Made by a program: the position numbers and the translations under genes. The notes under the pieces are model-generated. The model saw nothing but the letters and a program-made list of their open reading frames with translations, did not search any database and was not told the DNA's origin. This document shows positions 1 through 41,285 of a stretch of 41,285 nt of DNA, in pieces. This stretch comes from Bacteroidales bacterium (GTDB lineage Bacteria > Bacteroidota > Bacteroidia > Bacteroidales > FEN-979). The stretch is taken from the NCBI GenBank assembly GCA_030681475.1, contig JAUXWT010000043.1, forward strand, positions 1 through 41,285, in the 5' to 3' direction. The number at the start of each line of letters is the position of its first letter. Position 1 is the stretch's first letter.

Positions 1-86
1 ACATGTCATAATGAAACATCAAACTGTTCCCCGATACACACATTAACGATATATGTTAAAACCATGAAGTGTACGCCATCGCCTTG

Positions 87-146
87 GGGTGGTATCATTT
101 TGACCTGTCTACTGGTACCAGTTTAGACCGGGGTCAAAAGTTACCA
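87..146. repeat. Repeated TGGTA...TTTGACC words, possible IS21-type end remnant
   Basis: Three copies of a short word are clustered. TGGTATCATTTTGACC lies at 90-105 and TGGTACCAGTTTAGACC at 113-129. An inverted copy (reverse complement TGGTAACTTTTGACC) lies at 132-146. Multiple terminal words of this kind are typical of IS21-family ends, but no istA or istB reading frame is present, so this is at most an end fragment. It abuts, and may have interrupted, the broken IS4 transposase. The family assignment is from memory of IS21 ends and is weak. Confidence 0.3.
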
Positions 147-539
147 CGTTTGGGCAACATAGTCCACATGATCGGAATAGCAACACCCTGATAAGCTATA
201 CTTATCATCAAGATATTGATACTTCCCATACTTCCAATTGGTACGATCAAAGCACAGACGATATGGTGGTTTTTCGGGCAACAAACTGAATATGATTTTG
301 GCAATTAAATCTGTATCAACAATGAAATTAGCAAAGAACCGCTATATGCGTCGGGTGTTAGATTCGACCTTTGCTTTGCCTTCAAATCCTTGGGCAAGCT
401 TGTTGAAGCATACAGTTTGTACTTTGCATAATGTAATGATGAAAGAAACAAAGAACTTTACCCTGGCTTTATTCCATCCCAAACGGGCTTGGAAGATGTC
501 AACTAATTCACTACTTTTGATCGAGGCCTTGTTTTTCAT
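137..539 (-). pseudogene. IS4-family transposase, N-terminal fragment with nonsense and frameshift lesions
   Basis: Reading the minus strand from an ATG at 539, the protein carries the N-terminal segment typical of Bacteroidota IS4-type transposases (KVQTVCFNKLAQGFEGKAKV, then ESNTRRI). A TAG at 344-342 then interrupts the frame. The same frame resumes with RFFANFIVDTDLIAKIIFSL and the sequence around the first catalytic Asp (CFDRTNWKYG, about 215-245). After that point the homologous sequence continues in another frame (INILMISIAYQGVAIPIMW, then TMLPKRGNF) and stops at TGA near 134-136. The rest of the DDE catalytic domain is absent. At least one nonsense mutation, one frameshift and a large 3' deletion make this a dead remnant. 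Confidence 0.75.
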
Positions 540-559
540 GTTTCTTAGAAATTGGTGAG

Positions 560-857
560 ATAATTATCTAAGATAATGACATTCAAGGCCTTATATACAT
601 TATTGCAAATTACTTCTCACCAAGTTATTAACATTACGTCCTGATATTCAAATAGTTAAAAAATTGTCATGTACTAAGAAACCTGACCTACATTGTTTAC
701 CCAATTTCCGCATTCCATGGAAATTACAAGCAAAATCTTGATCATTCAATTTTCTCCTCCTTCCTATCAACTGTTTACAACACTTTACCTGGATTTGGTC
801 AAGGCAATTATAAACGCAATCATCAGTTACCAGCCATTATAGAACAACGCAACAATT
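560..857. other. Gene-less stretch upstream of the small membrane-protein gene
   Basis: No supported gene is seen. An inverted repeat TTGGTGAG (552-559) / CTCACCAA (616-623) and a small palindrome (TTATC...GATAA, 564-576) lie just upstream of the dead IS4 transposase start and could be remains of that element's terminus. The segment is AT-rich. No Bacteroidota -33/-7 pair could be fixed for the gene at 858. Confidence 0.3.
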
Positions 858-1493
858 ATGAGAACAGCAATTATTTTAGGGCTTGGAATTCTATTTGCTA
901 TTTGTGGAATGGTTTTCAAACTCGACAACAGAAGACTTATTCGATCTGTAACACTTACTCACATTTTGTTCTTGGGATTGACAATATTTGCCATTCTTTT
1001 AGCCACAGTAGACTGGGGATTTAGAGGTGCATACACTGAAAGAATTATTGCATCAATTTGGTTTGCGACTGGTATATCCCTTTTTGGACTTTATCGTAAA
1101 GGAAAAGCAAAACGCATATTGAAAGTCTATTCTGGTCTTTATTTCTGGACAATTCCAATACTGACTATTGCCTGGTTTATTCCTCGACTGCATTTTACAG
1201 CTGTAGTTTTTGGGTTAGGAATCATAATTGATGGAGAATTTAACCGCTACCCAATTGATAATACTTTTCAAGTTCAGACAAGTAGGCAAGGAATGCTATC
1301 AGGCTGCCCATCCTTAAGCGTTGTCGAAAGCAAATTCATATTCTTTGAAAAGGTCACAGACAATTTCGTGGAAATGTCGGAATGCTACGAGAAAATTGAA
1401 CCTTCAAGAATTTCAAATGATAGTATTAGAATAATTTTAACATCTACTAATTCAGAAATCATTGATACTACATTATATTTACCGAGAAAATAA
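858..1493 (+). CDS. Hypothetical multi-pass membrane protein (211 aa)
   Basis: I do not recognise the family. The N-terminal half is hydrophobic, with about five probable membrane segments (roughly residues 2-20, 32-52, 62-80, 90-108 and 110-125). The C-terminal ~85 residues are polar and probably soluble, with a conserved-looking GCPSLSVVESKF stretch. ATG 858 follows an AT-rich stretch without a Shine-Dalgarno, normal for this phylum. The gene is isolated: a dead transposase lies upstream, and a hairpin starts 20 nt after its stop codon, beyond which the truncated IS91 transposase begins. That arrangement, a lone small ORF ending immediately before a hairpin, resembles a mobile gene cassette. 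It is complete at both ends as far as can be judged. Function unknown. Confidence 0.55.
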   Translation: MRTAIILGLGILFAICGMVFKLDNRRLIRSVTLTHILFLGLTIFAILLATVDWGFRGAYTERIIASIWFATGISLFGLYRKGKAKRILKVYSGLYFWTIPILTIAWFIPRLHFTAVVFGLGIIIDGEFNRYPIDNTFQVQTSRQGMLSGCPSLSVVESKFIFFEKVTDNFVEMSECYEKIEPSRISNDSIRIILTSTNSEIIDTTLYLPRK

Positions 1494-1559
1494 ATAACTG
1501 CTGGTAATAAATAGGACTTCGTGTGGCACGTAGTGCCCAGCATGAAGTCCAAGTTGAAC
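1494..1559. repeat. attC-like hairpin directly after the membrane-protein gene
   Basis: ATAAC follows the stop codon (1494-1498). A stem-loop comes next: GGACTTC (1514-1520) pairs with GAAGTCC (1544-1550), and inside it GGCAC (1525-1529) pairs with GTGCC (1533-1537) around a 3-nt loop. GTTGAAC at 1553-1559 fits the R' core consensus of integron attC sites (GTTRRRY). A very similar order (ATAAC, double stem, GTTGAAC) follows the toxin gene at 4405-4459. The 5' R-box is only a partial match and no IntI integrase is present, so attC identity is inference. The site could instead be a piece of an IS91 terminus. Confidence 0.35.
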
Positions 1560-1566
1560 ATTTGAA

Positions 1567-2634
1567 ATACGGACATTGGTAAATATCGAACTGAGTTAAG
1601 CGTTTGAGCCTTTCCTGCGATGACTCTTTTACCAGAGAACCCTCTTTTACTGGAACAGGTTTTTTTTGTTCGGGATTGAAGCTCTTTTTGATCTTACTAC
1701 TCACTATCCCATAATACCGTATTCGCACAAAGCGTCTGGGAAGGATATGAAGGCAAAAACGATGTAAAAACGCGACACCGCTCAGGTGGGTCAGTTTTCA
1801 CTTGCCCTGGTCGGCATAATCTTTCATGTAAAAGGTTACACCGTCCTTGTCAATGTGCTGTATCGGCTGATTGCTGATGGCAACCCGGTGCGTGTATTGC
1901 CCAAGGTACTTCACGATATGTTCAGGACTCCCAAAGGGCGGCTCACAATCAACCACCCAAGGTTTGTGCCACAACTGATCCAATAACGACTGGTATTCGC
2001 TCAATTGCCCGAGTTCCGACAGATGTCGTTTCAACTTACCTAAAAGTTTACCACGAAACACCGTACTGAGCATTCTCACCGGATAAAGGAATTTGTCTTG
2101 TTTAGTGATTCGTTTCAGTTCACCCCTGAGTGTGAGCCCTGCCGCCGGAACCAGGCAATGTATATGCGGATGCAGGCTCAGTTTCTGACCCCAGGTATGC
2201 AATACACAGATTGCTCCGCTTTCAACACCGTAGTGGCTGTAACCAAAGCCCTGCAGCGTTTGCCACACGCATTGAAACATGGCATTATAAAACCATGCGC
2301 TGTCTGTCATACAGAGTGCATTCAAATCATGCGGAACCGTAAACACTACATGAAAATACTTTACCCCTAAGGCCCCTTTCATCCGGTCCTCTGCCCAGAA
2401 CGCCTGCTTTGCTGCCTGGCATTTCGGACAGTGCCGGTTTCGGCAACTGTTGTAGCTGGTGCGTTCGCCACCACAACGATCGCAACGCTCTATGTGCCCG
2501 CCCAGTGCCAGAGTGCGGCATTTCTGCAACGCATCAAGCGTTCGAATGATAAAACTGTTGGGTTGGTATTGTTCAATATACTGTTTTGAGAAACGACCGA
2601 TGATTTGGGCTAATCCGTTTCCCGGATCTCGCAT
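1567..2634 (-). pseudogene. IS91-family HUH transposase, split by an in-frame TGA and 3'-truncated
   Basis: IS91-type transposases are rolling-circle HUH enzymes that nick single-stranded DNA with tyrosines. Visible features in order are a Cys-rich zinc-binding N-terminus (CDRCGGERTSYNSCRNRHCP), KYFHVVFTVP, the HUH motif in LHPHIHCLVPAAG, and the YLGQYTHRVAISN block containing the nicking Tyr. A TGA at 1800-1798 ends the first reading frame after 278 codons. The very next codons in the same frame continue the family sequence (KLTHLSG, then FCLHILPRRFVRIRYYGIVS) down to QCPY near 1567, where homology ends abruptly at the cassette-like hairpin. One nonsense mutation plus loss of the C-terminal tail indicate an inactive gene. 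The start ATG at 2634 overlaps the recombinase stop (TAATG), implying translational coupling in the ancestral element. Confidence 0.85.
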
Positions 2635-3530
2635 TATTTCACCGGATACAATGTGTCAAGCGGACTATGCGGCAAAACAGAGGGCGGATTCGCCACATGA
2701 AGGTAAATCATCGTGGTATCGATGTTGGCATGACCAAGTAACGCCTTGATGGTTAAGATATTTACCCCGTCTTCCAGTAAATGAGTTGCGTAACTGTGCC
2801 GCAAAGAGTGCAAAGAAACATCTTTGGTAATTCCTGTTTTCTTTAACGCCTGCCGCATCACCCAGCTTAATCCTTTTACGCTGTAGCGCCCATCAGCCTC
2901 TTTGCCATTGAAAATCCATGTGTAAGGATGCTCAACTAAAAAATATTTACGAAGGCCTTTGGCCATTTACTCCGACAAGGGAACCATCCGGTCTTTCTTG
3001 TATTTGCTCTGTCGGATGTGTATCGTCTTACGTTCAAAGTCAACATCTGAGATTTTCAGTTTGATGGCCTCCTGCGACCGCAGACCGGCAGAGTAAATGA
3101 GTGTCAGTAATATGCGATGCTTGAACAGGGCCGGGGCCTTAAATAACTCCTTTAATTCGCTCCGGTTTAGGATCACCGGTAGTTTTATTTCCTCTTTCAG
3201 TGACGGAAGTATAAGCGCTCGCTTATTTTGTCCAATCAGCCGGAAATAATAGCGTAAACCATAAATCGCATGCTTAAAAGTACTTCGTGAAGGCCTTTGG
3301 GGGTTTGAAGCCAGTGCGACTAAGTATTCGTTGATCTCTTCTTCTGAAATATCTTCCGGCAGACGACCAAAATGTAAACTGATCAACGCAATACGCCGAA
3401 TATAATTTTCTAACGTACTTTTGCTCTGCCCACGCAACACGACCTGTTGCTGAAGCATTTTGTAAATGTTTTCAAAGCCATCAACCGTTTGGGTGGCTTT
3501 CACGACAATCGTCGGTTCATTTCTTTTCAT
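2634..3530 (-). pseudogene. Tyrosine recombinase (XerC/D-like integrase) with one in-frame TAA
   Basis: The full frame from ATG 3530 to the stop at 2636-2634 would give 298 aa, a normal length for a single-unit XerC/D-like recombinase. It is cut by one TAA at 2969-2967 after residue 187 (PLSE*MAKGL). The N-terminal SAM-like domain (LENYIRRIALISLHFGRLPE) precedes the break, as does the first catalytic Arg (GLRSQEAIKL). The HxxR box (SLHSLRHSYATHLLEDG) and the C-terminal His/Tyr (LLGHANIDTTMIYLHV) come after it. All catalytic residues are therefore still encoded, but on two pieces, and restoring one sense codon (for example Tyr) would repair the gene. It is coupled by TAATG to the IS91-type transposase. 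No IntI-specific insert is obvious, so it is not called an integron integrase. Confidence 0.85.
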
Positions 3531-3560
3531 GGTACTGAGTTTTAAGGTTAATAACTTATT

Positions 3561-3630
3561 TAGGGAGCTCCCACTCCCTACTCAGTACTATTTTACTAAA
3601 TTTGTGGGAAGCTATCCCACGGAAGTGGGA
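3561..3630. repeat. Cluster of short hairpins upstream of the recombinase
   Basis: TAGGGAG (3561-3567) pairs with CTCCCTA (3574-3580). GTGGGA (3604-3609) and a second GTGGGA (3625-3630) both can pair with TCCCAC (3615-3620), giving two mutually exclusive stems. The site sits where the 5' terminus of the IS91-type element is expected, and such termini carry secondary structure. Alternatively it regulates the recombinase gene. Confidence 0.4.
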
Positions 3631-3649
3631 TTTAGTTCAACAATGTATA

Positions 3650-3745
3650 AAAATAATAGCCGGTTCAGCAGTAAATTCAAGAGTTGTAGCCCGCTTCAAC
3701 TTTTGTGTATTTTGACAGGAAAGTGCAACGCAGTCGGCTACTATT
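3650..3745. repeat. Imperfect long inverted repeat before the toxin-antitoxin module
   Basis: AATAATAGCCG near 3650-3662 is repeated inverted as CGGCTACTATT near 3735-3745. Inside it, GTAGCC (3686-3691) pairs with GGCTAC (3736-3741), and AACTTT (3698-3703) roughly pairs with AAAGTG (3720-3725). It is a candidate left boundary of the toxin-antitoxin cassette, matching the hairpins on its right side. Only the sequence symmetry is seen; the role is inferred. Confidence 0.35.
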
Positions 3746-3777
3746 CTTATACTAAACGGTGTCAGGGTAAAAAAAAA

Positions 3778-3808
3778 TTGGAGTATTCCCAAATAGTATA
3801 TACCTTTG
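3778..3808 (+). promoter_or_regulatory. Bacteroidota-type promoter of the toxin-antitoxin operon
   Basis: TTG at 3778-3780 is followed after 20 nt by TACCTTTG at 3801-3808, matching the -33 TTG / -7 TAnnTTTG consensus of this phylum. The antitoxin ATG lies 22 nt downstream at 3831. Confidence 0.7.
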
Positions 3809-3830
3809 TAGTGCGAAAAAAAGAAATCCC

Positions 3831-4061
3831 ATGAAAACATTATCATTAAAGCTAGACGATTCGGTCTTTACTGATACCGAGCAGGTTATCAGCCATATAA
3901 AAAAATCGAGAAACAGGTATATCAATGAAGCTCTCGATTATTATAACAAGGTTCAGAAAAGAAAGTTCTTGGCTTCCAAACTTGAAAAGGAATCAAAACT
4001 TGTCAAAGAAGATTCAATGAAGGTTCTTCACGAATTTGAGATGATCGAATATGAAGGCTAA
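3831..4061 (+). CDS. Antitoxin of a MazEF/PemIK-like module (76 aa)
   Basis: This is a small charged protein. Its N-terminal half (SLKLDDSVFTDTEQVISHIK, then KSRNRYINEALDYYNKVQKR) has the strand-helix-helix pattern of ribbon-helix-helix antitoxins. The C-terminal tail is acidic and lysine-rich and would be the toxin-binding segment. It would bind and neutralise the downstream endoribonuclease and probably repress its own promoter at 3778-3808. Its frame overlaps the toxin gene by 11 nt (antitoxin stop TAA 4059-4061, toxin ATG 4051), the usual order and coupling for such operons. The antitoxin call rests mainly on context and fold pattern, not on a strong family signature. Confidence 0.7.
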   Translation: MKTLSLKLDDSVFTDTEQVISHIKKSRNRYINEALDYYNKVQKRKFLASKLEKESKLVKEDSMKVLHEFEMIEYEG

Positions 4062-4395
4062 GCAATTTGAAATCTGGATAGCCGACCTTAATCCTACTAT
4101 CGGGACAGAACCAGGGAAAGTCAGACCTGTTACAATCATTCAAACTGATCTTTTAAACAAACACCACCCTTCTTCTATTATTTGCCCAATAACCACCAAT
4201 GTTCAAAAAGAAAGTGAAATTTTAAGGATTCATTTAAAAAAGGGATGTTGTGGGCTCGATGAGTCATGTGATATCATGATTGATCAGGTTCGCGCGATTG
4301 ATAATAAACGGTTGGTAAGAAAAATCGGAATTATACCAGCAGATATAGTCAAGCAGATAAAAAGCAATCTGAAAATAATGTTTGATCTTGAATAA
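4051..4395 (+). CDS. MazF/PemK-like mRNA interferase toxin (114 aa)
   Basis: MazF/PemK toxins are ribosome-independent endoribonucleases with an SH3-like barrel. The opening (QFEIWIADLNPTIGTEPGKV followed by RPVTIIQTDLLN) has the family GxEpGKvRP signature. ICPITTNV and the later CDIMIDQVRAID block supply the conserved Thr and the DQVR segment typical of the family. Length is normal (about 110 aa). ATG 4051 lies inside the antitoxin gene. The operon sits between the dead IS91 elements with hairpin structures on both sides, so it was probably acquired as a mobile cassette and may persist through addiction. Confidence 0.88.
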   Translation: MKAKQFEIWIADLNPTIGTEPGKVRPVTIIQTDLLNKHHPSSIICPITTNVQKESEILRIHLKKGCCGLDESCDIMIDQVRAIDNKRLVRKIGIIPADIVKQIKSNLKIMFDLE

Positions 4396-4404
4396 ACCAC
4401 GCCA

Positions 4405-4502
4405 CATAACAAAAAGGGCTTAATGCAGTTTTTCACTGCATAAAAGTCCGCCGTTGAACTAACCTCAAACGCTTGCTAATAGTGAATTTCAAGCCACGGC
4501 GG
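4405..4502. repeat. attC-like double hairpin after the toxin gene
   Basis: Ten nt after the toxin stop lies CATAAC (4405-4410). A stem follows: GGGCTT (4416-4421) with AAGTCC (4444-4449, one G-T pair), plus a perfect inner stem ATGCAGT (4423-4429) / ACTGCAT (4435-4441). GTTGAAC is at 4453-4459. A second, wider stem pairs CCGCCG (4448-4453) with CGGCGG (4497-4502). The order ATAAC, hairpin, GTTGAAC repeats the structure at 1494-1559. A plain transcription terminator is less likely because no T-run follows the inner stem on the plus strand. Confidence 0.38.
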
Positions 4503-4738
4503 GATTCAATTATTTGTCAGTGGTTGAAAGATGAGAAAATAATGAGAATCTGACTGAGTCTGCATCAACTTTAGGATAAAAGGCAGATTATATAAACGGT
4601 TGCGAAAGCATTTTAGAAATCCAATTGATAGCATTGCGATAATTATTAACATTTCAGACAAAAAGGTATCTGGCCCCTGTTTGCAGGAGTCTTTTGCGCT
4701 GCTGGTATCATAATTAAAACCCATTTCTTTTTATCAAA
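4503..4738. other. Gene-less stretch downstream of the toxin
   Basis: No gene is supported. A 72-codon minus-strand frame (4724-4506) has no recognisable family, and its composition does not argue for coding. The 3' end of the second IS91 remnant may extend slightly into this DNA from 4739. Confidence 0.3.
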
Positions 4739-5668
4739 TTAAAAATTGAGGCAGGAAGGTCCCCGTTCCGGGGGGAACTTTTCAATGAGTACCATTTTTC
4801 CCTCGCCGCAAAACTGACAACGGTCGGGATCAAAACCCAGTCGGTTGAATGCTATGGATTTCCAGTCTGTTGCTTGTTTCTGAGGAGCTGCAGCCCCCAG
4901 GCTCAACCTGGCATCTTCCAGACATTGTGTTTTACGCCGAGTGGATAATATGCCATAGTGCCGGATACGGACAAACCCGGACGGGAGAATATGGAGGCAG
5001 GACCGCTCCAAAAAATCAGTTGCGTTGAGCGACATTACTTTTTGCTGGCTGCCATCCCGATAGTCTATATAGCGGCAAACAATGGCACCATTGTCGATCG
5101 ACACAAGCCTGTGATTTGAGATGGCAACTTTATGGGTGTACCGTGCCAGATATTCAATAACGTTTTTTGCTTTTTCAAAGGGTTCCCTGGCATCAACCAC
5201 CCAGGAATTACGAAACAAATCCTTGAAAAGGGTTTTATCCACCGAAATATTCTCCTGTTTTATCCACTGGCGGAGTTTTTCAACATACTTTACCCTAAAC
5301 ACACTGCTCAGGGCCTCTCCTGGATAAAGGTATCTACCCTGCTGTTTGGTATGTCTCCATTTTCCCTGAACGTTCAGGCCACCTGCAGGAACGATGCAAT
5401 GAAGGTGCGGATGTAGTCCTAATGTTTGTCCCCAGGTATGCAATACGGCTGTCATAACGGCGGCTGCCCCCAGGCGACGATGACCATAGCCAAAGGTTTC
5501 CAGGGTCTCCCATGCTGATGAAAACAGCATATTATACATTGCTGAAGGGTGCTGTAAACACAATGGATTGAGTTTATCAGGCAAAGTAAACACCACATGA
5601 AAATACCGTACAGGAAGAAGATCCTCTTCCCGGTTGATAATCCATCTCTCCCGGTCAACTGACTGGCA
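4739..5668 (-). pseudogene. Second IS91-family transposase, lacking its N-terminal zinc-finger region
   Basis: Family sequence begins at a CQSVDRERW segment (codon near 5668), which aligns with the last Cys region of the zinc finger in the copy at 2634. About the first 75 residues, including the start codon, are missing. The remaining ~309 codons are open and contain VRYFHVVFTLPDKLNPLC, the HUH motif (LHPHLHCIVPAGG), the Tyr block (YLARYTHKVAISNH), the SCLHILPSGFVRIRHYGILS block and a C-terminal CQFCGEGKM zinc motif. Upstream DNA (5669-5755) happens to be open in frame but encodes no family sequence. Sequence differs clearly from the 1567-2634 copy, so this is a separate insertion, not a duplication. 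It is a 5'-truncated gene and is not expected to function. Confidence 0.82.
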
Positions 5669-5797
5669 CCATACCGATAATGGAAAAAAAAACAATAGAC
5701 TTTCTTGCCAAATATTTGAATGAAATAGATGGTCAGGAATTTTAGATAAATGCAAGGCTGAATTTCCATACGAATCAAGTAATTAAAAACACCACAA

Positions 5798-6106
5798 ATG
5801 AAGCCAACCACCGAAAACCTTACCAAAATTGGTCTTGCCAGCATGATGTTGATTTGTCTCTGCCAGCTACCTTATGGTTCCTATCAACTCTTCAGGTTCT
5901 TATTCGTAGTTGGGTTTGCCATCCTTGCATACTACGAATATGAAAAAAAAAACATCCCGATGGTCATTGTATATATGGGATTAGCAGTATTGTTCCAACC
6001 ATTAGCAAAAATTCCATTGGGAAGGCAGCTATGGATGGTTGTTGATGTGACAGTGGCGGTAGGTTTGGTTTTGAGTGTATTTATAAAGAAAATAAAATCT
6101 GATTGA
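5798..6106 (+). CDS. Small membrane protein, DUF6804-like (102 aa)
   Basis: Three or four closely packed membrane segments span residues 10-97. The sequence features MPYG-like LCQLPYGSYQLFRF, a short loop YYEYEKKN, then YMGLAVLFQPLAKIPLGRQL and a last helix (DVTVAVGLVLSVFI). This pattern recalls the DUF6804 family of small Bacteroidota membrane proteins, whose function is unknown; the assignment is from memory. ATG 5798 is preceded by an A-rich leader. The gene is alone between the truncated IS91 transposase and a decayed gene fragment, so it may also have arrived as a cassette. Confidence 0.6.
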   Translation: MKPTTENLTKIGLASMMLICLCQLPYGSYQLFRFLFVVGFAILAYYEYEKKNIPMVIVYMGLAVLFQPLAKIPLGRQLWMVVDVTVAVGLVLSVFIKKIKSD

Positions 6107-6154
6107 TTTTCAGACACTGGGGACAAAATAATTTTGGTTCCAGAAGATCAGGTA

Positions 6155-6445
6155 TTAACATATGTTTAAATGATAAACATCACTCTTGTTCCTCTTGATA
6201 TTTTGAGCAAAGAACCCACCAGCCTGAGGAATATCTTCCAGCAAATCAAAGAACTCACAGGATTTTGGCAGGGGTGCAAAAAATAATGTGAATCTGTAGG
6301 TGTTCCCTTCTGGCACAGATGTCCATACAGGAGCAATGGATATGTTTTCAGCATGGTGAATATCGCTGCGGTTACCTGAGGATTTGTCAATCAAAAAGGT
6401 GGAGTTCCCAATCTACTGCTCCACAAAACTTTCAACCCTGCTGGG
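6155..6445 (-). pseudogene. C-terminal fragment of a small Bacteroidota surface or regulatory protein, with in-frame TAG
   Basis: On the minus strand the frame ending at 6155 encodes STFLIDKSSGNRSDIHHAEN, then VPEGNTYRFTLFFAPLPKSC and EFFDLLEDIPQAGGFFAQNI. This resembles the C-terminal segment seen in many uncharacterised Bacteroidota proteins (pattern: FxVdKxTG...ltFTLxFpPlPk...FDliE...GGF..). A TAG at 6415-6413 interrupts the frame, and a plausible N-terminus (VESFVEQ just before the stop) continues upstream for some 30 codons. No intact start is identifiable. It is read as a decayed gene; the family resemblance is from memory and moderate. Confidence 0.38.
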
Positions 6446-6745
6446 TCTTTCGAGAAAGCCCAAAGAAACTACCACCGCTGCGGCTGATCCCAATAGTTTG
6501 AACGCCATGCTGTTCTACCTGAATAAAAGGAAATGCCTGTTGTTCATTCATAAGCAGACCATATACTTAACATTTTTAAATATTTTAGAAAATTACTGTG
6601 GGGATTGCCTTTGGCTACCAACGTTCTTTTAACGGGAGCTCTATCGGGCTCTAATCCTTCAAATGGACTCATCATGAAACCACAGCAAAGACAAAGGGTA
6701 TTGATGAATCGGATGATGTTGATCAATGAGTTGGAAAAATAAATC
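6446..6745. other. Gene-less stretch before the radical SAM array terminator
   Basis: Only short frames without recognisable families occur (for example a 60-codon minus-strand frame 6726-6544). The segment probably holds further remains of the decayed gene to its left. No promoter or RNA gene was recognised. Confidence 0.3.
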
Positions 6746-6801
6746 GAGGGTGTCTCAAAAGTCCTTTGCGGTTATAATTTTTCACCTTTTGAGACAACCT
6801 C
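6746..6801. terminator. Hairpin terminator downstream of the radical SAM array
   Basis: GAGGGTGTCTCAAAA (6746-6760) pairs with TTTTGAGACAACCTC (6787-6801) with a single mismatch and a 26-nt loop. It lies 25 nt past the stop of the last radical SAM gene (minus strand). The stem resembles the perfect hairpin at 25103-25138 (shared AGGTTGTCT core), suggesting a common terminator family. No long T-run follows on either strand, so efficiency is uncertain. Confidence 0.5.
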
Positions 6802-6825
6802 GTGCAGGGGGTGAGGTAATTTAAG

Positions 6826-8178
6826 TTAACGCTTTTCATCCGGTTTTGTGTGCCTTCCGTTAAGAAAGATATTCCGGTAATGCCAATAATTCAGCGACAG
6901 GATCCAGGTTGCTGAAAGACTGCGTGTATTCCACAGGGTTTTGACATTTTGGAGAAGGATGTTTCGAGGAGAGAAAATTTTCTTTTTTGCCATAGTCATC
7001 ACATAATCCAATTCCGCGGTGGAGATGGCCGGATGTTTGATGGTGGGTTCAAAAAAGTCGTATCGTCGCCAATCGGAAGGGAAATTGTTGTAAAGCAGGC
7101 GGTTTTCGGCAACGATTTTGTCAAAAAGCTGTGTGCCGGGGAGCGGCGTCAGCACGGATGTCTGGAATGAATCAGCGCCGCAGTTCACGGCAAACCGGGC
7201 ACGCTGAATGATGGTTTCGGAAGTATCCGTATCCCAGCCGAAAATCAGGCCGGCGATCACGCCGATGCCATGTTTCTGGATCGTTTTGAAAATACGGCGA
7301 TAGTTACTGGCGCCCCGGTTGAGGTTGAGTTTCTTGTTGGCCTCCATCAACTGATTTTCCGATTCCGCTTCGATCCCCAGGAAGATCATCCGGCAACCGC
7401 TTCGGTAGGCAAGTTTAAGCAGTTCCTCATCATCGGCAAAATTTATGGAAGACTGCGACAACCAGTATTTTTTAATCCCCCGCCGGATAATCCCTTCAAA
7501 CAACTCCCTTGCACGTTCCTTTGATTCCCTGCTTTGTCCGATGATGTTATCGTCAACGAAAAAGACAAATTTTTGGGGAATTTCCTCCAGTTCATCCAGA
7601 ACTTCTTCGATGGGCCGGAAACGGTAATGACGGCCGTTGAAGGCTGAAACACTGCAGAAACTGCAGTTCATCGGGCATCCGCGTGTGGTTTGAATGCTGG
7701 CGCAGATGTATCCCGGATGGAACAAGTCGCGGCGCGGCCTGGGCTGGCTGATCTCCTTGGCAAACCGGCCCTCGTAAAAGCTTTTCAGATTTCCTGATTC
7801 GAAATCCGCAATAACCTGTGCCCATACCGGTTCTGCCTCCCCCTGGACCAGCGAATCGACAAATTGCAGGGTTTCCCCGGGCATCATTGAGGCATGGATT
7901 CCGCCCATGACGGTTTTTATGCCTTTTTCGCGGTAGATCGCCGCGATCTCATAAGCGCGTGGAGCCGTGCTGGTGAAGGCGGTTAGGCCGACCAGATCAG
8001 CTTCGTAATATTTAAAAGTGCGAAAATTTTCATCGATGATCTTGATCTTCCAGCCCGGCGGTGTCAACGCTGCGACGATACCCAAACTTAACGGCTGGTT
8101 CCGCGTGGCACGGTTGATGTGGAACCCGGGCCGGAGCTGGTTTGCAGGATTGATGAGGAGCAGGGTTTTCCGTTTCAT
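6826..8178 (-). CDS. B12-binding-domain radical SAM protein, paralog 1 (450 aa)
   Basis: Class B-type radical SAM enzymes join an N-terminal cobalamin-binding Rossmann domain to a SAM-cleaving TIM barrel, and many methylate or rearrange unactivated carbons. Here residues 1-150 show the cobalamin-domain pattern (LLLINPAN, PLSLGIVAALTPPGWKIKII, MGGIHASMMP, VQGEAE) but no DxHxxG, so cobalt would be His-off. The [4Fe-4S] cysteines are Cys168, Cys172 and Cys175 (RGCPMNCSFCSV). Barrel motifs FVDDNIIG, CRMIFLGIEAESENQL and VIAGLIFGWDTDT follow, then a C-terminal helical domain ending in LNYWHYRNIFL. It is the last gene of a four-paralog minus-strand array and starts only 4 nt after paralog 2 stops, so the two are co-translated. 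Substrate unknown. Confidence 0.9.
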   Translation of the reverse strand: MKRKTLLLINPANQLRPGFHINRATRNQPLSLGIVAALTPPGWKIKIIDENFRTFKYYEADLVGLTAFTSTAPRAYEIAAIYREKGIKTVMGGIHASMMPGETLQFVDSLVQGEAEPVWAQVIADFESGNLKSFYEGRFAKEISQPRPRRDLFHPGYICASIQTTRGCPMNCSFCSVSAFNGRHYRFRPIEEVLDELEEIPQKFVFFVDDNIIGQSRESKERARELFEGIIRRGIKKYWLSQSSINFADDEELLKLAYRSGCRMIFLGIEAESENQLMEANKKLNLNRGASNYRRIFKTIQKHGIGVIAGLIFGWDTDTSETIIQRARFAVNCGADSFQTSVLTPLPGTQLFDKIVAENRLLYNNFPSDWRRYDFFEPTIKHPAISTAELDYVMTMAKKKIFSPRNILLQNVKTLWNTRSLSATWILSLNYWHYRNIFLNGRHTKPDEKR

Positions 8179-8182
8179 AGGC

Positions 8183-9544
8183 TCAGTCGAGTAACCAGTT
8201 CCTGGGCTTTTTGATGTGCCCGAAAGCCATGCTGCGATAGTTCCAGTTGCTCATGTACGACCAGTATGCCGTGATAAAACTACCGGTCCGCCACCAGGTT
8301 TTCAGCATCCTTCGTTTCAGGAAAGCGGGCTCATAGACTTTGTCGAACACTTTAAAGATATAATCCTGCATCTCTTTCCTGTCCATGGTAGTTGGATTGA
8401 ACACCAATGATTCATAACCGTAATGTTGCCAATCCTCCGGGAAGTTATTCAAGACAAGGCGTCCCTCCCGTTTCATCCTTTCGAACAAGCCGGTTCCCGG
8501 CAAAGGGGTGAGCAGGGTGGCCTGGATCGAATCAGCCAGACACGCCCGGGTAAATTTCACCCGGTGGTCAATTCGTTCAATCGTATCATTTTCCCACCCG
8601 AAGATGAAGCCGGCGATCACGGCAATGCCATATTTGTGCATCTTTCTGAATACGTCGTCGTACGAATTGACCCCCATCTTTACATTAAGCCGTTTGTTAG
8701 CGCCCTGCAACTGGTCTTCGCGCTCCGATTCAATCCCGATGAAGAGCATCCTGCAGCCGCTTTCAGCCGCGTATTTTAAAACATCCTCATTGTCTGCCAC
8801 ATTCAGTGACGCCTGTCCGATCCAGTCTTTGTTAATGCCGCCGCTGATCATGGCTTTGAAGAGTTCTATCGCACGATTTTGGGCTTTTGAAGTGTTACCC
8901 ACGATGTTATCATCCAGGATAAAAATATTTTTCTGAGGGATCTCTTTCATCTCTGCGATCACTTCATCGATAGGGCGGTAGCGGTACTGGCTGCCGTTGA
9001 ATGTCGTTACAGAGCAGAAATCGCAGTTCATCGGGCATCCCCGTGTCGTTTGTACCGATGCAAAGATATACCCGGGGTGAAAAAGGTCCCTCCGTGGTTT
9101 GGGCGATGCGATGAGATCGCTCAGGGGGCCTTTGTAGACGCGTTGCAGACTGTTGGTTTCAAAATCGCTGATTACCTTGGGCCATATGGTCTCCGCTTCT
9201 CCAATTACTACCGAATCAACATATTCCGCAGCTTCATCGGGACACATGGAAGCATGGATTCCCCCGATTACTGTTGGGATTCCCTTATCCCGGTAAAGCT
9301 GTGCCAGTTCATATGCCCGGGAGACCGTTGAACTGAAGGCCGTAAATCCTACAAGATCCGCTTCATAATACCTGAAGTTCCGGAAATTCTCATCAATGAT
9401 CTTCACCTTCCAGTCCGGGGGAGTGAGTGCGGCAATAATGCCCAGGCTCAGCGGCTGATACCGCGTATCCCTGTTCACAATGAACCCGCTCCCGCTTTTG
9501 TTGGCGGGATTTATCATGAGTAAGGTTTTCCGTTTAACAGACAT
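8183..9544 (-). CDS. B12-binding-domain radical SAM protein, paralog 2 (453 aa)
   Basis: Same architecture as its neighbours: a cobalamin-binding domain (MINPANKSGSG, PLSLGIIAALTPPDWKVKII, IGGIHASMCP, VVIGEAE), then the radical SAM barrel with Cys170, Cys174 and Cys177 (RGCPMNCDFCSV), IFILDDNIVG, CRMLFIGIESEREDQL and VIAGFIFGWENDT. A C-terminal region with ATLLTPLPGTGLFERM and NWNYRSMAFG follows. Compared with paralogs 1, 3 and 4 the same blocks are kept while substrate-facing segments vary, as expected for related but distinct reactions. ATG at 9544-9542 precedes KRKTLLMINP. The 105-nt upstream gap contains an octamer repeat array and no clear promoter, so transcription from further upstream is likely. 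Confidence 0.9.
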   Translation of the reverse strand: MSVKRKTLLMINPANKSGSGFIVNRDTRYQPLSLGIIAALTPPDWKVKIIDENFRNFRYYEADLVGFTAFSSTVSRAYELAQLYRDKGIPTVIGGIHASMCPDEAAEYVDSVVIGEAETIWPKVISDFETNSLQRVYKGPLSDLIASPKPRRDLFHPGYIFASVQTTRGCPMNCDFCSVTTFNGSQYRYRPIDEVIAEMKEIPQKNIFILDDNIVGNTSKAQNRAIELFKAMISGGINKDWIGQASLNVADNEDVLKYAAESGCRMLFIGIESEREDQLQGANKRLNVKMGVNSYDDVFRKMHKYGIAVIAGFIFGWENDTIERIDHRVKFTRACLADSIQATLLTPLPGTGLFERMKREGRLVLNNFPEDWQHYGYESLVFNPTTMDRKEMQDYIFKVFDKVYEPAFLKRRMLKTWWRTGSFITAYWSYMSNWNYRSMAFGHIKKPRNWLLD

Positions 9545-9606
9545 GATTTAATAAAGTTCAAAATTCAAATTGCAAAGTCAAAATGCAAATCACTGCAAAT
9601 TTTCAT

Positions 9607-9646
9607 TTTTCGCCATTTCGCCATTTCGCTATTTTGCTATTTTGCC
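9607..9646. repeat. Octamer tandem repeat, ATTTCGCY family (5 units)
   Basis: Five consecutive 8-nt units (TTTTCGCC, ATTTCGCC, ATTTCGCT, ATTTTGCT, ATTTTGCC) fill the gap between radical SAM paralogs 3 and 2, ending 3 nt before the paralog 3 stop codon. The same unit occurs at 20052-20107 and 32911-32942. Confidence 0.8.
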
Positions 9647-9649
9647 ACC

Positions 9650-10999
9650 TCAATAACGGTACTCACTCGGTCTTTCCATCCCCACACTCCGGTAGTTCAG
9701 ATTCGAGTTCCATGCCCATACGGCGCTTCGCAGGCTACGGGTGTTCCAAAAGGTACGCAAAAATTTCATCCTGATCGTGTTCATGCTGCAGATCTGCCGG
9801 TATGCATGGTTTGTCGATTCTGCCAACTCCTTTGGTGTCATCCTGGCGGGATTGAACACCACATCCGAGAAGTGAAAGTGCTGCCAGTCCTTCGGAAAAT
9901 CATGGCAAAGCAGTCTGTCCTCCTTTTTGAATTTCTCAAACAGTCTTGTGCCGGGCAACGGGGTCATCACACTGGCCTGGGTTACATCAACACTGCTGCT
10001 GAGAATATATTTAGTGCGGTTTTTCAAGGATGTCGTCGTGTCGCTGTCCATGCCATAAATAAATGCCCCCAGAACAGCGATCCCCTCCCGGTGGACCATG
10101 CGGAATGCTTTTTTGTAATTATCAACCCCCAGGCGCAGGTTGACTTTTTTATTGGAGTCCTTGAGCGCTTCGGCATTTTCGGCCTCAATGCCGATCAGCA
10201 ACATGCGGCAACCGCTCCTTTTGGCAAGTTTTAACAGTTCCGGCTTTTCAATGATGTTGAGCGATGCCTGGGCAAACCACTCTTTTTTCAGGTTCCGGCG
10301 GATCATTCCTTCAAAAACCGCTGCGGCATGATCTTCAGCGGCTTTATTGTAGCCGATGATGTTGTCATCCACAAAATAGAGCAACTGATGAGGAACTGAT
10401 GCGATTTCATCAACGACCGATTGAGGATCGCGCAAACGGTACTGGTGCCCGTTGAAGGCAGGTACAGAGCAGAACTCACAATCCATCGGACATCCTCTTG
10501 AAGTTTGGATGGAGGCAAAGAAATATCCCGGGTGAAAAAGATCGTGACGGGCAGGGGGAGCGCTTTTCATATCTGACAATCCCGAAGTATAGGTTTTCTG
10601 AAGCCTTCCGGCCTGAAAATCATCCAGCAGCCTGTTCCAGGAACCTTCTGCTTCGCCGATCACGACCGAATCGACAAACCGGATCGCTTCATCAGGCATG
10701 GAGGAGCCATGTATCCCGCCAAGAACGACGGGAATACCCTTTTCACGGTATATTGCAGCAATTTCATAGGCCCGGTTCACCGAGGCGGTTACCGCGGTGA
10801 TGCCGACCAATTCGGCTTCCCGGAAGCGGAATTCCCTGAAGTTCTCATCCAGGATCTTGATGGACCATTCAGGCGGAGTAAGCGCAGCCACTATTCCCAG
10901 CCCCAGCGGGGCCTGCTTCGACTCACGGCGCAGGAGATAACCCTTGCGGTAGGTGTTTGCAGGATTGATCAGCAGAAGTCGTTTACGGCCGGGATTCAT
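9650..10999 (-). CDS. B12-binding-domain radical SAM protein, paralog 3 (449 aa)
   Basis: Third member of the array, collinear with the others. The cobalamin-binding domain has LLLINPANTYRKG, LGIVAALTPPEWSIKILDEN and LGGIHGSSMP (note GS where the others have AS). Radical SAM cysteines are Cys170, Cys174 and Cys177 (RGCPMDCEFCSV). LLYFVDDNIIG, CRMLLIGIEAENAEAL, LGAFIYGMDSDT and a C-terminal segment ending NLNYRSVGMERPSEYRY follow. The C-terminal NYRS...ERP ending is shared with paralog 4, so 3 and 4 look like the closer pair. ATG 10999 starts MNPGRKRLLLINP, with the usual short charged lead before LLLINP. A TACATTTG on the minus strand (11011-11004) is too close to the start codon to be a convincing -7 box. 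Confidence 0.9.
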   Translation of the reverse strand: MNPGRKRLLLINPANTYRKGYLLRRESKQAPLGLGIVAALTPPEWSIKILDENFREFRFREAELVGITAVTASVNRAYEIAAIYREKGIPVVLGGIHGSSMPDEAIRFVDSVVIGEAEGSWNRLLDDFQAGRLQKTYTSGLSDMKSAPPARHDLFHPGYFFASIQTSRGCPMDCEFCSVPAFNGHQYRLRDPQSVVDEIASVPHQLLYFVDDNIIGYNKAAEDHAAAVFEGMIRRNLKKEWFAQASLNIIEKPELLKLAKRSGCRMLLIGIEAENAEALKDSNKKVNLRLGVDNYKKAFRMVHREGIAVLGAFIYGMDSDTTTSLKNRTKYILSSSVDVTQASVMTPLPGTRLFEKFKKEDRLLCHDFPKDWQHFHFSDVVFNPARMTPKELAESTNHAYRQICSMNTIRMKFLRTFWNTRSLRSAVWAWNSNLNYRSVGMERPSEYRY

Positions 11000-11081
11000 A
11001 TAACAAATGTATGAATTTCTTTTGCCATGTTATCCCATTAGTTGATTAAAGGGCAGAGTGGAGAATTGAACCGGTCAGCAT

Positions 11082-12437
11082 TTATCTGTAATAATGGATA
11101 GGTCGCTCAAGCATTATGCTGCGGTATTGGAAGTTGGCTTTTAATGCCCAGATAGCAGTTTCCAGGCTTTTTGTATTGTATAAGGTCTCCAGGAAACGGA
11201 GCCTGATCCGCATGGGGTGGTACATTAGTCTCCACCCTTCAGTCATTCGGTTTGCCAGATCTTCCGAAGCAATGTGTGGATGTCGGATAACGATGTCTTC
11301 CCAGTTGTAATATTGCCAGTCGTGAGGAAAATTCTTGCAGGAGAGCCGGTCTTCTTCCTGCAGACGGTGGCTGAGTTTTGTGCCCGGGTATGGGGTCAGC
11401 ATGCTGGTCTGGATGCAGTCAATGTTCAGTTTTGAAATAAACTTTGCCCGGTTCGTGATATCCTGCGGATGGTCGGTTTCCATGCCAAAAATAAAAGTGC
11501 CCAATACCCCGATCCCTTGTTTGTGAAACTCCGAAATAATGTGACGATAATTTTCAACCCCTTTCCTCAGATTGTTCTTCTTGCCTGCCGATTTCAATCC
11601 TTCGGAACTCTCAGTTTCAAATCCCACCAGTAGCAATCGGCAACCACTGGCAGCCGCAAGTTTCAGTGCCTCCGGGTCGTCTGCAAAGTCAACTGAAGTC
11701 TGGGAGAACCAGTTAAATTTTAGCTTCCTGTTGATGATCCCCCTGAATAACTCCTTTGCCCGTTCACGATGATTTTGGTTGATCCCTCCAATGTTGTCAT
11801 CCACGAAAAAAATATTGCGCTTGTCGCCATGAAAGGCTTGCAGTTCATCCAACACCTCTTCAATGGGGCGCATGCGGAAATGCCCACCATTGAAAGCAGT
11901 GACAGAACAGAAATCGCAATTCATCGGGCATCCCCGCGAGGTTTGGACTGAACGCCAGTAATACAGGGGATATTGCAGATCATGCCGCGGGATAGGCTGG
12001 TTTCCCATCTCGGTAAAATCACCGTAATACACCTTTTTCAACCTTCCGGCTTCAAAATCGGTCAAAACCGTGGCCCATATATTCTCAGCCTCGCCAACAA
12101 CCACAGCATCCACATACTGCAATGCCTCTTCCGTACACATTGAGGCATGGATTCCACCCATCACCACCGGGATTCTTTTTTCACGGTAAACCCGGGCGAT
12201 TTCGTAGGCCCGAAACGCATTTGGGGTGTACGCAGTAAGACCTACCAGATCAGCTTCACGGTACCTGAAGGTCTGGTAATTCTCATCCAGAATCCGTGTT
12301 CTCCATGGTCCAGGGGTGAGTGCGGCAATGATTCCGAGGCAAAGTGGTGGAATTTTATCATGGTACTTATGTGCCAAACCAACCCGGTAACGGCTTACCG
12401 GGTTGATCAGCAGCAATCTGGGATTTATTCTATTCAT
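11082..12437 (-). CDS. B12-binding-domain radical SAM protein, paralog 4 (451 aa)
   Basis: First gene of the array in transcription order. The open frame extends upstream to 12710, but ATG 12437-12435 (MNRINPRLLLINP) is chosen: it gives 451 aa, matches the paralogs' N-termini, and avoids overlapping the divergent ACP gene. The cobalamin domain has LGIIAALTPGPWRTRILDEN and MGGIHASMCTEEA. Radical SAM cysteines are Cys170, Cys174 and Cys177 (RGCPMNCDFCSV). FFVDDNIGGI, CRLLLVGFETESSEGL and LGTFIFGMETDH follow. It keeps EADLVGLTAY but has QYPLYYWRS where the other three have FHPGY(I/F)(C/F)AS, so it is the most divergent copy just before the cluster. Only ~90 nt separate its start from the ACP start on the opposite strand, so promoter and regulation are likely shared. 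Confidence 0.9.
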   Translation of the reverse strand: MNRINPRLLLINPVSRYRVGLAHKYHDKIPPLCLGIIAALTPGPWRTRILDENYQTFRYREADLVGLTAYTPNAFRAYEIARVYREKRIPVVMGGIHASMCTEEALQYVDAVVVGEAENIWATVLTDFEAGRLKKVYYGDFTEMGNQPIPRHDLQYPLYYWRSVQTSRGCPMNCDFCSVTAFNGGHFRMRPIEEVLDELQAFHGDKRNIFFVDDNIGGINQNHRERAKELFRGIINRKLKFNWFSQTSVDFADDPEALKLAAASGCRLLLVGFETESSEGLKSAGKKNNLRKGVENYRHIISEFHKQGIGVLGTFIFGMETDHPQDITNRAKFISKLNIDCIQTSMLTPYPGTKLSHRLQEEDRLSCKNFPHDWQYYNWEDIVIRHPHIASEDLANRMTEGWRLMYHPMRIRLRFLETLYNTKSLETAIWALKANFQYRSIMLERPIHYYR

Positions 12438-12500
12438 TAAATGAGTGGTTGTGCAACGTACCGCCAAATTAAGTTTTATTTCCGTTAGTGCAAAATTTTT

Positions 12501-12508
12501 TACCTTTG
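12501..12508 (+). promoter_or_regulatory. Candidate -7 box (TACCTTTG) for the ACP operon
   Basis: TACCTTTG matches TAnnTTTG and lies 20 nt before the ACP start codon at 12529. No TTG is found at the expected -33 spacing, so the call rests on the -7 element and position alone. Confidence 0.45.
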
Positions 12509-12528
12509 CCATCTTAAAACAGTTGAAA

Positions 12529-12762
12529 ATGAACATGGAAGAGTTTATAAAAAATATTGAGGCTGAATTTGATGATCTCAAGCCCGGAGTATTGAAGGCC
12601 GACAGCAATTTCAGGGAATCATTTGAATGGAATTCGATCAACGCCCTGATTTTAATCGCCATGGTGAAAACCGAGTATGATGTCACCCTGTCAGCCGATG
12701 ACCTGATCAAATCAAAATCAGTAAAAGATATCTATTCACTGATCGTAAATCGTCAATCGTAA
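12529..12762 (+). CDS. Acyl carrier protein (77 aa)
   Basis: ACPs carry acyl chains on a 4'-phosphopantetheine arm. This 77-aa acidic protein has the expected helix pattern, with the candidate modified Ser36 in SFEWNSINALILIAMV (WNSI in place of the common DSL) and the recognition-helix region VKTEYDVTLSADDL. ATG 12529 is preferred over an upstream in-frame ATG at 12445, since the extra N-terminal residues are unlike ACPs and the TACCTTTG box lies between them. It starts an operon-like run with KAS III 21 nt downstream, so it probably serves that pathway and not bulk fatty-acid synthesis. The last six residues (IVNRQS) and the stop codon are encoded by the heptamer repeat array at 12743-12773, which suggests the original C-terminus was overwritten. 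Confidence 0.87.
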   Translation: MNMEEFIKNIEAEFDDLKPGVLKADSNFRESFEWNSINALILIAMVKTEYDVTLSADDLIKSKSVKDIYSLIVNRQS

Positions 12763-12773
12763 ATCGTAATTCG
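12743..12773. repeat. Heptamer tandem repeat, TCGTAAA family (4 units plus)
   Basis: Units TCGTAAA, TCGTCAA, TCGTAAA and TCGTAAT are followed by a partial TCG. The array overlaps the end of the ACP gene, whose TAA stop is inside the third unit, and fills most of the 21-nt spacer before KAS III. The same family is seen at 14659, 34009, 34745 and 36472. Confidence 0.85.
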
Positions 12774-12783
12774 CATATTCTCC

Positions 12784-13839
12784 ATGGCTCTGTTTTCACT
12801 TCCGGGGATAAAAATTAGCGGTATATCGGCGGCCGTTCCGAAGAACAAGGAATCCAATGCCGACTATACATGGATTTCTGTTAAGGAACGTGAATCGCTG
12901 ATGAAGAACATCGGCGTAGAGACCCGCAGGGTAGCTGCGAAGGGAACCACTACCTCAGATCTGTGTGTCATAGCCGCCGAAAAATTAATGGACGAGCTGA
13001 ACTGGGATCGTTTCGAAGTGGAATTGCTCATCTTTGTTTCGCAATCGCGCGACTACCTCGTGCCAACTACGGCCTGCATCGTACAGGACAGGTTGGGACT
13101 GCCACACTCCTGCGTGGCGATGGATATCGGGTTGGGTTGTTCCGGCTACGTTTACGGACTATCCGTCATTGGAAGCATGATGCAACAGGGCGCCATAAAA
13201 AAAGCGCTCCTGATGGTGGGTGATATATCAACACTGACAACCTGTTACCGTGATAAAAGCACCTATCCGTTATTTGGAGATGTAGGCACCGTTACTGCTC
13301 TGGAGTTTGATGCAGCAGCGCCCAAAATGCATTTCAACCTTCAAACCGACGGCTCGGGATACAAAGCGCTGATGATCAAGGATGGGGGCGCCCGGAATGT
13401 CATGTCGCGACAATCGTTCGACATTAAAAAAGTGGGCAAAGGGATCTACCGTTCCCGTCTGCACCTGGAGCTCGACGGCATTGAAGTCTTCAACTTCACC
13501 CTGCGCGAAGTGGTTCCGAACATAAAAAAATTATTAACCCATACCGGGGAATCCCTTGCTGAAATTGATTTTGTTGTGTTTCACCAGGCTAATCGCCTCA
13601 TCAACGAAACCCTTCGGAAGATGCTGAAACTTGAAGCGGAGAAAGTACCTTATTCCATCAGGGAATTTGGCAACACCAGTGGCGCTTCAGTTCCGCTGAC
13701 CATGATTGCCGCACTGAGGGAGCCCCTGGTGACCGGCAGGAAAAAACTGCTCCTCTCGGCTTTTGGCGTTGGATTATCCTGGGGCTCCGCAATAGTTGAG
13801 ACTGACCGCATTTGTATTCCTGACCTGATCGAAGTATGA
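12784..13839 (+). CDS. 3-oxoacyl-ACP synthase III (FabH-like KAS III), 351 aa
   Basis: KAS III enzymes join an acyl-CoA starter with malonyl-ACP by decarboxylative condensation. The Cys-His-Asn triad is complete: Cys119 in MDIGLGCSGYVYGL, His267 in VVFHQAN and Asn297 in REFGNTSGASVP. FGDVGTVTALE and the glycine-rich ending LLSAFGVGLSWGSA also fit the family, as does the 351-aa length. Housekeeping FabH usually sits with other fatty-acid genes. Here the gene is between a dedicated ACP and an SDR reductase in a glycan cluster, suggesting it makes one specific short 3-oxoacyl chain. Its TGA overlaps the SDR start by 4 nt (ATGA), so the two are translationally coupled. Confidence 0.92.
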   Translation: MALFSLPGIKISGISAAVPKNKESNADYTWISVKERESLMKNIGVETRRVAAKGTTTSDLCVIAAEKLMDELNWDRFEVELLIFVSQSRDYLVPTTACIVQDRLGLPHSCVAMDIGLGCSGYVYGLSVIGSMMQQGAIKKALLMVGDISTLTTCYRDKSTYPLFGDVGTVTALEFDAAAPKMHFNLQTDGSGYKALMIKDGGARNVMSRQSFDIKKVGKGIYRSRLHLELDGIEVFNFTLREVVPNIKKLLTHTGESLAEIDFVVFHQANRLINETLRKMLKLEAEKVPYSIREFGNTSGASVPLTMIAALREPLVTGRKKLLLSAFGVGLSWGSAIVETDRICIPDLIEV

Positions 13840-14594
13840 TGGATGAATTCTCATTGTCCGGAAAAACGATCCTGGTCACCGGCGCCTCGTCAGGCATCGG
13901 TCGACAGGCAGCCATCCTGGCCGCAAAGCATGGAGCCACCCTGGTTATTACCGGCCGGGACAGTAAACGGTTGCAGGAAACCCTTGACCAACTCGTAGAA
14001 GAACGTGACGCGTCACCTGTCACGTGTCACCTGTCACGCGTCACGGAGCTAACGATCGAATCCGAAATGGACGACCTTGTTTCCAGCCTCCCCGTCCTCG
14101 ACGGCATCGTACACTGCGCCGGCATAGTCGGCCCCCTGCCCGTCAAGTTCATCACCCAGGCCGATATTGACCGGATGTTCGGGATCAACTACCATGTTCC
14201 CGTCAATCTTACCGGAAAAATCCTGCGGAAGAAAAAATTATCAGACGGCGCATCCATTCTGTTCATGTCAACCATCGCCACCCGGAACCCGTACTTTGGC
14301 GGCGCATTGTACAGCGGATCAAAGGCAGCGCTCGAAGCCTATTCCAAAACCCTGGCGCTTGAAATGGTCGCCAAAGGGATCCGGTCCAACTGCATCATGG
14401 CAGGATTGGTTGACACGCCCATGATCGAAAATCCGTCGGAAAAGAATATGCAGGAAGAGGCGCTTGAACGATATTTGAAAAGGTACCCACTCGGTATCGG
14501 TAACCCTAAGGACGTCGCAAACGCCGTCGTTTTTTTTATGTCGGATGCCTCGAAATGGATTACGGGGACATCGTTGATCATGGGAGGGGAGTAG
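13836..14594 (+). CDS. SDR-family 3-oxoacyl-ACP reductase-like protein (252 aa)
   Basis: Classical short-chain dehydrogenase/reductase of FabG type, expected to reduce a 3-oxoacyl-ACP to the 3-hydroxy form with NAD(P)H. It has the nucleotide motif VTGASSGIGR (residues 14-23), CAGIVG (94-99) and the catalytic Ser145, Tyr159 and Lys163 (FMSTIA, LYSGSKAAL). A C-terminal GTSLIMGGE stands in for the usual G..l.vDGG ending. Coupling to KAS III (ATGA overlap) supports a joint pathway. Oddity: residues about 57-70 (ERDASPVTCHLSRV region) are encoded by six heptamer units (14005-14046). This is where FabG proteins normally have the short loop and strand before the conserved D-L-T or E-L-T, so the repeat has been absorbed into the frame between helix and strand. 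All catalytic motifs remain, so the enzyme may still work. Confidence 0.88.
   Translation: MMDEFSLSGKTILVTGASSGIGRQAAILAAKHGATLVITGRDSKRLQETLDQLVEERDASPVTCHLSRVTELTIESEMDDLVSSLPVLDGIVHCAGIVGPLPVKFITQADIDRMFGINYHVPVNLTGKILRKKKLSDGASILFMSTIATRNPYFGGALYSGSKAALEAYSKTLALEMVAKGIRSNCIMAGLVDTPMIENPSEKNMQEEALERYLKRYPLGIGNPKDVANAVVFFMSDASKWITGTSLIMGGE
14005..14046. repeat. In-gene heptamer array, GTCACNN family (6 units, 42 nt)
   Basis: Units GTGACGC, GTCACCT, GTCACGT, GTCACCT, GTCACGC and GTCACGG run without interruption inside the SDR gene. The unit is the reverse complement of the GTGACNN array just after the same gene (14602-14643). The total of 42 nt keeps the reading frame. Confidence 0.88.
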
Positions 14595-14601
14595 GAAGTG
14601 C

Positions 14602-14643
14602 GTGACTGGTGACGCGTGACACATGACGCGTGACACGTGACGC
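14602..14643. repeat. Heptamer tandem repeat, GTGACNN family (6 units, 42 nt)
   Basis: Units GTGACTG, GTGACGC, GTGACAC, ATGACGC, GTGACAC and GTGACGC start 8 nt after the SDR stop codon. The array is inverted relative to the in-gene array at 14005-14046 and the same length, so transcripts could fold the two together. Confidence 0.88.
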
Positions 14644-14658
14644 AAAGCAGATGATTAT

Positions 14659-14679
14659 TCGTAAACCGTAAATCGTAAA
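14659..14679. repeat. Heptamer tandem repeat, TCGTAAA family (3 units)
   Basis: TCGTAAA, CCGTAAA and TCGTAAA lie directly upstream of the GT2 start codon (14686) and 15 nt after the GTGACNN array, so two repeat families share one intergenic gap. Confidence 0.8.
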
Positions 14680-14685
14680 TTATTA

Positions 14686-15609
14686 ATGTTATCTACTGTA
14701 AAATATTCAGTCGTAGTTCCGGTGTTCAACAGCGAGTCTTCGCTTGAAGAATTGTTTACCGGCCTGAAGGCCGTTTTTGATGCACAGCAGGAACAATTTG
14801 AGGTGGTTTTCGTGGAGGATAACAGCAAGGATCGAAGCTGGGAGATCATCGCTAACCTGAAAAAACTTTACCCGGATCATGTTACCGCAATAAAGCTGAG
14901 TAAAAACTTCGGCCAGCACAATGCAACATTCTGCGGGTTCAGCTTTGCCAAAGGGGAGCTGATCATCACCATTGATGATGATCTGCAAACCCCGCCTTCG
15001 GAGGTTACGAAACTGATCGGCGAATACAACCGTACCGGCGCCGATCTGGTATATGGCTACTATGGCCGGAAAGGACATTCACGGATCAGGAACCTTGGAA
15101 GCCAGTCGCTGAAAACTTCAGCAAAGGTGTTTCATAACTCCCCCGGCGAAGGCTCTTCATTTCGATTGTTAACATCTGATCTTGCCCATAAGATCCTTCG
15201 TCATGAACAGAATTTCATTTTTCTTGATGAAGTGCTGTTATGGTATACCAACGACCTTGCCTTTGTGGAGGTGGCGCACCTGCCCAGGAAATACAAACAA
15301 TCGGGCTATTCTCTTCCGGCGCTGTTCAGGCTTTTTGCCAATGTCGTGCTCTATTATACCATGGTTCCGCTGAAATTCCTGGTTTATGGAGGTTTTCTCA
15401 TTTCACTGGTGACCTTTTTCATAGGGATTTATTTCATCGTCAAAAAAATGGTTTATAATGTCCCCCTTGGATTTACCTCCCTCATCGTGACCATCCTGTT
15501 TTCAACCAGCATCATATTATTCAGCCTTGGCGTTCTCGGCGAATACCTCAGCAGGATCTACCAGGTGCAAAACCGCAAACCGCCATACTCCATCAAGAAA
15601 ATTATTTGA
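14686..15609 (+). CDS. GT2 glycosyltransferase, polyprenyl-phosphate sugar transferase type (307 aa)
   Basis: GT-A fold family 2 glycosyltransferase similar to GtrB/ArnC/DPM1-type enzymes, which load a sugar onto undecaprenyl phosphate at the cytoplasmic membrane. Visible are the nucleotide-binding start YSVVVPVFNSESSLEEL, VEDNSKD (43-49), KLSKNFGQHNAT, and the metal-binding DDDLQ (97-101). Two C-terminal membrane segments follow (about residues 220-290: LVYGGFLISLVTFFIGIYFI and LIVTILFSTSIILFSLGVLG), ending in EYLSRIYQVQNRKPPY, a typical tail for this group. It lies between the SDR and GNAT genes in the same direction. A role in assembling a lipid-linked glycan intermediate fits the flippase and aminotransferase nearby. 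The sugar donor cannot be told from sequence. Confidence 0.88.
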   Translation: MLSTVKYSVVVPVFNSESSLEELFTGLKAVFDAQQEQFEVVFVEDNSKDRSWEIIANLKKLYPDHVTAIKLSKNFGQHNATFCGFSFAKGELIITIDDDLQTPPSEVTKLIGEYNRTGADLVYGYYGRKGHSRIRNLGSQSLKTSAKVFHNSPGEGSSFRLLTSDLAHKILRHEQNFIFLDEVLLWYTNDLAFVEVAHLPRKYKQSGYSLPALFRLFANVVLYYTMVPLKFLVYGGFLISLVTFFIGIYFIVKKMVYNVPLGFTSLIVTILFSTSIILFSLGVLGEYLSRIYQVQNRKPPYSIKKII

Positions 15610-15666
15610 ATGCAAACAATGCAGGCCATTATCCGCCCGTCCGCCCTTTCACCAACACCTAAGTAA

Positions 15667-16344
15667 ATGAAATACACCCAATACGGCATATCTTTTAACC
15701 TCCTCAAAGAAGAGGATATCGAGATGGTCAGACAATGGAGAAACGATCCGGTTGTGTCTGGCAATTATGAATACAGGGAGCACATCACGCCGGAAATGCA
15801 GCAGGAGTGGTTCAAATCGGTCAACAATATCAATAACCTCTATACGATCATCGAATACCAGAGAGAGAAGATCGGGGTCATCAACATAAAGAATATCAAC
15901 TGGGAAGAACGTGTTTGCGAGGGCGGAATTTTTTTCCCCGACCCGAAGCACCATCAATCCTTTATCCCGGCCGTGGTTTCATACATCACCACCGAGATCA
16001 TTTTCAAAGTTTTTGAGTGGAACATCAGCTATGCGCATGTGCTGAAAGAAAATAGAAGTGTGCAAACATTTGTAAAAATGCTGGGTTATGAGCTGATGCC
16101 CGGGCAGGAAGATGTTAACAACCAGCAATATCAGGTCACCGTCGGTTCATTTGAAAAGAATGTCCCAAAGATCAAAAAAGCAATTTCAGCGCTGATGGGG
16201 AATGACACACGGGGAGTATTCCGGATCGAACGACACGAATTTTCCGACCCGGTCGTCCTGCAATGGGAAGAAAAGGTGAAGACAAGCCGGTTTATCGTGA
16301 AGGTTGAAACCACTAGTGAAGGCAGGTTTTATTACTTCTCCTGA
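15667..16344 (+). CDS. GNAT-family N-acyltransferase-like protein (225 aa)
   Basis: The first ~160 residues follow the RimJ/PseH-like GNAT pattern: LLKEEDIEMVRQWRNDPVV at the start, IIEYQREKIGVINIKNINW, GGIFFPDPKHHQS, and a late strand-helix pair (SYAHVLKENRSVQTFVKMLG) that normally contacts the acyl donor. In glycan clusters such enzymes N-acylate amino sugars. Here it could transfer the chain made by KAS III and SDR from ACP or CoA (inference). The C-terminal ~65 residues are an extension not seen in minimal GNAT proteins. Its last 13 nt overlap the end of the convergent sulfotransferase gene. ATG 15667 precedes the family start by 10 residues, which is reasonable. Confidence 0.75.
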   Translation: MKYTQYGISFNLLKEEDIEMVRQWRNDPVVSGNYEYREHITPEMQQEWFKSVNNINNLYTIIEYQREKIGVINIKNINWEERVCEGGIFFPDPKHHQSFIPAVVSYITTEIIFKVFEWNISYAHVLKENRSVQTFVKMLGYELMPGQEDVNNQQYQVTVGSFEKNVPKIKKAISALMGNDTRGVFRIERHEFSDPVVLQWEEKVKTSRFIVKVETTSEGRFYYFS

Positions 16345-17405
16345 GCAGCCACTGCACTTTTTTCGGAAAAACGGCTGTAGATCTTTACAAGTTTCGGCAG
16401 GTTCAGTGATAACCAGCGGCTGCTCCGGTATGGCAGGAACGAACCCCATTGCATCAGCCTGAACAGGATCTTTCCATATATGGCCATGGGGAGGGACTTG
16501 ATGTATAGCTTCATGCTGAATTTAGTCGTCTTCCTGCTGTAACCCATGATATCCGCAGTTTTACCTGCGATCTGGTCAGCTATCTTTACCTCGAGTCCGT
16601 TCAACTGGGTTTTCCACAGGTCCATCCTGCCCGTGTTGACCGGGTACATCAGACTTTTATGGATGTTCCCGATCGCCGGGTCAAGGAAGGCTTTCAACAA
16701 TTCCTCCTTTTTTTTGTAAAATTCAAACACCTCAGGAACATATGGAATGCTGAGGAAAGCGCACAGTTCACGGAACGCTTCATGCGGTTTTGTAACAAGG
16801 TCTTCATACCGGATGATGTAAAACCGGTCGGGAAACCTGTTCTGGCAGGCCAGGAACAACTTGGTGACATACACCCACCGTGCGATCTGAAGTGTCAGTA
16901 CCGGCGCCTCGAGTTTTACCTTTTCAAGATTCTTGATAGAGACATAATTATCCCTGTAATCACGGATAATGCAAATAAACCACGCTTTTGGAAAGATCCT
17001 GATCAGCCTCTTCATGTAAACTGAATAGACAGGGTTTTTATCCCCAACCAGCCTGATCTCCTGCTTCGGGAAAACAGACGAGGAGTGTTCGTTGAGCTTG
17101 ATCAAGAGATCCTGGATGGTGCAGTTGTATTCCATTTTCAGCAGATCTTCCGTGAATTGCTCCTGGTTGATCTTCAGGTTTTCAATCTTTTTACCATTGA
17201 ATACATTGGGCTTGAAAACGTGGTCAATAAATGTTAAAAGATGTGCTTTGTCCCATGTTTTTACATGTCTGAACTTCTGGTATAGCGGCAGGAAAATTGG
17301 CAACTCAGGAGGAATCTTTACGTTCGGGTGTGCGTCAAACAATGTTTTAAGCAAAGTAGTTCCCGATCGGGGCCTGCCAAGGATGAAAAAAAACGGGACA
17401 GCCAT
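16332..17405 (-). CDS. Sulfotransferase family protein 1 (357 aa)
   Basis: PAPS-dependent sulfotransferase fold. The 5'-phosphosulfate loop is GRPRSGTTLL (residues 10-19). The 3'-phosphate binding segment is RDYRDNYVS (148-156). VGDKNPVYSVYMKR (120-133), YEDLVTKPHEAF and a NTGRMDLWK segment near the C-terminus also match the family. It would move sulfate from PAPS onto a glycan or lipid hydroxyl or amine. It is a paralog of the next gene upstream (17484-18587), with collinear blocks such as DAHPNVKIPPE and the C-terminal GSFLPYRSSRWLS / GSYLPSGISLWLS. No signal peptide is seen, so it acts in the cytoplasm. The stop codon overlaps the GNAT gene by 13 nt on the other strand. Confidence 0.87.
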   Translation of the reverse strand: MAVPFFFILGRPRSGTTLLKTLFDAHPNVKIPPELPIFLPLYQKFRHVKTWDKAHLLTFIDHVFKPNVFNGKKIENLKINQEQFTEDLLKMEYNCTIQDLLIKLNEHSSSVFPKQEIRLVGDKNPVYSVYMKRLIRIFPKAWFICIIRDYRDNYVSIKNLEKVKLEAPVLTLQIARWVYVTKLFLACQNRFPDRFYIIRYEDLVTKPHEAFRELCAFLSIPYVPEVFEFYKKKEELLKAFLDPAIGNIHKSLMYPVNTGRMDLWKTQLNGLEVKIADQIAGKTADIMGYSRKTTKFSMKLYIKSLPMAIYGKILFRLMQWGSFLPYRSSRWLSLNLPKLVKIYSRFSEKSAVAAQEK

Positions 17406-17483
17406 GGTCTGATTCTATTTTTAAACTTTTCTTTTCTGCGAAGACAACAGGTCGCAACCCGAACACGAAACCAATGTCATTAA

Positions 17484-18587
17484 CTATTGCCTCTGCGCCT
17501 CTGCGTCTCTGCGGTTTATCTTCCTGACAGCGAAATAATGCCATGTCCTTACCAGCACCAGCAACCTGACCGACAACCAGAGGCTGATACCCGACGGCAG
17601 ATAGGAACCCCATACATAAAGCTTAAAGATCAAGTACCCGTATATTGTCATGGGCCTCGATTTCAGCCAAAGCCGCAGATTAAATCCTTTTTCTGCCTGC
17701 TCATACCGGAAGATGCCGGCGTATTTTCCGGCAACAGCATCAGCCATCCGGATCTCTCCGGGCGTAAGTTCTTTTTTCCATTGCTCCATCCTGCCTGTGT
17801 TTATGGGGTTCATCAGGCTGCCGTGAACACGCTCAACGAGCGGGCTGTCATATGTTTGAAATGTCTCCTCCTTTTTTTTGTAAAAATCGAAGACCGAGGG
17901 CTCAAATGGGATACCGATGAACCTGCAAAGTTCTTCAAGCACCGCCGATTTGTCCGATACCAGATCTTCATACCTGACGATGTGGAACTTTTCGGGGTGT
18001 CTTTTTTTACACTTCAGGAACAACCTGGCCACATACCGCCAGCGGTAAACCTGCAGCGTGAGGATGGGCGCCTCGAGTTTAAGGTCGCTCAATTTACGCA
18101 TTGAGACAAAATTGTCACGGTAATCGCGTATAATGCAAATAAACCGGGCATCGGGGAAAATTTTCAGGAACCGTTCCGTATAGATGGAATATACCGGGTT
18201 CTTATCTCCGATCCTGAGGATCTCCTGCTTTGGAAAGAGGGAGAACCCCTGTTCATTCAGCTTCTTTAAAAAATCCCGGATGGTTCCTTTATGTTTGAGC
18301 GTCATCAGGTTGGCAGTGAATTCTTCGCGATCTATTTTAAGATTTTCCAGCGTCCGGTGAATAAACACATTATGCTGGAAAATAAATGCCACGAAAGATT
18401 GGATCGCCTGTTCATCCCAATCCTTCACCTTCCTGAATTTCTGGTATAATGGCAGCATGATAGGGAATTCAGGCGGTATCTTCACATTTGGATGGGCGTC
18501 AAAGAGGGTGCTCAGCAATGTTGTCCCGGAACGGGGACGCCCCATGATGAAAAATATCGGTACTGTATGCTGGTTGCTGCTTTCCAT
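17484..18587 (-). CDS. Sulfotransferase family protein 2 (367 aa)
   Basis: Paralog of sulfotransferase 1 with the same motifs: GRPRSGTTLL (residues 16-25), RIGDKNPVYSIY, RDYRDNFVS (154-162), RYEDLVSDKSAVLEEL and NTGRMEQWKKEL. The open frame reaches back to 18653, but ATG 18587-18585 (MESSNQHTVPIFFIMGRP) is chosen. The extra upstream residues are translation of the CTCTGCGN repeat at 18601-18624, and the paralog starts just before PFFFILGRP. The C-terminal tail NRRDAEAQRQ is likewise a translation of a repeat array (17491-17514), so the natural end has been replaced or extended. The two genes probably act on different positions or acceptors. Transcription from the flippase side is likely (same strand, about 90 nt gap). 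Confidence 0.87.
   Translation of the reverse strand: MESSNQHTVPIFFIMGRPRSGTTLLSTLFDAHPNVKIPPEFPIMLPLYQKFRKVKDWDEQAIQSFVAFIFQHNVFIHRTLENLKIDREEFTANLMTLKHKGTIRDFLKKLNEQGFSLFPKQEILRIGDKNPVYSIYTERFLKIFPDARFICIIRDYRDNFVSMRKLSDLKLEAPILTLQVYRWRYVARLFLKCKKRHPEKFHIVRYEDLVSDKSAVLEELCRFIGIPFEPSVFDFYKKKEETFQTYDSPLVERVHGSLMNPINTGRMEQWKKELTPGEIRMADAVAGKYAGIFRYEQAEKGFNLRLWLKSRPMTIYGYLIFKLYVWGSYLPSGISLWLSVRLLVLVRTWHYFAVRKINRRDAEAQRQ
17491..17514. repeat. Octamer tandem repeat, CTCTGCGN family (3 units) inside the sulfotransferase 2 tail
   Basis: CTCTGCGC, CTCTGCGT and CTCTGCGG are read on the minus strand as part of the C-terminal RRDAEAQR of sulfotransferase 2. The partner array is at 18601-18624, so this gene is bracketed by the same repeat in the same orientation. 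Confidence 0.85.
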
Positions 18588-18600
18588 TTGGTAATACTTT

Positions 18601-18624
18601 CTTAGCGTCTCTGCGCCTCCGCGG
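18601..18624. repeat. Octamer tandem repeat, CTCTGCGN family (3 units) upstream of sulfotransferase 2
   Basis: CTTAGCGT, CTCTGCGC and CTCCGCGG lie 13 nt upstream of the chosen sulfotransferase 2 start codon. They match the array at the gene's other end. Confidence 0.8.
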
Positions 18625-18677
18625 TTGAACTTGCTATATTGGCGGTTAACCAAACCTGATGTAACAAAAGTAGTAAA

Positions 18678-19997
18678 TCATCCGGTTTTTGGCCTGAATT
18701 TAAAGCGGTTTTTTATATCCCGCAAAAAATGAAAATCACTGGCCCTGAGTCTGAAGATTTCGTTTAGTGGCATTCTGACCATCCTGGAATAGATGAAGAG
18801 AAAGATGATTGAACCAACAGCGTAGCTTACATTGGTTGACCAGGCCGCGCCAATACCCCCATAACGGGGAATCAGGAACAGGTTGAGTATAAAGTTGATG
18901 AAGAGGGCAGGCATAAAAGCGTATATGGCCAATTGCGGTTTTCCCATACCGGTCAGGCGGCTGTTCAGGATACGGAACCCAAGCAGGATCAGGATTCCTG
19001 GCAATACAATCTGTATCATGGCTACACTTTTAACAAATTCATCTCCGAAAACCAGCGGAACCAGGTAAGGGGCGATAAAAAATATGAGGATTCCGGCAAC
19101 CAGCCCGATAAGCAGTGAAACCCTGAATATGGAGGCAACGGTACGGTGAACGAATTTATCGTCGGTGGTGTTTGCGCTTCGGCTCAACACGATTGATTCG
19201 ATGGCAAACGGGATGTGCCACATCTGTTCGGCAATTTGCATCGCGAGTGAATAAAACCCAACCTCCTCGAGGGTCGAGAGTTTTTTCAGCATTAAAATAT
19301 CAAACCGGTAATTAAGTTGCATGATGAAAATCGCGACGGCATTTACCAACCCCAGTTTGATCATGCTTTTCATGATCCCCTCGTGATATTTCCAGGTAAT
19401 GTTATACCTGAACTGAACAATCACCATCCGGTAAGTAATGAAAAACATAATGAAGTTGGCCAGGGCAAGCGCCACAAATGCCCCAAGAACCGACATCTTC
19501 AACCCCCAGACAAAAAGGATGGTAAGGAGCAATGTTATGATCGTGGGTCCGGCATTGATGATGCTTGCCTTTTTGATATCCTCTTTTCCCAGGAAAATCC
19601 CGCCGGCAAAGACATTGGTGAGCAGGAGCGGTATGGTTACCAATACCAGGACAACGATCAGCGGGTCAAAAGATTGACTGTCGGAAAAAAAATATACAAA
19701 TCCGCAGATGATGATGCTCAGCATGCTTGTCCATAACAAAAGCAGGAACAGCGCGGAAATTATATGGTCTTCGGGCAGCAGTTTGTTGCCGATATGATAA
19801 ATGGCGCTCCGGCGTATGCCAAGTTGTGTAAAACCAATGACCATGACCGGCACGACGATGATGGCCGAATACAAACCAAACCCTGCTGCCCCGAGCAATC
19901 GTGTAAGGATAACCCCGATCGCGAGATTGCAAAAAGTCACCATGAGGTTGCTGCCCAGTATGCTTAGAATATCACGAAAATAGGTTCTCTTCGCCAA
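18678..19997 (-). CDS. Oligosaccharide flippase family protein (Wzx-like), 439 aa
   Basis: Polytopic membrane protein with about 12-14 hydrophobic segments and the polysaccharide-synthase/MATE-like pattern of O-antigen and capsule flippases, which move undecaprenyl-linked oligosaccharides across the inner membrane. Typical features are an N-terminal NLMVTFCNLAIGVILTRLLG followed by AAGFGLYSAI, an internal NYRFDILMLKKLSTLEEVGF segment with Asp near the membrane, YSLAMQIAEQMWHIPFAIES, and a late GFRILNSRLTGMGKPQ. Length is normal. It is divergent from the aminotransferase gene, with an octamer-repeat-filled spacer, and upstream of the two sulfotransferases on the same strand. This supports the reading of the region as a surface glycan locus. 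Confidence 0.88.
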   Translation of the reverse strand: MAKRTYFRDILSILGSNLMVTFCNLAIGVILTRLLGAAGFGLYSAIIVVPVMVIGFTQLGIRRSAIYHIGNKLLPEDHIISALFLLLLWTSMLSIIICGFVYFFSDSQSFDPLIVVLVLVTIPLLLTNVFAGGIFLGKEDIKKASIINAGPTIITLLLTILFVWGLKMSVLGAFVALALANFIMFFITYRMVIVQFRYNITWKYHEGIMKSMIKLGLVNAVAIFIMQLNYRFDILMLKKLSTLEEVGFYSLAMQIAEQMWHIPFAIESIVLSRSANTTDDKFVHRTVASIFRVSLLIGLVAGILIFFIAPYLVPLVFGDEFVKSVAMIQIVLPGILILLGFRILNSRLTGMGKPQLAIYAFMPALFINFILNLFLIPRYGGIGAAWSTNVSYAVGSIIFLFIYSRMVRMPLNEIFRLRASDFHFLRDIKNRFKFRPKTG

Positions 19998-20034
19998 GCG
20001 GAATGGAAATAAAAAAATGCATTAATTTCGCAGG

Positions 20035-20042
20035 CAAAATTA
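20035..20042 (-). promoter_or_regulatory. Candidate -7 box (TAATTTTG) for the flippase gene
   Basis: On the minus strand TAATTTTG matches TAnnTTTG 37 nt upstream of the flippase start codon. No -33 TTG is seen because the octamer repeat begins just beyond it. The same TAATTTTG sequence precedes the barrel protein gene and serS. Confidence 0.4.
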
Positions 20043-20051
20043 GCGTATTAA

Positions 20052-20107
20052 TTTTCACTATTTCGCTATTTCGCTATTTCGCTATTTCGCTATTTCACTA
20101 TTTCACT
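20052..20107. repeat. Octamer tandem repeat, ATTTCGCT family (7 units)
   Basis: One TTTTCACT, four identical ATTTCGCT and two ATTTCACT units occupy half of the 120-nt divergent spacer between the flippase and aminotransferase genes and end 10 nt before the aminotransferase start codon. The four identical central units suggest recent expansion. Confidence 0.88.
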
Positions 20108-20117
20108 ATTTATAAAA

Positions 20118-21248
20118 ATGCGCATCCCTTTCAACAAACCTTTCATTCCCTGGCTCGCCTTCAGGCACCTGATCATAGGAGCGCATTCAGGAACGATTGC
20201 GGGTAACGGAAGGTACACGAAAAAATGCCACGCTTTTTTTGAAAAACGGTTTGGGTTTACAAAGGCGCTGATGACCACCTCCTGCAGCGACGCCCTGGAG
20301 ATGAGCGCCCTGTTATGCAGGATTGAACCGGGTGATGAGGTGATCATGCCCTCGTTTACTTTCATGTCGACAGCAAATGCATTTTTGATCAGGGGGGCGA
20401 AGGTCGTTTTTGCAGATACACTCCCGGAATTTCCCAACATTGATCCTGCAGAAATTGAAAAACTGGTTACACCAATGACTAAGGCCATCGTGGTGGTTCA
20501 TTATAGCGGCGTGGCCTGCGACATGGACAGGATCATGGATATCGCGCAACGGAACGGACTTTTTGTGGTTGAAGATGCTGCCCATGCCATCGATTCCTGG
20601 TATAAAGGAAAACCCCTTGGTTCGATCGGGCACTATGGGACCTTTTCCTTTCATGAAACCAAGAACATTATCTCCGGCGAGGGTGGCCTGCTCATTGTCA
20701 ATGACAGGGAATCTGTGAAGCGGGCTGAGATCATCTGGGAAAAAGGGACAAACCGTGCCGCATTCTACCGGGGAGAGGTTGATAAATACAGTTGGGTGGA
20801 TATTGGCTCCTCCTATCTTCCATCGGATGCAGTTGCCGCTTTTCTCTACACGCAACTGTTGCGTTTCGACCGGATTCAGGCGCGCCGCAAGAAAGTATGG
20901 CGGAATTATTATGCATTACTTAAACCGCTCGAGGTGACCGGGTTTCTGAAACGCCCCGTCATTCCTGACTTTGCAACCGTCAATGGCAATCTTTTCTTCA
21001 TTACGGTCAAATCCGCAGAGGTAAGGGATAACCTGATCGCGTTCCTGAAAACTAAAGGGATTATTGCACTTTTCCATTATCTTCCGCTCCATTCCAGCCC
21101 CTATTTCATTGAAAAACACGACAGCCGGGCGTTGCCAAACACCCAACGTTTCAGTGATTGTATTGTCAGGCTGCCTTTCTATAACAGTCTCACCGGCCGG
21201 GAGGCCCGTTATGTCGTTTCATCTGTCAGGCAGTTTTTTAATCAATAA
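20118..21248 (+). CDS. rffA: dTDP-4-amino-4,6-dideoxygalactose transaminase (RffA/WecE type), 376 aa
   Basis: DegT/DnrJ/EryC1-family PLP enzyme. RffA/WecE converts dTDP-4-keto-6-deoxyglucose to dTDP-4-amino-4,6-dideoxygalactose using glutamate. The start MRIPFNKPFI, the block TTSCSDALEMSALLCRIEPG with PGDEVIMPSFTFMSTANAF, Asp153 in VVEDAAHA, and the Schiff-base Lys182 in SFHETKNIISGEGG are all characteristic of this subgroup, as is SYLPSDAVAAFLYTQL. Length is as expected. It provides an amino group that the GNAT protein could acylate. No dTDP-glucose synthase or dehydratase gene lies in this window, so the nucleotide sugar would come from elsewhere. ATG 20118 follows the octamer array by 10 nt. 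Confidence 0.92.
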   Translation: MRIPFNKPFIPWLAFRHLIIGAHSGTIAGNGRYTKKCHAFFEKRFGFTKALMTTSCSDALEMSALLCRIEPGDEVIMPSFTFMSTANAFLIRGAKVVFADTLPEFPNIDPAEIEKLVTPMTKAIVVVHYSGVACDMDRIMDIAQRNGLFVVEDAAHAIDSWYKGKPLGSIGHYGTFSFHETKNIISGEGGLLIVNDRESVKRAEIIWEKGTNRAAFYRGEVDKYSWVDIGSSYLPSDAVAAFLYTQLLRFDRIQARRKKVWRNYYALLKPLEVTGFLKRPVIPDFATVNGNLFFITVKSAEVRDNLIAFLKTKGIIALFHYLPLHSSPYFIEKHDSRALPNTQRFSDCIVRLPFYNSLTGREARYVVSSVRQFFNQ

Positions 21249-21357
21249 TCAGACCTGTCTTTTTCCTGATAAGTTCAAATCCTTGCCCTGGTTAGTTTCA
21301 TCAGGCAGGTTGATTCTACTGACATATGGCAGGGCTGAAAAAAAAACGTCCCCATTA

Positions 21358-21389
21358 TTTGGAATCAGGACAGACAAGTATTATATTTA
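21358..21389 (+). promoter_or_regulatory. Promoter of the 1218-aa T9SS protein gene
   Basis: TTTG at 21358-21361 and TATATTTA at 21382-21389 are separated by 20 nt, close to the -33/-7 consensus (last base A instead of G). A 38-nt leader would precede the start codon at 21428. Confidence 0.5.
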
Positions 21390-21427
21390 CGTCGAATTTC
21401 CTTTAATATTTACCAAAAACCAACAAC

Positions 21428-24400
21428 ATGAAAAAGATGAATACTACCGTTATGACCAGGAATGGTGTTCTGGTTTTGTTTCTTTTAATGTCATGGATCA
21501 TGGCCTATTCTCAGGCTGTTCCTGAATATATGTACTATAAGTTTGACGCACCGGGCGATCAGCAGAATTTTGCAAGCGCCCCGGTAGGAACACTTCCAGC
21601 GGTGCTTACAGGCTTAACGATAGGGCCGACCGGTGAGTTTGGCACCGCCCTGATCGGAAATGGCTTGACCTCCGGTTCCAACAGGCTGAATACTGGCTGG
21701 GCAACCAATTTACCCAGTTCAGGATGGACGATCTCCTTTTGGCTTAATAACTTTCCTGCAACGGCTTCGACAACATTCTATTTCTTTGGTGATGGGACCG
21801 CTCAATCGTTCCGGTGCTTTACGGGAGGTGTTGCTGGGAATGGTAACCTGCTTGTTCGTGGAACAGGAATTACAGATGTGCCAATCAATGGAATTTCACC
21901 AGGTCCGATCGTCCTCCACATTGTTTATACGGGATCCGCTATTAAGATATATAAAAACGGAGTTTTCAGCAACGAAGTTCCGCAGGGTTCTGTAAACTTT
22001 AATGGAGCCGGCCCGTTTTTGGTTGGGGGTTATACTACCAGCAATAGTTTTACCGCTGGTACCATGATGGATGAATTCCGCCTTTACAACCGTGCTTTGA
22101 CCGATACTGAAATCACTATTACATGGAACCAGCCGTTGCCGTTGGTAACGGGCCCTGTGGTTGTAACCACTGCTGCCACGTCTGTTACAAGCACGACGGC
22201 TACACTGAATGGAACCGTAAATGCAAATACAGCATCTACTACAGTCACTTTCGAATATGGACTTACCACGGCTTATGGCACGGTTGTCGCCGGGGTGCCC
22301 GGAACGGTGACCGGGAATACCGTAACACCGGTTAATGCGCCGATCACCGGTTTATTACCAAATACAACCTACAATTACAGGATTGTCGGCGTAAATGCAA
22401 ATGGCGCTGCCAACGGCAACAACATGACATTCACCACGGGCTTTGCCCCTCCGGCGGTTGTTACAACGGCAGCCACTGCCTTGCTTCTCAACGGAGCCAC
22501 ATTGAACGGTACTGTTAATGCAAACGGGGCATCTTCAGCTGTTTCTTTTGAATACGGCCTTACGACTGCATATGGCTCTGTGGCCGTGGCTGTGCCTGCA
22601 ACCGTAACCGGAACTGCTGTAACTCCTGTGAGTGCAGTAATTGCAGGACTTTTACCCTTTACAACCTATAATTGCAGGGTTGTCGGGGTCAATTCAGGTG
22701 GCGCTACCAACGGGAACAATATGACCTTTACTACGGCCGGACCACCTACTGTGGTGACAAATCCTGTGACAAATGTACTCCCTGTCTCTGCCACGCTGAA
22801 CGGAACCATCACCGCAAATAACCTCTCCACAACTGTTTCGTTTGAATGGGGATTGACCACTGCTTATGGAAATACTGCCACTGCTACTCCAGGCACTGTG
22901 ACAGGTGTAACGGCAACACCGGTAAGTGCAAATATTGCCGGATTAACCAATGGAGTTACATACAATTACCGGTGTAAAGGAGTCAACACAGGCGGTACCA
23001 CTTTCGGTGCAAACATGTCATTCATTGCAGGTTGTCCGGCTGTAGCATCTGCTGGTGCGATAACTGGTCCAACGGGCGTATGCAGCGGATCTACAGGTAA
23101 GGTTTATTCAATTGCGGCAATACCGAACGCAACCGGTTATACCTGGACTGTCCCTGCCGGCGCTGTTATAACAGCAGGGGCCAATACCACCACCATCACA
23201 GTCACATTCGGCGCAACATCTGGTAATGTATCTGTTTTTGGTACGAGCAGTTGCATGAATGGAGCAACAGCCAATGTTGCCGTTACTGTTAATCCATTGC
23301 CTGTCCCGACCATTACCGGACCGAGTCCCGCGTGCCTTGGAACAACTACCAATGTCTATACGACTCAAACCGGCATGACAGGATATACATGGACCGTATC
23401 ATCAGGAGGAACAATTACCGCCGGCGCTACAACGAACAGCATCACAGTTACCTGGAATGCTACCGGGGCACAGACAGTTTCAGTAAACTATAGCAATGCC
23501 AACGGATGCAGCGCCGTAGCCCCTGTATCTTTTCCTGTTACCGTTAACACCCTTCCCACACCCTCTATTACAGGAACGGGCACGGTTTGCCAGGGCACAT
23601 CAGGATCTGTTTACACAACTCAGCCGGGAATGACCAACTATGTTTGGACTGTTTCCCCCGGTGGAACAATAACGGCCGGCGGAGGTACAACCAACAACAC
23701 GGTAACCGTAACCTGGACAACCGGCGGAGCCAAAACCGTTACGGTGAACTATAACAATGCCAGTGGTTGTGCGGCCGCAACACCTGCATCTTTCAGCGTT
23801 ACCGTTAACCCTACCCCTGTTCCTGTAATCGGAAGCTCAAATAACCCTTGCGTTGGCTCACCAAACAACATCTATTACACTGAAACCGGGATGACCGGAT
23901 ATGTTTGGACAGTGTCATCCGGAGGAACGATCGTCTCAGGCCAGGGTACTGCCACACTGAATGCAACCTGGAACGTGCTGGGAATGCAGACGGTCAGCGT
24001 GACCTATACGAGTACTGCAGGCTGTGCTGCTGCTACCCCAACGGTTTATTACCAGTTTGTGAATTCACCCCCCGGCCCGGCAGGCGCGATTACCGGAACA
24101 GCATCCGTTTGCGCCGGAGCCAGTGGCGTTACATACTCGACAACGCCTGTCGTGGGGATTACTTCATATTCATGGACAGTACCCTCAGGCGCCACAATCG
24201 CCTCCGGCGCCGGGACCACCAGCATTGTTGTTGATTTCGGAACTTCGGCCGTACCGGGCAACATTACTGTGGCAGCAACAAATCAATGTGGTAACGGACC
24301 TGCTTCCAGCTTTCCCGTAAGTGTGAGTCCATTACCGGCAACAGCCGGAACGATTACCGGGCCCGCAACGGTTTGTGCCGGTCAAACAGGGGTTGCCTAC

Positions 24401-25084
24401 AGTGTGCCGACCATCACAAATGCTACTTCGTATGTCTGGACGCTCCCGGCAGGAGCGACCATCACCTCGGGCAGCGGTACCAAGAATATCGTGGTGACTT
24501 TTGGTGCTACTGCAGGCGCCGGAGTGATTACGGTTAAAGGAACAAATACCTGCGGAAGCGGAACTTCGTCACCAAACTTCAGTGTGACGATCAATGCCAT
24601 TCCGCCTGCTCCTGTTGTGACAGAAGTTGGCAATGTGCTTACCAGCAGCGCTGCAACCGGCAATCAATGGTATTACGAAGGCGCTGCGATCGCAGGGGCC
24701 ACCGGCCAGTCCTACACGGTAACGACCAATACAGGTTATTACTGGTGTGTGGTAACTGTAAACGGTTGTTCATCCCCGGCTTCCAATATGGTGTGGGTGG
24801 TGATTACCGGTCAGCAGGAACTACAAAGCAGCCTGTTCAATATCTATCCGGTACCCAACGATGGCAGATTCACGGTTTCCATCAACAGTCCGGCGCAGGA
24901 AACCTTCTCCATCGTGGTGTACAACCAGCTTGGTGTGAAGGTCCATGAACTTACAGATGTGAAGGTAAATGGCACTTTTGAAAAGCAGATAGACCTTGGC
25001 CCGGTCGCCACAGGGATTTACTCGGTGGTGTTCCTCGGCAGCGACAACAGGGTGGTGAGGAAAGTGATGGTAAACAAGCAATAA
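21428..25084 (+). CDS. Large secreted repeat protein with T9SS C-terminal sorting domain (1218 aa)
   Basis: A signal peptide (residues 1-30, hydrophobic VLVLFLLMSWIMAYSQA) leads into a LamG/concanavalin-like domain (about 35-235, ending GTMMDEFRLYNRALTDTEI). Three tandem fibronectin-like modules of ~95 aa follow, each with ATLNGTVNAN / TVSFEYGLTTAYG / YNYRxxGVN (about 240-540). Next come six or seven PKD/Ig-like modules (about 540-1060) with repeated GYTWTVxxGGTITAG and ITGxxxVCxG words. The protein ends in a T9SS type A domain (YPVPNDGRF ... GIYSVVFLGSDNRVVRKVMV). It would cross the outer membrane by the type IX system and be anchored or released; role probably adhesion or matrix. Ser/Thr/Gly/Ala content is very high. 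It has its own promoter and terminator, so it is a separate unit beside the glycan locus. Confidence 0.9.
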   Translation: MKKMNTTVMTRNGVLVLFLLMSWIMAYSQAVPEYMYYKFDAPGDQQNFASAPVGTLPAVLTGLTIGPTGEFGTALIGNGLTSGSNRLNTGWATNLPSSGWTISFWLNNFPATASTTFYFFGDGTAQSFRCFTGGVAGNGNLLVRGTGITDVPINGISPGPIVLHIVYTGSAIKIYKNGVFSNEVPQGSVNFNGAGPFLVGGYTTSNSFTAGTMMDEFRLYNRALTDTEITITWNQPLPLVTGPVVVTTAATSVTSTTATLNGTVNANTASTTVTFEYGLTTAYGTVVAGVPGTVTGNTVTPVNAPITGLLPNTTYNYRIVGVNANGAANGNNMTFTTGFAPPAVVTTAATALLLNGATLNGTVNANGASSAVSFEYGLTTAYGSVAVAVPATVTGTAVTPVSAVIAGLLPFTTYNCRVVGVNSGGATNGNNMTFTTAGPPTVVTNPVTNVLPVSATLNGTITANNLSTTVSFEWGLTTAYGNTATATPGTVTGVTATPVSANIAGLTNGVTYNYRCKGVNTGGTTFGANMSFIAGCPAVASAGAITGPTGVCSGSTGKVYSIAAIPNATGYTWTVPAGAVITAGANTTTITVTFGATSGNVSVFGTSSCMNGATANVAVTVNPLPVPTITGPSPACLGTTTNVYTTQTGMTGYTWTVSSGGTITAGATTNSITVTWNATGAQTVSVNYSNANGCSAVAPVSFPVTVNTLPTPSITGTGTVCQGTSGSVYTTQPGMTNYVWTVSPGGTITAGGGTTNNTVTVTWTTGGAKTVTVNYNNASGCAAATPASFSVTVNPTPVPVIGSSNNPCVGSPNNIYYTETGMTGYVWTVSSGGTIVSGQGTATLNATWNVLGMQTVSVTYTSTAGCAAATPTVYYQFVNSPPGPAGAITGTASVCAGASGVTYSTTPVVGITSYSWTVPSGATIASGAGTTSIVVDFGTSAVPGNITVAATNQCGNGPASSFPVSVSPLPATAGTITGPATVCAGQTGVAYSVPTITNATSYVWTLPAGATITSGSGTKNIVVTFGATAGAGVITVKGTNTCGSGTSSPNFSVTINAIPPAPVVTEVGNVLTSSAATGNQWYYEGAAIAGATGQSYTVTTNTGYYWCVVTVNGCSSPASNMVWVVITGQQELQSSLFNIYPVPNDGRFTVSINSPAQETFSIVVYNQLGVKVHELTDVKVNGTFEKQIDLGPVATGIYSVVFLGSDNRVVRKVMVNKQ

Positions 25085-25102
25085 GTTGCATTGATTAATT
25101 AG

Positions 25103-25138
25103 GGGAGGTTGTCTTAAACTTGTTTAAGACAACCTCCC
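25103..25138. terminator. Perfect 17-bp hairpin between convergent genes
   Basis: GGGAGGTTGTCTTAAAC (25103-25119) and its exact complement (25122-25138) are separated by only 2 nt. A TCTTTTCC follows on the plus strand. It lies 19 nt after the T9SS protein stop and about 38 nt after the carB stop on the other strand, so it can end transcription in both directions. Its AGGTTGTCT core recurs in the hairpin at 6746-6801. Confidence 0.85.
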
Positions 25139-25175
25139 TCTTTTCCTGGTTCGCTGTTTTGAAATTCCGGAAATA

Positions 25176-28100
25176 TCAGTACTCGTCCCACGATTTGATG
25201 GAAAGATCCTCCAGCTCAATTTTGCAGATGGCATGCAGGAATGCACTGGCAAGGCGGGCATTCGTGATCAGGGGAATGTTGAAGTCAACGGCGCTCCGAC
25301 GGATCATGTAATCGTTCTGAAGTTCGCCGGATGAAAGGTTTTTTGGGATGTTGATCACCAGGTCGATCTTCCTTTCCTTCAGGTAGTCCAGCGTATTCGG
25401 TTTTTCATTTTCATCCGGCCAGTGCAACATGACCGAACCAACATCATTTTCGGCCAGGAATTTCTGCGTACCCCTGGTGGCATATAAAACATACCCGCGC
25501 TGGGCAAGCATCCTCGCACTGGTCAGCAATTCGATCTTTGACCGTGCAGGACCGGTGGAAAGTAAAATACTCTTTTTTGGGATCGTGTAACCTACCGACA
25601 GCATGGCTGTCAAAACAGCTTCATAAAAATCTTCGCCGATACATCCAACCTCTCCGGTCGAATGCATCTCCACACCAAGCACCGGATCGGCCTTCTGTAA
25701 TCGTGAAAATGAGAACTGCGGGGCTTTGACTCCCACGTATTCAAGCTCAAACAGTGATTTGTCCGGGGCTTTTACAACCCCGCCGAGCATGATCCTGACG
25801 GCGATTTCGATCAGGTTGGTCTTCAGCACCTTTGAGACAAACGGAAAACTACGCGAAGCCCGCAGATTGCATTCAATCACCTTGATGTCGTTGTCCTTTG
25901 CCAGGAACTGGATGTTAAAAGGACCCGATATGTCGAGGCTTGCGGCAATTTTCGCGGCAATTTTCTTGACGCGGCGCACCGTCTCTATATAAATTTTCTG
26001 GGGGGGGAATACGATGGTCGCATCGCCGGAATGGACCCCGGCAAATTCCTCATGTTCGGAAATCGCATACACGATCATTTTTCCGTTCCTGGCCACGGCG
26101 TCAATTTCTATTTCCTTGGCATTTTCAATGAACTCGGAGACCACGACAGGATATTTTTTGGAAACATTGGCCGCAAGTTCAAGGAAATGACCGAGTTCCT
26201 CCCTGTTTGAAACCACATTCATGGCTGCACCCGAAAGAACGTAGGAGGGCCTGATCAGCAGCGGAAACCCGACCTCATCCACGAAACGGTTTATCTCCCC
26301 GATGCTTGTCAGCTCTTTCCATTTTGGCTGGTCAATACCGGCCTGATCGAGCATGGATGAGAACTTATGGCGGTCCTCTGCTCTGTCAATGGAAAGAGGG
26401 GAGGTGCCAAGTATCGAAACGCCCGCATGGAATAGCCTTAGCGCCAGGTTGTTGGGGATCTGGCCGCCGGTCGAAACAATCAATCCATGGGGATTTTCCA
26501 GTTCGGTTATATCCAGTACGCGTTCATATGACAGCTCCTCAAAATAGAGTCTGTCGCAGACGTCGTAGTCGGTGCTAACCGTTTCGGGATTGTAGTTGAT
26601 CATCACGGTCCTGTAATCCATCCCCTTGATGGCATTTACCGCATCCACGCAACAACAGTCGAATTCCACACTGCTGCCGATCCGGTAGGCGCCTGAACCC
26701 AGCACGATCACCGACCGGCTGTCCTGCTCCGGGACAATGTCATGTTCGGAGGCATTGTAGGTCAGGTAAAGGTAATTGGTCTTTGCCGGATACTCGGCGG
26801 CAAGGGTGTCGATCTGTTTCACAAAGGGCAGCAAGTGCAGGCCTTTCCGGTAATCCCTTACCAGCAGTGAATAGTCTGTTGCATCATCCACATTTTTATA
26901 AATGATCTTTGCGATCTGGAAATCGGAAAAACCCGTCTTTTTTGCCTGCATCAGCAGGTCAGTCGGCAGACCTTCTATCGTATCGGATTCACACAGCTCA
27001 TTCCGGAGGGTGATGATGTTTCTCAGCTTGTATAAAAACCATTTGTCAATTTTCGTGAGGTCGTGGATCTTTTCCACGGCGAAATTCTTATGAAGCGCCA
27101 TGGCGATCACGAAGATCCGCATATCGGTGGGATTACTCAGCTGCTTTTCAATTTCAATTTCAGTCTCTGTTTCGAGCTCTTTGTTCCCGACAAAGCCGTG
27201 CATTCCCTGGCCGATCATCCGCAGCCCCTTCTGAATGGCCTCTTCAAATGTCCTGCCTATCGACATCACCTCCCCAACACTTTTCATGCTGCTGCCGATC
27301 TCCTTTGAGACGCCGATGAATTTTCCCAGGTCCCAGCGCGGGATTTTGACCACTATGTAATCCAGGGCGGGCTCAAAACAGGCCGTCGTTGTTTTGGTCA
27401 CCGAATTTTTCAGCTCATGCAGCCCGTACCCCAGGCCCAGCTTTGCAGCCACAAAAGCAAGCGGGTAACCCGTTGCCTTTGAAGCCAGCGCGCTCGACCG
27501 CGAGAGGCGTGCATTTACTTCAATTACCCTGTAATCCTCCGATTGGGGATCAAGCGCGTACTGCACATTGCATTCACCGATGATCCCGAGGTGGCGGACG
27601 ATCTTGATGGCGATTTCACGCAGTTTATGATATTCATTGTTGGAAAGGGTCTGCGAAGGTGCGACAACGATGCTCTCTCCGGTATGGATCCCAAGCGGAT
27701 CAAAATTTTCCATGTTGCATACCGCGATGCAGTTGTCGTATTTATCACGGACAACTTCGTATTCGATCTCCTTCCATCCCTTCAGTGATTTTTCGATCAG
27801 CAGCTGGCCGGAATATGAAAAAGCCTTCGTTACTGCCTGGACAAGCTCCGTTTCATCGTTGCAGAACCCGCTTCCCTGGCCACCCAGTGTAAAGGCGGCC
27901 CTGATGATCACGGGGTAACCCAGCCCGGAGGCCGCACGCCTTGCATCTTCCGCATGTGAGACCGCCCGGCTCTCGATCGTATTCACCCCAATTTCATCAA
28001 GCCGTCTGATAAAGAGATCCCGGTCCTCGGTATCAATGATCGTGCTGACAGGGGTCCCCAAAACGGCAACCTTATATTTTTCGAGTATTCCCGATTTAAA

Positions 28101-28421
28101 AAGGGCGATCCCGCAGTTAAGCGCCGTTTGACCGCCAAATGAGAAGAAAATGCCCTGGGGTTTTTCCTTTTTGATGATCTGTTCAACAAAGAAGGGGGTG
28201 ACGGGCAGCAGGTAGATCTTGTCGGCCAGTCCCTTCGATGTCTGGACCGTGGCAATGTTCGGATTGATCAGCACGGATTCAATCCCCTCCTCCCGCAGCG
28301 CTTTCAGCGCCTGCGTACCGGAATAGTCAAACTCCCCGGCTTCGCCGATTTTCAGCGCCCCCGATCCGATGAGCAACACTTTGGAAATTTTCATCTCTGT
28401 GTCCTGATTATCCTGCAGCAT
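25176..28421 (-). CDS. carB: Carbamoyl-phosphate synthase large subunit (1081 aa)
   Basis: CarB makes carbamoyl phosphate from bicarbonate, ammonia (from CarA) and two ATP, for arginine and pyrimidine synthesis. The protein is full length with both homologous halves: GSGALKIGEAGEFDYSG and the first ATP-grasp domain (RAAFTLGGQGSGF, EVNARLSRSSALASKATGYP), then GSGAYRIGSSVEFDCCCV with the second ATP-grasp (RPSYVLSGAAMNVV, ECNLRASRSFPFVSK). A C-terminal MGS-like allosteric domain follows (about 945-1081). An alternative start is Met10 (MKISKVLLIG). The first-half wording (LINPNIATVQTSKGLADKIY and LPVTPFFVEQIIKKEKP) looks closer to eukaryotic CPS than to E. coli CarB. It lies 18 nt after carA. Confidence 0.97.
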   Translation of the reverse strand: MLQDNQDTEMKISKVLLIGSGALKIGEAGEFDYSGTQALKALREEGIESVLINPNIATVQTSKGLADKIYLLPVTPFFVEQIIKKEKPQGIFFSFGGQTALNCGIALFKSGILEKYKVAVLGTPVSTIIDTEDRDLFIRRLDEIGVNTIESRAVSHAEDARRAASGLGYPVIIRAAFTLGGQGSGFCNDETELVQAVTKAFSYSGQLLIEKSLKGWKEIEYEVVRDKYDNCIAVCNMENFDPLGIHTGESIVVAPSQTLSNNEYHKLREIAIKIVRHLGIIGECNVQYALDPQSEDYRVIEVNARLSRSSALASKATGYPLAFVAAKLGLGYGLHELKNSVTKTTTACFEPALDYIVVKIPRWDLGKFIGVSKEIGSSMKSVGEVMSIGRTFEEAIQKGLRMIGQGMHGFVGNKELETETEIEIEKQLSNPTDMRIFVIAMALHKNFAVEKIHDLTKIDKWFLYKLRNIITLRNELCESDTIEGLPTDLLMQAKKTGFSDFQIAKIIYKNVDDATDYSLLVRDYRKGLHLLPFVKQIDTLAAEYPAKTNYLYLTYNASEHDIVPEQDSRSVIVLGSGAYRIGSSVEFDCCCVDAVNAIKGMDYRTVMINYNPETVSTDYDVCDRLYFEELSYERVLDITELENPHGLIVSTGGQIPNNLALRLFHAGVSILGTSPLSIDRAEDRHKFSSMLDQAGIDQPKWKELTSIGEINRFVDEVGFPLLIRPSYVLSGAAMNVVSNREELGHFLELAANVSKKYPVVVSEFIENAKEIEIDAVARNGKMIVYAISEHEEFAGVHSGDATIVFPPQKIYIETVRRVKKIAAKIAASLDISGPFNIQFLAKDNDIKVIECNLRASRSFPFVSKVLKTNLIEIAVRIMLGGVVKAPDKSLFELEYVGVKAPQFSFSRLQKADPVLGVEMHSTGEVGCIGEDFYEAVLTAMLSVGYTIPKKSILLSTGPARSKIELLTSARMLAQRGYVLYATRGTQKFLAENDVGSVMLHWPDENEKPNTLDYLKERKIDLVINIPKNLSSGELQNDYMIRRSAVDFNIPLITNARLASAFLHAICKIELEDLSIKSWDEY

Positions 28422-28439
28422 GGGTTCCCGCCCTGTTTG

Positions 28440-29516
28440 CTATTTATACAATTTGATCATATCAATGAACCGGTCAAATAAAAAATCCGTATCCGTCGGC
28501 CCGCTTGAAGCTTCCGGGTGGAACTGTGCCGAAAAGAACGGCCTGGCCTTGTGCCTGATCCCTTCATTGGTCCCGTCGTTTGCGTTTACAAACATTGGTT
28601 CCCATTCATTGCCAAGTGAATGGCTGTCGGTGGCAAAACCATGATTCTGGGAGGTGATGAAACACCGGTTGGTCCCAGTCTGCATCACAGGCTGATTATG
28701 GCTCCTGTGCCCGTATTTGAGTTTATAGGTGTCGCCTCCTGCAGCAAGGCTCAATAACTGGTTGCCGAGACATATCCCGAAAACGGGCTTTACCCTTGAA
28801 AGAATTCCCGCGATGTTATTGATGGTCCGGTCGCACATCTTGGGATCCCCGGGTCCGTTGGAAATAAAAAGACCGTCGAAATCCTCGTGCAAAAAATTAT
28901 GATCCCACGGGACCCTGATGACCGTAGTGTTCCTTTTCAGCAGATGCCGGATGATGTTGTACTTCACGCCGCAGTCAACAAGCATGACCTTATGGTCACC
29001 ACTGCCATAGACGATCCTGGTCTTCGTGCTTACGCCAGATACCATGTTACGGCTGTTCGGATCATGGAAATCGATGTTGTTCCCGATCAGCAGCTTTCCG
29101 AGCATGGTCCCCTTTTCCCTTAGGATCTTGGTAAGCGCTCTGGTGTCGACGTCAAAGATTGCCGGGATCTTATGCTCGGTCAGCCATTCCGAGAGGCTCT
29201 TCACGGCGTTCCAGTGGCTGCATTCAAACGAGTAATCGGAAACAACGAGACCGGAAATGTGAATTTTGTCCGATTCGAAATATTTCAGCATCAGGAGCTC
29301 TTCAACATCCGGCGGAACACCATAGTTCCCGATCAGGGGGTAGGTCAGCACCAGGATCTGACCGCTGTAGGACGGATCAGTAAAACTTTCCGGGTAACCG
29401 GTCATGGCGGTGTTGAATACAACCTCCCCGGCAACGGACACTTCATGCCCGAATGATTTGCCCTTTATGACGGTTCCATCTTCGAGAATTAACTTTGCTT
29501 CCCTGTGTCTGACCAT
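28440..29516 (-). CDS. carA: Carbamoyl-phosphate synthase small (glutaminase) subunit (358 aa)
   Basis: CarA hydrolyses glutamine and channels ammonia to CarB. The N-terminal domain (LILEDGTVIKGKSFG, GEVVFNTAMTGYPESFTDPS) precedes a class I glutaminase with Cys249 in PVFGICLGNQ and His333/Glu335 in SAQFHPEAS. SNGPGDP (219-225) is also present. ATG 29516 lies just 7 nt after the stop of the upstream beta-propeller gene, and the carA stop is 18 nt before carB, so all three appear to share a transcript. Like carB, the sequence reads as the eukaryote-like branch, with SYSGQILVLTYPLIGNYGVP intact. Confidence 0.96.
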   Translation of the reverse strand: MVRHREAKLILEDGTVIKGKSFGHEVSVAGEVVFNTAMTGYPESFTDPSYSGQILVLTYPLIGNYGVPPDVEELLMLKYFESDKIHISGLVVSDYSFECSHWNAVKSLSEWLTEHKIPAIFDVDTRALTKILREKGTMLGKLLIGNNIDFHDPNSRNMVSGVSTKTRIVYGSGDHKVMLVDCGVKYNIIRHLLKRNTTVIRVPWDHNFLHEDFDGLFISNGPGDPKMCDRTINNIAGILSRVKPVFGICLGNQLLSLAAGGDTYKLKYGHRSHNQPVMQTGTNRCFITSQNHGFATDSHSLGNEWEPMFVNANDGTNEGIRHKARPFFSAQFHPEASSGPTDTDFLFDRFIDMIKLYK

Positions 29517-29523
29517 CTTTTCT

Positions 29524-32500
29524 TTACTTTCTCCACTCAGGCAATCTGCCCGGTGTTACCGGCGCACCCAGGTTCTCCAGCGCTTTTTCCAGTTGAGGGA
29601 TCTCTGTTTCACCAATGTACCTGATCTGATCATACACCGCCGGAAATTCAGCTTCCAGAATAGCGTAAGCCTCTTTTTGGGTATGGGATGGGTCGCCGGT
29701 GGATGACCAACTGATCCAGGTGAGTTTTCCAAGCCGCCTGTTCAGAGGTACAGGCGCGGGCGGGTTCTCCTCATCACTTGGCTTGTTCGTGTTGCGGTTG
29801 AATTTCACATTGAGGATTTCATCGAGTTTTAATTGCACTTCACGTGACTTCTTTATCAGTTCATAGCTGGCAGAAGGGGCGCTGTTCAAAGCCTGCAGAA
29901 TGCTAATAACACGCTTGTTCAATGTTTCGGCGTAATTTTCAGTGCCTTGCATTACGCGGGTGAGTTCAGCAACCTTCTTATGGAATTCGACCATTGACAT
30001 CCGGTCGCCTGCCGGTAAGGTCGTATTGTTAAGAACCACGGCATTGAATTCAACAGGACCTGCCAGTTGACTGGCCTCTCCGTTGGAGGTGAGTGTCATG
30101 CTGACCGTGTATTTCCCGGGCATGGCAAGCACTCCTCGTCCGTTGTCAGCCAAAGGATCAAATTTATCGGGTTCCACGATCCGGGTCGAATGATACCTCA
30201 GGTCCCAGTTTATACGGTTTATCCCTTTCGACGGACTCTTGCGGATGATCCGTACAGGCGAACCGGCGGCATCGGTAATCGTAAAAGTGAGGTACGGGTC
30301 AACCTCAAGTTTTTCATCGCGTAGTTCGGCCTCGGAAGGTTGTGGAATCCGCTCTCCTTTTTTAAACAGTTCAGTTTCTTTCTCTTTCCTGATCTCTTTT
30401 TTTGTCTTTGGAACCTCCTTGATATAATAGGTAAAAATTGCACCGAAATCAGGGTTCTTGGCAACAAAAACTGTTGATCCCTGTGATCCTTTCGTATCAG
30501 TGGGCAGGTACATCAAGGCATCTTTCACCGGAAACAGATAGCCGGCCTGATCAAGATTTTCCTTTTTCAAATTTCTAAGCGGAGTGTAATCATCAAGAAT
30601 ATAAAAACCGCGGCCAAATGTTGCGAGTACCAGGTCATTCTCGCGTTTCTGAATCGTCATGTCTTTCACGCACACCGAGGGAAGTCCCGCTTTCAATTGA
30701 ATCCAGTATTTCCCTCCGTCGATGGTAAAAAAACAACCGAACTCTGTGCCTGCGAACAACAGGTCAGGATTGATGAAATCCTGGAAAATGCTGTGAACTG
30801 TTCCGTTTTCCGGAAGGTTTCCGGCAATGGAACGCCATGATTTACCTTTGTCCGTGCTCTTAAGAAGGTAGGGTTTGAAATCATCGCGCAGGATGTTGTC
30901 AAACGATGCAAATACTACGTTTTCATCAAAGCGGGAAGCAAAGATGTCGCTTACATAGGTGTTCTCAGGGATCCCCGGGAATTTATCAATTCTGGTCCAG
31001 GTCTTTGCATCTTCCGATACCTGGATCAGGCCATCATCTGTTCCTGCAAACAGGAGATTTTCCTTCAGTGGTGATTCGTCAAAAGAAACGATCGTGCCGA
31101 ACAAAGAGGTTGAAACGTCCTTCTGTACGGCATCAATTGACCAGTATTTTCCCATCACCGGCCAGGTGTTGCGGTCTGTTTTTGAGGTAAGGTCTTCGCT
31201 GATCACGTCCCAGCTATTGCCCCGGTCGTCGCTTCGAAAAACCTTGTTGGCCATGGTATATAGCCGGGTATGCGAATGCGGGCTGATGATGAGCGGCGTG
31301 TTCCAGTTCCATTTGTAACTGTCTTCGCCCATGCGTGGCTCAGGCCGGATATCAACAGATTCCTGGCTTTTGCGGTCGTAGCGCACCATTCCGCCATACT
31401 GCGATTCAGCATACACGATGTTGGGATCAACCGGGTCGATTTGCGACCAGAAACCATCGCCACCATTGGTATTGAACCAGTCATCGGTCAATACGCCGGC
31501 TCCTGCAGTGGTTCGCGACGGACCGCCCATACTGTTGTTATCCTGCGTTCCACCATAAACATAATAGAATGGAGTAGAATTGTCAACCTGCACCCGGTAA
31601 AATTGCACAACGGGCAGGTTCGATTTGAAAACAAACTCCTTTCCCCCGTCAAAGGTTTCGTAGGCGCCGCCATCGCTGCCGATCAAAAAGTGTTTTGTGT
31701 CGCTCGGATCGATCCACAGGGCATGATCATCCACATGACGTTTGTTGTTGCCGACCCTTCTCCATGTTTTGCCGCCATCTTCGGTGACCTGTGAAATGGT
31801 TTCCACGGAATAGACCTTGTCGGCATCCTTCGGATCGCAGAAAATTTCGTTGTAATACTGTCCCTGGGCCGTATGGTCGCTCATCTTTTGCCACGAGGCG
31901 CCCCGGTCGGCGCTGCGGTAGAATCCCTTTGCCTCCGGGGTTGATTCGATGATGGCGTACAAAATATCAGGGTTTACCGGCGATATCGCCAAACCGATCC
32001 CACCCATATCCGCTCCGGGAAGTCCCGATGTAAGTTTGTCCCACGACTCGCCGGCATTGGTTGACTTGTAAATCGCCGTCTCCGGTCCGCCGCCGATCTT
32101 GGTAAACACATGGCGCCGCCGCTGTTCCGAGGAAGCATACAACACATCGGGATTCCGTGGATCAAGTATTACGTTGTTCACGCCTGTGTTTTCGCTGATA
32201 TCGAGTACTTTTTTCCAGGTTTTGCCGCCATCCGTAGTTTTATACAGACCTCGTTCCCCGCCTGGTCCCCAAACTGATCCTTCGGCGGCCACGTAAACTA
32301 CCTCCGAATTTCGCGGATCAATAAGCACTTTACCTATCTGGCGGGAATCTTTCAATCCCATATTTTTCCAGCTCTTGCCATTGTCGGAACTCTTGTAAAC
32401 GCCATTTCCGTAACCAAGGGCTCTCTGATGGTTGTTTTCGCCTGTACCAATCCACACAACATTGGTATTGTTGGGATCGATGGCCACACATCCGATGGAG

Positions 32501-32877
32501 TAGGTTCCGTTATTATCGAAAACCGGCTCAAAAGTGGTTCCGTTGTTGACCGTTTTCCACACATGCCCTGAAGCCACCGCCACAAACCATTCACTGTGAT
32601 TATCAGGGTTCACAGCAAAATCAGCAATCCGGCCGGAACAGAATGCCGGCCCGATGCTGCGGAATTTCAAACCACTCACCAATCCGGAATTATATACAGA
32701 GTCTTCTTTGGGTTTCTCTTTATCCTTTGATTTTGTGTTCCCGGATTCCTTTTTAGCCTTTGTTGTGACAGAAGCAGAATGTTGTCTGGCTGTTTTTTTT
32801 TCAGTTTGAGCCGGTGTAATCAGGCTCAGCAATAAAGCTCCCGGGAGAAGCAGCAAGGACCATCGTGATAAATTCAT
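29524..32877 (-). CDS. Secreted VPS10/sortilin-like Asp-box beta-propeller protein (1117 aa)
   Basis: A signal peptide (SLLLLPGALLLSLITPAQT, about residues 7-25) is followed by a Lys/Ser-rich linker and then a long beta-propeller region. At least nine Asp-box/BNR-type motifs are visible (SSDNGKSW, TTDGGKTW, STNAGESW, SADRGASW, TEDGGKTW, SDDRGNSW, STDKGKSW and others), a pattern of sortilin/VPS10-like and photosystem-stability-factor-like repeat proteins. The C-terminal ~300 residues contain a beta-sandwich-like part (TFTITDAAGSPVRIIRKSPS) and a helical tail. No T9SS sorting domain is present, so it is probably periplasmic or exported another way. Catalytic activity is not evident. The stop lies 7 nt from the carA start, an unexpected partner. 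A TAATTTTA (32900-32893 on the minus strand) may be a weak -7 box. Confidence 0.85.
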   Translation of the reverse strand: MNLSRWSLLLLPGALLLSLITPAQTEKKTARQHSASVTTKAKKESGNTKSKDKEKPKEDSVYNSGLVSGLKFRSIGPAFCSGRIADFAVNPDNHSEWFVAVASGHVWKTVNNGTTFEPVFDNNGTYSIGCVAIDPNNTNVVWIGTGENNHQRALGYGNGVYKSSDNGKSWKNMGLKDSRQIGKVLIDPRNSEVVYVAAEGSVWGPGGERGLYKTTDGGKTWKKVLDISENTGVNNVILDPRNPDVLYASSEQRRRHVFTKIGGGPETAIYKSTNAGESWDKLTSGLPGADMGGIGLAISPVNPDILYAIIESTPEAKGFYRSADRGASWQKMSDHTAQGQYYNEIFCDPKDADKVYSVETISQVTEDGGKTWRRVGNNKRHVDDHALWIDPSDTKHFLIGSDGGAYETFDGGKEFVFKSNLPVVQFYRVQVDNSTPFYYVYGGTQDNNSMGGPSRTTAGAGVLTDDWFNTNGGDGFWSQIDPVDPNIVYAESQYGGMVRYDRKSQESVDIRPEPRMGEDSYKWNWNTPLIISPHSHTRLYTMANKVFRSDDRGNSWDVISEDLTSKTDRNTWPVMGKYWSIDAVQKDVSTSLFGTIVSFDESPLKENLLFAGTDDGLIQVSEDAKTWTRIDKFPGIPENTYVSDIFASRFDENVVFASFDNILRDDFKPYLLKSTDKGKSWRSIAGNLPENGTVHSIFQDFINPDLLFAGTEFGCFFTIDGGKYWIQLKAGLPSVCVKDMTIQKRENDLVLATFGRGFYILDDYTPLRNLKKENLDQAGYLFPVKDALMYLPTDTKGSQGSTVFVAKNPDFGAIFTYYIKEVPKTKKEIRKEKETELFKKGERIPQPSEAELRDEKLEVDPYLTFTITDAAGSPVRIIRKSPSKGINRINWDLRYHSTRIVEPDKFDPLADNGRGVLAMPGKYTVSMTLTSNGEASQLAGPVEFNAVVLNNTTLPAGDRMSMVEFHKKVAELTRVMQGTENYAETLNKRVISILQALNSAPSASYELIKKSREVQLKLDEILNVKFNRNTNKPSDEENPPAPVPLNRRLGKLTWISWSSTGDPSHTQKEAYAILEAEFPAVYDQIRYIGETEIPQLEKALENLGAPVTPGRLPEWRK

Positions 32878-32910
32878 GATATGGATGTTTATATAAAATT
32901 ATTTTGCTGT

Positions 32911-32942
32911 TTTTCAATTTTTCACTATTTCAACTTTTCGCT
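32911..32942. repeat. Octamer tandem repeat, ATTTCGCT-like (4 units) overlapping the mtnA end
   Basis: TTTTCAAT, TTTTCACT, ATTTCAAC and TTTTCGCT run consecutively. On the minus strand they encode the last residues (SEKLK) and the stop codon of mtnA (32925-32942). More degenerate than the arrays at 9607 and 20052. Confidence 0.6.
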
Positions 32943-33983
32943 ATATATTATTTCCCGGATCGATTTCCGATCTGCTGGTAGGATTCCTTTTTCAGTAATG
33001 ATCCCCGTTATGAATTTTGCGGGTGTAACGTCGAAGGCGGGATTGAATGCTGAGGATCCGGGAGAACATACGCGTATTTTTTCATGACGGCCATCGCTGG
33101 TTAGGCCATCCTGGTAAAGTACTTCATCCTCGCTTCTTTCTTCAATGGGTATGAGGTTCCCGTCGGGGCATTCATGATCAAAAGTTGAAGTGGGGGCTGC
33201 TACATAAAACGGTATCCCGTATTCTTTTGCGGCAATAGCCTTTTCAAGCGTACCGATCTTGTTGGCCGTGTCGCCGTTTGCAGCAATGCGGTCGGCCCCG
33301 ACGATTACAAGGTCAATTTTCCCCTGCGACATCAGCCAGGCGCCTGCGTTGTCGGGAATGATGGTGTGGCTAATCCCTGCCTGATTAAGTTCCCATGCGG
33401 TAAGTCGTGCACCCTGGCTTCTTGGGCGGGTTTCATCAACATAAACAAATATCTTCTTGCCCTGTTGGTGTGCCAGGTAAACAGGTGACAAGGCCGTACC
33501 ATAGTCCACAAATGCAAGCCAGCCGGCATTGCAATGTGTCTCAATGTTCATCCCGTCCCGGATCAGCTCGTTCCCGAACTCACCGATCTTTTGGGAATCG
33601 GCCGCATCGTGGTCGGCCACCTGTTGTGATGCGCGAACAGCCTCTTCCCTGGAAATGAGGGCTGCTGCAAAGACCTTATCCACTGCATAAAAGAGGTTCC
33701 TTGCTGTCGGACGGGTCGACTCTATTTCAATTCGTGCTTGCCGGAGAAATGGCAGATAGCCTGCTTCCGGAGCCTCCTGTGCAGCCTGGGCCATAGCAAA
33801 ACCAGCCAAAGCCCCGATGGCGCCCGCCCCGCGCACCTTCATGGTGCGTATGGCGTCACAACTTTGAGTAAATGATTTTGCTTCCTGAATGTTGAAATGA
33901 AATGGCAACAGGTTTTGTTCAATGAAGTAAACCGAATTTTCCTCCATCCAAACCGTCCGGTAATCAATGCCATTGACCTTCAC
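32925..33983 (-). CDS. mtnA: S-methyl-5-thioribose-1-phosphate isomerase (352 aa)
   Basis: MtnA converts methylthioribose-1-phosphate to methylthioribulose-1-phosphate in methionine salvage. It belongs to the eIF2B-like family. The catalytic Cys151 (ETHCNAGWLA) and Asp231 (IVGADRIAANGD) are present, with VRGAGAIG (50-57, where most members have RGAPAIG), the TRPRSQGARLTAWEL block and the FYVAAPTSTFD segment. Length is normal. The last residues and stop codon lie in an octamer repeat, so the exact C-terminus is repeat-derived. Start MKVNGIDYRTV is standard. No other salvage genes are adjacent. A heptamer array separates it from the barrel protein gene upstream. Confidence 0.95.
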   Translation of the reverse strand: MKVNGIDYRTVWMEENSVYFIEQNLLPFHFNIQEAKSFTQSCDAIRTMKVRGAGAIGALAGFAMAQAAQEAPEAGYLPFLRQARIEIESTRPTARNLFYAVDKVFAAALISREEAVRASQQVADHDAADSQKIGEFGNELIRDGMNIETHCNAGWLAFVDYGTALSPVYLAHQQGKKIFVYVDETRPRSQGARLTAWELNQAGISHTIIPDNAGAWLMSQGKIDLVIVGADRIAANGDTANKIGTLEKAIAAKEYGIPFYVAAPTSTFDHECPDGNLIPIEERSEDEVLYQDGLTSDGRHEKIRVCSPGSSAFNPAFDVTPAKFITGIITEKGILPADRKSIREIIYSEKLK

Positions 33984-34008
33984 AAGACCGAAGAATGGCT
34001 GCTGTCAA

Positions 34009-34040
34009 TCGTCAATCGTAAATCGTCCAATCGTAAATCG
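34009..34040. repeat. Heptamer tandem repeat, TCGTAAA family (about 4 units)
   Basis: TCGTCAA, TCGTAAA, TCGTCCAA (8 nt) and TCGTAAA plus a partial TCG fill the 64-nt spacer between mtnA and the barrel protein gene. Confidence 0.85.
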
Positions 34041-34047
34041 TTTCGGG

Positions 34048-34653
34048 TTAAATAATTTTGAATCCAAGGCTGATCACCCACACATTATTTTTCGAATCGA
34101 AATTCCAGTTCTTAGCCTCCTTCACCAGGCTGTTCAGTCCAATCTGATAGCGAACATCCAGTGTAAACTTCCAGACATCCACACCTGCTCCTGCCTGGAT
34201 CGACCAGTTGACCGACTTCATGTCGCCATTGGTGATCGGTCCGGTACTGGAGCCCCCTTCAGCAATACTTTTATTTACTACAAATGAGGCAGCAGGGCCG
34301 GCAAGGATACGGACATTGACAAGTTTTGCATTTAAAAGCTTATAACCCACCAATACAGGCACATCCAGTGACCCTATTTTAACAGTCTGTTTCCAATTCT
34401 GCGTATTGCTTGTGAATACACCGCCCTGTGTAGTGTAATAAAGTTCCGGTTGTAAATATAGCTTTTTTCCGAGGCGGACAAAGGCGCCGATCTGGAATCC
34501 GGATTTGAAATCAGCCTTTACCGAATCAATGCTTGATGAAAGTTTGGAGGCATTAAAACCGATTTTTGGGCCAAGGCTTACTTGGCCAAACATAGTTTCA
34601 GCAGAAAAGAGTGCAGGCAGTAAAAGAAGTACGATGACAATGATCTTTTTCAT
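34048..34653 (-). CDS. Outer-membrane beta-barrel protein, PorT-like (201 aa)
   Basis: Start ATG 34653-34651 is chosen because it begins the signal peptide (MKKIIVIVLLLLPALFSAET); nine codons further upstream are open but unlike a leader. After cleavage the protein reads SLGPKIGFNASKL, then alternating strands (GFQIGAFVRLGKKLYLQPEL followed by YYTTQGG, LDVPVLVGYKLL, VNVRILAGPAASF, WSIQAGAGVDVWKFTLDVRY). It ends in a C-terminal aromatic-rich strand WVISLGFKII. This is the pattern of small 8-stranded barrels of the PorT/outer-membrane-protein-beta-barrel group common in Bacteroidota. The function is structural or unknown; it is not claimed as the T9SS PorT itself. A TAATTTTG box lies 25 nt upstream. 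Confidence 0.83.
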   Translation of the reverse strand: MKKIIVIVLLLLPALFSAETMFGQVSLGPKIGFNASKLSSSIDSVKADFKSGFQIGAFVRLGKKLYLQPELYYTTQGGVFTSNTQNWKQTVKIGSLDVPVLVGYKLLNAKLVNVRILAGPAASFVVNKSIAEGGSSTGPITNGDMKSVNWSIQAGAGVDVWKFTLDVRYQIGLNSLVKEAKNWNFDSKNNVWVISLGFKII

Positions 34654-34677
34654 ATTGAATGGATTTGATTGATGCCT

Positions 34678-34685
34678 CAAAATTA
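34678..34685 (-). promoter_or_regulatory. Candidate -7 box (TAATTTTG) for the barrel protein gene
   Basis: TAATTTTG on the minus strand matches TAnnTTTG, 25 nt before the chosen start codon. No -33 TTG is found at 19-21 nt, so confidence is limited. Confidence 0.4.
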
Positions 34686-34744
34686 GAAATTAAAATCAGA
34701 AATTGCAGAAAATAATTGGCAAGACCGCTAGCAATCAAATATAA

Positions 34745-34796
34745 TCGTAATTCGCTTAATCGTAAATTTATTCGTAAATCGTAAATCGTCCAATCG
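34745..34796. repeat. Heptamer tandem repeat, TCGTAAA family (longest array, about 6 units)
   Basis: TCGTAAT, TCGCTTAA, TCGTAAA, a TTTAT interruption, TCGTAAA, TCGTAAA, TCGTCCAA and TCG lie between the barrel protein promoter and the serS stop codon (34801). This is the longest copy of the family in the window. Confidence 0.85.
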
Positions 34797-34800
34797 AAAA

Positions 34801-36072
34801 TTAATTTATCTCCTCAAATCCGGCGTAGGGTACCAACACCCCCGGTATCCTGATCCCATCCTTGGTCTGGTTGTTTTCGAGCAGGGCCGCCATGATGCGT
34901 GGAAGCGCCAGTGCGCTGCCGTTCAGCGTGTGAGCGGTTTGCATTTTTCCTGTTTCATCTTTGAATCTCAGCTTCAGCCGGTTCGATTGGAATGACTCAA
35001 AATTGGAAACCGAACTCACCTCTAGCCACCTGGCTTGCGCCGACGACCATACCTCCATGTCGTAGGTGAGCGCCGAAGTGAAACTCATGTCACCACCGCA
35101 AAGTTTAAGCGCCCTGAACGGAAGTTCAAGCTTGCGTAATAACCCTGTCACATGGTTCCGCATCTCTTCCAGGATTTTATACGATTGATCCGGATGTGAG
35201 ATTTGCACGATTTCCACCTTGTCAAACTGGTGCAAACGGTTCAGTCCACGCACATCTTTTCCATAGGAACCTGCTTCACGGCGGAAACAGGCAGAATAGG
35301 CAACGTTTTTAACCGGAAGGTCCTGGCTTTTCAGGATGGTATCGCGGTATATGTTGGTCACCGGAACCTCTGCTGTAGGTATCAGATAGAGATCATCAAG
35401 TCCGGCATGGTACATCTGCGCATCCTTGTCGGGCAGTTGTCCTGTGGCATAGGCTGAAGCCGCGTTGACCAGGTAGGGCGGTTGAACCTCTGTATATCCG
35501 GCCTTCAGCGCCTCCTCAAGAAAAAAGTTAATCAGCGCCCTTTGCAATCTGGCTCCTTTGCCCTTATATAATGGGAACCCTGCACCGGTAATTTTGTTTC
35601 CGGTGTTGAAATCAATAATATCGTATCGCGTGGCGAGGTCCCAGTGCGGAACAGATGACGCGGCCGCCGGTTTAGCCTCTCCTTCGGCAGCGACGATGAT
35701 GTTGTCTTCGGGTGTTTTTCCCAAAGGAACCGATGCGTGGGGTAAATTTGGTACACGGATCAGGATTTCCTCAAGCTCAATTTTAATGTTTTCGAGCGCA
35801 AGGTCAAATTCTTTTGCCTGGGCTTTTAACTCTCCCGTTGTTTCTTTTAACCGGTTTGCCTCAGCAATCTTTCCGGCTTGAAAAAGCGTACCAATCTCTT
35901 TTGCCAGAATGTTGCTCTGTGATTGACTGTCGTCGAGCTTTTTCTGGGTTTCGCGGCGTTGGTTATCAAGTTCGACAATCCGGGCAATGATTTCAACACC
36001 ATTAAAATTTTTAATTGAAAGGCGATCAATTACCTCCTGGGTATTTTCGCGAATAAAGTTCAACGAGAGCAT
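34801..36072 (-). CDS. serS: Seryl-tRNA synthetase (423 aa)
   Basis: Class II aminoacyl-tRNA synthetase charging tRNA-Ser. The N-terminal coiled-coil arm that grips the long variable arm of the tRNA spans about residues 28-105 (heptad-rich, ETQKKLDDSQSQSNILAKEI). The catalytic domain has TAEVPVTN (233-240), motif 2 (FRREAGSYGKDVRGLNRLHQ, 263-282) and motif 3 (NGSALALPRIMAALLENNQ). Length is typical. The start MLSLNFIREN is the usual N-terminus. A TAATTTTG box lies 21 nt upstream, after the rplU-rpmA terminator, so serS is probably its own unit. Confidence 0.97.
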   Translation of the reverse strand: MLSLNFIRENTQEVIDRLSIKNFNGVEIIARIVELDNQRRETQKKLDDSQSQSNILAKEIGTLFQAGKIAEANRLKETTGELKAQAKEFDLALENIKIELEEILIRVPNLPHASVPLGKTPEDNIIVAAEGEAKPAAASSVPHWDLATRYDIIDFNTGNKITGAGFPLYKGKGARLQRALINFFLEEALKAGYTEVQPPYLVNAASAYATGQLPDKDAQMYHAGLDDLYLIPTAEVPVTNIYRDTILKSQDLPVKNVAYSACFRREAGSYGKDVRGLNRLHQFDKVEIVQISHPDQSYKILEEMRNHVTGLLRKLELPFRALKLCGGDMSFTSALTYDMEVWSSAQARWLEVSSVSNFESFQSNRLKLRFKDETGKMQTAHTLNGSALALPRIMAALLENNQTKDGIRIPGVLVPYAGFEEIN

Positions 36073-36092
36073 AAAGGCGTGTGTTTACAAAT

Positions 36093-36100
36093 CAAAATTA
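36093..36100 (-). promoter_or_regulatory. Candidate -7 box (TAATTTTG) for serS
   Basis: TAATTTTG on the minus strand matches TAnnTTTG and lies between the rpmA terminator and the serS start codon. A -33 TTG at the right spacing is not evident. Confidence 0.42.
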
Positions 36101-36124
36101 GTGAAAAACGATCAACCTGATATG

Positions 36125-36160
36125 AAAAAACCTTCCAGGTTTATAAAGCCTGGAAGGTTT
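36125..36160 (-). terminator. Intrinsic terminator of the rplU-rpmA operon
   Basis: On the minus strand a perfect 12-bp stem (AAACCTTCCAGG with CCTGGAAGGTTT) around a 9-nt loop is followed by a T-run (TTTTTT including stem ends). It starts 31 nt after the rpmA stop codon. Confidence 0.85.
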
Positions 36161-36190
36161 AAATCTCACGATAAATCGTGGAGCATTACC

Positions 36191-36460
36191 TTAATTGGCA
36201 GTTTCTTCCATGGGAATGATCGACACGAAAGAACGGTCGCTGCGCTTTTTCTTGAATTCCACGATGCCTTCAACAAGGGCAAAGAGGGTATGATCCTTGC
36301 CGATACCTACATTGAGGCCCGGGTTATGAACCGTTCCGCGTTGCCTGAGAATGATGGCTCCGGATTTTGCATACTGCCCGCCATATATTTTAACGCCAAG
36401 GCGTTTACTGTGCGATTCGCGTCCGTTACTTGAACTTCCTGCCCCTTTTTTGTGTGCCAT
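36191..36460 (-). CDS. rpmA: 50S ribosomal protein L27 (89 aa)
   Basis: Component of the large ribosomal subunit near the peptidyl-transferase centre. [20 protein letters not shown] followed by [30 protein letters not shown] and [15 protein letters not shown] are the canonical L27 sequence. The N-terminus begins directly with MAHKKG, so there is no cleavable leader of the Firmicutes kind. It follows rplU in the standard L21-L27 order, with a heptamer repeat in the 32-nt gap, and is closed by an intrinsic terminator. Confidence 0.98.
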
Positions 36461-36471
36461 AATACTATAAT

Positions 36472-36492
36472 TTACGAATTACGAATTACGAT
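36472..36492. repeat. Heptamer tandem repeat, TTACGAA (inverted TCGTAAA family, 3 units)
   Basis: TTACGAA, TTACGAA and TTACGAT fill most of the 32-nt spacer between rplU and rpmA and end against the rplU stop codon. The unit is the inverted form of the TCGTAAA/TCGTAAT family. Its presence inside a ribosomal protein operon shows these arrays are tolerated in highly expressed transcripts. Confidence 0.75.
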
Positions 36493-36891
36493 TTATAAAT
36501 CCGCTGATTCTGTTGGTTCTGTTGAAACGGTTGGTTCAACTTCTTCGGTTTCTTTGATCTTTTTGGCTTTGCTGGCGCCTTTCACACTGATACTTTCTAT
36601 CAGCACCTTGCTGAAATCCTGGCGGTGACCGGTCTCCTTTTCGTATCCTTTACGACGTTTTTTCTTAAAGACAATAACTTTATCGCCTCTCACATGATCA
36701 ACAATCTGGCCGGTAATACTGGTACCTTCAACCAGGGGTTTGCCAACACTGATCTTGCCGTTATTGTCAAGAAGCAGTACCTGGTCGAATTTAATTTTGG
36801 TTCCGGGTTCACCTTCAAGCCGGTGAACAAAGATTTCGTCATTCTGTTCTACCTTGAACTGCTGACCAGCTATTTCAACGATTGCGTACAT
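36493..36891 (-). CDS. rplU: 50S ribosomal protein L21 with C-terminal extension (132 aa)
   Basis: L21 binds 23S rRNA. MYAIVEIAGQQFKVEQNDEI, KFDQVLLL, VGKPLVEGTSITGQIVDHVR and VFKKKRRKGYEKETGHRQDF are the conserved sequence, ending at about residue 100. A further ~30 residues form a Lys-rich then Glu/Thr/Ser-rich tail (KAKKIKETEEVEPTVSTEPT), which is longer than the ~103-aa bacterial standard. Such low-complexity tails occur in other Bacteroidota L21 proteins, as far as I recall. First gene of the rplU-rpmA operon with a good promoter upstream. Confidence 0.97.
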   Translation of the reverse strand: MYAIVEIAGQQFKVEQNDEIFVHRLEGEPGTKIKFDQVLLLDNNGKISVGKPLVEGTSITGQIVDHVRGDKVIVFKKKRRKGYEKETGHRQDFSKVLIESISVKGASKAKKIKETEEVEPTVSTEPTESADL

Positions 36892-36926
36892 GTTATAATA
36901 AATTGATGTAGGTAATTTTGGGAGTG

Positions 36927-36956
36927 CAAAGTTATAAATTTTTTCTTATTTACAAA
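36927..36956 (-). promoter_or_regulatory. Promoter of the rplU-rpmA operon
   Basis: On the minus strand TTTG (36956-36953) is followed after 18 nt by TAACTTTG (36934-36927), matching the Bacteroidota -33/-7 consensus. The rplU start codon is 36 nt downstream. Confidence 0.65.
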
Positions 36957-36984
36957 CCAAACCGCTAAAAAAACATATATTTTG

Positions 36985-36992
36985 TACATTTG
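36985..36992 (+). promoter_or_regulatory. Candidate -7 box (TACATTTG) for the 1326-aa T9SS protein gene
   Basis: TACATTTG matches TAnnTTTG on the plus strand 36 nt before the start codon at 37029, divergent from the rplU promoter. No -33 TTG is seen at the usual distance. Confidence 0.45.
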
Positions 36993-37028
36993 TAACATAA
37001 ACAACTCATTGATCGTTAAAGAATACGA

Positions 37029-40000
37029 ATGATATTCGTTAAGAACCGGATGATTGGATCTGTTCCCATAACCCTGGCCAGTATTATATTGTTGCCGGTT
37101 ATGATCTTTTTATCCGTACGCATATATTCCCAATCAATACCCGCCTCGCCTGCTGTAATCCAGGGAATCATTACCAACGGCGCCACCGGATCGCCGATTC
37201 CCGGGGCAAAGGTCGGAGTAAATGGAAAATTTGCCTGGTCCACCTCCGGGGGGATTTACACCCTTACCATCAACCCGACAGGTACATTCCCCGTATCATG
37301 TACGAAAGCCGGATATGATAATTACTCCTCGCCCCCTGTACTTTTTCAGCCCGGGGTAACGGCACAGATGAACATCCAGTTATGGGAAAATCTCAATGCA
37401 CCCGGTAATGTTTCTGTTTTCCTTGACACGATCCTTCAACGTGTACCGGTTTCATGGAATGCCCCATCAGGCAATTATGAACTGCTTTATGATGATGGAA
37501 TTCAGGATAATTTTACGGTTTGGGCCTCCCAGGGAAATATGAATTCACTGAAATTCTCACCTGCTGGTTTTCCTGTGAAGGTAACAGGTGGCTCGGTTCA
37601 TATTGGCACTGCGGGAAACTACCCTGCGGGAAGTAACCCTTTGGTAGCATTTCAAATACGGATCTATGATGCAACCGGTGCAGGCGGAACACCGGGGAAC
37701 ACTCTTGCCGGACCGTTCGACATCATCCCCACCGCCCTGGGATGGGTGGAATTTACGCTCCCCGTACCCCTGACCATTAATAGCGGCGCCTTTTTTATCG
37801 CTATGGTTCAGGGAGGGAACGCCCCGAATGCCGCCGGCATCGCCATCGATGAAACTGCTCCTCAGTTCAGGTCATATTCCAGATTTGCAAGTGGGGGAGG
37901 TCCCTGGTTCCCTGCAGGTGGCAATTTCATGATCCGGGCGCGGTGTACAGGCCCTGGCGGCCCGGCATACCTGAGTGATGACCCCTTAATGGTGAGTGGG
38001 TACAATATTTACCGCCTGCGCCAGGGAGAGGAACAAAATCCGGCAATTTGGACAATGATCGGGACAACCACTGCAACCTCTTTTTCAGACAACAACTGGC
38101 CATTACTACCATGCGGCCCTTACCGATGGGGGGTTAAAGCACAATACCCTGGAAACAGGTGGTCGCCAACATCATTCTCAAACATTCTTGGCAAGTGCTG
38201 GACTGCGCCTGTTAACATACACCTGACCTTAAGTTGTGATAGTTCCAGCCTGATCGGAACCTCAGTCAAAATGGTCAACCTGGCATATCCCGATACCATG
38301 TATTTGGCAGCGGCAGGCACAGGAGGCATCGTCTCCTTTCCCAAGGTCTGGAAAGGAACATACCAATTGACCATAATAAAATTCGGATATGAAACTCATG
38401 TGCAATCTTTACCGGTCACAGGGACTGTTTCGTTGAATATATTTCTTTTGCAGGTACAAAATCCGCCTGCCAATCTCTCGGTCAACGACAGCAGCCTGAT
38501 GGCCCGGTGGGATGTCCCCCATTTTGAAAATAGCATTTTCTCGGAACAATGGAACAGCAGCTCCCTCAGCGCCAATGCATGGACGCTTGACGGTGGCAGC
38601 AACTGGACAATCTCCAATGTTACGGGCAATCCATCTCCTTCGGTTGTGTTCATCTCCACTCCGCAACAAACAAATTATTCACAGTCACTTATCAGCAAAA
38701 CGATTTCAGGCCAACAATCCACCTTGCTGAAACTCAAATACGATATATTTCTTAATAATGCGGGTACTACGACTGTAAATCAGATGGCTGTTGAAATCTG
38801 GGATGGTTTGGCCTGGCATCAACTGAAGAGTTATTCGAGCGCAGAAGGAAATATTCCCTGGACAAGTGATGATTTGGATATATCCGGCTACACCAACATG
38901 AATTTCAAGATCAGGTTTCGCGCATTTGGCGGTAATTCGCTTGATATCAATAACTGGAATATAGACAATATAAAGGTCATTGCCTCAGAACCTGCTCAGG
39001 AACAGGCAAATTGTATCCTCGGATATTATTTTTACCTGGGGAATGTGATCAGCGGTTATACAACTAAAAATGCCTATCCCATCCCGGGAAACCAGGTTCA
39101 GTATGGTCAAACTTACAATGCTTGTGTCAGGGCCCTCTATGGAAGTGGCTATTCCGATTTCACATGTACAACATTCACCTGCCGGTTTCTTTATCCGGCG
39201 CTGAACCTGCAGGGATATCCGGTTGAAAATGCGGCATTTATTGAATGGGAAAAGCCGTTGGCCGCAACGGATACCTCCTTTGTAATACCGCCTGGTTTGG
39301 TTGGTTATTCCATATTTCGGGATGGAGCGCTTATTAAAACAATAAACGACCCGGACTCCCTTTCGATTTTTGATTTTGGACTGGAACCCGGTTACTACCG
39401 GTATGGCGTTTCTGCAAAGTATGACCTCACGGCTTATGGTTTTCCTGGTCAGATAGGTGAAAGTTTGCCCGCCGGGCCACTCCATATTACCATCAACTGG
39501 GGCCGCCAGCTTCCATTTTTTGAATCATGGAACTCTGGTACTTTCTCATTCAATGACTGGAGGTTCACTCCTTCACAAGGGAACTGGGTCATCGATCAAT
39601 ATGAAGGATTGCCATTGCCCGCGGCCAATTTCAGGTGGCAGCCCCCGGTGATAAACTATAATTATTCAATCGAAAGTCCTGCCTTCAACGGATTGCCATT
39701 CAATTGTGCAGCTATCTGGCTTGATTTTGACCTTAAACTGAATGATCGAAACTACACCGGCACTGAGAAAATGATTGTCGAAGCCTATTACAATAATATG
39801 TGGCATAAGAAAGCTGAAATTAAAAATACAGGGAGTCTTCCCTGGACAAATTATCATATCGATATCAGTCCTGCCCGCGGAAAAGGATTCCGGGTACGGT
39901 TCAGGGCTGCAGGCCAGAATTCTTCTGAAATCCTTAACTGGTACATCGACAATATTAATATCTATCCTGTTTGTTATCCGGCAACCCATCTTGCCGTTGT

Positions 40001-41009
40001 ATCCCTTGGAAATGCAGCCAGGCTCTCCTGGAGCCCTCCTGCATGCTATGGGGGAAGCCTGTTAAATGAAGGTTTCGAAGGAACACTTTTTCCTCCCCCC
40101 CAATGGACGAGGCAAATCACGAACCCTTCAGCCTCATGGTCGCGTATTCCGTCAAATTCTCCCTTGGGAGTTCATAACGGAAGTTTTGCTGCCGGACTGA
40201 ATTGGGATTACAATCACCAGGATGAATGGCTGATCGCCCATAACATTTATGTGAATGGGGACATGACCTTTTGGAGTTATGCATTTCAGGGATCGCTTCA
40301 CCTCGATCACTATTATGTTAAAGTCTCCCCCGATCAGGGCGCCACATGGGACATTTTACTGGATATGTCGGCGCTCCCTCCATATCCGGGAACCTCCGGG
40401 GTCAATGCCTGGATTACACCCTATCATGTCGATCTTTCAATGTATGAAGGTGAAACAGTTGATATCGCCTGGCATGCCGTTGACGGTGATGGGAATGGTT
40501 TGTGGTATCCCTGGGCAATTGACGATTGCTCGATCGGCGCCGATGATAATTATCAGCAGATCATCGGGTATGATATTTACAGGAAAGGATTTGGTACAAC
40601 TGTTTTTAATAAAATCAATACAGATATTGTCGCAGATACTGCCTATATTGATAACGGACTTCTGCTTGGTCAGTATAAGTATTTTGTACAGGCTCAGTTC
40701 AATGAATGTGAAACTGCTTCAAATTCTGATACGGTGATGGTTGATATTATAACAGGCGTTGGTTTTCTGAATTCTTCCGGATTAACCGTGTATCCTAACC
40801 CTGCCTCTGACCAGATTACTATTTCAAGTTCTTCAGAACTCGGGGAGATCAGGATGTATAATGCTTCAGGAAAGTTGACCGGAACCTGGGACAATGGTGG
40901 TAAACATAAACTGACGATCAATACCCAAGGCCTTCCCCAGGGCCTTTTCCTGCTTAGAATCCATGTTGGCCGGGATATTAAAATCTTTAAAATTTCCATC
41001 GTCAAATAA
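37029..41009 (+). CDS. Large secreted multidomain protein with T9SS C-terminal sorting domain (1326 aa)
   Basis: A signal peptide (about residues 8-36, ITLASIILLPVMIFLSVRIY then SQS) precedes a carboxypeptidase-regulatory-like beta-sandwich (GIITNGATGSPIPGAKVGVN, about 44-115). Fibronectin-like strands and a probable second such sandwich follow (about 400-480). Two choice-of-anchor-J/cleaved-adhesin-like jelly rolls recur (about 500-660 and 825-980), each with NW(N/Y)IDNI near its end. A third, gingipain-adhesin-like unit (GFEGTLFPPPQWTRQI ... WYPWAIDDCSIG, about 1015-1175) comes before the T9SS type A domain (VYPNPASDQITIS ... GLFLLRIHVGRDIKIFKISI). No protease catalytic domain is present, so binding or adhesion is more likely than hydrolysis. 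Met8 is an alternative start. Confidence 0.88.
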   Translation: MIFVKNRMIGSVPITLASIILLPVMIFLSVRIYSQSIPASPAVIQGIITNGATGSPIPGAKVGVNGKFAWSTSGGIYTLTINPTGTFPVSCTKAGYDNYSSPPVLFQPGVTAQMNIQLWENLNAPGNVSVFLDTILQRVPVSWNAPSGNYELLYDDGIQDNFTVWASQGNMNSLKFSPAGFPVKVTGGSVHIGTAGNYPAGSNPLVAFQIRIYDATGAGGTPGNTLAGPFDIIPTALGWVEFTLPVPLTINSGAFFIAMVQGGNAPNAAGIAIDETAPQFRSYSRFASGGGPWFPAGGNFMIRARCTGPGGPAYLSDDPLMVSGYNIYRLRQGEEQNPAIWTMIGTTTATSFSDNNWPLLPCGPYRWGVKAQYPGNRWSPTSFSNILGKCWTAPVNIHLTLSCDSSSLIGTSVKMVNLAYPDTMYLAAAGTGGIVSFPKVWKGTYQLTIIKFGYETHVQSLPVTGTVSLNIFLLQVQNPPANLSVNDSSLMARWDVPHFENSIFSEQWNSSSLSANAWTLDGGSNWTISNVTGNPSPSVVFISTPQQTNYSQSLISKTISGQQSTLLKLKYDIFLNNAGTTTVNQMAVEIWDGLAWHQLKSYSSAEGNIPWTSDDLDISGYTNMNFKIRFRAFGGNSLDINNWNIDNIKVIASEPAQEQANCILGYYFYLGNVISGYTTKNAYPIPGNQVQYGQTYNACVRALYGSGYSDFTCTTFTCRFLYPALNLQGYPVENAAFIEWEKPLAATDTSFVIPPGLVGYSIFRDGALIKTINDPDSLSIFDFGLEPGYYRYGVSAKYDLTAYGFPGQIGESLPAGPLHITINWGRQLPFFESWNSGTFSFNDWRFTPSQGNWVIDQYEGLPLPAANFRWQPPVINYNYSIESPAFNGLPFNCAAIWLDFDLKLNDRNYTGTEKMIVEAYYNNMWHKKAEIKNTGSLPWTNYHIDISPARGKGFRVRFRAAGQNSSEILNWYIDNINIYPVCYPATHLAVVSLGNAARLSWSPPACYGGSLLNEGFEGTLFPPPQWTRQITNPSASWSRIPSNSPLGVHNGSFAAGLNWDYNHQDEWLIAHNIYVNGDMTFWSYAFQGSLHLDHYYVKVSPDQGATWDILLDMSALPPYPGTSGVNAWITPYHVDLSMYEGETVDIAWHAVDGDGNGLWYPWAIDDCSIGADDNYQQIIGYDIYRKGFGTTVFNKINTDIVADTAYIDNGLLLGQYKYFVQAQFNECETASNSDTVMVDIITGVGFLNSSGLTVYPNPASDQITISSSSELGEIRMYNASGKLTGTWDNGGKHKLTINTQGLPQGLFLLRIHVGRDIKIFKISIVK

Positions 41010-41285
41010 TTTTTTAACAATCGTTGCATTTCGCGAAAAGATGTCGTATATTGCGTGCTTATACGAATGTTTGTAATATACTGATTATCATCAGTTACCC
41101 TTATATATGTCAATAAGTTTATTGATACCGTTATGTTTTTACCCAATCTTGAGTCCACTCCGAAAAGTCGGAGGGCCTGTTTGGGTTAATTGATTTATAA
41201 TAGTAGTTAAACGTATTCATTTTTGACGTAGTTATAAACAAATGATTGTCAATAACTTAATTTGTTTTTGTCGTTTTTTAACGGT
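41010..41285. other. Gene-less right end of the window
   Basis: AT-rich DNA with no supported gene. A short hairpin CTCCGA (41158-41163) / TCGGAG (41168-41173) with a 4-nt loop lies about 150 nt past the T9SS protein stop, too far for an obvious terminator. It could be an insertion-sequence end or belong to a gene beyond the window. Confidence 0.35.

Follow-up and report, generated by a model that had tools for sequence, protein, structure and literature searches.

A Bacteroidales gene cluster joins a row of B12-type radical SAM enzymes to a gene set of the N-acyl-sugar kind

What do several B12-type radical SAM enzymes act upon when their genes stand head to head with those of an acyl carrier protein (ACP) and its partners? 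The question is raised by a Bacteroidales genome (assembly GCA_030681475.1), of which the whole stretch of 41,285 nucleotides analysed here (contig JAUXWT010000043.1, positions 1 to 41,285) is called the window. B12 radical SAM enzymes are able to functionalise unreactive carbons, and to our knowledge few have known substrates. Four collinear minus-strand genes, which an earlier note had read as B12-type radical SAM enzymes, are open and intact, and encode proteins A (6826..8178, 450 aa, PF04055 at 61.4 bits and PF02310 at 39.5 bits, with the motif CPMNCSFC and an AlphaFold model of pLDDT 90.8), B (8183..9544, 453 aa, 53.7% identical to A), C (9650..10999, 449 aa, 48.6% identical to A) and D (11082..12437, 451 aa, 51.7% identical to A), with pairwise identities of 45-54%. 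The Radical_SAM domain (PF04055, by Pfam cut-off) and CxxxCxxC (by motif inspection) are present in 4/4 of these proteins, and the B12-binding domain PF02310 is above its Pfam cut-off in 4/4, which are accordingly predicted to bind cobalamin. No NCBIfam cut-off was reached by any of the four, and equivalog identity with HpnJ, HpnR, BchE, the ladderane-type enzyme or AprD4 was rejected (best score 110.8 bits versus cut-offs of 360-650). The ladderane-type profile TIGR04072 resembles the array in that it describes a B12 radical SAM enzyme assigned to lipid biosynthesis, but the window proteins score 70-97 bits versus its cut-off of 360. The genome also encodes a B12-dependent methionine synthase domain. 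Control of the locus by B12 through a cobalamin riboswitch was considered and dropped, no such element having been found in the three sources searched (the window and the related loci L106 and L046).

The array is divergent from a plus-strand operon across a gap (12438..12528) that had been put at about 90 nt and measures 91 nt, from the start of D at 12437 to the start of the ACP gene at 12529. The Bacteroidota -7 consensus is TAnnTTTG, which is fitted by TACCTTTG at 12501-12508, and alignment finds this element conserved among close relatives, for example L038, L039, L041 and L045. The order read earlier for the operon (ACP, then KAS III, SDR, GT2 and GNAT) holds, and all of these products pass Pfam cut-offs: the 77-aa ACP (12529..12762, PF00550 at 30.6 bits versus 20.8, serine motif WNSINAL); a FabH-like beta-ketoacyl-ACP synthase or KAS III (12784..13839, PF08541 and PF08545, with GCSG, FHQAN and FGNTSGAS; best solved relative 4efi, 3.9e-62); a FabG-like 3-oxoacyl reductase of the SDR kind (13836..14594, PF13561 at 149 bits, with TGASSGIG and YxxxK), for which FabG-type NCBIfam profiles are among the top matches and none is above its cut-off among the matches listed; a polyprenyl-phosphate glycosyltransferase of the GtrB/ArnC kind (GT2, 14686..15609, PF00535); and a GNAT (15667..16344, PF13302) that is probably a sugar N-acyltransferase. 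The motifs, which we take to be those of their respective families, as with CxxxCxxC in the radical SAM proteins, are intact. GT2 is similar over its full length (residues 3-303 of 307) to the solved GtrB-like protein sll0501 (5.6e-38) and also to solved ArnC (9e-36), and its top NCBIfam match is ArnC, below the equivalog cut-off. The GNAT matches the profiles of SpeG, PseH (59.9 bits, under the cut-off of 93.1) and FdhC, and its likeness to spermidine acetyltransferases is at least equal to its likeness to sugar enzymes.

The end of the locus, placed at 16344 in the earlier note, is too short, because four further genes share the conserved locus: sulfotransferase 1 (16332..17405, minus strand, PF13469 at 108.7 bits), sulfotransferase 2 (17484..18653, minus strand, PF13469 at 112.6 bits, 54.9% identical to the first), a Wzx-type flippase (18678..19997, minus strand, PF13440 at 53.9 bits, and PF01943) and a DegT-family transaminase (20118..21248, plus strand). 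The last is identified as WecE, the dTDP-4-amino-4,6-dideoxygalactose (Fuc4N) transaminase acting on dTDP-4-keto-6-deoxyglucose, by NCBIfam equivalog cut-offs (PRK11706 at 513.6 versus 375; TIGR02379 at 461 versus 434.85), with solved WecE-type relatives at about 1e-115, and RmlB is above its cut-off in the same genome. Fatty acyl-AMP ligase (FAAL) and TMTC were not found on the window's contig. A TMTC-like GT-C protein is encoded on another contig (C5) of the genome, and in several relatives a TMTC-like protein stands beside FAAL; TMTC_DUF1736 (PF08409) is above its cut-off in L119 (30.5 versus 27) and unreported in L106, which has TPR and a weak PMT_2 match.

The sulfotransferases bring in one alternative for the chain. 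FAAL together with KS, KR, ACP, ST and TE is the logic of olefin synthases. Some of this logic is covered by the available part of PMC11837247. Among solved structures, sulfotransferase 1 is best matched by the CurM sulfotransferase (1.2e-14), and FAAL, ACP, KAS III, SDR and a CurM-like sulfotransferase could by the same logic make a 3-sulfooxyacyl chain that the radical SAM enzymes decorate before transfer. Such a route is very unlikely: tyrosine sulfotransferases follow close behind CurM (2.2e-13), the window sulfotransferases adjoin the GNAT and flippase genes and not the ACP gene, and no thioesterase was found among the window proteins scanned, a subset of the open reading frames.

Comparative genomics indicates that the array and the operon belong together. 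The radical SAM type is found in 23 of 247 sampled genomes of the order, this one included; KAS III is also present in 19 of the 23 and lies within 12 kb in 17 of them, so that homologs of the array occur mostly with the ACP/KAS III genes and the tie proposed in the earlier note is borne out. Genomes with both genes number 17 if the contig-end fragments of G055 and G171 are excluded. For the order, 40/247 genomes match KAS III at E ≤ 1e-80, and 31 were counted (at least 52% identity, plus those two fragments), the nine weaker matches being dropped, including G069, which has its radical SAM gene on another contig. Within the family, 33/43 genomes match protein A at E ≤ 1e-60, of which only 21 are of the array type (E ≤ 1e-106) and the other 12, relatives at about 34-42% identity, were not counted; family KAS III was counted at 58% identity or more plus a fragment in G002, and G019 (38%) was dropped. 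Duplicates of named loci (13 of 20 family stretches, recognised as the same contigs by their length) and L070-L078 were left out, and the radical SAM tree is built from proteins no shorter than 380 aa, minus several duplicate stretches. Fisher p-values ignore relatedness, and the linkage therefore rests on counts by family: both genes are held by 11 families.

The linkage was recovered from two independent seeds, the radical SAM side and the KAS III side. The arrangement recurs in close relatives, with radical SAM and KAS III proteins 65-91% identical, and in a rearranged version in distant relatives, at about 43-65% identity, and is therefore not due to chance. Among 48 loci with KAS III (at least 52% identity, one per contig), partners are SDR in 45, GT2 in 39, GNAT in 38, radical SAM in 35 (inflated, since a radical SAM gene had been the seed for 24 of the 48), sulfotransferase in 31, flippase in 20, FAAL in 20, DegT in 18 and TMTC-like protein in 13; small genes, the ACP above all, are under-counted because gene calling relied on a simple script that takes the longest ORF, and several loci either are truncated at a contig end or belong to near-identical genomes (L057, L066 and L069). 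In L053, L057, L066 and L069 the array adjoins the GNAT gene, not the ACP gene. A guess from gene lengths that rmlA, rmlC and rmlB lie beside DegT in these four loci was rejected, as the sequences are those of unrelated flanking genes, presumably YicC-, guanylate-kinase-, NadD- and quinone-reductase-like.

Not every genome keeps the pair: KAS III is absent at threshold from 4/23 radical SAM genomes, 12/31 KAS III genomes have no radical SAM gene at threshold, the array and KAS III of G012 are on different contigs, and relatives labelled as belonging to other phyla (L052, L056, L059 and L062) have single radical SAM copies, the operon being absent from the stretches that were read. The first, third and fourth of these would fit a shared envelope-glycan island in which array and operon are neighbours with separate products, the radical SAM enzymes acting, for example, on a lipid or polyprenol. 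This is distinctly unlikely, for the linkage outlasts rearrangement in the 11 families, and the co-directional operon itself has been entered by a radical SAM gene in both L113 and L114 (KAS3-SDR-GT2-rSAM-GNAT). The radical SAM and ACP/KAS III genes form one conserved unit. The relatives labelled as other phyla were dropped as a clue to the substrate because their gene contexts look unrelated.

Half of this unit has known counterparts. The viosamine island of P. syringae (vioA, vioS, vioB, vioR, acp and vioM), which leads to dTDP-N-(3-hydroxy-1-oxobutyl)-2-O-methylviosamine, likewise supplies a transaminase, KAS III, N-acyltransferase, 3-oxoacyl reductase and small ACP for a dTDP-4-amino sugar, but its methylation is by VioM, its target is flagellin, and radical SAM, FAAL, sulfotransferase and TMTC are not among the genes named in the available part of the source (PMC3927599). 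For the O-antigen of F. psychrophilum, also of Bacteroidota, wfpC-wfpG are the proposed makers of the 3,5-dihydroxyhexanoyl group of Qui2NAc4N and, likened by gene kinds, comprise an ACP, 3-ketoacyl-ACP synthases, a reductase and an acyltransferase for an N-acyl 4-amino sugar; the genes named for this R-group in the available part of the source include two synthases and no radical SAM, and the sugar is UDP-Qui2NAc4N versus Fuc4N at the window locus (PMC6519341). The ACP, KAS III, 3-oxoacyl reductase and 4-aminosugar transaminase of these systems are all present in the window, and its ACP/KAS III/SDR/GNAT/transaminase part belongs to a known kind of N-acyl-sugar kit, as far as the available parts of the two sources describe it (PMC3927599, PMC6519341). 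The earlier note had called the whole set undescribed, which does not hold for this kit and appears to hold for the radical SAM enzymes joined to it, the new element: no published description of the combination was found among the matches listed, with partial coverage of the literature.

The number of radical SAM genes varies from 1 to 4 per stretch across related loci, four being the maximum (in L039 gene A is split in two pieces), and some close relatives are without D alone or without A and C. L046 and L048, for instance, have just A, B and C, and L040 and L041 just B and D. The earlier note had suggested that the four enzymes may act in sequence; given these sets, a fixed, obligatory series of four steps is unlikely. 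Short open reading frames in L118, L120, L130, L135 and L138 have no radical SAM match, are sited where the ACP is expected, and were treated as mislabelled. An adjacent second KAS III gene is found in 1/16 radical SAM loci versus 12/24 loci without radical SAM (p 0.005 over 40 loci), with 1/16 versus 5/16 within the order (p 0.17) and 2/16 versus 5/13 by hand count (p 0.19); as a firm test this comparison was dropped, being confounded by descent and taxonomy, as the p-value within the order indicates. Outside the order, the second KAS III lies beyond the ACP gene, in the position that the array occupies here, in 5/8 class-level loci (picked by hand from 38 with KAS III), which makes a position-specific modification of the carrier-bound acyl chain the likeliest job of the array.

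The nearest solved structures leave some room for a sugar substrate. The top profile match (3e-20) and the top fold match of the predicted model (5.8e-21, TMq 0.76) is AprD4 (6fd2), a radical 1,2-diol dehydratase whose substrate, by its structure title, is paromamine, and since this sugar diol dehydratase is the closest solved structure, a sugar substrate and non-methylating chemistry come into question. The radical SAM enzymes would then be AprD4-like dehydratases (deoxygenation) or C-methylases that form a branched or deoxy sugar from dTDP-Fuc4N or a further glycan residue, with the ACP operon supplying only a plain 3-hydroxyacyl group; the WecE transaminase makes this a nucleotide-sugar locus, and in L094-L097 the neighbours of the radical SAM genes are sulfotransferase, flippase or DegT genes and not the ACP gene. 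However, AprD4 is just 19% identical to the window protein, and nearly as close is a methylase, MgmA (9ccb, 2.7e-20), the glutamine methylase of methyl-coenzyme M reductase, which is the second profile match and the next fold match after two AprD4 chains; MgmA is itself 19% identical and, by its structure title, has a protein substrate. The B12-binding domains in 4/4 proteins and the orientation of the array, which faces the ACP/KAS III end in those close relatives whose contig carries both genes, also argue against action on the sugar, which is unlikely.

The likeliest role of the radical SAM enzymes is thus position-specific modification, probably C-methylation, of the acyl chain before its transfer to Fuc4N, and the chances are about even that the locus makes nucleotide-activated Fuc4N with a specialised acyl group for the cell envelope. 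In the order of steps that we infer, KAS III would condense a starter, either a CoA thioester or one loaded onto ACP by the FAAL common in related loci, with malonyl-ACP, and the SDR would reduce the product to a 3-hydroxyacyl-ACP. Each B12 radical SAM enzyme would then modify one position of the carrier-bound chain, most likely by C-methylation, and the gain or loss of single copies would give strain-specific chains. The GNAT may move the chain onto the 4-amino group of dTDP-Fuc4N from the WecE-type transaminase, the ArnC/GtrB-like GT2 would load the sugar onto polyprenyl phosphate, the flippase would reorient it to the outside, and its transfer to an acceptor may fall to a TMTC-like GT-C protein; the sulfotransferases would add sulfate to a hydroxyl group, either on the chain or on the sugar. 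The earlier label of a glycolipid is not supported, as nothing at the locus identifies the final acceptor. A bolder reading, tentative and on the doubtful side, is that the locus makes a surface glycan of an undescribed class. The modular row of B12 radical SAM enzymes would introduce carbon-carbon modifications, in a pattern particular to the strain, into an acyl group bound to the ACP; displayed on Fuc4N by a polyprenyl-phosphate/TMTC-type route, this group would give the envelope of uncultured Bacteroidales a combinatorial acyl "barcode".

The conserved locus narrows the choice of substrate for these B12 radical SAM enzymes to two kinds of compound, acyl-ACP and dTDP-amino sugar. Either can be prepared in vitro, and because the paralogs occur naturally in sets of 1 to 4, position-by-position tests are possible. 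In some uncultured Bacteroidales, the cluster appears to direct the synthesis of an unusual acyl group, its modification by B12-type radical enzymes and its attachment to a cell-surface sugar. If true, this would take N-acyl-sugar pathways beyond simple hydroxy acids to chains modified by radical chemistry, in a bacterial group that is large and uncultured.

The four radical SAM genes of the array lie intact on the minus strand as A (6826-8178), B (8183-9544), C (9650-10999) and D (11082-12437), and their products (449-453 aa, 45-54% identical to one another) all have B12-binding and radical SAM domains above the Pfam cut-offs and a CxxxCxxC motif. A gap of 91 nt separates the array from a plus-strand operon that encodes an ACP (12529-12762), a KAS III (12784-13839) and an SDR (13836-14594), each with intact motifs, a GT2 (14686-15609) and a GNAT (15667-16344), beyond which the conserved locus adds two sulfotransferases (ST), a Wzx-type flippase and a WecE-type transaminase (gene DegT) that scores above curated cut-offs.

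The link between the array and the KAS III operon, proposed in the earlier note, is real. Scanning with radical SAM D yielded 41 named loci, and a family search yielded 20 stretches, 13 of them on the same contigs as named loci. Close relatives keep the order DegT-Wzx-ST-ST / GNAT-GT2-SDR-KAS III-ACP / radical SAM array, and distant relatives group the same genes differently, with between one and three radical SAM copies. KAS III was used as a second seed to avoid circularity. Among 247 genomes sampled from the order, including this one (KAS III matches of about 52% or more; radical SAM type at E <= 1e-95), KAS III was found in 31 (two of them contig-end fragments) and the radical SAM type in 23: both in 19, radical SAM only in 4, KAS III only in 12 and neither in 212. 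The two genes are at most 12 kb apart in 17 of the 19. Both genes occur in 11 families, while 3 have the radical SAM type alone and 8 the KAS III alone; within the organism's own family (n = 43; radical SAM A matches at E <= 1e-106, KAS III at 58% or more plus one fragment), 19 genomes carry the two together, 2 just the radical SAM type, 8 just the KAS III and 14 neither. In loci L113 and L114 the GT2 and GNAT genes of the co-directional operon have a radical SAM gene between them. The exceptions are genome G012, with array and KAS III on separate contigs, and L043, where radical SAM genes stand at a contig end without the operon.

The locus seems to be split in this genome (4.24 Mb, 111 contigs, of which the window is the entire contig C36). 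To the left of the array, 1798-5755 holds two IS91-type transposase genes and one that we take to be integrase-like. Relatives have on this side genes for a DUF4890-like protein (below cut-off) and a TonB-type receptor, and some of them also one for a fatty acyl-AMP ligase; mobile elements may thus have split the locus here. Another contig, C5, carries a ligase homolog followed by TMTC-like and KsgA-like genes, the order found beyond the array in L046. The ligase, which does not reach the NCBIfam cut-offs, occurs in 20 of 48 KAS III loci, either alone or extended at its C-terminus by a putative carrier domain. Of the stretches clustered, 18 (C5 included) encode the TMTC-like membrane protein, which has TPR repeats; the L119 protein passes the TMTC_DUF1736 cut-off, and the domain is not reported in L106. 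An MBOAT gene is present in six stretches and a neighbouring gene in five (L096, L115, L117, L118 and L123), the one such partner tested being weakly DUF1574-like, below cut-off; their joint occurrence suggests extra O-acylation of the product. L118, a KAS III locus without array-type radical SAM genes, also encodes, among its ligase genes, a 552-aa radical SAM protein (L118:5711-7366) in which a B12-binding domain is not reported.

More distant radical SAM relatives (about 34-42%) occur in many genomes of the family. A separate lipid-type cluster of this genome (L111, C105:1-19900) encodes a FabF-like synthase (TIGR03150, 457 bits, cut-off 493.75; PRK07314, 444.6 over 387), a B12 radical SAM protein near a ladderane-type model (TIGR04072, 325.8 bits, cut-off 360), second and third radical SAM proteins, and what are presumably ACP-like, GT2-like, exporter-like (1291 aa) and phytoene-desaturase-like proteins. 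L107 (C17:1-8716) has, directly ahead of a further radical SAM gene of the B12 type, a gene for a StlD/DarB-like ketosynthase (108 bits against a cut-off of 450) with neighbours presumed to be dehydratase-, thioesterase- and enoyl-CoA-hydratase-like.

A tree of 88 proteins places A, B, C and D in four well-supported groups across close relatives, A pairing with B and C with D. All four are present in the window, L038, L039 (A in two pieces), L042 and L044; L045, L046, L048 and L049 have A, B and C without D; L040 and L041 have only B and D; and no counted stretch has more than four copies. The absence of single copies where the rest of the locus remains argues that each enzyme probably performs an optional, separate step, and against a fixed form of the sequential action suggested in the earlier note.

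A scan of 294 further genomes from the class, mainly of other orders, turned up a KAS III relative in 38 and the radical SAM type in none (both at E <= 1e-95). The radical SAM type is absent from all eight of these KAS III loci that were read, and seven have a second KAS III, which in five (L164, L166, L167, L168 and L171) lies beyond the ACP, where the array stands in the window. Among 40 loci (KAS III >= 50%), 16 have radical SAM genes and 24 do not; a second KAS III is adjacent in one of the former and in 12 of the latter (p 0.005 when relatedness is ignored). Within the order alone the figures are 1 of 16 and 5 of 16 (p 0.17). This pattern favours the acyl chain as the probable substrate, but it is confounded by descent, and in L053, L057, L066, L069 and L094-L097 the ACP is not flanked by the radical SAM genes. 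The predicted structure of A (pLDDT 90.8) is nearest to AprD4, a diol dehydratase, followed by MgmA, TsrM, OxsB and CysS (presumably a methylase), with TokK further down; MgmA, TsrM and TokK are methylases, so that the reaction may be of either kind. We rank C-methylation of the acyl-ACP first as candidate reaction and modification of the sugar second.

The sugar is dTDP-Fuc4N, judging from the identity of the WecE-type transaminase, and RmlB is present in the genome. The GNAT has relatives in PseH and FdhC, with spermidine acetyltransferases at least as close, so its substrate is inferred; the GT2, a GtrB/ArnC-type enzyme, points to polyprenyl phosphate as the likely carrier. The combination of transaminase, KAS III, reductase, N-acyltransferase and ACP is shared with the viosamine island of Pseudomonas syringae, where the proposed product is dTDP-N-(3-hydroxy-1-oxobutyl)-2-O-methylviosamine (PMC3927599). 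The same acylation kit appears in the wfp genes of Flavobacterium psychrophilum (two synthases and one reductase), the proposed source of the 3,5-dihydroxyhexanoyl group of Qui2NAc4N (PMC6519341). The view that the whole set is undescribed thus holds for one half: partial coverage of the literature yielded no description of a B12 radical SAM array joined to an ACP/KAS III sugar-acylation operon. The acylation half is of a known kind, and the radical SAM half is the new addition.
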